In this document: positions 1 through 64,000 of the stretch, one piece after another | Layout of the letters: the number at the start of each line of letters is the position of its first letter | Numbering within the stretch: position 1 is the first letter of the stretch | Assembly: GCA_015143295.1 (NCBI GenBank) | Contig: CM026565.1 | Span: 16,626,548-16,690,547 of the forward strand | Source of the DNA: Tetracentron sinense | Lineage: Eukaryota; Streptophyta; Magnoliopsida; Trochodendrales; Trochodendraceae | DNA: 64,000 bases | Reading direction: 5' to 3' | The notes under the pieces: model-generated | Seen by the model: only the letters and a program-made list of their open reading frames with translations | Databases searched by the model: none | Told to the model about the DNA's origin: nothing | Program-made: the position numbers and the translations under genes

Positions 1-2404
1 CGGCAGCATTCATGGATTTGATGAATCGGGTGTTCAGATCGTCTCTCGATCAATGTGTGATCGTGTTCGTAGATGATATCCTTGTGTATTCACAGTCACA
101 GGAGGATCACACGAGAGATCTCCGTCTGGTATTGCAGACACTTCGAGAGCATAGTCTGTATGCTAAGTTGAGCAAGTGTGAGTTCTGGCTGAACAAGGTG
201 TCTTTCCTTGGACACGTGGTATCTGCTGAAGGTATTTCAGTTGATCCTGCAAAGATTGAAGCGGTGATAAATTGGGAAAGGCCGAAGAGTGTCACCGAGA
301 TTCGTAGTTTCCTCGGGTTGGCAGGATATTACAGAAGGTTTGTGGAAGGATTTTCAAGTTTAGCAGCTCCGCTTACCTATCTCACACGGAAGAACACGAG
401 GTTCACTTAGAGTGATAAGTGCGAGGCTAGTTTCTTGGAGTTGAAAAAGAAGCTTACTTCGGCTCCTGTTCTTATAGTTCCATTTGGGAGCGGTGGTTTC
501 GAAGTCTATAGTGATGCTTCACTAGTGGGACTTGGATGTGTTTTGATGCAGCATAAAAAGGTGGTCGCTTATGCTTCCCGTCAGCTGAAGGAGCATGAGC
601 AGAATTACCCCACACATGACTTAGAGCTCGCTGCAGTCATCTTTGCACTGAAACTTTGGCGTCACTACCTCTACGGAGAAGAGTTCGTGGTGTTCACAGA
701 CCACAAGAGCTTGAAGTATCTTTTCCTCCAGAAGGAGTTGAATATGAGGCAGCGTCGTTGGATGGAGTTCATGAAAGACTACGACTGTTCCATCCAGTAC
801 CACCCGGGTAAGGCTAACGTGGTAGCTGATGCTCTTAGCAGAAAACCTTACGGAGTTATGGCTCAATTGAGAGTGCAGGAGTGGAAATTATTACATGATA
901 TGTGTCATTTGGAAACTACTCTCAGGCATGTCACCTATGGGCCGACAATGTCCAACGTGGTGGTTAGGCCACAGATCCTGAGCCAGATCAAGGAGTTACA
1001 GAATTCAGATGTGGAGTTGCTTGCTTACCGAGACAAGTCGGTGAGTAACGGCAGTCAGGAGTTCGCTTTAAATGGTGATGGTGCTATCACATTTAAGGGC
1101 AGGTTGTGTGTCCCCGCCGACACAGTTTTGAGGGATGAAATTTTGAATGAAGCTCACCGATCAAAGTACACGGTACATCCGGGAGGTACTAAGATGTACC
1201 AGAATCTCAAGAAGCACTACTGGTGGCGAAACATGAAGAGGGAAGTCGCTGAGTACATCGCCAGATGTTTGATTTGCCAGCAGGTAAAAGCCGAACATCA
1301 AAGGCCGGCAGGAACTACTTGCAGTCCCTTCCTATTCCGGAGTGGAAATGGGAGAACATCTCGATGGATTTCATTGTGGGTTTGCCGCGAACGGTGAAGG
1401 GCTCCGATGCTATTTGGGTGATTGTGGACAGGTTGACTAAGTCTGCACATTTTATTCCGTACCGAACTACTTTCAGTGCAAATCAGTTGGTAGCCCAATA
1501 TGTTAAGGAGGTGGTTCGACTGCACGGTGTGCCAGTTTCTATCGTGTCTGATCGAGATCCTCGGTTTACTTCCAGGTTTTGGAAAACTTTCCAGGATGCT
1601 ATGGGTTCGCGTTTAGAATTCAGTACCGCCTCCCATCCTCAGACCGATGGACAAACGGAGAGGGTGAATCAAGTAGTGGAGGATATGCTCCGAGCTTGTA
1701 TGCTGGATTTTCAGGGTAGTTGGGAGGAACAGTTGCCATTGGTTGAGTTTGCCTACAACAATAGCTATCAGGCAAGCATCCAGATGGCACCTTTTGAAGC
1801 TCTGTATGGTCGAAGTTGTCGATCACCGCTATACTGGGATGAAGTTGGTGAGAGGAAAATTCTTGGTCCTGAGTTGATAGAGCGGACCGCAGAAAGGGTC
1901 AAAATTATCCGGGAGCGATTGAAAAGTGCTCAGGATAGGCAGAAGAGCTATGCGGATGTACGCCGCAGAGATTTAGAGTTCCGAGTTGGAGATCGGGTCT
2001 TTGTGAAGATTTCGCCGAGTCGGGGAATCATGCGATTCGGGAAGAAGGGAAAGCTCAGTCCTAGGTACGTGGGACCATTTGAGATCGTCACAAGGGTTGG
2101 TGAGGTTGCTTACAGGGTAGCACTACCGCCTCACATGGTAGCGGTCCATAATGTATTTCACGTCTCTATGCTTAGAAAATACATTTCGGATCCGTCTCAC
2201 GTCATCGCTCTTGATCATGTTGAGATTCGAGAGGATCTTACGTTGGTTGAGCAACCAGTTCAGATTCTGGATCGTCGAGATCAAGTGTTGCGAACCAAGA
2301 CTATCCCTTTAGTCCTAGTGAAGTGGCAGCATCATTCCAAGGAAGAGGCTACATGGGAGCGAGAAGCCGAAGTACGAGAAAAGTACCCCCATTTATTTGT
2401 TTAA
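1..2404 (+). pseudogene. E1 pol: RT end, RNase H, integrase, chromodomain (fossil)
   Basis: Translation gives the RT palm with the [10 protein letters not shown] box near base 65, then the RNase H region ([11 protein letters not shown] and TDHKSLKYL, roughly 500-720), the integrase zinc-binding segment (HPGGTKMY onward, roughly 1170-1290), the integrase core with [13 protein letters not shown] near 1633, and a chromodomain-type end (VLVKWQHHSKEEATWE, about 2310-2370). In this family the polyprotein copies the element RNA and inserts the DNA, and the chromodomain directs insertion to chromatin. The frame is broken about twice. It is close in sequence to the pol of E2 and E3 but clearly a separate subfamily. 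Confidence 0.9.
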
Positions 2405-2481
2405 GGCCATGGCATTCCCTTGTATTTTGCTATAGTTTTACCCATGTATGTATCGTCCAAATTTCGGGGATGAAATTTTTG

Positions 2482-2495
2482 TAAGGGGGGGAGAA
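2482..2495 (+). promoter_or_regulatory. E1 polypurine tract
   Basis: A G-rich purine run (AAGGGGGGGAGAA) lies directly before the TGTAGC start of the 3' LTR. This is where plus-strand DNA synthesis is primed in LTR elements. The same position holds TGGTGGGGAGAA in E2. Confidence 0.85.
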
Positions 2496-2707
2496 TGTAG
2501 CACCCCGGACTTTTTCATCCTTAATGAATAGCACCTTCGTAGCTAATTGGCCGTTTTCGTAGTCTAATTAACAAATAAGGGAGATATCGGAAATTCCGAA
2601 ACTTCAGAAATGTTCGTTTTCGAAAGACGGATCCAACGCAAGTTGAATCGTCGAAATCCGACGAGCGAGTCAAAAGATATGGTCAAAACAGTCCAGACAT
2701 ACAGAGC

Positions 2708-2892
2708 ACCGATCGCTCGGTCATTACCAGCGATCGATCGGTCCACTACCGATCGCTCGATGGCTGTCGCACGGTTAACTTTTTTGTATGGGGAAAAATT
2801 CCAGAGAGTGTGTTTTTGACCGATCTCTCGGTCATAACACCGATCGACCGGTAAGCCACCGATCGCTCGGTCCATACCACCGATCGATCGGT
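2708..2892 (+). promoter_or_regulatory. Phased palindrome array in E1 U3 (3+4 units)
   Basis: Seven copies of a 14-base near-palindrome, consensus ACCGATCGATCGGT, start at 2708, 2729, 2748, then 2819, 2839, 2858 and 2879. Spacing within each cluster is 19-21 bases. The gap between clusters holds the conserved TATGGGGAAAAATTCCAGAG block. The array ends about 55 bases before the TATA box, where upstream promoter elements are expected. A role as protein binding sites is inference. Confidence 0.75.
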
Positions 2893-2948
2893 CATACGCA
2901 GTTTTTCTTCATTAAGGGTGTTTAAGACTTTAACCATCACCCTTTGCC

Positions 2949-2956
2949 TATAAAAG
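2949..2956 (+). promoter_or_regulatory. TATA box of E1 LTR
   Basis: TATAAAAG lies about 55 bases after the palindrome array and ahead of a CT/GA-rich leader (GAGAGAGAGAAGAAGG near 3015). It is the likely core promoter of the LTR. Confidence 0.65.
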
Positions 2957-3869
2957 GGCTGGGTTCGTGCCTTAGGGTTTCAGAAACCCTCTGTGCCCTA
3001 TCTTAGGAGATTTTGAGAGAGAGAAGAAGGAGAGGAACTACTTGTTGATCAAGCTTGTGGAAGATCAAGGTTCTTCCACTTCCCTTGGTGATTCTCAACC
3101 AAGAACACAAGGTTATTGCTTGTTCCAGCCATTGGGAGTCAAACTCATTTATTTCTCTAAGGTAGATACACTCTACTACAATCTTGCAATCCTACTAGTT
3201 ACTAATTATGATTCTTCTTATCTATGCCCTATCTATATGTATTGATTTTATGTATGAAAAGGTGTGATTATATACTTGGATGAAGGTTACCATTATGATG
3301 CACTCTAAGTGTTTGATAAAATACCTCTAAGGGATTCTATGCTTAAATACGATGATTTCTCTTATTAAGTGCATATGCTCGCATGTCTCGCATGAACCGA
3401 TGGTTTCCATGGATTTCTCAAAGTACAAATAAAGGTTTTTCACGAAAAGACGAATAATGAATGATTCTAAGTAACTCTATGATTTCTCTAAGATCGTTTC
3501 ACAAGCTCTAAGGATCATACCATGCTCACAAGGAAACTCTATGATAATGCTCTAAGATCGTCTCACAAGCTCCACGGATCACAATGAAATGCTCTAAGAT
3601 CTCTAAGGTTATGCTCTATGGAAATGCTCTATGGTATTGCTCTATGCTCTATGTCTCTATGGATCATAATGACTCTAAGTAACTCCATGAACTCACAAGA
3701 ACTCATAAGGCTATGATTATCGATTGACTCACACGGTTACCGTTTTGGTTTCGAATATTATCTCATATATGCTTTCACGGTTTCCATGCTTTAAGGATTT
3801 TACGGATTTCATTCTCCATGTCTTGTATGCTCTATGCCTAACCGCTTTATTGTTATTAGTTTGTATACA

Positions 3870-3888
3870 CTGAGTATTCCATGCTCAG
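3870..3888 (+). other. Conserved LTR hairpin ahead of the small frame
   Basis: CTGAGTATTCCATGCTCAG folds into an eight-pair stem (one G-U pair) with a three-base loop. The same 19 bases occur at 15175-15193, 22624-22642 and 33541-33559, and on the minus strand at 43085-43103 and 50373-50391. It always lies 10-13 bases before the MSAG start or its equivalent. Confidence 0.7.
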
Positions 3889-3912
3889 TCGATATTGTTA
3901 TGATCGGCAGGT

Positions 3913-4044
3913 GCTCGGGTTCCATTCGATTTGTGTGGCGAAGAACCTTGGGTCGAGGAAGAGTACCGTGACCCGGAGCCTTCCATGGATCACTATCATG
4001 ACGATGGTGCTTTAGATAGGAGTCGTGACTTCGATTTCTGTTGA
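3913..4044 (+). other. PWVEEEY-type coding patch in E1 LTR
   Basis: Forty-three codons stay open, followed by a stop. The product contains ARVPFDLCGEEPWVEEEY and ends with DFDFC. The matching patch at 33571 differs at 18 third, 9 first and 4 second codon positions by my count, the pattern expected of a conserved protein frame. I know of no named domain for it. It may be a free small peptide, or an exon joined after the GCAG acceptor-like site at 3910. Confidence 0.5.
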
Positions 4045-4639
4045 TCGACCGACTTAGAACTTGTGTCTTTTGTTATGTGAGTGTGGGGTTTGTCCACTCC
4101 ACTTTTGGGTTTCTCACACATGTATACTTGTTGGTTCTTACTTGAGCCAAGTTATAGGAGTATTCTTTTTGCTTCCGCTATGTTTAGTATTTTATCTTCC
4201 GCTGTGCATTGTATTTCGTTTCCGCTATGTATATTCAGGTACTCTGACAGGTTTTCACGTGTGCCTTATGTATTATACTGGAGGTATGATACGGCGGTCA
4301 CGAGTCAAAGTATCCTTAACTCCTAGGGGGTATTTTGGGTCGCGACAAGTTATGCATGAGATGCTCAGTGATGGATGGTTACTATCCACCTTGTAGTGCA
4401 TGTGTGGTACTATCCTAGCATGGAAGATTACATGTGTGTTATGAGTATCCCAATACTCATCTAGAATAAAAGGTTTATTCCCTAATTTCATATACTGAAG
4501 GGAATGATGAAATTTGAAGAAAGATGAGAGGATCATCAGATTTTAAAATCCCAAAAATCCGATGAATATATGTGTGAAAATAAATATAATAATTTATGCT
4601 TATTTTATTGTGTAGATAAGCCATAAATCTCCTTTCCAA

Positions 4640-5475
4640 GATTCTAGAAGAGAATCGGTTGACTGGTCCAAATTTTGTGGACTGGAAAAGAAACCTTGAT
4701 ATTGTGCTTATCTCTCAGAAGATAGCTTTTGTCCTCACATCCGACTATCCGGAATTTGATGAGGCAATTCAAACCCCTGAGGCAGTTGAGAAAGCCTCAA
4801 AGTGGCATGAGTCAAATTGTTTGGCCAAATGCTACATGCTTGTATCCATGTCGAATGTCCTTCAGCAACAGCACGAGGGTTTTGCTACAGCTAAGGACAT
4901 ATTGATAATCTCAGGGAGATGTTTGGGGAACAGAACAGAACTGCTAGGCAGTTGGCAATGAAAAGATTGATGGGGACCAAGATATCTGATGATAGCCCAG
5001 TCCGGGAGCATGTTGTCAAGATGATGGGGTTCATTAATGAACTCTTGACCCTTGGAGCGGATCTTGATTAACAGAGTCAAACGGATGCGATCCTGAACTC
5101 TCTCCCGGAATCCTTTTCTGCTTTTGTGTTGAATTTCAACATGAAAAAATTGGAGACATCTCTGCCAGAGCTCCTAAACATGTTGCAAGGAGTTGAGGAC
5201 CTTATGAAGCGTACTAAGCTCTATACAAATGTGGTAGAGGGAGTTGGACCTTCAAGGCCCAAGCCTAAGGGCAAAAGCCAGAAAAAGAAGAAGTCCAATT
5301 TCTCCAGGTTCCTCAAAGGCAAGAAGGGTAAGAATAAGAACAAGAAAGCTTCTGAGAAGAAAGACAAGGAAAAGAATCAAAATATCTGTTTCTATTGCAA
5401 GAAACCAGGTCACTGGAAGAGGAATTGCAAAGTTTACTTAGCATCCCTCAAGGATAAGCCTTTGGAAGGTATGTA
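4640..5475 (+). pseudogene. Copia1 gag (fossil)
   Basis: The product reads LTGPNFVDWKRNLDIVL near the start, typical of copia gag. A long helical region follows, then a Lys-rich stretch (about 5260-5380) and a CCHC zinc knuckle (CFYCKKPGHWKRNC, about 5388-5430) that binds the element RNA. It is related to, but clearly different from, the Copia2 gag at 28380-29191, so the two copia elements belong to different subfamilies. Confidence 0.85.
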
Positions 5476-5499
5476 AGATTCTTTCATCATTGAATCCAA

Positions 5500-7778
5500 T
5501 TTTATTATTGGTTCCTCAAACTCTTGGTGTGTAGATAGTGAATCTACTTCACATATTTGTAATATGTTACAGGGGTTTCAGGAGAGCAGAAAGCTCAGTG
5601 ATGGGGAAGTCAAAATAAGGATGGGAACAGAAGCAAGTGTTGCTGCGATCGCCATCGGAACTTATATTTTAGAATTTACTTTTTAATAGGATCTTAGTTT
5701 TAAAAGACTGTTTATATGTGCCAGACATGCGCTGAAATTTGATTTCTGTTTCTAGTTTAATCTTTAATGGTTATTCAGTACATTTTGATACTAATGTAGT
5801 TATCAAATACAATAATAGTTTTATTGTTTCCGGCACATTATCTAATGGTCTTTATTATCTTGATCCAGTAAGCAATTCTGTAAATAACATTGACGATAAA
5901 GAGTCCACCAGTGTGACACCTCAGAAAAGAGGTAGAGATTCTATGAATCCAACATACTTATGGCATCTCAGATTAGGCCATATCAATTTGGATAGGCTCA
6001 ATAGATTGGTAAAGGATGGTCCTTTAAACCATTTACATGTTGAACCTTATCCAACTTGTGAACCTTGTTTGCAAGGTAAAATGACCAAAAGGCCATTTAC
6101 AGGCAAGCCTAAGAGAGCCACAAGTATATTGGAATTAATTCACACTGATGTATGTGGACCCATGAATCATTCAGCCAGAGGTGGCTTTGTCTACTTCATT
6201 ACATTCACAGATGATTTTTCTAGATTTGGTTTCATATATCTAATGAAACACAAGCCAGAATCTATTGAAAAGTTCAAAGAATTCCGGAATGAAGTAGAAA
6301 AGCAATCAGGTAAATGTATTAAAACTCTCTAATCCGACAGAGGAGGAGAGTACCTTTCGAATGAGTTCATAGATTATCTTAGAGATAATGGAATTTTATC
6401 CCAATGGACTCCCCCAGGATCACCCCAGCTTAATGGTGTTTCAGAAAGAAGAAATCGAACCCTATTGGATATGGTTCGTTCAATAATGAATAATACTGAT
6501 TTGCCAATATCTTTTTGGGGATATGCATTAGAGACTGCAATCTATCTATTGAATAGGGTACCTTCTAAGTCTGTTTCCAAAACTCCATTTGAACTATGGA
6601 ATAGGCGAAAACCTAGTCTAAAGCATGTCAGAGTATGGGGTTGTCCAGTTCATGTGCGAAAGCAGAACTTTGACAACTTGGAATGTAGGACTGAGAAGTG
6701 CCTATTTATAGGATACCCAAAAGAAACTCTCGGATATTATTTCTATAATCCTAGCGAACAAAAGGTGTTTGTGAGCAGGAATGCCATTTTTCTAGAAGAG
6801 GATATGATCCTCAATAGAAAAGATGGACTTAGAATTGATCTTAAGGAGCAAAAGCTAGATAAAGTGACCATGGTTAATCCCATCTTAACTGAACCTTTAA
6901 ATACACAATAGCCCAGGAGAAGTACAAGGATCAGTCGTCCTCCAGATAGATTGTCTTATCAGTATGAGGTATATTCTATGGAATCGGATTCCTTAGATGA
7001 TGATCCTTAAAGTTATCAAGAAGCAATATGTGATATTGATTATGATAATTGGAAAAAGGCCATGGAATCTGAAATGGACTCCATGTACTCGAATGGTGTC
7101 TGGACCCTAGTTGAAAAGCTTGAGGGAATTAGACCTATTGGGTGCAAATGGATCTACAAGAGGAAACGTGGATCCGATGGAAAGGTAGAGACCTTTAAAG
7201 CAAGGCTTGTGGCGAAAGGGTATAGTCAAAGAGCTGGTATAGTCCATCAGGATTCTGTTATCAATTGCAGCCTTTTATGATTATGAGATATGGCAAATGG
7301 ATGTCAAAACCGTATTCTTGAATGGAAACATTCAAGAGGATATTTATATGGACCAGCCCGAAGGTTTTGAACTCCATGGCCAAAATAATAAAGTCTGCAA
7401 ATTGATAAAATCTATATATGGCCTTAAGCAAGCTTCTCGGAGTTGGAATATCCGTTTTGATGAATCAATCAAATCGTTTGGTTTTCAACAAAACATGGAT
7501 GAGGCATGTGTGTACAAGAAGGTCAGTGGGAGTGCAATAACTTTCCTAGTTCTTTATGTAGATGATATTCTACTCATTGGGAATGATGTAGGAATGTTAT
7601 CAACAGTTAAAATCTGGTTGTCATGTAACTTTGCAATGAAAGACCTCAGTGAAGCTTCCTATATTCTTGGTCTTAAATTGTTTAGAGATCGAAAGAAAAG
7701 GATGTTGGGATTGTCCCATGTCAATTATATTGACAAGATCTTGCGCAAATATAGCATGGAAAATTCCAAGAAAGGGTT
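5500..7778 (+). pseudogene. Copia1 pol: protease, integrase, RT (fossil)
   Basis: Recognisable parts are a protease-type patch (NSWCVDSES, near 5520), the GAG-pre-integrase domain (LWHLRLGHINLDRLNRL, about 5960-6070), the integrase core (HTDVCGPMNHSARGG and TFTDDFSRF, about 6140-6230, then LLNRVPSKSVSKTPFELW), and the copia RT (WTLVEKLEGIRPIGCKWIYKR, about 7100-7160, and FLVLYVDDILLIGND, about 7540-7590). It ends after SMENSKKGF where Tat-A takes over. It is broken several times. Confidence 0.88.
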
Positions 7779-7949
7779 TTGCAACGACCAATCACGATTA
7801 TGCATGATGTGCAAGTCAGAAAATGTAGGAAGGATTTTTATTGACTGTAGTGAAGTGAGTGAGGTGAGTACAGGACTGACTCAATAAAATAGAAAATACT
7901 CAACCCTAAGCAGGTCTATCAGGGATGGCAAAGTCAAGCGGCCGAGGCA

Positions 7950-9450
7950 CGCCTTCAAGGTCCATGATCTATTGTTGGAGGGATGTGATTTCGACCTCCA
8001 TTGGCTCAATTGTTTCTGAGGCGTTGTACAAGTGAGATCCATACTAACGGATCCAGCTGGTCATCTCTGCATTTGCACTATCAAGTTGTTCCTAATGGAA
8101 GTGCAACTAGGCCCTGATGATGGCGGTTTCTCGGGCATCACCTCTATGCCTCCTCTGGAGAGACTGGATCGTGTGCTCGAGCCAGTCAACCTGTTCCTGC
8201 ATGGCTAGGAGTTCACGGTCCCGCTCTGCTTCTTGTTACCTGAAGGGGCGTTGGGCTTTCCAAAGCTGCTTCTCTTTCTCTAGATGTATAGCTGCCTTTC
8301 TAAGAAGAAGTCTATCCTAGGAATTGTTATTTCTGCTATGGATATGGTTTCGCGAGATGGAGCTACAACTGGTGTTGGCAGTTCCCTGGGTGCAGGCATA
8401 CCGAGTAGAATGTCAGGGTTTTCTACCCACTGTTGGTATGCAGAATCCGTTGGTGGTCCTGATGTGACCACGAAGTCTGGCCATTGGTCTCTCCGTGAGC
8501 TTCACCAATCTGCTTGGAATCAGCGGGTGAGGCGTTCAGACTACACTGTGAAGTCAACGAAGTCCTGTTCCAGGTTGTCTATAACCAGGATACACTGAGG
8601 GAGTCCAAACTGTCTAAAGACTCAGAGTGGTATGTAGGCGGTTGAGCCGGTGACACCGGCTAGGACCATACATCGTCTTCCTACTATGACAATACGTGGT
8701 AGCTGTCTGCGAACCAGCCACATGCATTCCCATGTGATCTGTTCCTCTGTTAGGTCTTGAAGAAGCTGGTAGAGAGCTTTGACATTTGTAGTCACGATCT
8801 ATCCCTGATTCTATGTAATCTTCCTGGGCAGGCTGTATGCATCTCGGGGTACATCGGGTACCGGCAGGATGGTGGGCAGGTGTGATACCAGCCACAGATG
8901 TAGAAGCGGTGCACTAGCGTGGAAAACGCCTTTTCTGTGTTTTGTTACAAGGTTGAGAGCCCTGAGAAGCTCCGCAAGGATGATTGGGACGATTGTCTTC
9001 GACTCCTGCATGACTTCGATGATCCCTGTCAGTACTGAGTTGGCAAAGGCGCGGATTTCCGGGAGCACCAGTTGTGACATGATGATCAGTGTAAAGGCAT
9101 TGAGACCAGGGAGCTCGGATGTTGGGATGTCAGTGTTCTACCTAGGCCTGTATAGCTTCTCAAGAAATTCAATGGACGCCCTGTTGTAAGTGCCCTTTTT
9201 GTCGTACTCCAAGGAGGCAGGCTTGATTCGTAAGAACTGTGAGAGGTCTGCCTAAAAGTTTGCCTTGTAGCGTGGCACAATGGCATCGCCCTCCATGTTT
9301 AGACCAAGGATGCGCTGTATCTCCTCCAGTGTTGGACACATCTTGTTCTTACCGAAACGGAATACCATGTAGGTAGGGTTCCAACACTGGATGGCTCCAT
9401 TGATGAGGCGCCAATCCGGATTAACCATGAATAGGTCAAGAGTGTTACCT
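7950..9450 (-). pseudogene. DUF7745 / plant-mobile-domain-like frame in Tat-A (fossil)
   Basis: Minus-strand translation near 9430-9110 gives segments such as MVNPDWRLINGAIQCWNP, then MVFRFGKNKMCPTLEEIQRI. A tryptophan-proline pair, an F.FG motif and a PTLEE motif match the pattern I recall for plant DUF7745 and related mobile-domain proteins. That assignment comes from memory and needs a profile search. The matching Tat-B frame (38082-39330) has the same order: FGKDKLYPTLEEIQHILGL. It lies between the PBS/leader and gag, where Ogre-type elements carry an extra first frame. It is broken many times; downstream to about 7950 the two copies still align at DNA level. Confidence 0.55.
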
Positions 9451-10460
9451 AGTCTGTAGTATTGGGCCCAAGTGAGACGCTAATCCCGACTCAATGCCTC
9501 AATTATCTCAAGGAGGGTCTGGTCATATGCCCCCTAGGAGGTCAAATGTATGGGCTGTGGAGGCTGGCTGCTTGACAGAACAATTCCTAACGGACGTACC
9601 ATCTACCTGGACAAATGGATGGATTCTGTGTAAATGTACTGTGTATGCAGGTGAAAGATGCAATGCAAATTATGCAAATTTTTTTTTTGATTTTTGTGTT
9701 AGGATGTGACATGGCACATGTGCCACGATAGGGCAGTCAGATAAAGGGCTGGTAGGCTTTACCCAGGTTATTGGAAACCGGGGGCCTATCAGGATAAAGC
9801 AAGGAACAGGTCTAAGTGCAGACCCATATACTGGGGATTTGGACCCCATGGGCTATGTTAAGGGTGTGGGGTAGGATGTCTTTTATTATAAGCACAAGTT
9901 TGGCTCATCACGTGCCCCTAGGTGGGTGCTTATCCGGGTAAGACGCGCCCGGGTAGTCAACCATGAAGGGGACGGGTATAGAGTGCAAGCAGGTTAGGTT
10001 TAGAGTATCCCTCCAGGTTTGGCTGCTTGTAGGCTATACCCTGGCCTAGGCTATATGTATGCATGCTAGTTTATGCAGAATTGTGTTCCTAAGGGTGGGG
10101 GGATCACTTAACACTATATATGCGACTCCCTTGAAAATGGACGATTAGTGTAAGCGGGAGCGTTCAGAACCATTTCCTGAGGATAGTCACCCAGTAGGAA
10201 AAGTTCCACGGACCTCCAAGACTTTTAAGCCCCCATCATTGAGGATAATCATCCAACAGCCGTGAGCGTATTAAGTCTGTCTAAAGGGTTTTTGGGTTGT
10301 AAAACTACTATGACATGAATGCTATGCACAATACACAATACAACAAAAAGATGTAAAATAGTTAGTATTAGACTAAATCTTAGAGCATTTGATTAAATTT
10401 GAGGTTTAATTGGCTTAAACCTAGGTTCTGGGTTGAACCTTAAGATGAGTCCTACCACCT
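9451..10460 (-). other. Tat-A untranslated leader
   Basis: About 1 kb without a supported gene separates the primer binding site from the first frame of Tat-A. It aligns by eye with 39331-40267 of Tat-B, including the blocks around GGGGGATCACTTAACAC and GAACCATTTCCTGAGGATAG. This confirms it as part of the element and not host DNA. Confidence 0.7.
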
Positions 10461-10478
10461 CCCCAATAGAGTCGCCAG
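10461..10478 (-). promoter_or_regulatory. Primer binding site of Tat-A (tRNA-Arg type)
   Basis: The minus strand reads CTGGCGACTCTATTGGGG, four bases inside the LTR edge at 10482. Plant Tat/Ogre elements are known to use a tRNA-Arg primer with the pattern TGGCGACTCTGCTGGGGA. The site fixes both the orientation and the LTR boundary. Confidence 0.85.
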
Positions 10479-10813
10479 AGCTGTGAACAAGGATTTCAGG
10501 TCCCGTCCACAGGGGATGGGTGCATGCCCTGGCGATGGTCAGTTGATCTTAAGTTTAGAGTCGCCACTTATTTATTCGGTAGAGATAAGTCTCATTCAAT
10601 AGATAAGGTCTTGGTTGGGTCAAAGTTCTAGGTAAGAGGTTCGGTTAATCCCGGGGAAGGTGTTTGGCACCCCGGCACTTCCGTCATATGACGGTTCCCT
10701 ACTTCCTAGGTTTAAGCCAATTAAGTCCAAGTTAAGTCAAATGTCGTTTGATTTAGTTTATACTAACCCAAGAAAGGAAAAACTAAACTAGGGTCTTGAC
10801 CGAGTTGGGCTGC

Positions 10814-10852
10814 CTACATACTCACATTGGGGTGAGATCAGACCGAGCGTAG
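10814..10852 (-). other. Conserved two-stem structure in Tat LTR
   Basis: As read on the + strand, an outer CTAC...GTAG pairing encloses an inner hairpin CTCAC/GTGAG followed by GATCAGACC. The matching site in Tat-B is 40605-40643 (same inner stem). A related site at 35621-35655 has the inner stem ATCCT/AGGAT. Stem sequence changes while pairing is kept. Confidence 0.55.
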
Positions 10853-10974
10853 TTCTGGCACATGAGCCCGTGCCGAGGCTAAGGGAGTGTTGTGTCTGTA
10901 CCAAGGGTGGCTTAGGGTCTAGTCTGGTAGGCTAGGGTTGAATTGACCAGGTTGGTCAAGTGCTTGGTTTTGGG

Positions 10975-11215
10975 TCCAGTAGGCCAAGGTTGAAACCCGG
11001 TAGGCTTAGGCCCGGTAGGCCGAGAGGAAGTTCGGTAGACTAGGGTTGGGCCCGATAGGCCGAGGATAAGTTCAGTAGACTAGGGGTTGGCCTGGTAGGC
11101 CTAGGGGTTAAGCCCGGTAGGCCTAAGGATTCAGCCCGGTAGGCTTGATTCGTTCCGATAGGCCTAGGGTTCAGCCCGGTAGGCCTGGAATGAGGCCCGG
11201 TAGGCCCAAGTTAAA
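10975..11215. repeat. GGTAGGCC minisatellite in Tat-A LTR
   Basis: The core CCCGGTAGGCCTAGGGTT or close variants recurs about every 20-30 bases, roughly ten times. A homologous array lies at 54285-54535 in the Tat-B LTR, so it belongs to the family and is not a local accident. Confidence 0.75.
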
Positions 11216-11682
11216 AGTCCAAAGTTTGATTTATGGATTTTAAGTGTTTTCTCAAAATTTACCCAAAGTTAAATGGGCTAACCATGGTTAGTCTAGATAA
11301 CCACGGTTAGGGGCATGTGTTGAACATTTTATTGCCCTCTTGCATTTCCAAAATTTTTTGGGAATTAACCAAACTTTAATGGGCTTAACAATGCTTTAAC
11401 CGATGTTTAACTATTGTTAGGCTCATTTAACCATGGTTATGCATGGGATCCTCCCAACAACATCAAATTTTGTCAATGTAGAATATTTTGGATTTTTTGT
11501 ATTTTTTGGAATTTTTTTCAAAAAGGGTTGATAAGTTAACCATGGTTAAAGTGTGACCATGGTTGATGCCAAAGAGGGTGTGGTCAAACCTGGGCTGGAC
11601 CCCAGGGTCCAAGGTAAGTCACTTGGAGGTCCCCCATAGGGTGTGGGCCCACTGCATAGGCCCAAAAAGTCCAAATTCATAT

Positions 11683-12820
11683 TGTCGGTAATCCAATTAC
11701 CGACAGATGGGATGATTTTTTACCATTTTTAAACCCCTACAACTCGAGTTAGGCTGAGAGTTATAGGGCCTACAGCATGTTAAATTGGAGCCTGGGATCA
11801 GGGGAACCCAGTGGGCCTGGTTTGGGCCTCAGCAATTGCCTGGTGTGGGCCCTACATTGAGTCAAAGTGGCCTGTTTGGTCATCACATAAAATCACAAAT
11901 GTCGGTAATTGGATTACCGACACTAAGCACAACCCCTGGTTTTTGGCATTTTAACCCTAGTTAAGCTCAACTAGGGGTCAAGGTCCCTTCATGAAAAAGG
12001 TGGGGAAGGTCCACGAGAACAAACCCTACTTTTAGTTTGGTCCGAAAAATCCGCCAGGTGGGACCCATAGGCCCTTGAATAGAACTGCCTCAGGGTGTCG
12101 ATACTGAGATTACCAACACCCTGTGAATTTCTCTTTTTTTTTAGAAACCCCTACGGGGTTGCTACTGTGCTAGTACCAGGGGCTTCCCCATGCCATGGGG
12201 AGCCCCCTAAGACGAGAAGAGCCAAGTTATATACCCTGGGGGGGATTCCCCACACCTATGAAGGTGGGAGAGACCTCCCCATTGGGTGAGGACATGTAAA
12301 ACCGAAAGGAAAGTCCTCTGGAATGGACAAAGGGCTCTGTGCAAAATGAAAAGAAAAGGCGGTAGGGGGAAGCCCTACCCTATTGAGTCACACCAGAGGA
12401 GCTGAAGGCTGGTGGCGACGCTGCTACAGGCGGTGGGAGGTTGGTGGCACTGCTACAGGCACTGGGGAGCTACTTGGGGCTCAAAAGGGAGCCCAATAGA
12501 GGTCCTTGAGGTGACCTAAGGGCTTGAGGGAGTCTGGATTCGAGCAGGGGTTCAGGGCAAAATTTTTTACATGGGATTGAGACCAGGGGGGTACTGCCCT
12601 TTATAGGGGGACCAGGGGGACACCACTGGGATTTGTACAAAGGTAGGAGGGGTCTACAGTAAAGGGAGAGGTGTTCTGGAGGTCGGTGAGGGGTTGCAGG
12701 GCATGCCTGAGCTGCACACGGGGTGGTTGTGCTGCAAATTGAAACCAGGGTGTCAGTAATTCGATTACCAACACTCCAAGTCTTTTGAAAAAGTGGTTGT
12801 CGGCAATCCAATTGCCGACA
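11683..12820. repeat. Five dispersed 23-base hairpins in Tat-A LTR
   Basis: Units lie at 11683-11705, 11900-11922, 12096-12118, 12751-12773 and 12798-12820. The stem TGTCGGTAAT pairs with ATTACCGACA around a 3-base loop. The first two are exact reverse complements of each other. The fifth has TGTCGGCAAT with ATTGCCGACA, a paired change that keeps the stem. The third and fourth are decayed. Confidence 0.7.
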
Positions 12821-13150
12821 CTACTGGATCTTGCCCATTGGGCTTTGCCCAGGCCTGCACGCCTACTGTTGGGGTTCTTTTTGAATTTTTATGGGCCTGG
12901 GCTTGGGCCCAGGCCGAGACTTAAGGTTTTATGGGTTTTTAGGCTTTAGGGCTCAAGCCCTAAGGGCTTGAGGCCTAAACTAGGGCTTGGACTTGGCTAG
13001 CGCTAGGCTGGGGTTAGGGATAGGGCTAGGCTAGGCTAGGGTTTACCTAGGGTCAAGTTTAACTGGGTTTCAGTTAGGGATTAGGGATTAACTATGATTA
13101 AGTGACCTAACCATAGTTAACAAGGGGGGCATAAAAATTGGGTATTTACA

Positions 13151-13386
13151 GGTATAAGGAACCGGAAAGTTATATCTGCCTGTGATAATCTAATCACATA
13201 ACTTTCCTACAATATATCCTATGGACCTTTATCGATATCTCATATCGTATCGATCATCTCATGATCATGGTCAATTACCCATAATGAATACACAATAGAT
13301 TAAGAAGAAGTCTTATTTAATCAAATTAATAAGAATCTAACAATCTAAATGACTTTTCTGGGCATCATGTCTAACAATCTCCCAAT
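13151..13386 (-). repeat. Copia2 3' LTR, first ~236 bases
   Basis: This matches 32859-33086 base for base apart from a few changes. It starts, on the minus strand, TGTTAGACATGATGCCCAG directly after a purine-rich stretch (GGGCAATTGGGAGA). The remainder of this LTR is absent; Tat-A ends exactly where it stops. Confidence 0.85.
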
Positions 13387-13823
13387 TGCCCTAAAAGCCA
13401 TTGTGCCATATATTTCAATCTCATACTATCTTAGTGTGTTACAAATACTTTATCTGATAAAGCCTTGGTTATCGGGTCAGCAACATTAAGTTGAGACCTA
13501 ATCTTTGTAATAATTATGTCTTGCTTCTCAATAATCTCATTAATGAGAAGATACTTCCTTTGTGTGAAAAGTAAGCACATAATCCCTAGTCCTTTTCAGG
13601 TACTTCATAATGTGCTTCACAGCTGTCCAATGATTAACACCTGGATTGCTTTGGAACCTACTAACAACTCCCACTGCATGATAGATATCCAGTCTAGTAC
13701 ATAACATGGCATATATGAGGCTCCCAACTGCCAAAGCATAAGGGTACCTCTTCATCTGCTCGATCTCATCAGCTAATGTAGGGGCCATCTTTTTAGACAA
13801 AGTGACAACATGTCTAAAAGGAA
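13387..13823 (-). pseudogene. Copia2 RT end / RNase H fragment (fossil)
   Basis: Minus-strand translation gives a stretch containing VTLSKKMAPTLADEIEQM, then SLIYAMLCTRLDIYHAVGVV and NHWTAVKHIMKYLKRT, the typical joint between copia RT and RNase H. It abuts the left edge of E2. The neighbouring copia RT on the far side of E2 (23073 onward) is not continuous with it. Confidence 0.85.
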
Positions 13824-14662
13824 AGAGAGGAGAAGGGGATTTGCAACTAGGGTTTTCCATTGGAGAAGAAATCAAAGGGGTGAAGACCCTAGATCGTCCC
13901 CAAGCACGTTTTCTTCAAGATTTCAACTCAAGCTCGTGTGGGGTTCCCTTCTCAAGCTAGAGCAGCACTCTCTACGGTATTTTCAAGAGGGTTTCCTACC
14001 CAATCAAGTATAGTTTGAGTAAGGGCTTTCTTCTTCCAAGTTGGAGTTTAAATCAAGGTCTACACCAAGATCAAGCTTCGATTCAAGGTTAGTACACTCT
14101 ACTAACTTTCTTTAGCAATAATCTAGTTTTTCCCTTTGACATTATGATGTTGGTCTTGTATCTTCCCTTACTTGAAATGTGCTATACTTCCTAAACCTAA
14201 ACAAGATAAATGTCAATGTGGGGTTGTATGTATGAATGGTGGATGTAGAGGCGATTGGATGCCGTTGGACGTGGTGAAATGTGGGTATGGAAAATGGTGG
14301 AAGGGCACTCTATGAATAATGAACATACTTGGATGTTGTGTTGAAAATTTATGCGCTAAAAAGGGGAAATAAAACTACTAAAATGTTGCACACCGGATGT
14401 TTGATAATATGCCTAAACCAAGAATAAATGAAATTGATAAAGGAAATGGATGTAAGCTTTAAGTAATTATTCTTGTAAATGATGACTTGACCAAATGCCA
14501 TGTTGATCACCTAAATGCTTACATGCTATACTATGAATTGAAATATGAGGCGATATCCCTCTTGTTACACGTGTCCCCATGATTGTCACTATTGGCACGC
14601 ACACGAGTACACATGCATGCATGAAACCGGGTTTTCCAAGATTGTATTTGTACATGATGAAT

Positions 14663-14930
14663 CAAGAACATGACAAGGAGGTTGATAGCCCAAGGAAGGG
14701 TGCTAGCCTCTGGCTCACAAGAGAAATGGAACAAGAACATGACAAGGAGGTTGGTAGCCCAAGGAAGGGTGCTAGCCTCTGGCTCACAAGTGAAATGGAA
14801 CAAGAACATGACAAGGAGGTTGGTAGCCCAAGGAAGGGTGCTAGCCTCTGGCTCACAAGAGAAATAGAACAAGAACATGACAAGGAGGTTGGTAGCCCAA
14901 GGAAGGGTGCTAGCCTCTGGCTCACAAGTA
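14663..14930 (+). repeat. 69-base tandem repeat, 4 units (5' LTR of E2)
   Basis: Units start at 14663, 14732, 14801 and 14870, the last being shorter. Because 69 is a multiple of three, long open frames appear on both strands in several phases; these are not taken as genes. The same array lies at 22112-22379 in the 3' LTR. It sits inside the intron-like stretch between the donor-like and acceptor-like sites. Confidence 0.9.
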
Positions 14931-15203
14931 TACAAGTCAAGAACAAATCAAGACATGAAATACAAGACAAGACATGACACACATACATGATTTGACCGAG
15001 ACACGAAAAAGGTTTCCGAGACATGAGTTTTACCGAGGTTTTTGCATTCATACACGCACGTCAAGATATGGCTATGTATCGTATGCTTTCACTATTGCTT
15101 TAAATTAATATCTTGTATTTCTCACTGTTGTTATGCTTTCGCTATTGTTATGGTTAGCTAGTAGTTTGTACTCGCTGAGTATTCCATGCTCAGCCGTACT
15201 TTT

Positions 15204-15344
15204 ATGTCGGCAGGTACTGTGGATGTCCTCGACCCCGAGGCTTGGGTCGAGGAGGAGTATGTAGAGGAGAGGGAGCCACCTATCCCATGGCAGTCTCTGG
15301 AGGATGGGGACTTGGATGTGTGGCCATACCTCGACCACTGTTGA
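15204..15344 (+). CDS. MSAG small frame in E2 5' LTR (46 codons)
   Basis: ATG at 15204 opens a 46-codon frame: MSAGTVDVLDPEAWVEEEY, then an acidic Pro-rich part and the end WPYLDHC. It lies 10 bases after the CTGAG hairpin. The same frame type is in the E3 LTRs (39 codons) and at 33571 (55 codons); E1 has the core. The product is acidic and has no signal peptide or membrane segment. The ATG overlaps a TCGGCAG|GT acceptor-like site, so translation of the unspliced RNA and use as a spliced exon are alternatives. I recognise no known family. Confidence 0.45.
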   Translation: MSAGTVDVLDPEAWVEEEYVEEREPPIPWQSLEDGDLDVWPYLDHC

Positions 15345-15627
15345 GAGGAGAGGGTTAGAGAGTTCCTTTTGTATTTTGATAGGTGGGCATGTCCACCTTT
15401 ACTTTGATTGTATTTGGTATATGTTAACTTGGAATACTATTTGGAGTTATAGAAGAAAAGAAAAAGTTGGCTTATGCTTCCGTACTTATGTTTAGTTTCC
15501 GCGCTCTGATTATCATTGTATTATATTATGTTTAGCCTCTTGCATTACAGGATGGTTTGACAGGTACACGTAGTCACCTCTAAAGTATCCCTTAACTCCT
15601 AGGGGGTATTTTGGGGCGTGACAGAGT

Positions 15628-15646
15628 TGGTATCAGAGCTCTAGGC
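15628..15646 (+). promoter_or_regulatory. E2 primer binding site
   Basis: TGGTATCAGAGCTCTAGGC begins four bases after the LTR end. TGGTATCAGAGC is the usual initiator-Met-tRNA type site of plant LTR elements. Confidence 0.9.
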
Positions 15647-15950
15647 ATTAGAGTCCCTAGGGTCACTTAGATGATTGAACAAGGTATTAGAATCACCTTA
15701 GAGAGTTGTATTCCAAGTATAGACTAACAAGTTAGTCTTAGTCAAAATGGGTTGAACTTCAACCGAACATAGAGTCCTACGCTAGGAACACGGATTGTAT
15801 GTTATGCTATTGTGTTATATACCATGTGTACATTATTGGTGTTGTACTTATTAAATGTGCTTGATGAATATGTATTGAGTGAATTGCGAAATTGTACTAA
15901 ATGCGTATCCAAGTTAGACTCATGTTGTATTGTCGTTCTCAGGAGAAATC

Positions 15951-17136
15951 ATGAGACGCAATACCCGGGGTCGCGGGTACAACACGAGGGGTAATGGAGG
16001 TGATGCTCCATCGGGTGATGATCAACCCGACTTTGCCCAAGCATTTACATCCATAGCCGAGACTTTGGCTATGTTGGCGGCAAGGCAACCGGCCACTCCG
16101 CCTAATGCGGCACTTATACCGGCTCCTCCTAACCGAGCCCAAGCCCGGATAGAAGCTTTCCGGAGGATGAGGCCTCCAACTTTTTGTGGAAGCATTGATC
16201 CACTTGTCGTCGAGGGTTGGATTCGGCAAATTGAGAAGATATTCTCGGAATTGGCACCTACAGAAGTAGAGAGGGTCACATGGGCTGCCTTTATGCTTGA
16301 AGGCGAGGCCGACCATTGGTGGAAGTCGGCACTTCGGACCCCCAGAGTTGACCCGGCAAGGCCAAGAATGGACATGGGGAGAATTCTTGGACGTTTTCTA
16401 CAAGAAATACTTTCTGGTTGGGATGAAAGAAAAGAAAGAAATTGAATTTATTACCTTGGAGCAAGGTAATATGTCTGTAGCGGCTTACGAAGCCAAGTTC
16501 TCAGAGCTATCTCGATTTGCTCCACACATGATAGCCACCGAGGCTATGAAGGCCCGGAAATTCGAGAGGGGGTTGAAGGCCTACCTCAAGGATCGTGTCT
16601 CAATGTTCCGACATGAGACATATTCAGAAGTTGTGGACAAGGCATTGTTGGCCGAGTCCAACTCCGAAGAGTTCTTTAAGAGAAGAGGAATGGAGAAAGG
16701 ACAGTCTAGTAGTTCAGGGGAGAAGAGAGCTAGGACTATGTCTTATCAGTCCGCAGGGCCGGCTCAGTCATAGAGGATGTACTCGGCACCACAGGCTCCC
16801 CGCCCTTTTGCTCCACCGGCTTTTCGCCCGGCTACCTCGTATGCTCCTCGCCCCGCAGTGACTCAGGCTACGGGTTATACTCCTCCCACTTATTCCCATG
16901 ATGTCTGCACCCTTTGTGGAAGGAGGCATCCAGTAGGGGAATGTCGGAAGGCTACAGGAGGATGTTTTCATTGTGGCGACCAGGGCCACATGATTCGGGA
17001 TTGTCCCCGACGTCGATTGCCAGCTCAGTCTTCGGGGAGCAAGCCCCCGATTCTGCAGACATCTCAGCCTAGCTCTTCTCAGGCTTCGAGGGCCTCACAG
17101 TCTACCCGGCCTCCTCGCCCAGCCACTCAGGGCTGA
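15951..17136 (+). pseudogene. E2 gag (fossil)
   Basis: The start MRRNTRGRGYNTRG is shared with E3 gag (MRRNTRGRGPHTRA). A retrotransposon-gag core follows (IEAFRRMRPPTFCGS, WAAFMLEGEADHWW; about 16150-16320), then the helical part to about 16700, a Pro/Ala-rich linker, and a CCHC knuckle CFHCGDQGHMIRDC at about 16963-17004 with an extra Cys/His pair ahead of it (CTLCGRRHPVGEC). It forms the particle shell and packages RNA. It is broken about twice. After 17136 comes a roughly 200-base AT-rich spacer with a 13-base A run. Confidence 0.88.
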
Positions 17137-17339
17137 GTCTTCGCCTTATCGGAGAGAGACGCACGTGCATCCGACGATGTCGTGCAAGGTACGCAAAAAA
17201 AAAAAAAATTCTAGAGTCTAAGTTGTGTGAATTTCTATGGTTTATTATGTGATTATTTATACTAAGGGTTACCTATGCATGATACTTGTTGTTGTTTGAA
17301 ATCTACTAATAGTAGCTACTTAATCGCACAGGCGCTTTA

Positions 17340-20300
17340 TTAGTGAACGAGTGTCTCGCCCGAGTGTTGATCGACACAGGATCCACTCACTCCTTTGTGT
17401 CACCTAGTTTTGCGAAGGGATTTTTGACTGAGGCTATTCCGTTAGAGCGGGAGTTGACCATTGCAACTCCACTCGGTAAGTCAGTTGACACGAACAAGAT
17501 ATTCAGAGATTGCGTGGTTCAAGTAGGGGAGAATGAACTAGTGGCCGATCTTATCATTTTGGATTTCCAAGATTTAGACTTTGACGTCATTCTTGGTATG
17601 GATTGGTTGGCAAACCATCACGGGCATGTTGTGTGTTTTGAAAAGATGGTGAATTTCAAGCCGGAAGGGGGTAAGCCTTTTCACTTCCGAGGATTAAGAG
17701 AGAGGGACATTGCTCGCCTCATAGCCTTGAGTATAGCACACCCAGAAGCACAAAACTCATCGGCTATTCCAGTTGTGAGTGAGTTCTTAGATGTGTTCCC
17801 GGAAGAACTTCCCGGGTTACCTCCGAATCGGGAGATTGAGTTCGCTATAGAGCTTACTCCGGGCACCGCTCCGATTTCAAGAGCCCCATATAGAATGGCC
17901 CCGATAGAGCTTGAAGAATTGAAGAAGCAAATTGAGGAGTTACAACAACTTGGTTTCATCCAACCAAGTGTCTCACCGTGGGGAGCTCCGGTTCTCTTTG
18001 TGAAGAAGAAGGACGGGTCTATGAGGATGTGTATAGACTACCGTCAGTTGAACAAGGTAACTATCAAAAATCGTTATCCCTTGCCAAGGATAGACGACTT
18101 GTTTGACCAACTGAAGGGAGCGAGATTCTTCTCCAAAATTGATCTTAGATCGGGGTATCATCAATTAAGGATCAAGGCGGAAGATGTTCCGAAGACGGCT
18201 TTCAGGACTCGGTATGGGCATTACGAGTTCCTTGTCATGCCTTTTGGGCTGACGAATGCACCGGCGGCATTCATGGATTTGATGAACCGGGTGTTCCGAT
18301 CATACTTGGATCGATGCGTGATTGTATTCATCGACGACATTTTGGTGTATTCCCAGACACGGGAAGATCACGCACGAGACCTCCGCCTTGCTCTGGAGAT
18401 GTTGAGAGAGCATAGGCTATATGCCAAATTGAGTAAGTGCGAGTTCTGGTTAGAGAAGGTCGCATTTCTTGGACACGTGGTGTCGGCCGAGGGCATTTCT
18501 GTAGATCCAACCAAGGTTGAGGCAGTCATGAGTTGGGAGAGGCCCAAAAGCGTCACGGAGATACGTAGTTTCCTCGGATTGGCAGGCTACTACCGGAGAT
18601 GGGATTCTCTAGTTTGGCTGCACCTCTCACCTACTTGATAAGGAAAAGTGCAAAGTTCAGTTGGAGTGACCGATGTGAAGTAAGTTTCCAAGAGTTGAAG
18701 AAACGCCTCACCACAGCCCCTGTCCTTATTGTGCCATCTGGACCTTTTGGGTATGAGGTGTATAGTGATACCTCGCATGTTGGACTCGGGTGTGTCCTAA
18801 TACAACACAAGAAGGTCATTGCCTATGCATCAAGGCAGTTGAAAGAGCATGAAAAGAACTACCCCACTCACGACTTGGAGCTTGCGGCGGTCGTGTTTGC
18901 ACTTAAAATTTGGCGACATTATCTGTACGGGGTGGAGTTCTATGTGTACACAGACCACAAGAGCCTCAAGTATCTCTTTTCCCAAAAAGAGCTAAACTTA
19001 CGACAACGGCGTTGGATTGAGTTCTTAAAGGACTACGAGTGCACTATCCAATATCACCCGGGAAAAGCAAATGTGGTGGCAAACGCTCTGAGTAGGAAAC
19101 CATCGGGGTTGTTGGCTCACATGTTGGTGCGGGAATGGAGGCTGTTAGACGATTTGGCAAATCTAGACATCAGTGTGAATGATTCTGTCCGCAGCCCTGT
19201 TTTGGCAAATGTTACGGTTCGGTCGTACCTTATAGATTTGATCCAGGAGTATCAAGCCACAGACACTGACTTGTTGGCTTTCCGGGATAAGGAAGTGGCC
19301 AAGGGTAGTACGGACTTCTCTCTCACTAGTCGAGGTGCTATTACATTCAAGGGAAGGCTTTGTGTCCCAGCCAATGCAGACCTTCGGAGAGAGATTATGG
19401 ACGAAGCTCACCGGTCTAAGTATACAGTGCATCCCGGGGGGACAAAGATGTATCGGAACCTCAAGAGTCACTTTTGGTGGCGAAACATGAGGAGGGAGGT
19501 TGCGGAGTATGTGGCACGGTGTTTGGTGTTCCAACAGGTGAAAGCGGAGCATTTGAGACCGGTGGGTCTTTTGCAGTCTCTCCCTATTCCCGAGTGGAAA
19601 TGGGAACATATCTCTATGGACTTCATCGTGGGATTGCCGAAGACGGTCAAGAAGACCGATGCTATATGGGTAGTTATTGATAGACTCACGAAGTCCGCTC
19701 ATTTCTTACCGTACCGGACTACATTCAACTCCAATCAGTTAGCGGAGCTATACATCAAAGAAATAGTCCGATTGCATGGGGTGCCAGTGAGTATTGTGTC
19801 GGATAGAGACCCAAGATTCACATCCAGGTTTTGGAAAAGTTTTCAAGGTGCAATGGGCTCCCGGTTAGACTTTAGCACAGCTTTCCACCCACAGACCGAC
19901 GGGCAAACAGAGAGGGTGAATCAAGTGATAGAAGACATGCTCCGAGCTTGTATGTTGGATTTTAAAGGAAGTTGGGAGGATCACCTACCTTTGGTGGAAT
20001 TCGCTTACAATAACAGTTATCAAGCAAGCATACAAATGGCACCTTTCGAAGCCTTATACGGAAGAAGTTGTAGGTCCCCCTTGTATTGGGATGAAGTTGG
20101 AGAAAGAAAGATTTTGGGGCCCGAGTTGATTGAACGAACCGCGGATAGGTTCAAGCTTATACGGGAGAGGTTGAAGACCGCACAGGACAGACAGAAAAGC
20201 TATGCCGACAACCGAAGGAGGGATCTTGAATTCCGAGTCGGTGATTTTGTGTTTGTAAGGATTTCACCGACCAAAGGTGTTATGCGATTCGGGAAGAGTG

Positions 20301-20656
20301 GCAAGCTTAGCCCGAGATATGTGGGTCCGTTCGAGATCATTACTCGAGTCGGTAAAGTTGCTTACCGTGTTGCTTTGCCCGCTCACATGGCGGCGGTCCA
20401 CAACGTGTTTCATATCTCCCAGCTTCGGAAGTACATCCCGGATCCTTCTCACATCATCGAGCTTGATCCGGTTGAGATTCGAGAGGATCTCACTTTGGTT
20501 GAGAAGCGGGTTCATATTTTGGATCGAAGAGACCAAGTGCTTCGCAACAAGACTATACCGCTAGTTCTAGTGCAATGGCAACATCACGCGAGAGAAGAAG
20601 CCACGTGGGAGCGTGAAGCCGAAGTCAAAGCAAAGTATCCTGAGTTGTTTGAATAG
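17340..20656 (+). pseudogene. E2 pol: protease, RT, RNase H, integrase, chromodomain (fossil)
   Basis: Domains in order: aspartic protease ([15 protein letters not shown], about 17361-17405); RT ([20 protein letters not shown] about 17995, FIDDILVY about 18326); RNase H (TDHKSLKYL, about 18950-18975); integrase zinc-binding and core (HPGGTKMY about 19430, [13 protein letters not shown] about 19887); and the chromodomain end ([20 protein letters not shown], about 20565-20630). Lengths match the Tekay/Del type. The frame is nearly whole, with about one break. It lies 91 bases ahead of the 3' LTR. Confidence 0.92.
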
Positions 20657-20735
20657 GTTGTGTATATGGCGTGTGATTTTGCTTTGGTTTTGTACATGTA
20701 TGTATCGTCCAAATTTCGGGGATGAAATTTTTGTA

Positions 20736-20747
20736 TGGTGGGGAGAA
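20736..20747 (+). promoter_or_regulatory. E2 polypurine tract
   Basis: TGGTGGGGAGAA directly precedes the TGTAGC start of the 3' LTR, as in E1. Confidence 0.85.
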
Positions 20748-20959
20748 TGTAGCTCCCCGGACTTTTTCATCTTTAATGAATGGCACTTTCATAGCTAATT
20801 GGCCGTTTTCGTAGTCTAATTAATAAATAAGGGAGAAATTGGAAATTCCGAAATGTCAGAAATGTGCGTTTTCGAAAGACGAACCTAACGCAAGTTGAAT
20901 CGTCAAAATCCAACGAGCGAGTCAAAAGATATGGTCAAAACAGTCCAGACATACAGAGC

Positions 20960-21144
20960 ACCGATCGCTCGGTCCAGTCAGCGATCGATCGGTCCATAAC
21001 CGATCGATCGGTAGCTATCGCACGGTCAGAAATTTTGTATGAGGAAATTTTCCAGAGAGTGAGTTTTTGACCGGTCGATCGGTCATAAACACCGATCGAT
21101 CGGTAGGCAACCGATCGATCGGTCATAACCACCGATCGCTCGGT
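20960..21144 (+). promoter_or_regulatory. Phased palindrome array in E2 U3 (3+4 units)
   Basis: Units start at 20960, 20980, 20999, then 21070, 21091, 21110 and 21131, most reading ACCGATCGATCGGT or one change from it. Number, grouping and spacing equal those of E1 (first-to-fourth distance 110 against 111). The gap holds TATGAGGAAATTTTCCAGAG. Confidence 0.75.
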
Positions 21145-22111
21145 CTTCGTGCTTTTTCAGAATTTTCATTAAGGGCTTTTTCGTCTTTTGGGGTTTAAAC
21201 CCTTAACCATAAGGGCTTGCCCGAGCCTTTAGGGCTTCATTCACAGCACTTAAGGGATTTTGAGAGAGAGAGAGAGAGGAGAAGGGGATTTGCAACTAGG
21301 GTTTTCCATTGGAGAAGAAATCAAAGGGGTGAAGACCCTAGATCGTCCCCAAGCACGTTTTCTTCAAGATTTCAACTCAAGCTCGTGTGGGGTTCCCTTC
21401 TCAAGCTAGAGCAGCACTCTCTACGGTATTTTCAAGAGGGTTTCCTACCCAATCAAGTATAGTTTGAGTAAGGGCTTTCTTCTTCCAAGTTGGAGTTTAA
21501 ATCAAGGTCTACACCAAGATCAAGCTTCGATTCAAGGTTAGTACACTCTACTAACTTTCTTTAGCAATAATCTAGTTTTTCCCTTTGACATTATGATGTT
21601 GGTCTTGTATCTTCCCTTACTTGAAATGTGCTATACTTCCTAAACCTAAACAAGATAAATGTCAATGTGGGGTTGTATGTATGAATGGTGGATGTAGAGG
21701 CGATTGGATGCCGTTGGACGTGGTGAAATGTGGGTATGGAAAATGGTGGAAGGGCACTCTATGAATAATGAACATACTTGGATGTTGTGTTGAAAATTTA
21801 TGCGCTAAAAAGGGGAAATAAAACTACTAAAATGTTGCACACCGGATGTTTGATAATATGCCTAAACCAAGAATAAATGAAATTGATAAAGGAAATGGAT
21901 GTAAGCTTTAAGTAATTATTCTTGTAAATGATGACTTGACCAAATGCCATGTTGATCACCTAAATGCTTACATGCTATACTATGAATTGAAATATGAGGC
22001 GATATCCCTCTTGTTACACGTGTCCCCATGATTGTCACTATTGGCACGCACACGAGTACACATGCATGCATGAAACCGGGTTTTCCAAGATTGTATTTGT
22101 ACATGATGAAT

Positions 22112-22379
22112 CAAGAACATGACAAGGAGGTTGATAGCCCAAGGAAGGGTGCTAGCCTCTGGCTCACAAGAGAAATGGAACAAGAACATGACAAGGAGGT
22201 TGGTAGCCCAAGGAAGGGTGCTAGCCTCTGGCTCACAAGTGAAATGGAACAAGAACATGACAAGGAGGTTGGTAGCCCAAGGAAGGGTGCTAGCCTCTGG
22301 CTCACAAGAGAAATAGAACAAGAACATGACAAGGAGGTTGGTAGCCCAAGGAAGGGTGCTAGCCTCTGGCTCACAAGTA
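22112..22379 (+). repeat. 69-base tandem repeat (3' LTR of E2)
   Basis: Second copy of the four-unit array, with units starting at 22112, 22181, 22250 and 22319. It appears identical to 14663-14930, so the array has not changed in length since insertion. Confidence 0.9.
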
Positions 22380-22652
22380 TACAAGTCAAGAACAAATCAA
22401 GACATGAAATACAAGACAAGACATGACACACATACATGATTTGACCGAGACACGAAAAAGGTTTCCGAGACATGAGTTTTACCGAGGTTTTTGCATTCAT
22501 ACACGCACGTCAAGATATGGCTATGTATCGTATGCTTTCACTATTGCTTTAAATTAATATCTTGTATTGCTCACTGTTGTTATGCTTTCGCTATTGTTAT
22601 GGTTAGCTAGTAGTTTGTACTCGCTGAGTATTCCATGCTCAGCCGTACTTTT

Positions 22653-22793
22653 ATGTCGGCAGGTACTGTGGATGTCCTCGACCCCGAGGCTTGGGTCGAG
22701 GAGGAGTATGTAGAGGAGAGGGAGCCACCTATCCCATGGCAGTCTCTGGAGGATGGGGACTTGGATGTGTGGCCATACCTCGACCACTGTTGA
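22653..22793 (+). CDS. MSAG small frame in E2 3' LTR (46 codons)
   Basis: Same frame as 15204-15344. ATG follows the hairpin at 22624-22642 by 10 bases; stop TGA at 22791. The product has the AWVEEEYVEE core and the C-terminal LDHC. Function unknown. Confidence 0.45.
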   Translation: MSAGTVDVLDPEAWVEEEYVEEREPPIPWQSLEDGDLDVWPYLDHC

Positions 22794-23072
22794 GAGGAGA
22801 GGGTTAGAGAGTTCCTTTTGTATTTTGATAGGTGGGCATGTCCACCTTTACTTTGATTGTATTTGGTATATGTTAACTTGGAATACTATTTGGAGTTATA
22901 GAAGAAAAGAAAAAGTTGGCTTATGCTTCCGCACTTATGTTTAGTTTCCGCGCTCTGATTATCATTGTATTATATTATGTTTAGCCTCTTGCATTACAGG
23001 ATGGTTTGACAGGTACACGTAGTCACCTCTAAAGTATCCCTTAACTCCTAGGGGGTATTTTGGGGCGTGACA

Positions 23073-23872
23073 TTTTTGGAATCCAAATTCTTTGATCGAA
23101 AGATCAAATCTTTGGTTCCAGCTTCTAGAAGCTTGTTTCAAACCATATATTGACTTATTGAGCTTGCTTACCATGTTCTCCTGGTTAGGAGCAATGAAGC
23201 CCTCTGGTTGCTTCATATAGATGTCTTCATCTAACATTCCATTAAGGAAAGAAGTTTTGGCATCCATTTGCGATATCTCATAGTTATGGTATGCAGCTAT
23301 AGCTGGCAATATCCTGATGGATTTGAGCATAGCTACAGATGAAAAGGTATCCTCATAATCAACTCCTTGAATTTGAGTATAACCTTTTGCAATAAGTCTA
23401 GCTTTATAGGTCTCCACGTTACCATCGGCACCCTTCTTCCTTTTGTAAATCCATTTACATCCAATTGGCATTATACCATCAGGTGGATCTATTAAAGTCC
23501 AAACGCCATTGTTATACATAGAATCTGTTTCAGCATTCATGGCTTTATTCAATTGAGATGCATCTACATCCAATGTAGCTTCCTAATAAGTATTAGGATC
23601 CGTATCCTCATCATCAGGGTAACTAGATAAACTTCATTATTGTAATACTGAAGTCTATCCGGTGGTCTAGAAACTCTTTCTGACTTTCTCAGTGGAACAG
23701 AATTAGGAGAAATTAAAGTGGGAGGATTATGTTCAGGTTGGATACTGGATATATCGTCTTTCACCTCATGAAATTCAACCTTCTTAAGGAGATCCATTTC
23801 TTGCTCCAAGAAAGTGGCATGAAGCCTAACAACTATTTTTTGGTCTGCCTTAGAGTAGAAATAGAAACCCTT
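23073..23872 (-). pseudogene. Copia2 integrase end and RT part (fossil)
   Basis: On the minus strand this starts at the E6 edge with the end of the integrase region (FYFYSKADQK-like, about 23865) and a linker (RKSERVSRPPDRLQYY). The copia RT follows (MYNNGVWTLIDPPDGIMPIG, then MDAKTSFLNGMLDEDIYMKQ and IYGLKQASRSW, about 23520-23110). It stops at FGFQK against the right edge of E2. It is broken about twice. Confidence 0.87.
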
Positions 23873-24555
23873 TGTAGCGACCCGGAATTTTAATATAGTA
23901 AAATTTTGGATTATCGGTCCTTAATTGAGGTTAATTAGTTGTGTGTTTGATAAATTTGTGTACAGTAGGTATTACTCGGAATTGGGTTGCACTACTACGA
24001 AATTAGTGTTTTTTTTCGATCTACACACATAGTGTGCTGGTCGATTATCCGGACGTCCACCTATCGTTCCGATTCAGTTGCACATCAATTCGCGAAACCG
24101 CGAAGGTCCTGTGTGTGGAAACATCGATTGGGGCTCTATATTTAGCGGACTTTCTAATCGAAATCCATGCGGATTGTTCCACTACATGCTGGAAGGCCAT
24201 GGGGACGACCTTCTGTCATTTCGGCAGTTTATTATCTCATATGGCGAAACCCCAGTGTGTTTTCTATCCGAAATCGGAAAATTTGTGGGTTTTGCGAATT
24301 CTTCCGGTCGCACTTTTTGGTAGTCTAAACTCATCGAATTTCCCCAAAATTTTTACAGCAGGTGTTAGACTACCCCAAGATCGATCACCTAAAGTTTTGT
24401 CAAAATCGAAAATCATATGGTATGGTTTCGGAATGACTTTCGGCGACATTACCGGAAACCGGTCGCGATTCGCAAGTCGCGACACGTGTCTCGGCTCAAG
24501 CCAACATGTGGCACCTTCCAAGCGACACTTGGCGCGCATGTGTGGGTAAGGCTAG

Positions 24556-24565
24556 TATATAAATA
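24556..24565 (+). promoter_or_regulatory. TATA box of E6
   Basis: TATATAAATA lies about 35 bases before a GAGAGAGAGG leader rich in CTAGAGAGAGAAA words (24600-24700). It is the likely LTR core promoter. Confidence 0.65.
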
Positions 24566-24904
24566 GTAGACCACCCCCCAGCCATTTCACTCATCCTAGT
24601 GAGAGAGAGGCGAAGCCCTGCAGAATTTTCTAGAGAGAGAAACATTCTAGAGAGAGAAAGGGAATTTTCTAGAGAGAGAAAGTCTAGAGAGAGAGATAAG
24701 GAGGCGTATCCTGATGTTTTTAGACGTGCTGAGCACATTGGCGGCATCTATTTCATCTCTCAGAGCTTCGAAACACGTGTACCAGAGGTAATAAAAACCC
24801 TTTCTTATCTATTTTTCATTCAACTAGATAAATTATGCGAATTGTGCTGTTTATATCAAACCCTTTATGAGCTCTGATCATACTCAAATTTTTAATCTAA
24901 ATAT

Positions 24905-25565
24905 ATCTTCCTAATCTGTAAATCATATCAAAATTTCACTATGATCTAATGGTTGGATAGGATGATATGAATTTCTAAAGGAAAAACCTAGTCTGCTGTT
25001 TTTAAGGCTAATAGTACGGTTTTCCTAATTATAGGGAACCCTCCTGATCTCAGATCATGCTATAAATTTTCCCACATATTTATCTTCCTAATCTGTAAAT
25101 CATATCAAAATTTCACTGTGATCTGATGGTTGGATTGAATGATAAGGAAAACCTAGTCTGCTATTTTTAAGGCTAACAGTATGGTTTTCCTAATTAGAGG
25201 GAACCCTCCTGACCTCAGATCATGCTATAAATTTTACCACATATTTATCTTCCTAATCTGTACATTATATCAAAATTTCACTATGATCTGATGGTTGGAT
25301 AGGATGATATGAATTTCTAAAGAAAAACCTAGTCCGCTATTTTTAAGGCTAACAGTACGGTTTTGATCATTACAGGGAACCTTCCTTATCTCAAATCATG
25401 CTCCGATTTTTACCATATTGTGACCTTCCTAATTTGTCAATCATATCAAAATTGCAATGATATCTAATGGTTGGATTTGACAATATGAATTTCTAAATAA
25501 AACCTAATCTGTCGTTTTAGGAACAACAGTATGGTTTTGAAAATTACAGAGCCCCTTCCTGATCT
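24905..25565 (+). repeat. Tandem repeat of about 175 bases in E6, four units
   Basis: The phrase CTTCCTAATCTGTAAATCAT starts units near 24908, 25083, 25250 and 25427, with spacings of about 175, 167 and 177. Units differ by several changes each, the last being most diverged. It lies in the same intron-like LTR stretch that holds the 69-base repeat in E2, although the sequences are unrelated. Confidence 0.8.
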
Positions 25566-27100
25566 CAGATCTTTATTCAACATCATGATTGTCATGGTGT
25601 GTTAAAATGGGTTGTATGTACTTGTATGGGGAGGTATAGGAACTGAGCAGAGGGGCGTAGCCCTCGGTTTTTGGTTGAATAACTCTGAATTTAGGTTCGG
25701 CGATCGATTGGGTGACAAATCGCTAAGCGATTTGTTGACTTGACATGGTATGTGTATATGATGGGATGATTATTTTGATAATGGAATAGTTGGGGTCGTA
25801 GTGTGTAGACCTCCATGACTGATAGTCGGGAGTGAGTGGATTACTATCCATAGATCCTCTTTGATTAGGTCTGGAGTAGTGATTGTGTATAGTCTGGAAT
25901 CTTCGGATTCGCAGTTAGTTGAGCCGGCATACTCAAGCGTTGTCACAATTGGTTGAACTGGGAGATGTCGGAGTCCTAACAGATGTCTAAAGTGACTGAG
26001 CATTATATAGTGTATTGACCGGGGTTCTTCTATGGTTGGGTCCGAAGAGGCGACGTTGTGCCTATCGGGGTTCTTTATAGGTGGTATGTCATGGAGAGAC
26101 TGTGTCCAGTAAGCCCTGAGGTGCCTCCAGTGAATAGCCAGAAGATGACGGTAGACAAGTTGGCCAGGGTTCCTTCGTGACTGATAACCAATGAGATGGC
26201 GGTGTGTATACACAATAGGTGCTGTCAGTCAGAGTATATGTGGTAAGTCCTTGGAGGATGATTACCCTAGTTGTGTAGAATCTTCAGGATTCTGGTCTGT
26301 GTGGGTTGGTACACCCAAGGGTTGGTCATGTTCGGGCAAATACCGGAACAGTATTCAGGAGTCTGGATGACTTAAGTTATGATGTGACTGGGTAATGCCA
26401 GAAATGTGTTGAGCTTGGAATGATCAAGCTCGAATAGGGTTTGGAGACCACTCTATGATGAACATGTATGGGCTAAAGGCCGATTAACAGAGTCTCAGGA
26501 CTCGGAGTAAAACATGGTTGATGATCGAAACAAATAACTTGGTAAAAGAAATACATGTTGCATAACAAACTCCATAATTGGGAAAGATATTCGAGATTGG
26601 GAATCTCGTGTTGGGTGCGATGGCCCTGTGTGACTGAGGGTCACAATATAACTTGGATATATTACTAAATTGTATCATGAACCGGCATATGTATATTATG
26701 TGTTTATTGATGCTTTGCTATATTGTGGAAGATAGTATAAATGGATTGTGGTTTTTTTTATTGGGCTTCATAGCTCACTGACATTTCATGTCAACAGATA
26801 CTGGAGTGGACGAGTAGTAGGTGTGGATCCTGCACCTTGTACTTTTGTCTTTGGATAGAGACTTGTCCCAGCGTGTTAGTGGTGCCTCCGTTTTGTAAAA
26901 CAGACACAATGGTAAATAATATACAGGTATTTTTTTTGTGGTTGATGGCTATTGTGATGACCAGAGTTTATGTTGCTCCATGTGAGTAAAGTTTAAATTT
27001 TTCCGCATTGGTGAGGTAAAGTCTTCCGCTGAGCTGGTATGAACGACCAGGCACGCGTCTCGGGACACTACTCCGGTAGGCACGGGTTCGGGGTGTCACA

Positions 27101-28370
27101 CGCTTAGTTTCTTTTGGATATCCTACATAATTCCATTTCTCTGTCCTAGATTCCAACTGAGTGGGTTCGAGTTTGCGAACATGCGCAGAACAACCCCATA
27201 CCCTTAGATGTTGTAAACTAGGTTTTCGCCCAATCCACAATTCATAGGGTGTAACCAGAATAGACTTAGATGGAACCCGGTTCAGAATATAAATGACAGT
27301 TTGTATAGCATATCCCCAAAGATATGAAGGAACATTGGCATGGCTCATCATAGAGCGAACCATATCTAATAAGGTCTGGTTTCTTCTTTCCGAAACTCCA
27401 TTTTGTTAAGGAGAGGCAGGACTTGTCCATTGCGAGATAATCCCATTATCCCTTAAGTAATCCATAAACTCATTGGTGAGGTATTAACCACCTCGATCTG
27501 ATCGAAGTGTCTTTGTGGATTTGTCAGTTTGATTCTCAACTTCTAATCTGAATTCTTTGAACTTTTCAAATGTGTCAGATTTGGATAGACATATCCATAT
27601 CTGGAATAGTCATCGGTAAATATGACAAAATACCAGTATTGACCACATACATCACTATGTATTAGTCTTAACTTTTCTTCGGCTCTTCCTATCTTTTTAG
27701 GGTAAGGCTTCTTGGTCATCTTCCCTTCGAGACAAGACTCGCATGTAGGGAGTGGTTCTACCTTGAGGAAGTCAAGGGGACCATCTATTACTAACCTCTT
27801 GATACTATCAAGATAAATGTGACCAAGTCTCTTATGCCAAAGATAAGTAGACTATGTGCAATGTCTCCTCATTCCAGACATTCTAGATGATGAGACATTG
27901 TCACTTTGCCGACATTCATTATTTACCAATAGAAATATTAAATAAAGACCATTAATGAGATTACCAGTTATCAAGACCATTCCATATTTCTTAATTTTAA
28001 CAATTGAATTAAAATTGATAGAGAATCCATAAAATAAGAGTCTAAATACTAAAATCAAATTACGATGTGCTGAAGGCACATAAAAGCAGTCTTCTAAAAT
28101 TAATGTCTTTCCATTAGGTAAATAAAGAGTAAACAAGCCAATTGACTTCACTGCAACATTTGCACCGGAGCCAACTTTAAGCTTTTGCTCCTGCATGGTC
28201 GGCTTTCCGGATTCCTTGAACCCCTACAAAGAATTGCAAACGTGTACAGTTGATCCAGAATCCACGCACCAAGAGTTAGGAGGACCGTCCAGAAAGTTAG
28301 ACTCAACAGTAATTTGTACTACAAAGTATCTTATACCTTGAGTACTTCCGCTACCCTTCTTAAGAGTTGT
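27101..28370 (-). pseudogene. Copia2 protease and integrase (fossil)
   Basis: Minus-strand parts are a protease-type segment (WCVDSGSTVHVCNS, about 28265-28225), the zinc-binding integrase start (LWHKRLGH-like, about 27840), and the integrase core end (MVRSMMSHANVPSYLWGYAI, then YILNRVPSKSILVTPYELW, about 27363-27230). The integrase stops at the E6 right edge after GYPKETK. Several breaks. Confidence 0.85.
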
Positions 28371-28379
28371 GGGGTAAGT

Positions 28380-29191
28380 CTTGCAATTCCTCTTCTAGTG
28401 GCCTATTTTACCATAGTGGAAACACTTTTCATTGCCCTTGTTTTCCTTGCCAGCTTTTCCTGAAGAACCTTTGGCAACTCTTGCCTTACCCTTATTGTCT
28501 TTAAACTTTCCTTTGCCTTTATTCCATTTTCTAAACTTTTTAGATTTCTTGGAGGTATCAGGTTTATCGACGATCCAAGTTTCACCTTTAGTTGAATTTT
28601 TGATCAAATCTTCCACGGCCACAAGTGAGTTCATAAGCTCACTTAGTGACATTTCACTCTTATTCATGTTATAATTTAACACGAACAAATTAAAGGACGA
28701 AGGGAGTGACTACAGAATAGTGTCAACTTGAGTAATGGCATCCATCTCTCCACCAAGAATTTCTAGTTCATTCAATAAGCCCATCATCTTTATGATGTGC
28801 TCCCTGACCGAAGTTCTCTCAGCCATCTTGGTGTTAACAAGGGATTTCAACTTTACTTGTCGAGCTGACCTATTTTGCTCACAAAACATCTCGTCAAGGT
28901 TTTGCAAAATGTTAGAAGTCTTATCCATGTGTTCATGTTGGCTTTGCAAAATGTTACACATCGAAGCCAGTATGTAATACTTGGTCATCTGATTGGACCT
29001 CTCCCATTGCTCTAACTCAGCCTTCGGGCCGATGAAGCATCTGGAGGAAATTCAGGCTAAGGTGTCTTAAAACATAGGTCAAGGTTATCCACGCCAAATA
29101 CAATTCTAATCTTTCTTTTCCAGTCTACATAGTTAGTTCCTACTAACTTTTTATCACGAAGAATTTCAGTCAATGGGTGTAGGCCTATCAT
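28380..29191 (-). pseudogene. Copia2 gag (fossil)
   Basis: Start ATG at 29191 (minus). The opening part reads LVGTNYVDWKRKIRIVF, then a helical middle (YYILASMCNILQSQHEHMD) and a strongly Lys-rich basic stretch (about 28570-28440). A decayed zinc knuckle follows (CFHYGKIGH). It lies upstream of the protease, as usual for copia. Confidence 0.85.
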
Positions 29192-30840
29192 GATCTAATC
29201 AAATGACAAATAAGACAGTATTAGGGATCTATTGTATTCATTAATGCCAATTAGATTATGAGTTTGTTTCTAATGGTATTGCCAATTTAGGAAGAATTAA
29301 TTGGCATCGAAAACCTAGACACTGGCTTAATGTGATCCTGCCTTTGGGCACATCATCACATCGCCTTGAATAGGCAGATAGAAACTATCTTCTCCAATTT
29401 CATAAATCTCATCTTGTGAATCCTGGAGCATTCAATCTTCTGTCTGATCTATAAGGGATGTTATACTCACGCTTTGGCGTTATTGTATAATATCTGTTAT
29501 TCATGTCCCCACCAACCATGAACCTAATAAACACCTAATGAAAGCTCACGCTTTGGCGTTATTACTCTCACTATTTGCATATTCAGTTTTCACCATGTTC
29601 ACTCATTGGTGAGAGGGATTGGGCCCAGCTTTGGCCTATCAACTTACTCACACTCCCCACTATAGGATCACATAGTGTATGGTAAAAGATCATAATACTT
29701 AGGAACTTGTCCCCAGTCTTATATACACATGATATATCAAGAAAATTATTTCAACAGAATAATTAAACACATAAACAAATATCATCTCATGATAAAATAA
29801 ACAACAGTTCTCATCTCATGATAATAAAACATTAGTACACGAGATTAATCATTATGGGTCAATAAATTAAAATGCATGGATGCAAGGGAATGTGATGAGA
29901 ATAAAGGTAGCTTGCAAACTCCTTCGCGATCCCTTCCTTTATCATCTTATCGAGTTCACATCGCAATATCCTCCTTCGCGGCATCTCCACCAATGCATTA
30001 AACAGAATTTAAATGGCATTAGGGAAACCAGTATTCCATTCGCCCTTTTTAGTGAATCTGCCCTTTACCGATTGTCAAAACCTACTACATATTAACCTCT
30101 AATATGAATGCATGAATGAAAAACAATTTATCATAAATATGACCCATAACTATAATCTCATATAAAATAGATGCTACATGGTGATGGAGTACTTTTTCTT
30201 ATTTTAAAAGGATAACAATTATCAATACGCTCGATAAAATCTATATCTTATATAGATGAAACTCCGGAAAAATAGAACAATTATATTTTTCATAAAACAA
30301 TTTTCATAAAATTATTTTTAAAATTATAAGATAGAATTTTCTTAAAATCTCTACAAAATTTTATTTCTCTCCCGAATGCAAGACCCTTTCATATAGATTG
30401 GTTCTACTATTATCTGAGATTGGTTCTACTATTATCCAGGATTAAAATAAAAAATAAGAGAATTGAAAATCCTAAATATGATCACATTATAAATTAGGGT
30501 TTTATAATTTTTTGAATAAAATCTATTGATGGGAAAAATCATTTATTAATTATTTTAAAAAATTAATAAGTATATATTAAATGATCAAATCATTTAAAAG
30601 GAATTTCAAAATAAACTCTTTATTTTGAATTTAATTATATCACATATAATACTAGTTTTTAAAATTTATTTAATTATCAAATCTCATTCAATAATATAAT
30701 AAATATTTATTTATTCATCTCATGAACAAATAAAATAATAAAAACTACGAGCAATATTAAATAGATCTAAATTAATTCATCTCATGAATTAAATCATCCA
30801 TATAATTACCTTATCAAAATAAACAAAAACTACTCCTAAC
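29192..30840 (-). other. Copia2 long untranslated leader (1.65 kb)
   Basis: The stretch between the primer binding site and the gag start is AT-rich, especially 29700-30830, and I see no supported gene on either strand. Words such as CATCTCATGAAT recur (29790-30790). Copia leaders are normally far shorter, so this is either a family trait or holds unrecognised inserted DNA. Confidence 0.6.
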
Positions 30841-30857
30841 CATGAGCTCTAACACCA
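30841..30857 (-). promoter_or_regulatory. Copia2 primer binding site
   Basis: The minus strand reads TGGTGTTAGAGCTCATG two bases after the LTR end, a variant of the Met-tRNA type site (TGGTATCAGAGC). Confidence 0.75.
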
Positions 30858-30859
30858 CT

Positions 30860-33086
30860 TGTAGGGGGATCCGGATAAAAATTTATGTGGAAACTGGATC
30901 CCCTATATCTTAATACCATAGAAAGCATCAAAATTATCTAAGAGTTTTAGTCAAATCACCTCGGTGAATGCTTTTCACCGGTGAAGCTTAATCCACTCGA
31001 ACCGTTAGAACTCTTTGTAGAGATTTCTTTGAAAAAAATACTAGAAGCTCGATCCTTGTTCTTCGTTATCCCCACGAAGCTTTAGAATCTCCTTTGGAAT
31101 TATATAAGCAAGTGAAAAAAGATTAAGTAATGGTGTAGACCTTCTACCACCAAAAGTACTAAGGTTCAAAACCCTAGAAAAGCAAAACCCAATCTGCACC
31201 ACCTATATAGCTCACGAAAATCCCTAGGGGTCACCCTACCCTAGGGTCTCATGGTTTTGAGAGAGAGCGGAGAGAAGAGAAAAAATTCTGGAGAAAAGTG
31301 CTTAATGGTCTAGGGTGTTGGGGTATTTATAGACTAAGATCCTATCCTAATCCTACTCCAACTTAATCTTATCTAGTAGGATTTATTAATTAATAATAAC
31401 TCTTACTATTAATTAATTAAAATCCTACTTAATCTATAACTACTTTCGCTATAGTAATCCTACTAATTAAAGAGTCCTTATTGCAAGAGGATTCCTTAAT
31501 TAAAAGGCATAAGTCAACATCCTGCACAAGAGAAGGAAACCTAGTCAAACTAGGAGACCAACACCAAGGGGGGGCATGAGCTTCTATGGGGCATGGGTTT
31601 TGAGGAGTTAAAACTCCTTATTGTAATCCAATTACAATAACATCTTAATCCTAATTGCAATCCAACAATTGGATTTTAATTCCATTATAAAAGGAATTAT
31701 ATTTTAATAATTAGTCAATTAACACAATCCTAATCCAATTAGGATTTCTCAAGTGGGCGCCCCACCCTAGGGTTTAAACCAATGGGCTTTGGCCCATATT
31801 AAAGGTCCATATTAAATGGATTTATGGATATGGGTCAAACCCATTTCCCCTCTAATTATGTTAATTAAATAATTAATAAAATAATCCCTAGATTTAAATT
31901 AACAATTAATTTAAACCATAGATTAACTTTTAATCTATTTAATTAAATGATTAACTTTTAATCACTTAAATAATTGATTACATTTTAATCAATTATTGAG
32001 CTTATATTTCTTATGCGAGCACCTCCACAGATTGCTCTGGGATATTCTTACCCTGGCTTACCCAATGTTATCCCATTGACCCTAAATGGGAATTACATCG
32101 GAATTGCAAATGCTGTGAGATATCCGTGTTGCAATTGAATCCCAGTATATGAACATTAACCATTACGAATCCCGCCACTTGAACTTTTAAATTCGATTTA
32201 TCCTTCCAAATACATTATCTCTAATGGCCCTTCGAGATTGACATACTATCTAACCTATAGCCCATTGCAAATCATCCGGGTTTCCAAGAATTATGATTAA
32301 GCCATGAGAAACAATTTCTCATAAAAAACATTTTGAGAAAATCCTTTTGTAAGTATAATACTTTTTAATAAAAGTATATTTCAAATTATTTTGTTTTCAA
32401 AATCACATGCGCAGGATTTGAACTTAATCAACTGTCTTACCCGGAACTTGGATAATCTCTCAAATTAATGAGCATAGATTTCTTATTTGAAATTCATCAT
32501 GACTCGAACAACTTTCTGACTATCCAACAGTCACTGTATTGTATTCCCCAAGTTAGAAAATACCTTGGTGGAATCAAAACAGTCAGATCACTGCTCAATC
32601 ATAGATGAACTCATCAGATCTAAGTATCTTCGAAATCGTTCAATGTGAATGAGAGACCAACTATCTGATAGTATGTTTATGCAAGATGTCTCTTATTGAA
32701 TGCAATCAGTCAGTGTACATTTAAGCACCCATATACTGATGTGTAGTCTCCACTACAATAGTTCGAGGTAGAACTACATCTCAACTATTGAGAACATCTT
32801 AGCATTCTGGCAGTCATATAAGTGAAGTGCCCAGCTTCACCCACAGTTGTGACTATATAAGGTATAAGGAACCGGAAAGTTATATTTGCCTGTGATAATC
32901 TAATCGCATAACTTTCCTACAATATATCCTATGGACCTTTATCAATATCTCATATCGTATAGATCATCTCATGATCATGGTCAATTACCCATAATGAATA
33001 CACAATAGATTAAGAAGAAGTCTTATTTAATCATATTAATAAGAATCTAACATTCTAAATGACTTTTCTGGGCATTATGTCTAACA
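30860..33086 (-). repeat. Copia2 5' LTR (2.2 kb)
   Basis: On the minus strand it starts TGTTAGACATAATGCCCAG (33086) and ends GGATCCCCCTACA (30860). It holds a TATA box (31324-31331) followed by a TTCTCTTCTCTCCGCTCTCTC leader and a short GAGCTATATAGG box. Its first 228 bases reappear as the partial 3' LTR at 13151-13386. The right flank (33087) is CAAAG; no partner flank survives on the left. Confidence 0.85.
31324..31331 (-). promoter_or_regulatory. TATA box of Copia2 LTR
   Basis: The minus strand reads TCTATAAATACCCCAAC and is followed, about 45 bases on, by a CT-rich leader. It is the likely core promoter driving the element leftward. Confidence 0.65.
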
Positions 33087-34300
33087 CAAAGTAATCTCAT
33101 AAGACATTTGACAAAGCAAAAAGGGAAGGTTGGTCAAGGATCTTGGCAGCCCACTTCGATGTATTCAATGAAGGGTAGTTATATACCTAACTCTAAGTCT
33201 TTTCACGGGTGCTAAGATCTGGCTCTAAGTTATGCTCATAAGAATCTCACAAGCTCATAGGATCTCATAAGTCTCATAAGTGAATGCTCATAAGCTCATA
33301 ATTGCTCTAAGATTTCACGGCTCACAAGAACTCATAAGAACTCTAAGGAACTCAAAGAAATCATAAGACTTGATTCTCATATGCTCATAAGACTCATACA
33401 GTTTTGGATTTCATAAGAAACTCATAAGTAAATGGTTTTGGAACTAGTACGGGTTTCCTCGGATTTCTATGCTCTACAGCTCTATGTCTTGCATGCTCCA
33501 TGATATTATTATTTCATTGTTCGTTAGTAGTTTGTAGACACTGAGTATTCCATGCTCAGTCATGCATGTTATGTCGGCAGGTGCACGTGTTCCATTTGAT
33601 ATCTGTGGTTCGGATCCTTGGGTGGAGGAAGAGTACTATGAGCCAGAGCCTACCATGGATCATTACCAAAACGAGGGGGCACTAGATAGGCGGCCCAATT
33701 TCAATTTCTGTTCAGAGAGTGAGAGAGAGTATATGTAGACACCTGAATCTTTTCATGCCATTGCCTAGTTTATTAGGGGTATTTTAGTCTTTAAGGTATC
33801 TTCATGCGTGTATTCTTGCATAACTGGTTATCTTAAGGGTTTTCTCATGGCCTGAGTTTGTTGTGGGTTTAGTGTATGAGTTAAGAGGTGTGAGGTGTTT
33901 TTTGGGAAAACAAGCAAAGAGTATAAAACATACTCTATGTGTTAAGTGAATAGTGCTTATAGAGGTCAAGGCCTCTATGTATAGTCTTGAGTGTTTCTTA
34001 GTGAAATGATAGTTTGATGTAGGTATATGTTGAGTCCAAACCAAGAGAATATGAGTACCCTAAGTATTCAAGATCATAGAGTATAAAACACCCTAAGTGT
34101 GTATGTAGAACTCTAGGAGTCATGTGGTTAATGCTAGTGCGCAAGACATAAAGAAGTCGGGGCCTCTTATGCATGTTAGTGTGTGTTCAATGATCACTAA
34201 GGTGAGTTAAAACATATGGGGGTGGAATCAGGAGATGAGAGTAGGGGTTGGAATCTAGATAGATGGATTATGAAAATAACCCAAGGGTCAAGAGGAATGT
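33087..34300 (+). repeat. Chromovirus LTR fragment, 3' part
   Basis: The stretch from about 33180 is rich in CTCATAAG/CTCTAAG words like the E1 LTR (3480-3720). It then carries the 19-base hairpin (33541-33559), the MSAG frame (33571-33738) and a TTAGGGGTATTTTAG block resembling the LTR terminus of E1. Beyond 33900 there is a weak direct repeat around GAGTATAAAACA (33929 and 34079). No U3, PBS or coding part is present, so it is an old LTR piece. Bases 34200-34310 show nothing recognisable. Confidence 0.65.
33571..33738 (+). CDS. MSAG small frame in LTR fragment (55 codons)
   Basis: ATG at 33571 starts MSAGARVPFDICGSDPWVEEEY, closely matching the E1 patch (ARVPFDLCGEEPWVEEEY). It then runs into an acidic tail and stops at 33736. 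Compared with E1 the differences are concentrated at third codon positions. No known domain. Confidence 0.45.
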   Translation: MSAGARVPFDICGSDPWVEEEYYEPEPTMDHYQNEGALDRRPNFNFCSESEREYM

Positions 34301-34309
34301 CTTAACATC

Positions 34310-35420
34310 CCTCAACTTTAAGAAGCTCTAGTTTTGTCACCGCTTATCGGAATTAAGTGATTCTTGAACCATCATAAATTTTTTGGAACCCTCTTCGAGG
34401 TTCATATTTAATATTTTTTCATATTTTGAGTCTAAGCTAAGTCAAAAGTAAGTTTTCCAATGTTTTATCTATTGAAATTACAAACCAATCAGCTTTAGAG
34501 CCCTTTTAGACCTTTAAAAACTCAAAATTAGGAATTTTGTAAAACACCAAAGTTGTTCCCCTTTTAAAGACGAGTCCAACGCAAGTTGAATCCTCAAACT
34601 CCGATATCCGAGTCAAAAGTTACAGTCCAATTACCCAAGCTCCGGTTGAGAAATTCCTGTTTTTTTTGTTAAGGCCTGATCGATCGGCCATCGATCTGTG
34701 ATAGATCGGTGTAAGCCCGAGAATTTCCCAGTTAAGTCTGATCGATCGGACAAAACCCCGATCGATTCATATGCGCGATTTTAGTTTTAAAGAGTCTGAA
34801 ATTACATTTTTTAAAGGGTTTTTAACCCTTGAGACTTTAAATAGGGGTCCTATTTGAGGTTTTAGAGTATCCCAACCTATTTTAAACCTAATTTGGCAAA
34901 AGGGAGAGAAAACCTAGGGTTTCTAAGAGGATTGTGCTTGGTGAAAGTGGAGATTGCTCTTAGAAGGAGGAGAAAGCTTGAAGATCTTTCCCAAATCATC
35001 TTGGGAGTGATTTGGATCCAAGGGAAGGATCCCTAAGGTTGATATACTATCCAAATCAACTCTATTATAATGTTTTGTGAATGTTAAAATTATAGAAATA
35101 GAGATTAGAAGTATTTTTCCCCAATTTTGTATGAAGTAAGCTATTATGGATGGAAATATGGTTTAATAATGTGGATGGAATGTATGGAGGATGGAAAATA
35201 CTATGGAGGATGAGATGAATATATGGATGTGGATTTTTTTCGGGTTATATCGATGGATTATGGTGTGAGATATTGGAAATAGGAAAAGGCAATGTATTCA
35301 TAAGTTACGTACCCAAGGTGTTTGTTAAAATGCTTGAGTGGATAAATATGAATATGATACTATGGAATGGTAGGAAATTGATTATGAATTATACTAAGAA
35401 TCGTGATAAGATATATATAT
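34310..35420 (+). repeat. Chromovirus LTR fragment, 5' part
   Basis: Bases 34560-34640 match the conserved U3 block of E1/E2 (GTCCAACGCAAGTTGAATC and GAGTCAAAAG). Decayed palindromes follow at 34678-34770 (TGATCGATCGGCC, CTGATCGATCGGAC), then a leader and a donor-like CTAAG|GTTGATA site near 35036, followed by an intron-like AT-rich part with a short TA repeat near 35410. It is a diverged relative of the E1-E3 LTRs and out of order with the fragment to its left, so the two pieces come from different insertions. Confidence 0.6.
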
Positions 35421-35429
35421 ATATGTGAT

Positions 35430-36590
35430 TGTTTTGTTAAGTTTTTCACACCCTTGAGAGTCAACTCGACTGGGGAAGTTGAGGGGATTTTTGCTCTACC
35501 GGGCTCTGTGGGGAAGAGGTTAGAGCGGCTTTGATTCTACTGGGGATGGTTTGACTTTGCATGGGGAGATTGAGGAAGGTATGATCCCTTTTTATGACTG
35601 CACCTGATTTTTCAGGTTGCCTACGTATCCTTTACAGGATCAGGTCATGACGTAGTTCAGGCAAATGCCAAAGATTGGCAAGAGAGGGTGTCCCTGAAGA
35701 GGTTTTACGAAAGAAAGGTTGTTAGGCTCAAAGGGGCTAACTAGCGGATTTCATTGATCTATAAAATGGGTTTTCATTGAAGGGGATGAAGGGGTGCCAA
35801 AGATGGCTTCTTGTCCTTTACCGAAGCAGCTAAAAGTGCAAGCATTATCAGGCAAGACCTTAAGCGTTGTACTTTGATTTTGCCCATTTGATTGGTTCAG
35901 GATCCGATGGTCAATCCGATATTGCCCCTTGCTTTGTCGGGCGAGGCATTTGCCCCTAGTAAATTTGTACAACTTTTCCCGAAGTTGTCAGTCACTTGTG
36001 TGGGTGTTAGCTCTGCTTCAATTTGCCCCTGCTCCACGCATTATCATGGGGGAGCTTTGATTGAAGATTACGACGGATGATCGGAGATGGGCTTGCCCCT
36101 TGCTTTTGATTGCTCCCTACCCCTAGTGCGGTGAGGTCTTGACCTACTCTATACAGGACAAAGGTTCTAGATGAGAATTCTGCTCTTCATCGTATTCTAC
36201 CCCTGAGGATTATAGGTCTGATTATCTATTTAAATGACCTCTTATTAAAGCAAATGAGCTTAGTCGGCATTCAGTAATGATAGTCAAACATGATAAGGGA
36301 GATATAACTCTTGAGGGAGTGATTTCATTGAATTTGAAAGAGGTAGACTCTGCACTTGGACTTGGACTCCTACAAGGGCCACTACGGCCGACTCTTACAG
36401 GAAGAGAAACCTAACTAAGATTGACATAGACTCGGCTTGGTTCTAATCAACCTAAGCTCAGCATTTTGTTTTCAAGTCTCCCTCTTCAGATGGGCTGGTG
36501 AAGGCACTGCTTTGGGTGGCACAATGGCGAATTGATGATGGGCTGAACAGGGTTTTTCAGGAGCACCAGCTACCAGGAACATAGTCAAGT
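35430..36590. repeat. Tat-type non-coding fragment, unassigned
   Basis: There is no supported gene. The piece contains CTACGTATCC...ACGTAG (35621-35655), the same two-stem structure as the Tat LTRs, and repeated TTGCCCCT words (35925-36110). It is probably part of a Tat-family LTR or untranslated region from another subfamily. Confidence 0.4.
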
Positions 36591-36596
36591 TTACCC

Positions 36597-37050
36597 TCAT
36601 CGATTTAGATCATTCACTACATGTTTTAGAGCAATGCAACGATCAGTGGAATGTCTAGGGCCTTGATGAAAAGCACAGTATTCGTGCTCCCGATAATTGT
36701 GGTTCCTTTTGGCTAAGGGTAGTAACATTGTAGGTCCGCGGAATGTGATCAATTTCCTATCAATGAGAACTGGTAGGAGTTGGCTAAAGGGAGAAGGGGT
36801 GAAATGCTTGTGTGGTGCCTGAGGCATAGAAAGCAGGTGAGAAGAAGGTCTCGGTGGTTGTGCCACAGGGTTAGGTGTGTTAGCCTGAACAGCAGGGGGC
36901 GGATCTGGGTTTGTCCTTTTGCTACCTGGAGCTTGTCAAGAATGGTAGCCATATCATGGAGGAGAGACTTGATTTCCTTGATGTCCTGCTCTTAGCGAAG
37001 AAGGGTCGTCAAGATGATTTCTTGGCTATTAAATGCTTCTCCGCGTTCCA
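36597..37050 (-). pseudogene. Tat-B gag end with CCHC-like knuckle (fossil)
   Basis: Minus-strand translation gives PVLIDRKLITFRGPTMLLP, then a YREHEYCAFHQGPRHSTDRC segment and ALKHVVNDLNR. This matches the gag end of Ogre/Tat and related Ty3 elements (YC.FH...GH.T..C..LK...QDLI). It starts near 37050 with MERGEAFNSQEII. It is much shorter than an Ogre gag, which suggests a shortened or non-autonomous element. Confidence 0.75.
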
Positions 37051-37099
37051 TCACTTAAATCCTTAAGTTGCCGCCTCGATAAGGTGGGATCTAGAAAGA

Positions 37100-37800
37100 T
37101 AAAGCGAGTAATTCTGGAGGTAAGGTATGTGAATCTAAAATGCATGAGCATCTGCGGGTAAAAACCCAATGAATAAGGTGAGACTCAAAAAGAGAAAAGA
37201 CTCGACCCTAAGCAGCGTTCCTGATAGGATAGAGTGAAGAATAGACATGGTCTATTGATTCTTGTAGTTGGGTCACTTCTAGGAATGCTGTCGACTACAT
37301 GATGGGTGGGCTGTACTCGAGCGATGTTAGATGCAGTGAGTACAATGGCAATGATGCCCGGGCTAGGATAGACTGGACTCTTACAGCTTGGAGGATGATG
37401 CCTAGACTAAGATAGACCGGGTTCTATGCTTTCTTGGATAGGTGCAAATGTAATGCCCTAGTAAGGCAGATACGGTGACAGTGCATGTGTAAACACCTAG
37501 TGTAGTGTACCGGTGCTGATAGTGTAGCGTACCGATGGTACAAGTGCAAGGTGCAGTGTACCTATAGTGTATGTGCAGTGATCCTAGCTAGTGAAAATAC
37601 AGTGCATGAGGGTGCATGGATGATGTAGTAATGCCGGAGGGGTACAGTGCAGGTGTTTGTGCCTAAGCTGTGGTAGCATTGCGAGGAAGAGGATGTTAAA
37701 AAGGATTCTGCATTTGATGTGTGGGAGGAGAGTACAGGACTGTGACTCAAAAATATAAAAAGACTCGATCCTAGGCAGGTCCGTCAGGGATTGTGAAGTC
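37100..37800 (-). other. Tat-B spacer between gag and DUF7745-like frame
   Basis: No supported gene. It includes repeated AGTGTACCGGTGC / GTGCAGTGTACC words (37480-37580), and two related stretches (37185-37260 and 37735-37810, both ACTCGA.CCTA.GCAG) that also match the left end of Tat-A (7880-7930). Confidence 0.5.
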
Positions 37801-37949
37801 AAGTGGTCGGGGCACACCGTCTAGGCCCATGATTTACTGTTGGAGGGATGTGACCTCAACCTCCATATTCTCAATGGCTTCAGCAGCATTGAACATCCAG
37901 GATTCGAACTGTCAGATCTGAGCGGTCATCTCAGCCTTTGTACTGTCGA

Positions 37950-39330
37950 GCTGCTCTTGGTAGAAGTGCAGTTGGGCTCAGATGATAGTGGTTTCTTTGG
38001 TGTCACCTCTCTGCTTCTCCTAGTAAAACTGGAGTGTTTGCTCGAGATGCTCCCGTATGGCCTGAGGTTTGATGTCCAGCTCTACTTCTTGTAGCTTGGA
38101 TGCCTGTTGAGCTTTCCGTAGCCGCTCTCTTTCATCTGCATTTGGAGCTGTCTCTCTAAGAAGATGTCTCTCCAGGTAACCACCTTTTTAGCGAAGGATA
38201 TGACTCCATGTGATGAAGCCAAGACTGGGGTGGATAGTTCCTTGGGCATGGGCATGCTGGATGGAATATCAGGTTCTTCCGCCCAAAGTTGGTATGCTGC
38301 ATCTGTAGGTGGTCCTAATGTAACCATGAAATCTAGTCACTGATCTCGCCTGAAGCTTTTGCTAATCTGACTGGATCGACGTGGGAGGCTGTCGAAGTGT
38401 ACAATGAAAGTGATCCAATCATTTCCCTGCCGGTCTATCACTGGGATGCTTTGAGGGAGTCCAAACTAGCGAATGACTCGGAGTGGAGTGTAGACTGCGG
38501 AGCCCGTAAGTCCGACAAGGATCATGCATCGCCTCCTGGTGATGACAACACGAGGTAGCTTTTTCAGTACAAGTTATTCGTACTGCACACGATCTCCTCC
38601 TCTATCAGGGTTTGGAGAAGCTGGTAGAGCTTCCTGACATCCGTAGTCATTATCGGACCCTGATTCTAAGAAATCTTCCATGGTAGACTATAGGCTTCAC
38701 GGAGGTTGACTGGTGCGACTATGATCGTAGGCAAGTGTCCTACCAACCATAGGTGCAGGAGGGATGTACTGGCATTGAAGATGCCCTTTCTATGATCTAT
38801 TACCTAATTGGGAGCCCTGAGAAGCTCTGCAAGGATGACAGGTACGACCGAACCAAAGTTGAGCCTATCTTCGAGGATCCCTACTAGTACTAACTCGACA
38901 AGTGTATGACATCTCAAAAATTCCAGCTGAGACATGGTTAACAGTGCAAAGGTGTTGAGACCTGGAAGTTCTGCTGTAATGGAGTCAGGGTTTCACTTGC
39001 ACTTGTACTACTTCTTAAGATACTCTACGGGTATCCGATCAAAAAGAGTCGTTAGGACCGGGCTGTAAGCAGGCAGGCTTGATATACAAAAACCTGGATA
39101 GGTCTGCCTGGTATGTTGTCTTGTAGCACAGTACTATGGCTTCGTCGTCCATATTTAACCCTAAGATGTGCTGAATCTCTTCCAGTGTTGGATACAGTTT
39201 GTCCTTACCAAAATGAAATACCATGTGAGATGGGTTCCAATACTGGATAGTTGCGTACATGAGGCGAGGGTCCGGTTTAACCATGGATAGGTTTAGGATA
39301 ATCCTAGTTTTGTAGTACTGAGCTCAAGTG
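37950..39330 (-). pseudogene. DUF7745 / plant-mobile-domain-like frame in Tat-B (fossil)
   Basis: Minus-strand translation at 39284-39039 reads MVKPDPRLMYATIQYWNPSH, then MVFHFGKDKLYPTLEEIQHI, matching the Tat-A frame. Downstream (38327-38082) a Pro-rich segment (MVTLGPPTDAAYQLWAEEPD) matches Tat-A 8471-8280. Conserved W-P, FGK and PTLEE residues point to the DUF7745/PMD-like group; this is recalled, not searched. Two element copies carrying it in the same place show that it belongs to the element. Broken many times. Confidence 0.55.
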
Positions 39331-40267
39331 ATACGCTGACTCAGGGTGAATGCCTCAATTGCTTTCTGGAGGTTGTGATCACATGCCCCCTATGAAATCA
39401 AATGCATGGGTCAGGCCAGTTGACCAATTGACAGGGTTATCCCTGAAGGACCTGCCATCAAGACTTTATGTGAGTGCACTGTGTATGCAGATGAAATATG
39501 CAAAAATATGATGCAATATTTTCTAGGTGTGACAAGGCACATGTGATCTGATAGGGTAGATGGACGGAGTTCTGACATACTTTAACCTGGGTTATTGGAA
39601 ATCAGAAAACCTATCAGGTCAAGGTTAGGGGTAGGCCCGATGAAGGCCTATCCGCCTAGGATTTGAACTCCACATGCTATGTCAGGAAGCAGGGTAGGAT
39701 GTATTTTATTACAAGCACAAGTTTGGCTCATTACATGTCCCTGATGGGTGGTTATCCGGGTAGAGTGTGCCCAAGTAATCAAGCATGACTGGGGACAAGT
39801 ATAGAGTGCAAGCAGGTTAGGGTTTAGAGTATCCCTCCAGGTGGGTTGCTTGTAAACTATATCCTAACCTAACCTAAGCTATATGTATGCATACTGGGGT
39901 GATAAAGCAAGTTCCTAATAGTGGGGGGATTACTTAACACCGTATATACGACTCCCTGAAATGGACGATTGGTGTAAGTGGGAGCGTTCAGAACCGTTTC
40001 CTGAGGATAGCCACCCAACAAGCAAAGTTCCACGGACCTCCAAGACTGTTAAGCTCCTGTCACTGAGGATAATCATCCAGCAGCGGTGAGCATAATAAGC
40101 CTGTCTAATGGGTATTGGGTTGATTACACTACTATGCTATGTATGTTATGCATAGTACATAAATCACCAAAGATATGAAAAATGATTAGTATTAGGTTAA
40201 ATACTAAGATATTTGATTAATTTGAGGTTTATTTGACTTAAACCTAGGTTCCGGGTTAAACCTTAGT
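39331..40267 (-). other. Tat-B untranslated leader
   Basis: No supported gene. It matches the Tat-A leader (9451-10460), including GGGGGGATTACTTAACACCG and the TCAGAACCGTTTCCTGAGG block. Confidence 0.7.
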
Positions 40268-40285
40268 TTCCCTAACAGAGTTACC
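40268..40285 (-). promoter_or_regulatory. Tat-B primer binding site, decayed
   Basis: The minus strand reads TGGTAACTCTGTTAGGGA, a decayed form of the tRNA-Arg type site seen intact in Tat-A. The LTR edge lies just beyond, at 40291. Confidence 0.65.
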
Positions 40286-40604
40286 AGAGCTATGAGCAAG
40301 GGTTTCGGGGAAACCCTGGTTTGATCTTACAGGTGAATATAAAGTTGCCACCTATTCATTCGGAATGGATAAGTCTCCGGGATTTCGACAAAGTCTTTGT
40401 CTGCGATTCAAGATCAGGGTAAGAGGTTCGGTTAAGTCCGGGGAAGGGGTTAGGCACCCCGGCACTTCCACTTTTCAATGGTTCCCTACCTACTAGGGTT
40501 AAGTCAAATTAAATTCAATTTTAATCAAATGCCTTAGTATTTAATATAATACTAATCTAAGAAGGAGAAAATCCTAGACTAGGGTCGAACCCGAGTTGGG
40601 TTAC

Positions 40605-40643
40605 CTACGTACTCACATAGGGGTGAGATCAGACCAAGCATAG
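40605..40643 (-). other. Two-stem structure in Tat-B LTR
   Basis: CTACGTACTCACATAGGGG, then TGAGATCAGACC and a decayed GCATAG outer arm; the inner stem CTCAC/GTGAG is intact. Homologue of 10814-10852. Confidence 0.55.
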
Positions 40644-40668
40644 TTCTGGCACATGAGCCCGTACCAAG

Positions 40669-41863
40669 TGTCACGATCAAAAGTTGTCAAGTATTGTCAT
40701 GAGCGTGATACTGGGCTGGGATGGCTTGGGCATAGGCAAAGGATGCTAGTGCGGTGCATAGGAGATAGGTGAGGCACTATGCAAGCGATAGCGTGGCATG
40801 GTGCAAGGTTGGTGCCTTAGTGTTGAGGTACCGAAGTGAAGGGACATGGAGGTGTCTTGATGTTGTGTACGAGATACTATGGTTTGGGTGAAGTGCACAT
40901 GAAGAGTTATGGAGTGAAGCTTGAGTTTGGTCCTTGGTCGGACACATGTGGGTGAGTGTTGTGGGGCCCACATGGTATGATGGAAGTAGGGCCGATAGTA
41001 CCTTCATTCGAAGAGAAAGTTAATACGAGTTTAATAGTACAAAGGGTTTATGGATATTCAATGTACAGTTCCGTAAAAGACCTGTATAACTCCACCAACA
41101 ATGGTGATGTTTCCTTCTGGTAAAGGGTGAAAGGTTTATCGTCCACCTTGAGGAGAAGGGCGTAGCTCTACCTTCCCTTGTGGCACATCTAGGGCCACCT
41201 AATGAGCAACCCTAAAGGAGTTGGGGACAAGCTCTAAGATCCTGAAAGGGATCTTGGAGTCTCCTTGGATGGTTGTTGGAGCATCCAAGGACGGTGCAAA
41301 GGAGACGGACATCCTAGCACTGCGCAAGAGCCTTCGGGCAAGAGGTTTCACCCTAGTACGGCCTTTAAGCATGCGGTATGCATTATGGTAATCTAGGAGG
41401 GATGCAAGGTATGGTTGGGATACTTGGTCAGAGGATCGAGGAACGCGTTGTGGGCGTCATGCTCTCAATGCTTAGTAAACAGGGCAGTGATGCTCCTAAG
41501 TTATCCGCGATGCGTGGCAATGACCAATAGTCGTGTTCGAGAGTATCTGGCCGTGTTGGATGTTCGGCTTGATAGGGGAACCTTAGCATCCTGAGAGATG
41601 CACGAGTCAGAACCTCGGTGATACAGGAACCTTATGTGTTGGACGAGTGTCTGGTGCGACATGATGAAGTAATGCGTATGCCAGCTGAACGTAGCTTAGC
41701 GGATGGGACTCGGTAGTGGGTCGTACCTTATCATAGCATTGTAGCATAAGACGTTGGGTCAGTTCAGTGTACGGATGGTGTAATTGTGTAAGGATGGCCA
41801 AGATCATGGGATGATCAAGGTGCCGCATGGTTGTTCGGCAAAACCAAAAAGTTGACCGTGACA
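40669..41863 (+). repeat. E4 5' LTR
   Basis: Starts TGTCACGATCAAAAG and ends AGTTGACCGTGACA, directly followed by the PBS. The ends are inverted repeats of up to 12 bases (TGTCACGGTCAA in the better preserved right LTR start, TTGACCGTGACA here). Frames inside have no support. Confidence 0.85.
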
Positions 41864-41865
41864 GT

Positions 41866-41881
41866 TGGTATCAAAGCATGG
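41866..41881 (+). promoter_or_regulatory. E4 primer binding site
   Basis: TGGTATCAAAGCATGG starts two bases after the LTR end, a Met-tRNA type primer site. It shows the element faces right. Confidence 0.8.
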
Positions 41882-42651
41882 TTGCTCGTGGGAGCCTGAA
41901 GCTACAGTTTGCAACAGGTGATCAGGTTGGAATGCATAAAATGCTTCTACTGTGGTTCCGAGTAGTAGGAGTGCTACTGGCTACAGAGTTTGTTGGCTTC
42001 TAGAAAGTGGACTTATTACGGGAGAGACTTGTCCAGGATCGAGATGAAGTTTGACAATAATATAGGTGTTGGTCTCTAATGTAGTGGTGTGTTAGAGCAA
42101 GACTACTAGTGGATAGTGGTCGAAGGGAAATTCAGGATCATATGTGTACTCAGGGTGAAGACAGTGTTTTGGACTTGAGGAGCACAGTATTAGTTCAAGA
42201 TGAAGATTCTCGTAGTTGAAGTATCAAGACTGCACGTAGTGAAATAGCACAATGGTGCAAAGATTGGGTGAAGTGTTCTCTCAGTTGAAGACACATGATG
42301 TTGAGATACTAGAGTAACACAACTATGTTGGCAAGGTGCCAAAGACTTGAGTAGTCAAATACTCTTGTCAAGGTTGGAAGCTAATTGTAGGAGAAGATGC
42401 AATGGAGTGGATGAGTGCTATCTCAGGGTACTCAAAGAGTTGAGGTACTAGAGAGGCACAACAAGAATACAAGATGATGGAAGTTTAAGTGGAAGAGCAC
42501 TCGGGTAAATGTCAGAAGTATGAGGCAAGACTTCAAGAGTGAGGCAATGTGTTACAAGTTGAAATGATGGTGTGGCTTCAGACAACTTCATAGGTTGTTG
42601 GCTACGAAAAGTTGAGCTCGACGAATTGAGTTCAACACAAGTGATTGAGCG
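41882..42651 (+). other. E4 internal region, left half
   Basis: No supported gene; AG-rich, repeat-poor sequence with words such as GTTGAAG / GTTGAGG recurring. Continues after E3 at 52086. Confidence 0.6.
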
Positions 42652-42656
42652 ACGGA
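42652..42656. repeat. E3 target duplication, left (ACGGA)
   Basis: ACGGA before TGTCGCGACC, repeated exactly at 52081-52085 after the CTCTACA end of E3. This marks E3 as a simple, unrearranged insertion. Confidence 0.92.
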
Positions 42657-42954
42657 TGTCGCGACCCAAAACCCACCCTAGGAGTTAGAGTGAACTTTGG
42701 ACGACTAATCATGGCGTACATGACTTGCTTGACAAACCAACCTGCAAAAACCCACAGAGCATATACAATAGAGGATGACAGCGGAAACATAACTATAAAA
42801 CACAGCGGAAGTCTAACAACCTCTAAGTATATACACATGGGCCAAGTTTAATACAAAGAAATCAAAAAAAGAAAGTGCGGATATGCCCGCCAAAATACAT
42901 GGATATAATCACTCATGCTCGCCCACAGCTAATCCACTCAGAATCTAACACCAC

Positions 42955-43074
42955 CTACTGATAACCCTCTACAGGAGGTTCCTCCAAAGGCTCCTCGACG
43001 TACTCCTCCTCCACCCATGGACCAGGAGCACAAACATCAAATGGAGCAGCAGCTCCCTCAGAACCTGCCGACAT
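42955..43074 (-). CDS. MSAG small frame in E3 3' LTR (39 codons)
   Basis: Minus-strand ATG at 43074, stop at 42955. Reads MSAGSEGAAAPFDVC, then GPWVEEEYVEEPLEEPP and ends EGYQ. The MSAG start, PFD.C and PWVEEEY are shared with the frame at 33571; E1 shares PFD.C and PWVEEEY. The start follows the hairpin by 10 bases. Function unknown. Confidence 0.45.
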   Translation of the reverse strand: MSAGSEGAAAPFDVCAPGPWVEEEYVEEPLEEPPVEGYQ

Positions 43075-44416
43075 AAGAAGTACGGCTGAGCATGGAATAC
43101 TCAGCGGGTACCAAGCACTAACCAACAGTCATAGCATACGTATAGCATACATAAAGTAGGAAACAATTCACGCATATAAAGCAAGAATGATTCATATCAT
43201 GACAATAAAGTAAAGCAATATAATTCATCATGTTTGCAATCATAAAAGCCGGTAAAACCCTTGAAATCATGTGCACTTGACTTGACTGAAATTACCCTTT
43301 TTATGCTTGAAACCTTGTCTACCGTGTCATGCGTGTCATGCTTGTATCATGCGTGTATCATGCTTGCTTGTTCTGAAAAGTAATCTACTTGTGAGGGAAG
43401 GGAGACCCTAATTCCTAGAATGCTCATGCTTGTCCTTCCACTTGTGAGATTCACTTGTGAGATGTCCTTGTGAGATGCACTTGCGAGGGAAGGGAGACCC
43501 TTCTTATGAAAATGCATGATTGTCTTGTCCTTGCCAAAAGCGAGGTAAAACATATCGTAGGATATGCCCCACCTCTAAATCCCATTCTTGAAAACCTCGG
43601 TAAATCATGTCATGTATGCGTGCTCGTGAGGTTGTGTGCATACTTGCATTTGGAATTAAATATGGCATTGAGTAATTCATAACACATAACATCAATGATT
43701 TGAGCAATTTAGTATTCATATCATTTAGGAAAAGCGAACAATCACACTATCATGACCCTAGCAATTTCCATAAACCTTAAACATGAAATTTATTAATTTA
43801 TTATTCATCTCATTCACCTTGACATTTCATCAAACATGGTGCATTCATTATTTATTAACCCTACAACATGCTTTTCTAGGTGGGTTATGCTCACATCATA
43901 CGTGTTTGTTCATTATGGATACAATGCCCTCCCCATTTCATTCATCACATCATTTCACACGGCATCCAATCGCCAATTCCGTCTCCATTCACCATTCACA
44001 CCCGTCCATCTCATAGCACATGTGTAAATGAAAGAAAACAAAGAGAAATAAAGTAAAAGAATGAACTATAATTAGGAGGGTAGCAAGAAGTACCGACCTT
44101 GAAGAAATGAGGAAGAAACCCCTTCCAAAAACGACCATGAGGTGCTGCCCTAGCTTGGGGAACGCTCTCCACGGGTGCTTGAGCCGTGATCTTGGAGAAA
44201 AGCCGGACTTGAAGTGATCTAGGGTCTCAAAACCCCTTTGATTCTTCTCGAAAAGCAAAACCCTAGCTTAGGAAACCCTTTCTCCTCTCTTCTAATCCCC
44301 CAAATCTTCTAAGTGTTGAGAATGAGCCCTAAAGGCTCGGGTTAAACTCTTAAGGTAAGAGTGAACCGACCAAAAGACCATAATACCCTTACTGAAATTT
44401 CTACAAAAATACGAGT

Positions 44417-44561
44417 ATCGAGCGATCGGTGTTAATGACCGATCGATCGGTTGCCTACCGATCGATCGGTTTAATAACCGAGCGATCGGTTAAAATTTCA
44501 CTCTCTGGAAAATTTCCCCATACAAAAATCTTGACCAGTCGATAGCCTCCGAGCGATCGGT
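44417..44561 (-). promoter_or_regulatory. Palindrome array in E3 3' LTR (4+1 units)
   Basis: Units ending GATCGGT start (plus coordinates) at 44417, 44438, 44457 and 44477, then one at 44548. Spacing is 19-21 as in E1 and E2. The conserved block between clusters reads, on the minus strand, GTATGGGGAAATTTTCCAG. Confidence 0.72.
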
Positions 44562-44771
44562 GGTCTGCAGGTCCAAACTGTTTTGGCCATAACTTTTGAC
44601 TCGTTCGTCCGATTTTGACAATTCAACTTGCGTTGGGTTCGTACTTCGAAAACAAACATTTCTGACGTCGAAATTTCCAATTTCTTCCTTATTTATTAAT
44701 TATACCTCTTTAAAGGCAAAATGGCAACGAAAGTGTCATGCATTAAATGTGAAAAGGTCCGGGCCTCTACA

Positions 44772-44785
44772 TCCTCCCCCTCTTA
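44772..44785 (-). promoter_or_regulatory. E3 polypurine tract
   Basis: The minus strand reads AAGAGGGGGAGGA directly before the TGTAGAGG start of the 3' LTR. Confidence 0.85.
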
Positions 44786-44872
44786 CAAAAATTTCGTCCT
44801 CGAAATTTAGACGCTACTTGCATTACAAACCAAAATGAAAATTACAAGTCATATACAAACTTATACAAAAAC

Positions 44873-47800
44873 TCATTCAAATAATTCTGGGTACTTCGCT
44901 TTGATTTCGGCTTCACGCTCCCATGTAGCTTCTTCCCGAGCATGGTGTTGCCATTGCATAAGAACCAAAGGGATTGTCTTGTTGCGAAGCACTTGATCTC
45001 TTTGATCTAAAATCTGAACCGGCTTTTCAATCAAGGTGAGGTCCTCTCGAATCTCCAACGGTTCCAAGTCTATGACATGCGAAGGATCCGCAATGTACTT
45101 CCGAAGCATAGACACATGGAAAACGTTGTGAACTGCGGCCATGTGAGGTGGGAGAGCTACCCTGTAAGCAACCTCACCAACTCGCGTGATAATCTCAAAA
45201 GGCCCAACATACCGAGGACTAAGCTTGCCTCGCTTGCCAAATCTCATGATCCCTTTGCTAGGAGATACTTTCACAAAAACTTGATCCCCTACTTGAAATT
45301 CCAAGTCCCTACAGCGCGTGTCCGCATAACTTTTCTGGCGATCTTGAGCGGCTTTCAATCGATCCCGAATGATCTTAACTGTGTTTGCAGTTTGCTCAAT
45401 CAACTCCGGACCAAGTACTTTCCTCTCTCCTACCTCATCCCAATAGAGAGGAGACCTACAAGTTCGCCCATACAAGGCCTCAAATGGTGCCATTTGGATA
45501 CTCGTCTGATAGCTGTTATTATAGGCGAATTCAACCAAAGGTAAGTGCTCTTCCCAACTGCCTCTGAAATCCAAGATACAAGCCCGAAGCATGTCTTTAA
45601 TGACTTGGTTCACTCTCTCGGTTTGTCCATCCGTCTGTGGATGAAAAGCGGTGCTGAAATCAAGTCGGGAATCCATAGCCTCTTGGAAACTTTTCCAAAA
45701 TCTTGACGTGAATCTTGGATCTCGATCCGACACAATACTGACGGGCACTCCGTGCAACCTCACCACTTCCTTGATGTACAAAGCGGCTAACTGACTAGAG
45801 TTGAAAGTAGTTCGATAGGGTAAGAAATGGGCAGACTTTGTCAGACGATCCACTACAACCCAAATCGCATCTGAGCCCCTTGCCGTCTTTGGCAAGCCAA
45901 CTATGAAATCCATGGATATGTTCTCCCATTTCCACTCGGGAATAGGAAGAGACTGCAATAGACCTGCCGGCCGCATGTGCTCTGCCTTCACCTGTTGGCA
46001 CACTAAGCATCGCGCTACATACTCCGCAACACCCCTCTTCATATTCCGCCACCAAAAGTGACTCTTGAGGCTCCGGTACATTTTTGTACCCCCAGGATGC
46101 ACTGTGTACTTAGAACGATGTGCTTCATCCATGATCTCCCTTCGAAGATCTGCATTGGCTGGGACACACAGCCTTCCCTTGAATGTGATAGCACCTTGGC
46201 TAGTGAGAGAGAAGTCCTCACTACCCTTAGCAACTTCCTTGTCCCGATAAGCCAACAATTCAGCATCCGTGGCTTGGTATTCTTGGATCAAATCTATAAT
46301 GTATGACCGAACCGTGACATTTGCCAAGATAGGACTACGAACAGAGTCATTAACACTAATGTCCAGATTTGCCAAATCTTCAAGTAGCTTCCATTCTTGC
46401 ACCAACATGTGTGCTAATAACCCCGGAGGTCTTCTACTCAAAGCGTCGGCCACTACATTCGCTTTACCTGGGTGGTACTGAATGGTACAATCATAGTCTT
46501 TCAAAAATTCCATCCAACGCCGTTGCCTTAGATTCAGCTCCTTTTGGGAGAAGAGATACTTGAGACTCTTGTGATCCGTGAACACATAGAACTCCACCCC
46601 ATAAAGGTAATGACGCCAAATCTTGAGTGCAAACACGACCGCCGCAAGCTCCAAGTCGTGCATGGGATAATTCTTTTCATGCTCCTTCAATTGTCTTGAT
46701 GCATAGGCAATGACTTTCTTGTGCTGCATGAGTACGCACCCAAGTCCAACGTGCGAGGCATCACTATACACCTCATACCCATAAGGTCCGGATGGCACTG
46801 TAAGGACAGGAGTTGTAGTAAGGCTCTTCTTCAGTTCTGTGAAACTGATCTCACACTTGTCGCTCCAGACAAACTTTTCATTCTTCCTTGTCAGGTGAGT
46901 AAGCGGTGCTGCAAGGCTAGAGAAACCCTCTACGAATCTCCTGTAGTAGCCTGCCAACCCAAGAAAGCTGCGTATCTCAGTAACACTCTTGGGCCTCGCC
47001 CAACTCATAACTGCTTCGATCTTCTTCGGATCTACCGAGATACCTTCTGCAGAAACAACGTGGCCTAGGAATGCCACCTCTTCCAACCAAAACTCACACC
47101 TGCTAAGTTTGGCGTATAGCTTGTGCTCTCTTAGCATTTCCAAAGCAAGGCGAAGGTCTCGTATGTGATCTTCTCGTGTCTGGGAATACACCAAGATATC
47201 GTCGACAAACACTATCACGCATCGATCTAGGTATGGCCGGAACACCCGGTTCATTAAATCCATAAAAGCTACCGGCGCGTTCGTGAGACCAAAAGGCATC
47301 ACCAAGAACTCGTAGTGTCCATATCGAGTCCGGAAAGCAGTTTTGGGAATATCTTCCGCCTTAATCTTCAACTGGTGATAGCCCGATCGAAGATCTATCT
47401 TTGAGAAAAACCTCGCTCCTTTCAATTGATCGAACAAGTCATCAATTCTAGGCAATGGGTACCTATTCTTTATAGTGACTTTGTTCAGTTGCCGATAATC
47501 AACGCACATCCGCATCGAGCCATCCTTCTTCTTAACAAATAACACCGGGGCACCCCACGGTGAGACACTTGGTCGAATGAAACCAAGGCCTTGTAATTCC
47601 TCCAACTGAGTCTTCAACTCTTTGAGTTCAATAGGGGCCATTCTATACGGAGCCCTGAAAATAGGAGCTGTGCCTGGTGCAAGCTCGATCAAAAACTCAA
47701 TCTCCCTGTCTGGAGGCAATCCTGGCAACTCCTCTGGAAATACATCCAGGAATTCACTCACAACCGGAATAGTCGATGAGTCCTTTGCCTCGGGGTTAGC

Positions 47801-48103
47801 TAAGCTTAAAGCCGCAAAACGAGCAATATATCTACTTTTCAACCCGCGAAAGTGGAATGGTTTTCCTCCTACTGGCTTGAAGAGTACCATTTTCTCAAAG
47901 CAAGCTACATGCCCATGATGTGCTGCTGACCAATCCATTCCCAATATAACATCAAAGTCTTGGAATCCAAGGACGATGAGATCAACCGCCAACTCGTGGC
48001 TTCCAACTTGGACCACGCTATTTCTATACACTTTATCTGCCAATACTGTTTTGCCGAGAGGAGTCGAAATGGCTAACTCCGGTTCTAGCTGAGTAGGCTC
48101 CAC
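44873..48103 (-). CDS. E3 pol: protease end, RT, RNase H, integrase, chromodomain
   Basis: An open frame of 1,076 codons. Parts: RT ([20 protein letters not shown] near residue 208, FVDDILVY near 305), RNase H (TDHKSLKYL near 510), integrase zinc-binding part (HPGGTKMY near 655), integrase core ([20 protein letters not shown] near 805), and a chromodomain at the end ([20 protein letters not shown]). The protease core with DTGSTHSFV lies just upstream near 48150. Length and order are those of Tekay/Del chromoviruses. A transposon polyprotein, not a host gene. Confidence 0.93.
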
Positions 48104-48329
48104 AGAAAAGCCTTCTGAAAAACTCGGCTAGACAAACGAATGAGTAGACCCGGTATCAATCAACACTCGAGCCAAACACTCATTGACTAGTAGGGTTCCT
48201 GAAATTTTAGCTAGCTAAGTCAATCCATGCATCAACAACGTATACATATAGGTATTTATATATATAACATGCCATATACGTACACAAAGAATAATTCATA
48301 ATAATTTAATTTACGGGTAATTAAATAAA

Positions 48330-49592
48330 TTACAACTGCGTACCTTGCACTACATCGTCAGATGCAAGTGCATCACCCTCTGTCAAGGCAAAAACTCGCC
48401 CCTGGTTCACCTGGCGAGACTTAGGTGTAGACCGGGTAGTCTGAGATGACGCCTGATATGATCCTACTGGGCGTGCTGGGGGCCTAATCCCCTGAGACTG
48501 GCCTGGTAAATGCCGATTGGGGCAATCCCTGATCATATGGCCCTGGCGACTACAATGAAAACATCCACTCGATGCTCTTCGGCAATCTCCTGCCGGGTGC
48601 CTTCGGTCGTATGAAGTGCAGACCTCGTGTGTATAAGTCGGAGGGGCCGAAGGTGGAGCATACCTCATCGTCTGAGGTGTAACTGGCCGTGGAGCTGGAA
48701 GAGCCTAAGGTCGCGGTGCCTGAGGCACATACTGCCGGGGAGCAGGAGGCGCATAAGATGGCCTCATCGGTGGTGCTGGCCACACATACTGATAAGGGCC
48801 GGTACGAGCCCACCTCTCTAGAGGTGCTGAACTACTGGATTGGCCTCTCGTCAATTCCCTCTTCTTGGACACTGCCTCAGAGTTGGTATCAACCAACAAG
48901 GCTTTATCCACCACTTCAGCGTAAGTGGCGTGCCTAAAGACCGATACTTTCTCCATGATGACATCCTTGAGTCCTTGCTCAAACCTCCTCACCTTCATTG
49001 CCTCGGTGGCAATCATATGTGTCGTGAAGCGTGATAGCTCCGAGAACTTGGCCTCGTATTGAGCCGTCGACATCAAACCTTGCTCGAGGTTGATGAATTC
49101 TCTCTCTTTCTTTTCCCGTGCTCCAATTGGAAAATACTTCTTATAGAACATATCCTTAAACTCCTCCCAAGTCCACGGTTGACCTTGCATGGTCAAGTCC
49201 CGTGTCCTCAATGCGGACAACCACCAATGGTGGGCTTCACCTTCTAGCATGAAAACTGCCCATGCTACTTTCTCTTCCTCTGTAGGAGAGAGCACTGCAA
49301 ATATCTTCTCAACCTGGAGGATCCAAGCCTCCGCAGCAAGAGGGTCCACACTCGCATGGAAGGATGGAGGCCTCAATCTCCGGAATGCCTCAACTCCAGC
49401 TATACGATGTACTGGAGCTCCAGGCGGTGGAGTAGGTGCCGCTGACGCTGGTATAGTTTGCCAAGCCACCAGGATGGCGAGTGTCTCAGCAATAGAGCCT
49501 AAGACCTGAGAGAGGTCCGGCTGCTCATCCTCATCCTGTGAAGAAGAGGAAGCTCTGGTATGTGGTCCACGACCCCGTGTGTTCCGTCTCAT
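48330..49592 (-). pseudogene. E3 gag (fossil, nearly whole)
   Basis: Start MRRNTRGRGPHTRA at 49592, then the gag core (VEAFRRLRPPSF, WAVFMLEGEAHHWW, FYKKYFPIGAREKKEREF), a Pro/Ala-rich linker and the CCHC knuckle CFHCSRQGHMIRDC near 48565-48525, with a second Cys/His pair ahead. It forms the particle and binds RNA. It is broken about once. An AT-rich spacer of about 150 bases (48190-48340) separates it from the protease, at the same place as in E2. Confidence 0.88.
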
Positions 49593-49920
49593 GACTAAAG
49601 TCCTGAGAATAATAACACCACATGAGTCTAACTTGAAACCACAGTTTATTTCAATACCATTTCACAATAATTCAATTTGTATTAGTTGTATAATACTAAT
49701 ATACATCACATCAAGTCATCAGAGTATTCATCACATTATACTTATACTTTAGTGTTCTAGCGTACCTAGGACCCGTACTTGGTTCAAGCAACCATTTTAG
49801 ACTAAGACTAAAGTTTAGTCTTACACTTGGAACCCGACTTACTTCCTTCCTAACTTGTTTCCTAACATATGCTCTTGTCAAGCCGTGGTATAAGATTCTA
49901 AGTGACCCTAGAGACCTAAA

Positions 49921-49938
49921 GCCTAGGCTCTGATACCA
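49921..49938 (-). promoter_or_regulatory. E3 primer binding site
   Basis: The minus strand reads TGGTATCAGAGCCTAGGC four bases inside the 5' LTR edge; Met-tRNA type, nearly the same as in E2. Confidence 0.9.
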
Positions 49939-50241
49939 CTTCTGTCGCGACCCAAAACCCACCCTAGGAGTTAGAGTGAACTTTGGACGACTAATCATGG
50001 CTTACATGACTTGCTTGACAAACCAACCTGCAAAAACCCACAGAGTATATACAATAGAGGATGACAGCGGAAACATAACTATAAAACACAGCGGAAGTCT
50101 AACAACCTCTCAGTATATACACATGGTCCAAGTTTAATACAAAGAAATCAAAACAAAGAAAGTGCGGACATGCCCGCCAAAATACATGGATATAATCACT
50201 CATGCTCACCCACAGCTAATCCACTCAGAATCTAACACCAC

Positions 50242-50361
50242 CTACTGATAACCCTCTACAGGAGGTTCCTCCAAAGGCTCCTCGACGTACTCCTCCTCCA
50301 CCCATGGACCAGGAGCACAAACATCAAATGGAGCAGCAGCTCCCTCAGAACCTGTCGACAT
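50242..50361 (-). CDS. MSAG-type small frame in E3 5' LTR (39 codons)
   Basis: Same frame as 42955-43074 with start MSTG in place of MSAG; the PFDVC and PWVEEEY core is kept. Confidence 0.45.
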   Translation of the reverse strand: MSTGSEGAAAPFDVCAPGPWVEEEYVEEPLEEPPVEGYQ

Positions 50362-51703
50362 AAGAAGTACGGCTGAGCATGGAATACTCAGCGGGTACCA
50401 AGCACTAACCAATAGTCATAGCATACGTATAGCATACATAAAGCAGGAAACAATTCACGCATATAAAGCAGGAATGATTCATATCATGACAATAAAGTAA
50501 AGCAATATAATTCAACATGTTTGCAATCATAAAAGCCGGTAAAACCCTTGAAATCTTGTGCACTTGACTTGACGGAAATTACCTTTTTTATGCTTGAAAC
50601 CTTGTCTACCGTGTCATGCGTGTCATGCTTGTATAATGCGTGTATCATGCTTGCTTGTTCTGAAAAGTAATCTACTTGTGAGGGAAGGGAGACCCTTCTT
50701 CCTAGAATGCTCATGCTTGTCCTTCCACTTGTGAGATTCACTTGTGAGATGTCCTTGTGAGATGCACTTGCGAGGGAAGGGAGACCCTTCTTATGAAAAT
50801 GCATGATTGTCTTGTCCTTGCCAAAAGTGAGGTAAAACATATCGTAGGATATGCCCCACCTCTAAATCCCATTCTTGAAAACCTCGGTAAATCATGTCAT
50901 GTATGCGTGCTCGTGAGGTCGTGTGCATACTTGCATTTGGAATTAAATATGGCATTGAGTAATTCATAACACATAACATCAATGATTTGAGCAATTTAGT
51001 ATTCATATCATTTAGGAAAAGCGAACAATCACACTATCATGACCCTAGCAATTTCCATAAACCTTAAACATGAAATTTATTAATTTATTATTCATCTCAT
51101 TCACCTTGACATTTCATCAAACATGGTGCATTCATTATTTATTAACCCTACAACATGCTTTTCTAGGTGGGTTATGCTCACATCATACGTGTTTGTTCAT
51201 TATGGATACAATGCCCTCCCCATTTCATTCATCACATCATTTCACACGGCATCCAATCGCCAATTCCGTCTCCATTCACCATTCACACCCGTCCATCTCA
51301 TAGCACATGTGTAAAAGAAAGAAAACAAAGAGAAATAAAGTAAAAGAAGGATCTATAACTAGGAGGGTAGCAAGAAGTACCGACCTTGAAGAAATGAGGA
51401 AGAAACCCCTTCCAAAAACGACCGTGAGGTACTGCCCTAGCTTGGGGAACGCTCTCCACGGGTGCTTGAGCCGTGATCTTGGAGAAAAGCCGGACTTGAA
51501 GTGATCTAGGGTCTCAAAACCCCTTTGATTCTTCTCGAAAAGCAAAACCCTAGCTTAGGAAACCCTTTCTCCTCTCTTCTAATCCCCCAAATCTTCTAAG
51601 TGTTGAGAATGAGCCCTAAAGGATCGGGTTAAACTCTTAAGGTAAGAGTGAACCGACCAAAAGACCATAATACCCTTACTGAAATTTCTACAAAAACGTG
51701 AGT

Positions 51704-51868
51704 ACCGAGCGATCGGTGTTAATGACCGATCGATCGGTTTCATAACCGAGCGATCGATTAAAATTTCACTCTCTGGAAAATTTCCCCATACAAAAATCTT
51801 GACCAGTCGATAGCCTCCGAGCGATTGGTTTTGGACTGATCGATCGCTCCATGGACCGAGCGATCGGT
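51704..51868 (-). promoter_or_regulatory. Palindrome array in E3 5' LTR (3+3 units)
   Basis: Units start (plus coordinates) at 51704, 51725 and 51745, then 51816, 51835 and 51855, again 19-21 apart. Unit number differs from the 3' LTR of the same element (4+1), while the spacing rule is kept. Confidence 0.72.
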
Positions 51869-52085
51869 GGTCTGCAGGTCCAAACAGTTTTGGCCATAAC
51901 TTTTGACTCGTTCGTCCGATTTTGAAGATTCAACTCGCGTTGGGTTCGTACTTCGAAAACAAACATTTCTGATATTTCAGAATTTCCAATTTCTTTCTTA
52001 TTTATTAATTATACCTCTTTAAAGGCAAAATGGCAACGAAAGTGTCATGTATTAAATGTGAAAAGGTCCAGGGCTCTACAACGGA

Positions 52086-52983
52086 TCACAAGAAGAAGTG
52101 TGTCAATGGATTGGTCCACAAATAAGGAAGACGTGCAAAATGGTTTTGCACCAATGAATGGAAGAAATCGGGTTAGTGTGTCAGGGACTTAATGCACCAA
52201 TAGAGAATTTCACAGAGATTTAGCGTAGTGGATGCTATTACGGTTACGAGTAACTTATAAGGTTGATGGCCGTGTTGCATCGGAAGATGCTTGGTGTGTG
52301 TTTGTGACTTTGGGCAAAGGATATAGATGTCAGTGCTACTATGGGATGACTTTAGTGCTGAAGTGGGACAACACGCCGATGCTCACATGCGTAAACAAAG
52401 GAAGCAGACCACGTAGGAAGTACCGTATGAGATGCGGTTGGCTTGCGAGCCTCGTCATGGGTGACGTACTTCATGTTCAAGGTGAACGATGAGTGTAGTT
52501 CAACGGAGTGAACTGTAATGGATGAAGCTTCAAGAGTGAAGTGGATGGCAACGGAATGCCTAGTGGAAGCTGAAGATCAGGGTTGTGAGACCGAAGATCG
52601 AGGTTCATGGTGACAATCAGTGTCAACGTAATGCTTGGGACAGCCAAGTGATGGTCATGGAAGGACCAAACATGCGCATGGAGATGTGTAATTGAAGAAA
52701 TTCGAGGAAGATTAACCCTCTCAGAAGTTCGGACAACGGGTTGAAGACAGAAATGTTGAAGACAAAAGCAGTGTACAGAGTCTTTAAGGCCAAGTTCAGT
52801 GTGAAATTGGGCGAAGTGTGGTGAATGTTTTAGACAAAATTCATGAGAATGTGAAGTTTGAGACAGTAATTGATATGTTAGTTCGTCAGAAGTGAGTTCT
52901 GATCTATGGAAGGAACAGGTGTGCAAGGTGTGTTGTAGAGCTAATTAATACTCGTTGAGAGTCGATGAGGACATCGACCTAAT
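52086..52983 (+). other. E4 internal region, right half
   Basis: Continues 41882-42651 after E3. No recognised protein; a plus frame of 86 codons at 52232 and a minus frame of 149 codons at 52477-52926 match nothing and are not called. Confidence 0.6.
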
Positions 52984-52997
52984 CAGGTGGGGAAGAG
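52984..52997 (+). promoter_or_regulatory. E4 polypurine tract
   Basis: AGGTGGGGAAGAG directly precedes the TGTCACGG start of the right LTR. Confidence 0.75.
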
Positions 52998-54190
52998 TGT
53001 CACGGTCAAAATTTTTCAAGTATTTCCATGACCGTGATATTGGGCTGCGATGGCTTGAGCATGGGCAAAGGATGCCATTACGGTGCCTAGGAGATAGGTG
53101 AGGCACTATGCAAGCGATAGCGTAGCGTGGTGCAAGGTTGGTGCCTTAGTGTTGAAGTACCGAAGTGAAGGCACATAGAGGTGTCTTGATGTTGTGTACG
53201 AGGTACTATGGTTTGGGTGAAGTGCACACGAAGAATTATAGAGTGAAGCTTGAGTTTGGTCCTTGGTCGGACACACGTGGGTGAGTGTTGTAGGGCCCAC
53301 ATGGTATGTTGGAAGTAGGGCCGATAGTACCTTCATTCGAAGAGAAAGTTAATACGAGTTTAATGGTACAGACGGTTTGTGGATATTCAGTGTACTGTTC
53401 CGTAAAAGACTAGTATGACTCCACCAGCAATGGTGATGTTTCCTTCTGGTAAAGGGTGAAAGGTTTATCATCCACCTTGAGGAGAAGGGTGTGCTCTACC
53501 TTCCCTTGTGGCACATCTGGGGCCACCTAATGAGCAACCCCAAAGGAGTTGGGGGCGGGCTCTAAGATCCTGAAGGGGATCTTGGAGTCTCCTTGGATGG
53601 TTGTTGGAGCATCCAAGGATGGAGCAAAGGAGACGGACATCCTAGCAATGCAGAAGAGCCTTCAGGCGAGAGGTTTCACCCTAGTACGGTCTTTAAGCGT
53701 GCAGTGTGCATCATGGTCATCTAGGAGGGATGCGAGGTATGGTTGGGATACTCGGTTAGAAGACCAAGGATGGCGTTATGGACGCCATGCCCTCAATGCT
53801 CGGTAAATGGGGCAGTGATGCTCCTAAGCTATCCACAATGTGTGGGAATGACCGATAGTCGTGTTCGAGAGTATCGGGTCGTGTTGGATGTTCGGCTTGA
53901 TCGGAGAACCTTAGCATCCTGAGAGATGTGCGAGACGGAACCTCGGTGACACAGGAACCTTATGTGTTGGACGAGTGTCAGGTGCGACATGATGAAGTAA
54001 TGCGTAAGCCAGCTGAGCGTAGCTTAGCGGATGGGACGCGATAGTAGGTCGTACCTTGTCGTAGCATTGTACACGAGATGTTGGGTCAGTTCAGTGGAAG
54101 GATGGTATAATAGTGTAAGGCTCGCCAAGATCAGGTGATGATCAAGGCTCAGCACGGTTGTTCTGCAAAATAAAAAAGTTAACTGTGACA
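52998..54190 (+). repeat. E4 3' LTR
   Basis: Matches 40669-41863 throughout with roughly 10% differences. Starts TGTCACGGTCAA, ends TAACTGTGACA. An inner copy of the end motif (TGACCGTGA, 53030-53038) pairs with TCACGGTCA at 53000-53008. Confidence 0.85.
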
Positions 54191-54284
54191 CAAGGTTAGC
54201 GTTGTGTGTGTGTGTGCACCAAGGGTGGCTAATGAGCCTAGTCCGGTAGACTAGGGTTTGGTTGACCAGGGTTGGTCAAAGTGC

Positions 54285-54535
54285 ATGGTTTGGGCCCGGT
54301 AAGCCTAAGGTAAGTCCAGTAGATTAGGGTTGGGCCCGGTAGGCTAAGGGAGAAGCCCGATAGGTTGGTTTGGCCCGTAGGTCTGAGGTAACTCCAATAG
54401 ACTAGAGTTGGGCCCCTTAGGCTAAGAGGGAAGCCCAGTAGGTCGGTTTGGCCCGGTAGGCCGGTTTGGCCTGGTAGGCCTAAGTTAGGCCCGATAGGCC
54501 AAGGGGTGAGGCCCGATAGGCCCAAGGGTGTTTTA
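54285..54535. repeat. GGTAGGCC minisatellite in Tat-B LTR
   Basis: Ten or so variants of GCCCGGTAGGCCTAAG, homologous to 10975-11215 in Tat-A. Confidence 0.75.
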
Positions 54536-54559
54536 ACCAAAGGTTAGGATTGCTAATCG

Positions 54560-55030
54560 GGGTTAAAAGAGGTAGTTAACCATGGTTAAGTATGCTAACC
54601 ATGGTTAACAAGTCCAAAGTCAATATTTTTTATCTTTTTAAATTTTTTTGGGATTTGTTTAGATTTTTCCCAGTGGTTAAAGATGCTTAACCGCGGTTAA
54701 GGGGGGAGGTCACCATGATTAAGGGTCTTAAGCATGGTTAAATGGCCAAGTGAGACCACTTTTGGGCTTCTCATATTATTTTAAAAATTTTAAGCATTTT
54801 TCTAGATTTTTCCTGGTTAAGGACTACTTAACCATGGTTAAGGGTTAATCACGGGTGGGTTTAACCATGGTTAAGGATCTGGTTGGGTTAAGAGTGGGCC
54901 CAGGATCCATGGTAGGACCTAGACTGGCCTCCACCTAGTCTAAGCCCCCACAAAGTCCAGCAAATACAAAAAAACCCAAAATTTTATTTCACTTTTAACC
55001 ATAGTTAAGGCGGGTTTAACCACGGTTAAC
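54560..55030. repeat. TTAACCATGGTTAA palindrome cluster in Tat-B LTR
   Basis: The 14-base perfect palindrome or a close variant (TTAACCGCGGTTAA, TTAACCACGGTTAA) recurs about eight times here, again at 62960-63000, and at 11280-11560 and 13090-13120 in Tat-A. Confidence 0.7.
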
Positions 55031-55672
55031 GAGGGAACCATGGAAAATCGAGACTACCAGTGGGTAGCTTGAAGTCCAGTGAACATTTTGAGCCCTTGTG
55101 GGGCCCAAGGGGAGGTTGGGTGTGGGCCCCATAAAAGCCCAAAGTTGTCTTATTGAAGTTTACATAAAATGACGATTTTTTAAACAAAAATGAAACAGAT
55201 TTTTTCTAAATTTTACGGTGATTTTGCCGCTGATTAGCTCAACCCCCGGGAGATTTGAGACCATGGTTGTGAAGCCTGCTATGAGAGAAACAATTTGGGC
55301 CCTTGTGGGGCCTAAGAGGAGGCCGGATGTGGGCCCCACAAAGGCCCAAAGTCGTTGCATTGAGCTGTTTGGCAGAACTGTCGACCCCACTTTGGAGTCG
55401 AATTAACCACAGTTAATGACGGAGTTAGAGGTTTAAAATGTACAGGGAGGTAGCCAGGAGTGTGGGGAGTCTAACCATGGCCTTGGTTTCGACCAAGGCT
55501 GGGTCTAACAGTGGTTAAACCGAGGTTAAAGGTTGCTAGTTTTTTTTTTTTTTTTTTCAAAAAGCACAAGCTCAGGAACTAAGGAAGTCAAACGCTCTGG
55601 AGGTGCATGTTAGCGAGTAGTTGATTTTAGGTGCAAGATAGCAAGATTTTCGTGAAGCTTTTTAGGGTTTTC

Positions 55673-57318
55673 ATGGCAGCCGCCGCCCCTTTGAGAGGGA
55701 GATCACCACCACGGCCACCGGATAAACAACCCAAAACTTTTGCTGAAGTGGTGGGGAACAAAACCAATCCGGATCAAGGTAGCATAAATCACCAGGAGTT
55801 CAGCTTTGAATCTGTCACGGATTTGAAAAAACCATCTTCTTATCAAGGTGAGCCAGCCTTGTTCTACTCAAACGAAGAACTTACAACCTCGGCAGAAATC
55901 TTTAAACATGTTCTAATTGCTAAATTTACATTTGGGAGATCTTCCATTGAAGATCTGACTGCATACGTTCGAAAATCATTACATACGAAGCTGGGTATTT
56001 CAGATGGTATTTTGGATGAGAGACACATGCTCATCAGATTTGAATCTGAGGCAGACTACCTCTCTCTTTGGATTAAAGAATTCTGCTACATGGAGGGGCA
56101 AATGGTGCGATTTATAAAGTGGACACCATTTTTTTAGCAGGTTCTGAACCCACGGTAGTTCCCATATGGATAACCTTACCAGGTCTACCCATAAACCTCT
56201 TTAATCCGAAGGACCTAAAGGCTATTGGCAGCATCGTGGGGAAGGTATTGAAGGTAGATGGACCAACCAAATCTCTGTCCAGACCGAGTATGGCAAGGGT
56301 CTGCATAGAAATAGATGTTTCTAAAACAAAGATAGAACAATTTTGGTTAGGGTTACACACCTCGGGGAGATGACAACCGATTGTCTATGAGAAAGAACCG
56401 GTTATTTGTGAAAGCTGCAACAAGATCGGGCATTATAAAGATGCCTGCTGTAGCTATGAAAAGAGATCTTATACTCGTAGGATGAAGGAGAAGATGAAGA
56501 TTGGATATCCAGAGGAGACAGCCCCGAAGGTCAACAAGATAAATACTAAGAGATGGGTGGAGAAGGCATTCGGTAAGACTGCTATAGTAAATACTACAGA
56601 TTTGCAACCTCAAAAAAATTTAATAGAGGTGGAAGTGATCGCAGACCAGAATAGAGATCCAGACTTGGGGGGAATAAATTCGGATTGTAATACCACTGAT
56701 CCTAGATTGAACGAGAACATAAAATTTGCCTGTGATAGCAGCAATGGAGGAGATACATCCAGAGGGGAAGAAGAAGAAGAGACGGGTGTTCTTACAGTCC
56801 AGAAAAATACAACTCCAAAGGATGATACTGTGATGGACAAAAGTTTGTCTAATAACTGTTATTCTTTGGATAGTACTCACGAAGAAAGAAGAAGGCCAGG
56901 ATCTAATATGAATGAGATTCTATTGTTTGATAAAAATAGCTTCGAGAACGAGATCATTGGTCAATGCAATGATGACAAAGAAACTCATGAATTACTAGAA
57001 GCATTGAAGACTGACAAACCAAAGAGCTCATGTAAATCCAAGGAAGAAGAGGTTTTAAAAACCAAGAATTCTAAAGATGAGGGGTGCAGGTCAGAATCTA
57101 AGATGAGTAGGAGCAAACCGTTTCTGAATAGGGATGATTTCATCCAAAGTTGCAAGCTGTTTTCAAATAAGATAAACGGTTCAGTATGGCTGAAGAATAA
57201 TACGGTGATGGAAGGGAATGAGGTAGGTCAAGTCAGACAAAAACCCAGAGAGAGAGTTACAAGATCTAAGACCAGGGCGGGGTCTCAAGCTAACACTCCA
57301 TTGTTTACCTATGGTTAG
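55673..57318 (+). pseudogene. LINE ORF1: DUF4283 and zinc-knuckle nucleic-acid-binding protein
   Basis: Starts MAAAAPLRGRSPPRPP with TFAEVV soon after, typical of plant L1 ORF1. The DUF4283 domain spans roughly 55860-56350 (LIAKFTFGRSSIEDL, then VPIWITLPGLPINLF). A CCHC knuckle CESCNKIGHYKDAC follows at 56407-56448, then a long acidic and Ser-rich tail. It would coat the LINE RNA. Two faults: a frame change in the T run near 56130-56136, and a stop TGA at 56371-56373 in place of a sense codon. Its final stop overlaps the ORF2 start by eight bases (ATGGTTAG, 57311-57318). Confidence 0.85.
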
Positions 57319-60300
57319 GGCAATCATTTGGAACATAAGGGGAGCGGGTAACCCAAATTCCCGAAGCAGATTGTATTATGTCATAGCGGAGAAGAAGATT
57401 TCTTTAGTTGCTCTACTGGATCCGAAAAAAAATTTAAAGTGCCGTGACAAATATGCTAGAGAGTGGGGGCTCAATAACTATTCAGAGAATAATGGTGAGA
57501 GTAGTAAAATTTGGATATTCTGGAAAGATGATATCATAGTTTCTTCAATTCAAAGATCTCATCAATGTATTTCGCTTATCCTATCGGAGAGAGGTTCTAA
57601 GCTGGCTAGGTTTTCTTTTATATATGCGTCTTGTGATAGATTAGTTAGAAGGGAGCTTTGGGAGGAACTTCAAATTATTAGTACAGATATATCTACCCCT
57701 TAGATTTTAGGTGGGGATTTTAATGTAATCCGTAATGCGGAGGAGAAAAAAGGGGGAAGAAGTCCAGCTTTAAATGCGATCGATGAATTCAACAGTATGA
57801 TTAGTCAGTGTGGTATTATTGATGGGGGCTTCATGGGTAATCGCTTTACGTGGTGCAATGACCGCGTTAGAGCTCATTGCATTTGGGCTAGATTGGATAG
57901 AGTTTTTTACAATTCAGCTTGGCAAGATGTTGTATCTCAGACTACTATCACTCACCTTCCTAGAAGTCCTTCAGACCACTCCCCCCTTCTTCTTGAGGTT
58001 GTTAGCATTTCGAGAGGAGGCCACTTTTCGTTCAAATTTCAAAATATGTGGACCAAAGATGCAGGCTTCTTGGACTTTGTGGAAAAGAATTGGAAAGAAG
58101 AAATGACAGGTAACCCTATACTCTCCTTCTTCTTGAAATTAAAGTTCCTTAAAGTAGAATTATCTAAATGGAACAAAAATAATTTTGGCAACATCTTTTC
58201 TAATCTGAGATCTTGCGAAAGAAAAGTGGATGATCTCGAAATTCAAATGCAAATCAATTGGACAAAAGAAGGTTACTCGGAGTTATGTAATGCTAAAGCG
58301 GAGTTGAAAAATTATCTAGATATGGAAGAAATATACTGGAAACAAAAATCCCGGGAACACTGGCTAAAAGAAGGAGATAAAAATACCAAGTTCTTTCATG
58401 CGGTTTATCAAAATAAATGCAAAAGAAATACGGTCCATAATATTATTGATAGCCATGGAAAATTGTTGACTCACGAGGATGATAAGGGTAAAGAGGCAGT
58501 AAGTTTCTTCCAGAAAAATTTACTTTCAGAAGGTATATCCGGGGATAGCAGATTAGTAGAGTGTATTCCTTCCCTTGTATCGGATGATGATAATGATAAT
58601 CTTTGCAAAATTCCAGAAGAGGAAGAAATAAAGAAGGTTGTGTTTGATATGCAGGACTCTGGGGCTCCTGGCCCGGATGGGTATTCGAGCTTGTTTTTTA
58701 AGCATTGTTGGGGCATTATAAAAGAAGACCTGATATCTGCCATTCATCATTTTTTTTAAAATGGTTTTATCCCTAGAGCTGTCAACGCTACGATGCTATG
58801 CTTGATAGCTAAAATTGAGAACCCAGTTGCATTTGGTGATTATCGTCCAATTAGCCTCTGTAATGTTTTCTACAAAATTATTGTTAAGATCTTAGCAGTC
58901 CGATTGGGTTTTGTTTTGCCAAAATTAATATCAGAGGAGCAATCAGCTTTTGTCAAAGGTAGAAGTATCGTGGATAACATCTCTGTGACTCAAGACATGA
59001 TTTCTCACATAAACAAGAAAGTGAGAGGGGGAAATGTGCTCTTCAAGTTGGATATGGCCAAGGCTTATGATCGAATGGAATGGGATTTTCTTCTTTTAGT
59101 CTTGAAGAAATTTGGATTTTGTGAGAATTTCAGCAAGCTCATAAAAGGCTGTATTTCCTATCCTTTTTTCTCTGTCATCCTGAATGGAAAATTGCATGGA
59201 TTTTTTCAATCTTCACAGGGTTTACGGCAAGGTGATCCCCTTTCCCCGGCTTTGTTCATCTTGGCAGAAGAAGTACTTAGTAGGGGTTTGAAGAATATTT
59301 TTGCAGAAGGTCAAGTTGGTTATTTCAGAACTTCCAGATGTGCGATGCCTATTTCTCACCTCCTCTTTGCAGATGACACTCTTGTTTTCTGCAATGGGCA
59401 GAAAAGATCCATAAATAATTTGTTTAAATTCCTCTCATCCTATGAATCAGCCTCTGGCCAAAGGATCAACAAGCTCAAGAGTACCATGTATGTGACTGAA
59501 AATAAATCCGAGCTAGACAAAGGGAGATTGATGAATATCTGTGGTATTGAGATCGGTAAGTTTCCGTTTAGATATTTGGGGATTCCTCTTTTATTGGTGG
59601 AATGAAAAAAAATTTCTTTGACTTTATTATTGATAAAGTTAGAATGAAAATAGATGGATGGAAAGGTAAATTACTGTCTCAGGGTGGGAAATTAGTGCTC
59701 ATTAAATCGGTTTTAGCATCCTTACCTATTTACACTTTGATGAGCACTAATATTCCGAAGGGTGTTATCTATAGAATGGAAAGTATGTTTGCTTCGTTCT
59801 TCTGGAATGATTCCTTGGGCGGCAACAGAGCTCACTGGGTTGCTTGGAATAAAATTGCTAAACCTATGGATGAAGGTGGGTTGGGAATTCGAAATCTTGT
59901 GGATGTGACCAGAGCGTTCCGTATGAAGATGGCTTGGAAAATAATATTAGAAAAAGGTTTCTTGAGTGATTATTTCATAAGTAAGTACTTAAGAAATAAT
60001 CATCCTTGGATGATAGATAATTTTCTCAAAGGTAACAAGACTTGGCTTGAGATGGGGCGTTGGATAAAGAGCACATTACTAAACTGTAAATGGCTGATTG
60101 GTAATGGGAATGAGACAAATTTCTGGTTTGATATTTGGTTGGATAATGCTCCGTTGATTGACTCGGCTTCAGATTGTCCTACTTCTTTCCCTATGATTAG
60201 AGATTGCTGGTCTAGAGGGAGGTGCATGGTGGAGGAGTTACATTTACTCCCAAGTAGCATGATTCTGGCTGTTAAAAATTATCCTATAAATCTTTCCTTC

Positions 60301-61467
60301 CATGAGGACAAGATTATTTGGAGTAGAGAGAGTTCAGGTAAATTCTCTTCCAAATCTTGTTGGGATTGTGTTCGGGAAGTCTCTCCAAAGGTAAATTGGT
60401 CCTTTTTTATTTGGAACGAATCAATCCCTGCTAAGATTTCCATTCTAATCTGGAAAATTTTCCACAATGCTATCTCTGTTGATTTAAGAATTCAAGACAA
60501 AGGGATACCCCTGCCTAGCAAATGTGAGTGTTGTTTGAATCCTAAGAGGGAATCTTTATCACATTTGTTTTGTCAAGGTGAGATTGCTTCGAAGATCTGG
60601 AGAAGAGTGGGAAATGCTTTGAATATTCAGATTTTTGAAGAGGATACTATCCAAACCAGATTGATGAGATTTTTCCAAAGTAGAAATAATGGTTCTGTGT
60701 GGGGTTTCCTTAGTTCTGTTTTACCGGTTTTCATTTGTTGGGAGACTTGGCTTTATCGTAATGTTTCCAGATATGATAATTTCAAAAGGAATTTCAATGA
60801 CATATTGAAGAGAATTAATGCAGGTTTGAAAGGTGCAGCAGTTTCTTAGAAGTTCACAAAAGGGTTAAGCTCCACTGATAAAGATTTATGTGTCTTCTTT
60901 GATATCCCTATTGTGGCTCCAACAAAAACGAAGCGTCCCATCCTCACTAAATGGATCAACCCTTCTCCGGGATGGTTCAAATTAAATTCCGATGGGGCAG
61001 CTAACAATGAAACGGGCATTAGTGGTGGAGGTGGCATAATTCGGGATTCCAATGGTCATATGATCATAGCTTACTATGAGTTTTATGAATTGGAAACAAA
61101 CACTGTAGCCGAAATCAGGGCTATATGGGATGGTTGTCTTCTGTGTGATAAAATGGGATTAACAAATATCATAGTGGAAAGTGATTCTCAAATTATTATT
61201 GATGTGTTAAATGGTGTCTTGATTCCTCCATGGAAAACGTGGAATTGGTGGAAGAAAATTATCAGCTTGAAGACTAGATGCAACTTAATATTTCAGCATA
61301 CCTACCGTGAAAATAATCAGATAGCGGACTTTCTTTCTAAAGAAGCTTGCAAGACACAAGACAGTAAAATTCTCAGAGGTATAAATGATTGTCCTCAGAT
61401 TATTAAGGGTATGCTATGCACTGATCGTTCTTCGATTTTTAATGTCCGAAATGTTTGCACAGATTGA
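57311..61467 (+). pseudogene. LINE ORF2: endonuclease, reverse transcriptase, zf-RVT, RNase H
   Basis: Endonuclease: IIWNIRGAGN start, ALLDPKKN (Asp where most plant L1s have Glu), GGDFNVI near 57711, SPSDHSPLL near 57970. RT: GDYRPISLCNVFYKI (58831), LDMAKAYDRMEW (59050), GLRQGDPLSPALF (59220), catalytic FADD at 59366-59377. A zf-RVT region (WNESIPAKISILIWKIFHN) near 60415-60470 precedes RNase H from about 60960, with catalytic-type NSDGAANN, AEIRAIWDG, ESDSQ and NQIADFLSK. Faults: in-frame stops at 57701, 58757 and 60847, and a frame change in the A run near 59603-59611. The RNase H end marks the plant L1 group that carries this domain. Confidence 0.9.
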
Positions 61468-61782
61468 TCAATGTTGTGGTTGGGTATTGAGCATTTTCTC
61501 CTTAATAGGGACTATTTTCTCAGGTTGGAGTTTATGGTTTTTGTCCTCCCTAACGCGTGCAGGTCTTTTTGCTGGTTTCAGGGGTCTATGTAATTTTGTG
61601 TTTTTTGTCAGAGGTGGAAATGCCATCTTTGAGTGTGGTTTGTCTTGGGAGGGGTTAGGTTTTGACCCCACTCTCAGTTGGTTGTTTGTTCGGGGTAAGG
61701 TTTATGTCCCCCCCTTCTTCATTTTTATAATAAAACTGGTAGGGGTCTGCCAAACCCCCCACTCCTTCTGAGTGGCTTTTCT

Positions 61783-61800
61783 AAAAAAAAAAAAAAAAAA
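61783..61800 (+). other. LINE poly-A tail
   Basis: Eighteen A residues after a GTGGCTTTTCT end mark the 3' end of the LINE. Tat-B LTR sequence resumes after it. Confidence 0.85.
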
Positions 61801-63023
61801 CTGATTTTTTCTAAATTCTTTTTTTTAAAAAACTTTGTTGGGTGCTGTTGGGATGCTAAAATCAGTAAAGACCAGGGGGTTCCTCATGGATTGAGGACCC
61901 CTAGACCCTGAGAAAGTGCTCGTGATGCTATGGGGGTGGTGAACCCGTGGCCACACCTCAAGGATATACCCCCTCCCCACGCACACCTACGAAGAAGGTG
62001 AGAGGAGGGTTCCTTTCCTTGCAAATGGAACTACAGAAAAAAACAACATAATGGAACCCCTGGAATGGGACCAGGGGTCCCTTACAATGTTAATAACCAA
62101 AGAAAACATAGCAAATGAGGGGGTTTATACCCTAAGTTCTCCTGGACAGCAGCTGCGGCAATGAGCGGGCTACACGCGGTAGTGGCTACAAGGGTAGCGT
62201 TGAAGGACCTGTAGGAACTCGTGGTGGCTCCGGGAAGGGCCTGAGGTGGAAGGCAAGGGAGTGAAGGTTGATGGGAGGGCTACCCGAGCTACCACAGTGG
62301 CTATGTACAGGGTTTCTTTTTTAGAACCGTGGAAGAAGGTGGTGCAAGCAAGCCTTGGGTGATTACTTGAGGGCTAGACTTCACTTAATGTGATGGACTA
62401 AGGTCTTTTGAAATGGCAAGGAGTGGTCTAACCGAGCATTTGGATATGGTAAGAAAATCCCTTTTTTTTTTTAAATCCCTCTGTATCAAACAGTGGCTGT
62501 AATGGAGGTTTTTAGTATGGAATGGAAGGGAGCTATAGGCTTAGGGATGTTGGGTGATGACCTGGGGTGATTCCTAGATGGTCTGAGATGAGGTTGGAGG
62601 GTGGTGGAATGGGATACGATGGGTTGGCCGAAGGGGGTGACTGTAAAATTTGTTTTTGAAAAAAAAAACTCCCTTGCAACAATGGCCTCGGTGGGGTTGA
62701 AATAGAAGAAGAAGAAGGAGAGGGAAAGGATAAAGATGACCCCCACAAGCATAGGGGACAACTGGGGAGATGCAAGGAGGGGCAGGAGAGAGCAAGGGGC
62801 AAGGGGCAAGCCTAGGGTTAGGTTTGGACCTAGGGTTTAGCTAGGGTTAGTCTAGGGTTTGGTCTAAGACTTAGACGCTACCTAGGGTTTAGTTTAGAGT
62901 CTACCTAAGGCTTCTAGGGCTTGGGTTACGGTCTACCTAGGGCTACTAGGGTTTAGCCAGGGATAACCATGGTTAACGTAGGTTAACCATGGTTAAGCAG
63001 GGTGTAAAAATTAGGTGCTTACA

Positions 63024-64000
63024 ATGCGGATGTGCATTGACTACAGGCAGTTGAACAAGGTCACGATCAAGAATCGTTATCCATTACCTCTGATAGACGA
63101 TCTGTTTGACTAGCTGAAGGGTGCAAGGTTCTTTTCGAAGATTGATCTTCGATCTGGGTGCCATCAGTTGAATATCAAGGCAGAAGACGTTCTTAAGACG
63201 GCCTTCAGGACTTAGTATGGGCACTACGAGTTCTTGGTGATGTCTTTTGGTCTGACAAATGTGCCGGCTGCTTTCATGGATTTGATGAACCGGGTATTCA
63301 GACCATCTCTCGATCGATGTGTGATTGTGTTCGTTGATGATATCCTTGTGTATTCCAAGATATGAAATGATTATGCGAGAGACCTCCGTCTTACATTGCA
63401 AACTCTGTGAGAGCATAGCTTGTATGCTAAATTGAGCAAGTACGAGTTCTTGTTGGAGAAGGTGGCGTTCCTTGGCCACGTGGTGTCTATCGTGGGTATT
63501 TCAATCGACTCTGCGAAGGTAGAGGCAATGATGATTTGGGAGAGGCCGAAGAGTGTTATCGAGATTCGCAGTTTTCTCGGCCTTGCAGGTTACTACAGGA
63601 GGTTTGTGGAAGGATTCTCCAGCTTAGCAACTCTATTTACTTATCTCACATAGAAGAACACTAAGTTCACTTGGAGCTAGAAGTATGAGGCGAGCTTCAT
63701 AGAGTTGAAGAAGAGGCTTACTACAGCCCCTGTTCTTATAGTTCCATCTGGGAGCGGTGGTTTTGTAGTCTACAGTGATGCATCACTTATCAACGTAGGA
63801 TGTGTTCTGATGCAGCATGGGAAGGTCATTGCCTATGCTTCCTGATAGTTGAAAGACCATGGGAAGAACTATCCTATGCACAATCTAAAGCTTGCTGCAG
63901 TTGTTTTTGCGTTGAAGATTTGGCATCACTACCTGTATGGGGAACAGTTGGAGGTGTTCACGGATCACAAGAGCTTGAAGTATATGTTTTCCCAGAAAGA
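63024..64000 (+). pseudogene. Chromovirus RT / RNase H fragment (fossil)
   Basis: The piece starts abruptly after the Tat-B LTR with [20 protein letters not shown] and runs through the RT ([10 protein letters not shown] near 63330) and connection ([14 protein letters not shown] near 63563) into RNase H ([21 protein letters not shown] at the window end). It is closest to E1 in wording ([13 protein letters not shown]) but much more decayed, with many breaks. Tat-B was inserted into it, so it is among the oldest pieces here. It continues past the window. Confidence 0.88.

What the first reader, a model, noticed from the sequence alone, without database searches (positions are those of the whole stretch)
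22653..22793. Conserved small frame (MSAG ... PWVEEEY) inside chromovirus LTRs
Four LTR types (E1 at 3913, E2 at 15204/22653, a fragment at 33571, E3 at 43074/50361 on the minus strand) keep a 39-55 codon frame with an acidic product; three begin MSAG or MSTG, and all share a (P/A)WVEEEY core. Between the E1 and 33571 copies I count differences at 18 third, 9 first and 4 second codon positions over 44 codons, with 11 codons changed silently, while the flanking LTR is hardly alignable. That is the mark of selection on a protein inside what is usually taken as non-coding LTR. I know of no named domain for it.
Basis: seen in the sequence. Interest (0 to 1): 0.82.

Follow-up and report, generated by a model that had tools for sequence, protein, structure and literature searches.

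The report
Hidden coding exon in retrotransposon LTRs
The end-repeats of an abundant kind of plant jumping gene, normally thought to be non-coding, contain a short protein-coding piece under selection that is most likely spliced onto the end of the element's Gag (coat) protein.

Summary
The frame is real and evolves as protein: E1 versus the 33571 copy differ at 9/3/19 first/second/third codon positions, dN/dS 0.18. But it does not behave as a stand-alone MSAG/MSTG ORF. Of 26 copies, 25 have a splice-acceptor-like YAG|GT where the conserved frame begins, read in one phase (G|GT); 12 have an in-frame ATG close upstream, 14 do not, and 12 of those 14 have an in-frame stop there. An LTR type whose ATG is out of frame (E1) has 1,378 matches. 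The same elements carry an intron-like gap between gag and protease/pol. Its donor, CAAG|GTACGC, is also phase 1 and has the best minimum score among 154 GTs aligned in three elements; genome-wide 5,574 sites keep its GT, 24 have a silent change. Best reading: the LTR frame is an alternative 3'-terminal exon. Joined to the gag donor it would give Gag an acidic tail; the near acceptor gives Gag-Pol. Selection and matching phase are shown; the splice is inferred. No RNA data were at hand, and four junction searches found no spliced retrocopy. Nine paper searches showed no description.

The parts
22663..22793 (+). LTR coding exon, E2 3' LTR (43 codons + TGA); first codon G|GT shares one base with the acceptor AG
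15214..15344 (+). same exon in the truncated E2 5' LTR (placed by the 7449-base offset of the gapless LTR match)
3911..4044 (+). LTR coding exon of E1 (44 codons + TGA); no in-frame ATG
33581..33738 (+). LTR coding exon of the 33571 copy (frame runs 8 codons past the family end)
42955..43064 (-). LTR coding exon of E3, 3' LTR (36 codons + TAG)
50242..50351 (-). LTR coding exon of E3, 5' LTR
22613..22662 (+). conserved 50-base block before the exon: hairpin GCTGAGTA/TGCTCAGC, then TCGGCAG ending in the acceptor-like AG
17179..17194 (+). gag donor GTCGTGCAAG|GTACGC, last exon base 17188, phase 1
17189..17331 (+). intron-like gap between gag and protease/pol in E2 (143 nt)
48199..48343 (-). same intron-like gap in E3 (145 nt, GTACGC...TTTCAG)
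15951..17188 (+). gag region of E2 (this copy is broken by a frame shift and stops)
17332..20653 (+). protease-RT-RNaseH-integrase-chromodomain region of E2
20748..23072 (+). E2 3' LTR, from TGTAGCTCCCCGG to ...GCGTGACA

Best explanation
The frame is the coding part of an alternative 3'-terminal exon that lies in the 3' LTR of Tekay/Del-like chromoviruses. The host spliceosome joins the donor at the end of gag (CAAG|GT) either to the near acceptor, removing about 130-150 nt and giving Gag-Pol, or to the acceptor YAG|GT in the 3' LTR about 5.5 kb away (E2), which removes pol and adds to Gag an acidic tail of about 36-44 residues, in most types with a P-W-x-E-E-E-Y-like core. The choice of acceptor would set the Gag to Gag-Pol ratio and put the Gag stop codon in the last exon. 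Shown: coding selection, conserved acceptor-like start, one phase (1) throughout, conserved phase-1 gag donor. Inferred: that transcripts are spliced, that these two sites are joined, and what the tail does.
For: dN/dS 0.18 (E1-33571) and 0.29 (E2-L050) (P 8e-5 and 0.004). YAG|GT in 25 of 26 copies, with C (22) or T (4) at -3; the two splice-critical bases that are silent third codon positions, A at -2 and T at +2, are kept in 25 and 26 of 26. The frame is read as G|GT in each family. In a scan by the upstream block alone, leaving out the site itself, 7 LTR copies turned up in 20 random stretches: AG kept in 7, AG|GT in 6. In-frame ATG absent in 14 of 26 copies, 12 of them with an in-frame stop in the same short stretch; the E1 type with its ATG out of frame has 712+666 LTR matches at up to two mismatches. 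The frame usually ends in a stop at one place per family (33571, L059 and L061 read on), as a terminal exon would. Gag donor: best minimum score of 154 GTs aligned in E2, L050 and E3; also in L016 and the more distant L047, phase 1 (CAA G|). 5,574 genome sites have GGT there, 24 have GGA/GGC/GGG, while the third base of the GTN codon eight bases before the GT is spread over all four bases (28 C, 26 G, 24 T, 22 A in the 100 rows listed; counted). In 6 of 6 plus-strand E1-type LTR pairs on the part of C1 that both lists cover, a donor lies 2,035-2,045 bases after the 5' LTR site. The gag-pol gap differs mod 3 between element types: 143 nt in E2, 134 in L050, 145 in E3, 132 or 135 in the copies with the longest pol frames, so one ribosomal frameshift does not fit all.
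Against: No RNA evidence. Junction searches for a reverse-transcribed gag-LTR splice gave 0 matches genome-wide; the word-search method itself works, and no fused gag-pol frame was seen either among 150+150 scored hits (largest frames 443 and 1,130 aa), so such retrocopies may just be rare. A 5.5-kb intron is long for a plant (recalled). Another conserved GT (16466, inside gag) is also phase 1 and scores higher than the gag-end donor in two of the three elements (5.5, 5.5, 3.7 against 4.1, 4.1, 4.1). The 50 bases upstream are conserved and fold into hairpins, more than an ordinary acceptor needs. In all 9 of the 28 gag-pol pairs whose pol frame is 1,115 aa the gap is 132 or 135 nt, so gag and pol are in one frame there and stop readthrough is not excluded for that family. 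Two L036 copies keep the upstream block without a recognisable WVEEEY frame, and L038 and L039 are frame-broken. The peptides used to find L051-L065 covered the site, which favours copies that keep it.
Confidence: 0.58

Rival explanations
1. The LTR frame is a terminal exon, but its partner is another donor: the mid-gag GT at 16466, a donor in the 5' leader, or host transcripts running into the LTR.
For: 16466 (CAAG|GTAATAT in E2 and L050, CAAG|GTTTGAT in E3) is the second by minimum score and the first in two of three elements; it is phase 1 by its codons. YAG|GT is kept in 25 of 26 copies.
Against: 16466 lies in a coding stretch, LEQG, which could explain its conservation, and splicing there would cut gag in the middle. 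Leader donors score poorly. The pol donors 18758 and 19538 are phase 0, by arithmetic from the frame start.
Confidence: 0.22
2. A small stand-alone protein or upstream ORF, translated from its own ATG near the 5' end of the transcript (R region).
For: A short in-frame ATG start in 12 of 26 copies; L047m has one about 93 bases up, by my reading. A TATA-like run lies about 45-50 nt before the site in L047.
Against: No in-frame ATG close upstream in 14 of 26 copies, with in-frame stops in 12 of these, and in the E1 type with 1,378 LTR matches.
Confidence: 0.13
3. A conserved DNA or RNA signal (promoter, dimerisation or packaging hairpin) whose open frame is incidental.
For: The 50 bases upstream of the frame are the best-conserved stretch compared, and a hairpin about 20 bases before the site is the best found in 20 of 25 copies.
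Against: Within the frame, change is concentrated at silent sites; 30 E2-type copies, of 31 looked at, in which the site was found are all open over 43 codons, though these are young and nearly identical.
Confidence: 0.05

Closest known systems
EVD/ATCOPIA93 shGAG (Ty1/copia, Arabidopsis), and short GAG isoforms in sunflower and triticale
   Same: Host splicing is used to make a Gag-only mRNA apart from the Gag-Pol RNA (passages of PMC8892269, PMC7730604, PMC7765848).
   Different: EVD splices and ends early inside the element; its full Gag-Pol RNA is the unspliced one. Here Gag-Pol would need a small intron removed, and the Gag-only form would use a coding exon in the 3' LTR. These are Ty3/gypsy chromoviruses.
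Ogre intron (Ty3/gypsy, Tat lineage)
   Same: An intron interrupts the gag-pol coding region and must be removed for the whole polyprotein (PMC6317226, passage).
   Different: [quoted passage not shown] here between gag and protease, in a chromovirus, 131-145 nt where measured, and with a second acceptor-like site in the LTR.
CRM chromoviruses with integrase C terminus in the 3' LTR
   Same: Coding sequence of a plant chromovirus reaches into the 3' LTR (PMC3059260, part of a figure legend; the detail is recalled).
   Different: There the pol frame runs on into the LTR. Here the pol frame stops before the LTR (20653 against 20748) and the LTR frame lies 1.9 kb inside it.
MMTV Sag and lentiviral Nef (recalled, not checked here)
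   Same: Retroviral proteins encoded wholly or partly in the 3' LTR and made from spliced RNA.
   Different: Separate accessory proteins with their own start codon, in animal retroviruses; no sequence relation is suggested.

Membership tests
Plant Ty3/gypsy chromovirus (Tekay/Del-like) | gag, protease, RT, RNase H, integrase in that order | tested here: met
   Pfam hits: protease to integrase in E2 and E3, gag in E3
Plant Ty3/gypsy chromovirus (Tekay/Del-like) | chromodomain at the integrase C terminus | tested here: met
   Chromo in E1 27.4 bits, above the cut-off of 25.1; E2 21.7 and E3 16.8, below it
Plant Ty3/gypsy chromovirus (Tekay/Del-like) | position in the Tekay clade of a domain tree | not tested
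Retroelement with spliced gag-pol (Ogre-like) | intron with GT...AG ends inside the coding region | tested here: met
   GTACGC...CAG between gag and pol in E2, E3, L050, L016; GTACAC...CAG in L047
Retroelement with spliced gag-pol (Ogre-like) | splicing shown in RNA | not testable with these tools
   no RNA data
EVD-type shGAG expression | Ty1/copia element | tested here: not met
   gypsy-type domain order with a chromodomain
EVD-type shGAG expression | early polyadenylation after the spliced gag exon | not testable with these tools
   needs RNA 3' ends
CRM-type pol extension into the LTR | pol frame continues across the LTR boundary | tested here: not met
   E2 pol frame ends at 20653, LTR begins at 20748

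The most novel reading that the evidence does not exclude
A whole clade of abundant plant chromoviruses carries, in each LTR, a conserved coding exon that gives Gag an alternative acidic C-terminal tail by long-range alternative splicing. The ratio of structural to enzymatic protein would thus be set by competition between two 3' splice sites, the second one made part of the LTR itself.
Probability: 0.45. Interest if true: 0.82.

Novelty: new variant of a known kind. Interest (0 to 1): 0.68.

Why it matters
LTRs of plant retrotransposons are usually treated as non-coding in annotation, masking and dating. A selected exon in thousands of LTR copies would bias LTR-divergence dates slightly, would spread ready-made splice acceptors near host genes, and would offer an answer to how these chromoviruses make more Gag than Pol. 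The claim can be tested with long-read RNA data.

Tried and rejected
Stand-alone ORF from ATG: judged unlikely because the ATG is absent or out of frame in whole types. Pol extension into the LTR: no conserved donor of good score near the pol end, and pol stops before the LTR. A partner exon in the 5' part of the LTR: in the alignment of E1, E2 and E3 it shows one- and two-base gaps and many stops in each frame, so no coding exon was seen there. Relatives in other genomes: none of 54 candidate stretches in viral contigs was confirmed, a degenerate DNA word gave 0, and an integrase-chromodomain piece gave none of 7. No plant collection was searched, so all copies come from one genome. Spliced retrocopies: 0 matches for four junction words.

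How the counts were made. The site in the 26 copies was located as the AGGT nearest the expected place; for L047p, L038 and L039 it was set by hand, and for L057, which has no AGGT there, by its context. The 26 leave out the second LTRs of E2 and E3 and the 30 near-identical loci. Left out of the dN/dS sets: L035, L036, L039, L057; E3 and L047m were in no family set. L038 was left in the L047 set although its frame is broken, so the pooled 0.30 there is not meaningful; pairs without it run from 0.06 to 0.91, with one at 2.71 (one silent change) and one undefined. L051-L065 were found by protein similarity, which favours low dN/dS, so the pooled 0.12 of the 33571 type is biased; E1-33571 and E2-L050 were met in the window and the random sample. 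The random stretches came from the 15 contigs whose lengths I knew. The donor weights are approximate and recalled, and its three pieces overlap by about 70 and 100 bases, so a few of the 154 GTs may be counted twice. The 28 gag-pol pairs were picked out by eye from the two tables of 150 rows and typed in (34 and 28 rows).

Full report
What was checked. The window holds three chromovirus-type elements and a fragment with the reported frame: E1 (3' LTR from 2496), E2 (13821-23072), the 33571 copy, and E3 on the minus strand (LTR starts at 52080 and 44771). The frame and the WVEEEY core are present in all six stated places. E1 against the 33571 copy differ at 9, 3 and 19 first, second and third positions over 44 codons, dN 0.172, dS 0.940, ratio 0.18, Fisher P 8e-5. 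E2 against the randomly sampled L050 gives 0.29, P 0.004. Pfam had no match for three of the peptides at E 0.1.

More copies. Twenty random 10-kb stretches of the same genome held related LTR copies in L035, L036, L038, L039, L047 (one on each strand) and L050, some of them decayed. Genome searches with two of the peptides gave first looks of 27,053 and 28,812 candidates; 150 each were scored, and by my count of the rows about 103 and 132 of these had no internal stop. Fifteen further copies were read. Among 26 copies (4 from the window, 7 from the random sample, 15 chosen), the site YAG|GT stands at the start of the frame in 25; L057 has lost the A. The base at -3 is C in 22 and T in 4, as in splice acceptors. 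The peptides used for finding covered the site (S-A-G or S-T-G), which favours copies that keep it; but A at -2 and T at +2 are third codon positions, free for the protein, and are kept in 25 and 26 of 26. The frame is read as G|GT in each family: GTVD..., GARVPFD..., GSRFDIC..., GSEGAAAPFD..., GVEQEY....

A scan not based on the peptide. Using only the 53 bases before TCGGCAG as queries on the window and the 20 random stretches, seven LTR copies came up in the random stretches (L035, two in L036, L038, two in L047, L050; one 18-base hit in L045 is chance, and L039 was not found this way). AG is kept in all seven and AG|GT in six; the seventh, the second L036 copy, reads AG|AT. A recognisable frame follows in L035, L050 and both L047 copies; it is broken in L038, and absent or unrecognisable in the two L036 copies. 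In the window all six sites were found, each with YAG|GT and an open frame.

Not an ATG frame. An in-frame ATG close upstream occurs in 12 of 26 copies; 14 have none, and 12 of these have an in-frame stop in the same stretch of some 35-55 bases. L047m, one of the 14, is open further up to an ATG about 93 bases away, by my reading. E1 has its ATG out of frame, and this is the state of a large LTR type: 712 + 666 matches, at up to two mismatches, to a 31-base word across the site. The 50 bases upstream are the most conserved part (43/49 for E1-33571, 47/49 for E2-E3). Over 21 pairs of seven copies, z against shuffles reached 3 in 18 for this block, in 17 for the exon, in 5 for -170 to -50 and in 3 for the sequence downstream. 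The block holds a hairpin whose arms differ between families but still pair, for example CTGAGTAT/ATGCTCAG, TGAGTAC/GTACTCA, GAGTGTT/AATACTC.

A gag-pol intron. Aligning E2, E3 and L050 showed that gag ends at ...GATGTNGTGCAAG|GTACGC and that coding similarity resumes after (A/T)CAG|G, the start of protease. In E2 the gap is 17189-17331, 143 nt; in E3 145 nt; it is present in L016 and, in an element with about 67% DNA identity in pol, in L047. From the tables of gag-end and pol-start matches (150 rows each, from about 10,000 and 12,000 candidates) I picked out 28 adjacent pairs by eye: gaps of 131-136 nt, 15, 4 and 9 in the residue classes 0, 1 and 2 mod 3. In the nine of these with the full 1,115-aa pol frame the gap is 132 or 135, so in that family gag and pol share a frame. 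E2 and L050 (143, 134) and E3 (145) fall in the other two classes, so no one frameshift fits all types; some of these copies are decayed, so this is support and not proof. Genome-wide, 5,574 sites have GGT at the donor and 24 have another glycine codon, though the third base of the GTN codon eight bases before the GT takes all four bases (28 C, 26 G, 24 T, 22 A in the 100 listed rows). The caveat is that the search word fixes the neighbouring bases.

Linking the two. Of 154 GTs aligned in E2, L050 and E3 over leader, gag and pol, the gag-end donor has the best minimum score (4.1 in each). The second, 16466, lies inside gag, is phase 1, and scores 5.5, 5.5 and 3.7; the best ones in pol (19538, 18758) are phase 0 and would put the LTR exon in a wrong frame (phases by arithmetic). 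The gag-end donor is phase 1, as the LTR exon requires; by chance one in three would agree. In six of six plus-strand E1-type LTR pairs on C1 where both lists reach, the gag donor lies 2,035-2,045 bases after the 5' LTR site, so the type without in-frame ATG also has the donor; the gag frame of those copies was not read. Joined in this way the reading would be ...DDVVQ-G-(LTR tail). Eight tails counted carry 10-14 acidic and 0-4 basic residues over 36-44 positions.

Results against. There is no transcript evidence. Four junction words found no spliced retrocopy; the largest gag and pol frames in the tables (443 and 1,130 aa) show no fused copy either, so the absence says little. The distance from donor to LTR acceptor in E2 is about 5.5 kb, long for a plant intron (recalled). 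The hairpin block could be a promoter or packaging signal as well. The two L036 copies keep the block without the usual frame. Everything comes from one genome.

What is known. [quoted passage not shown] EVD and other Ty1/copia elements make a spliced short GAG RNA (PMC8892269, PMC7730604, PMC7765848, passages); in the sunflower work no Tekay element was in the expressed set. CRM elements carry integrase sequence into the 3' LTR (PMC3059260, part of a figure legend; detail recalled). Nine answered full-text searches (two of them gave no paper) listed no paper that, from title and start of abstract, describes an intron or LTR exon in Tekay/Del elements; only five papers were opened, by passages, and most subscription journals are not held.

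Verdict. The reading as a small separate frame is not. The best explanation is an alternative terminal exon for Gag in the LTR, at about 0.58, with selection and phase shown and splicing inferred.

Noticed in passing
15900-15953 (E2), same place in E3 and L050: A second acceptor-like site, TTCTCAG|GA, sits just before the gag ATG in E2, L050 and E3, which suggests a 5' leader intron; no well-scoring conserved donor for it was found.
   Followed up: partly
22990-23018 (E2 U5); L050 similar: Near the LTR end there is CAG|GATGGTTTGACAG|GTAC, an acceptor-like and donor-like pair 13 bases apart; E3 keeps only the first half.
   Followed up: no
22613-22662: Hairpin CTGAGTA/TGCTCAG about 20 bases before the site, with arms that differ but pair in other families, and a second GCCG../..CGGC stem abutting the AG in several copies.
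   Followed up: partly
14588-14997 and 22037-22446: 69-base tandem repeats in the U3 part of the E2 LTR.
   Followed up: no
51829-52080 (-): The E3 5' LTR reaches to 52080; the first direct-repeat call ended at 51829, probably because of indels between the two LTRs.
   Followed up: partly
L016 1-3231: An element with an E2-type LTR (93-96% identity) but an E3-type gag (87%), as if recombinant.
   Followed up: no
L036 3142 and 4632 (-): Two LTR copies about 1.5 kb apart keep the conserved upstream block but not the usual frame; one reads AG|AT at the site.
   Followed up: no
57704-61464: A LINE-like stretch: endonuclease, RVT_1, zf-RVT and RNase H hits in consecutive frames.
   Followed up: no
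7243-7884 and 22965-23582 (-): Ty1/copia-type RT (RVT_2) in both places; the second lies directly against the E2 3' LTR end, as if E2 is nested in a copia element.
   Followed up: no
gag donor site, genome-wide: Four donor-site types, differing in the third base of the GTN codon, are about equally common in the 100 rows listed, a possible handle for sorting families.
   Followed up: no
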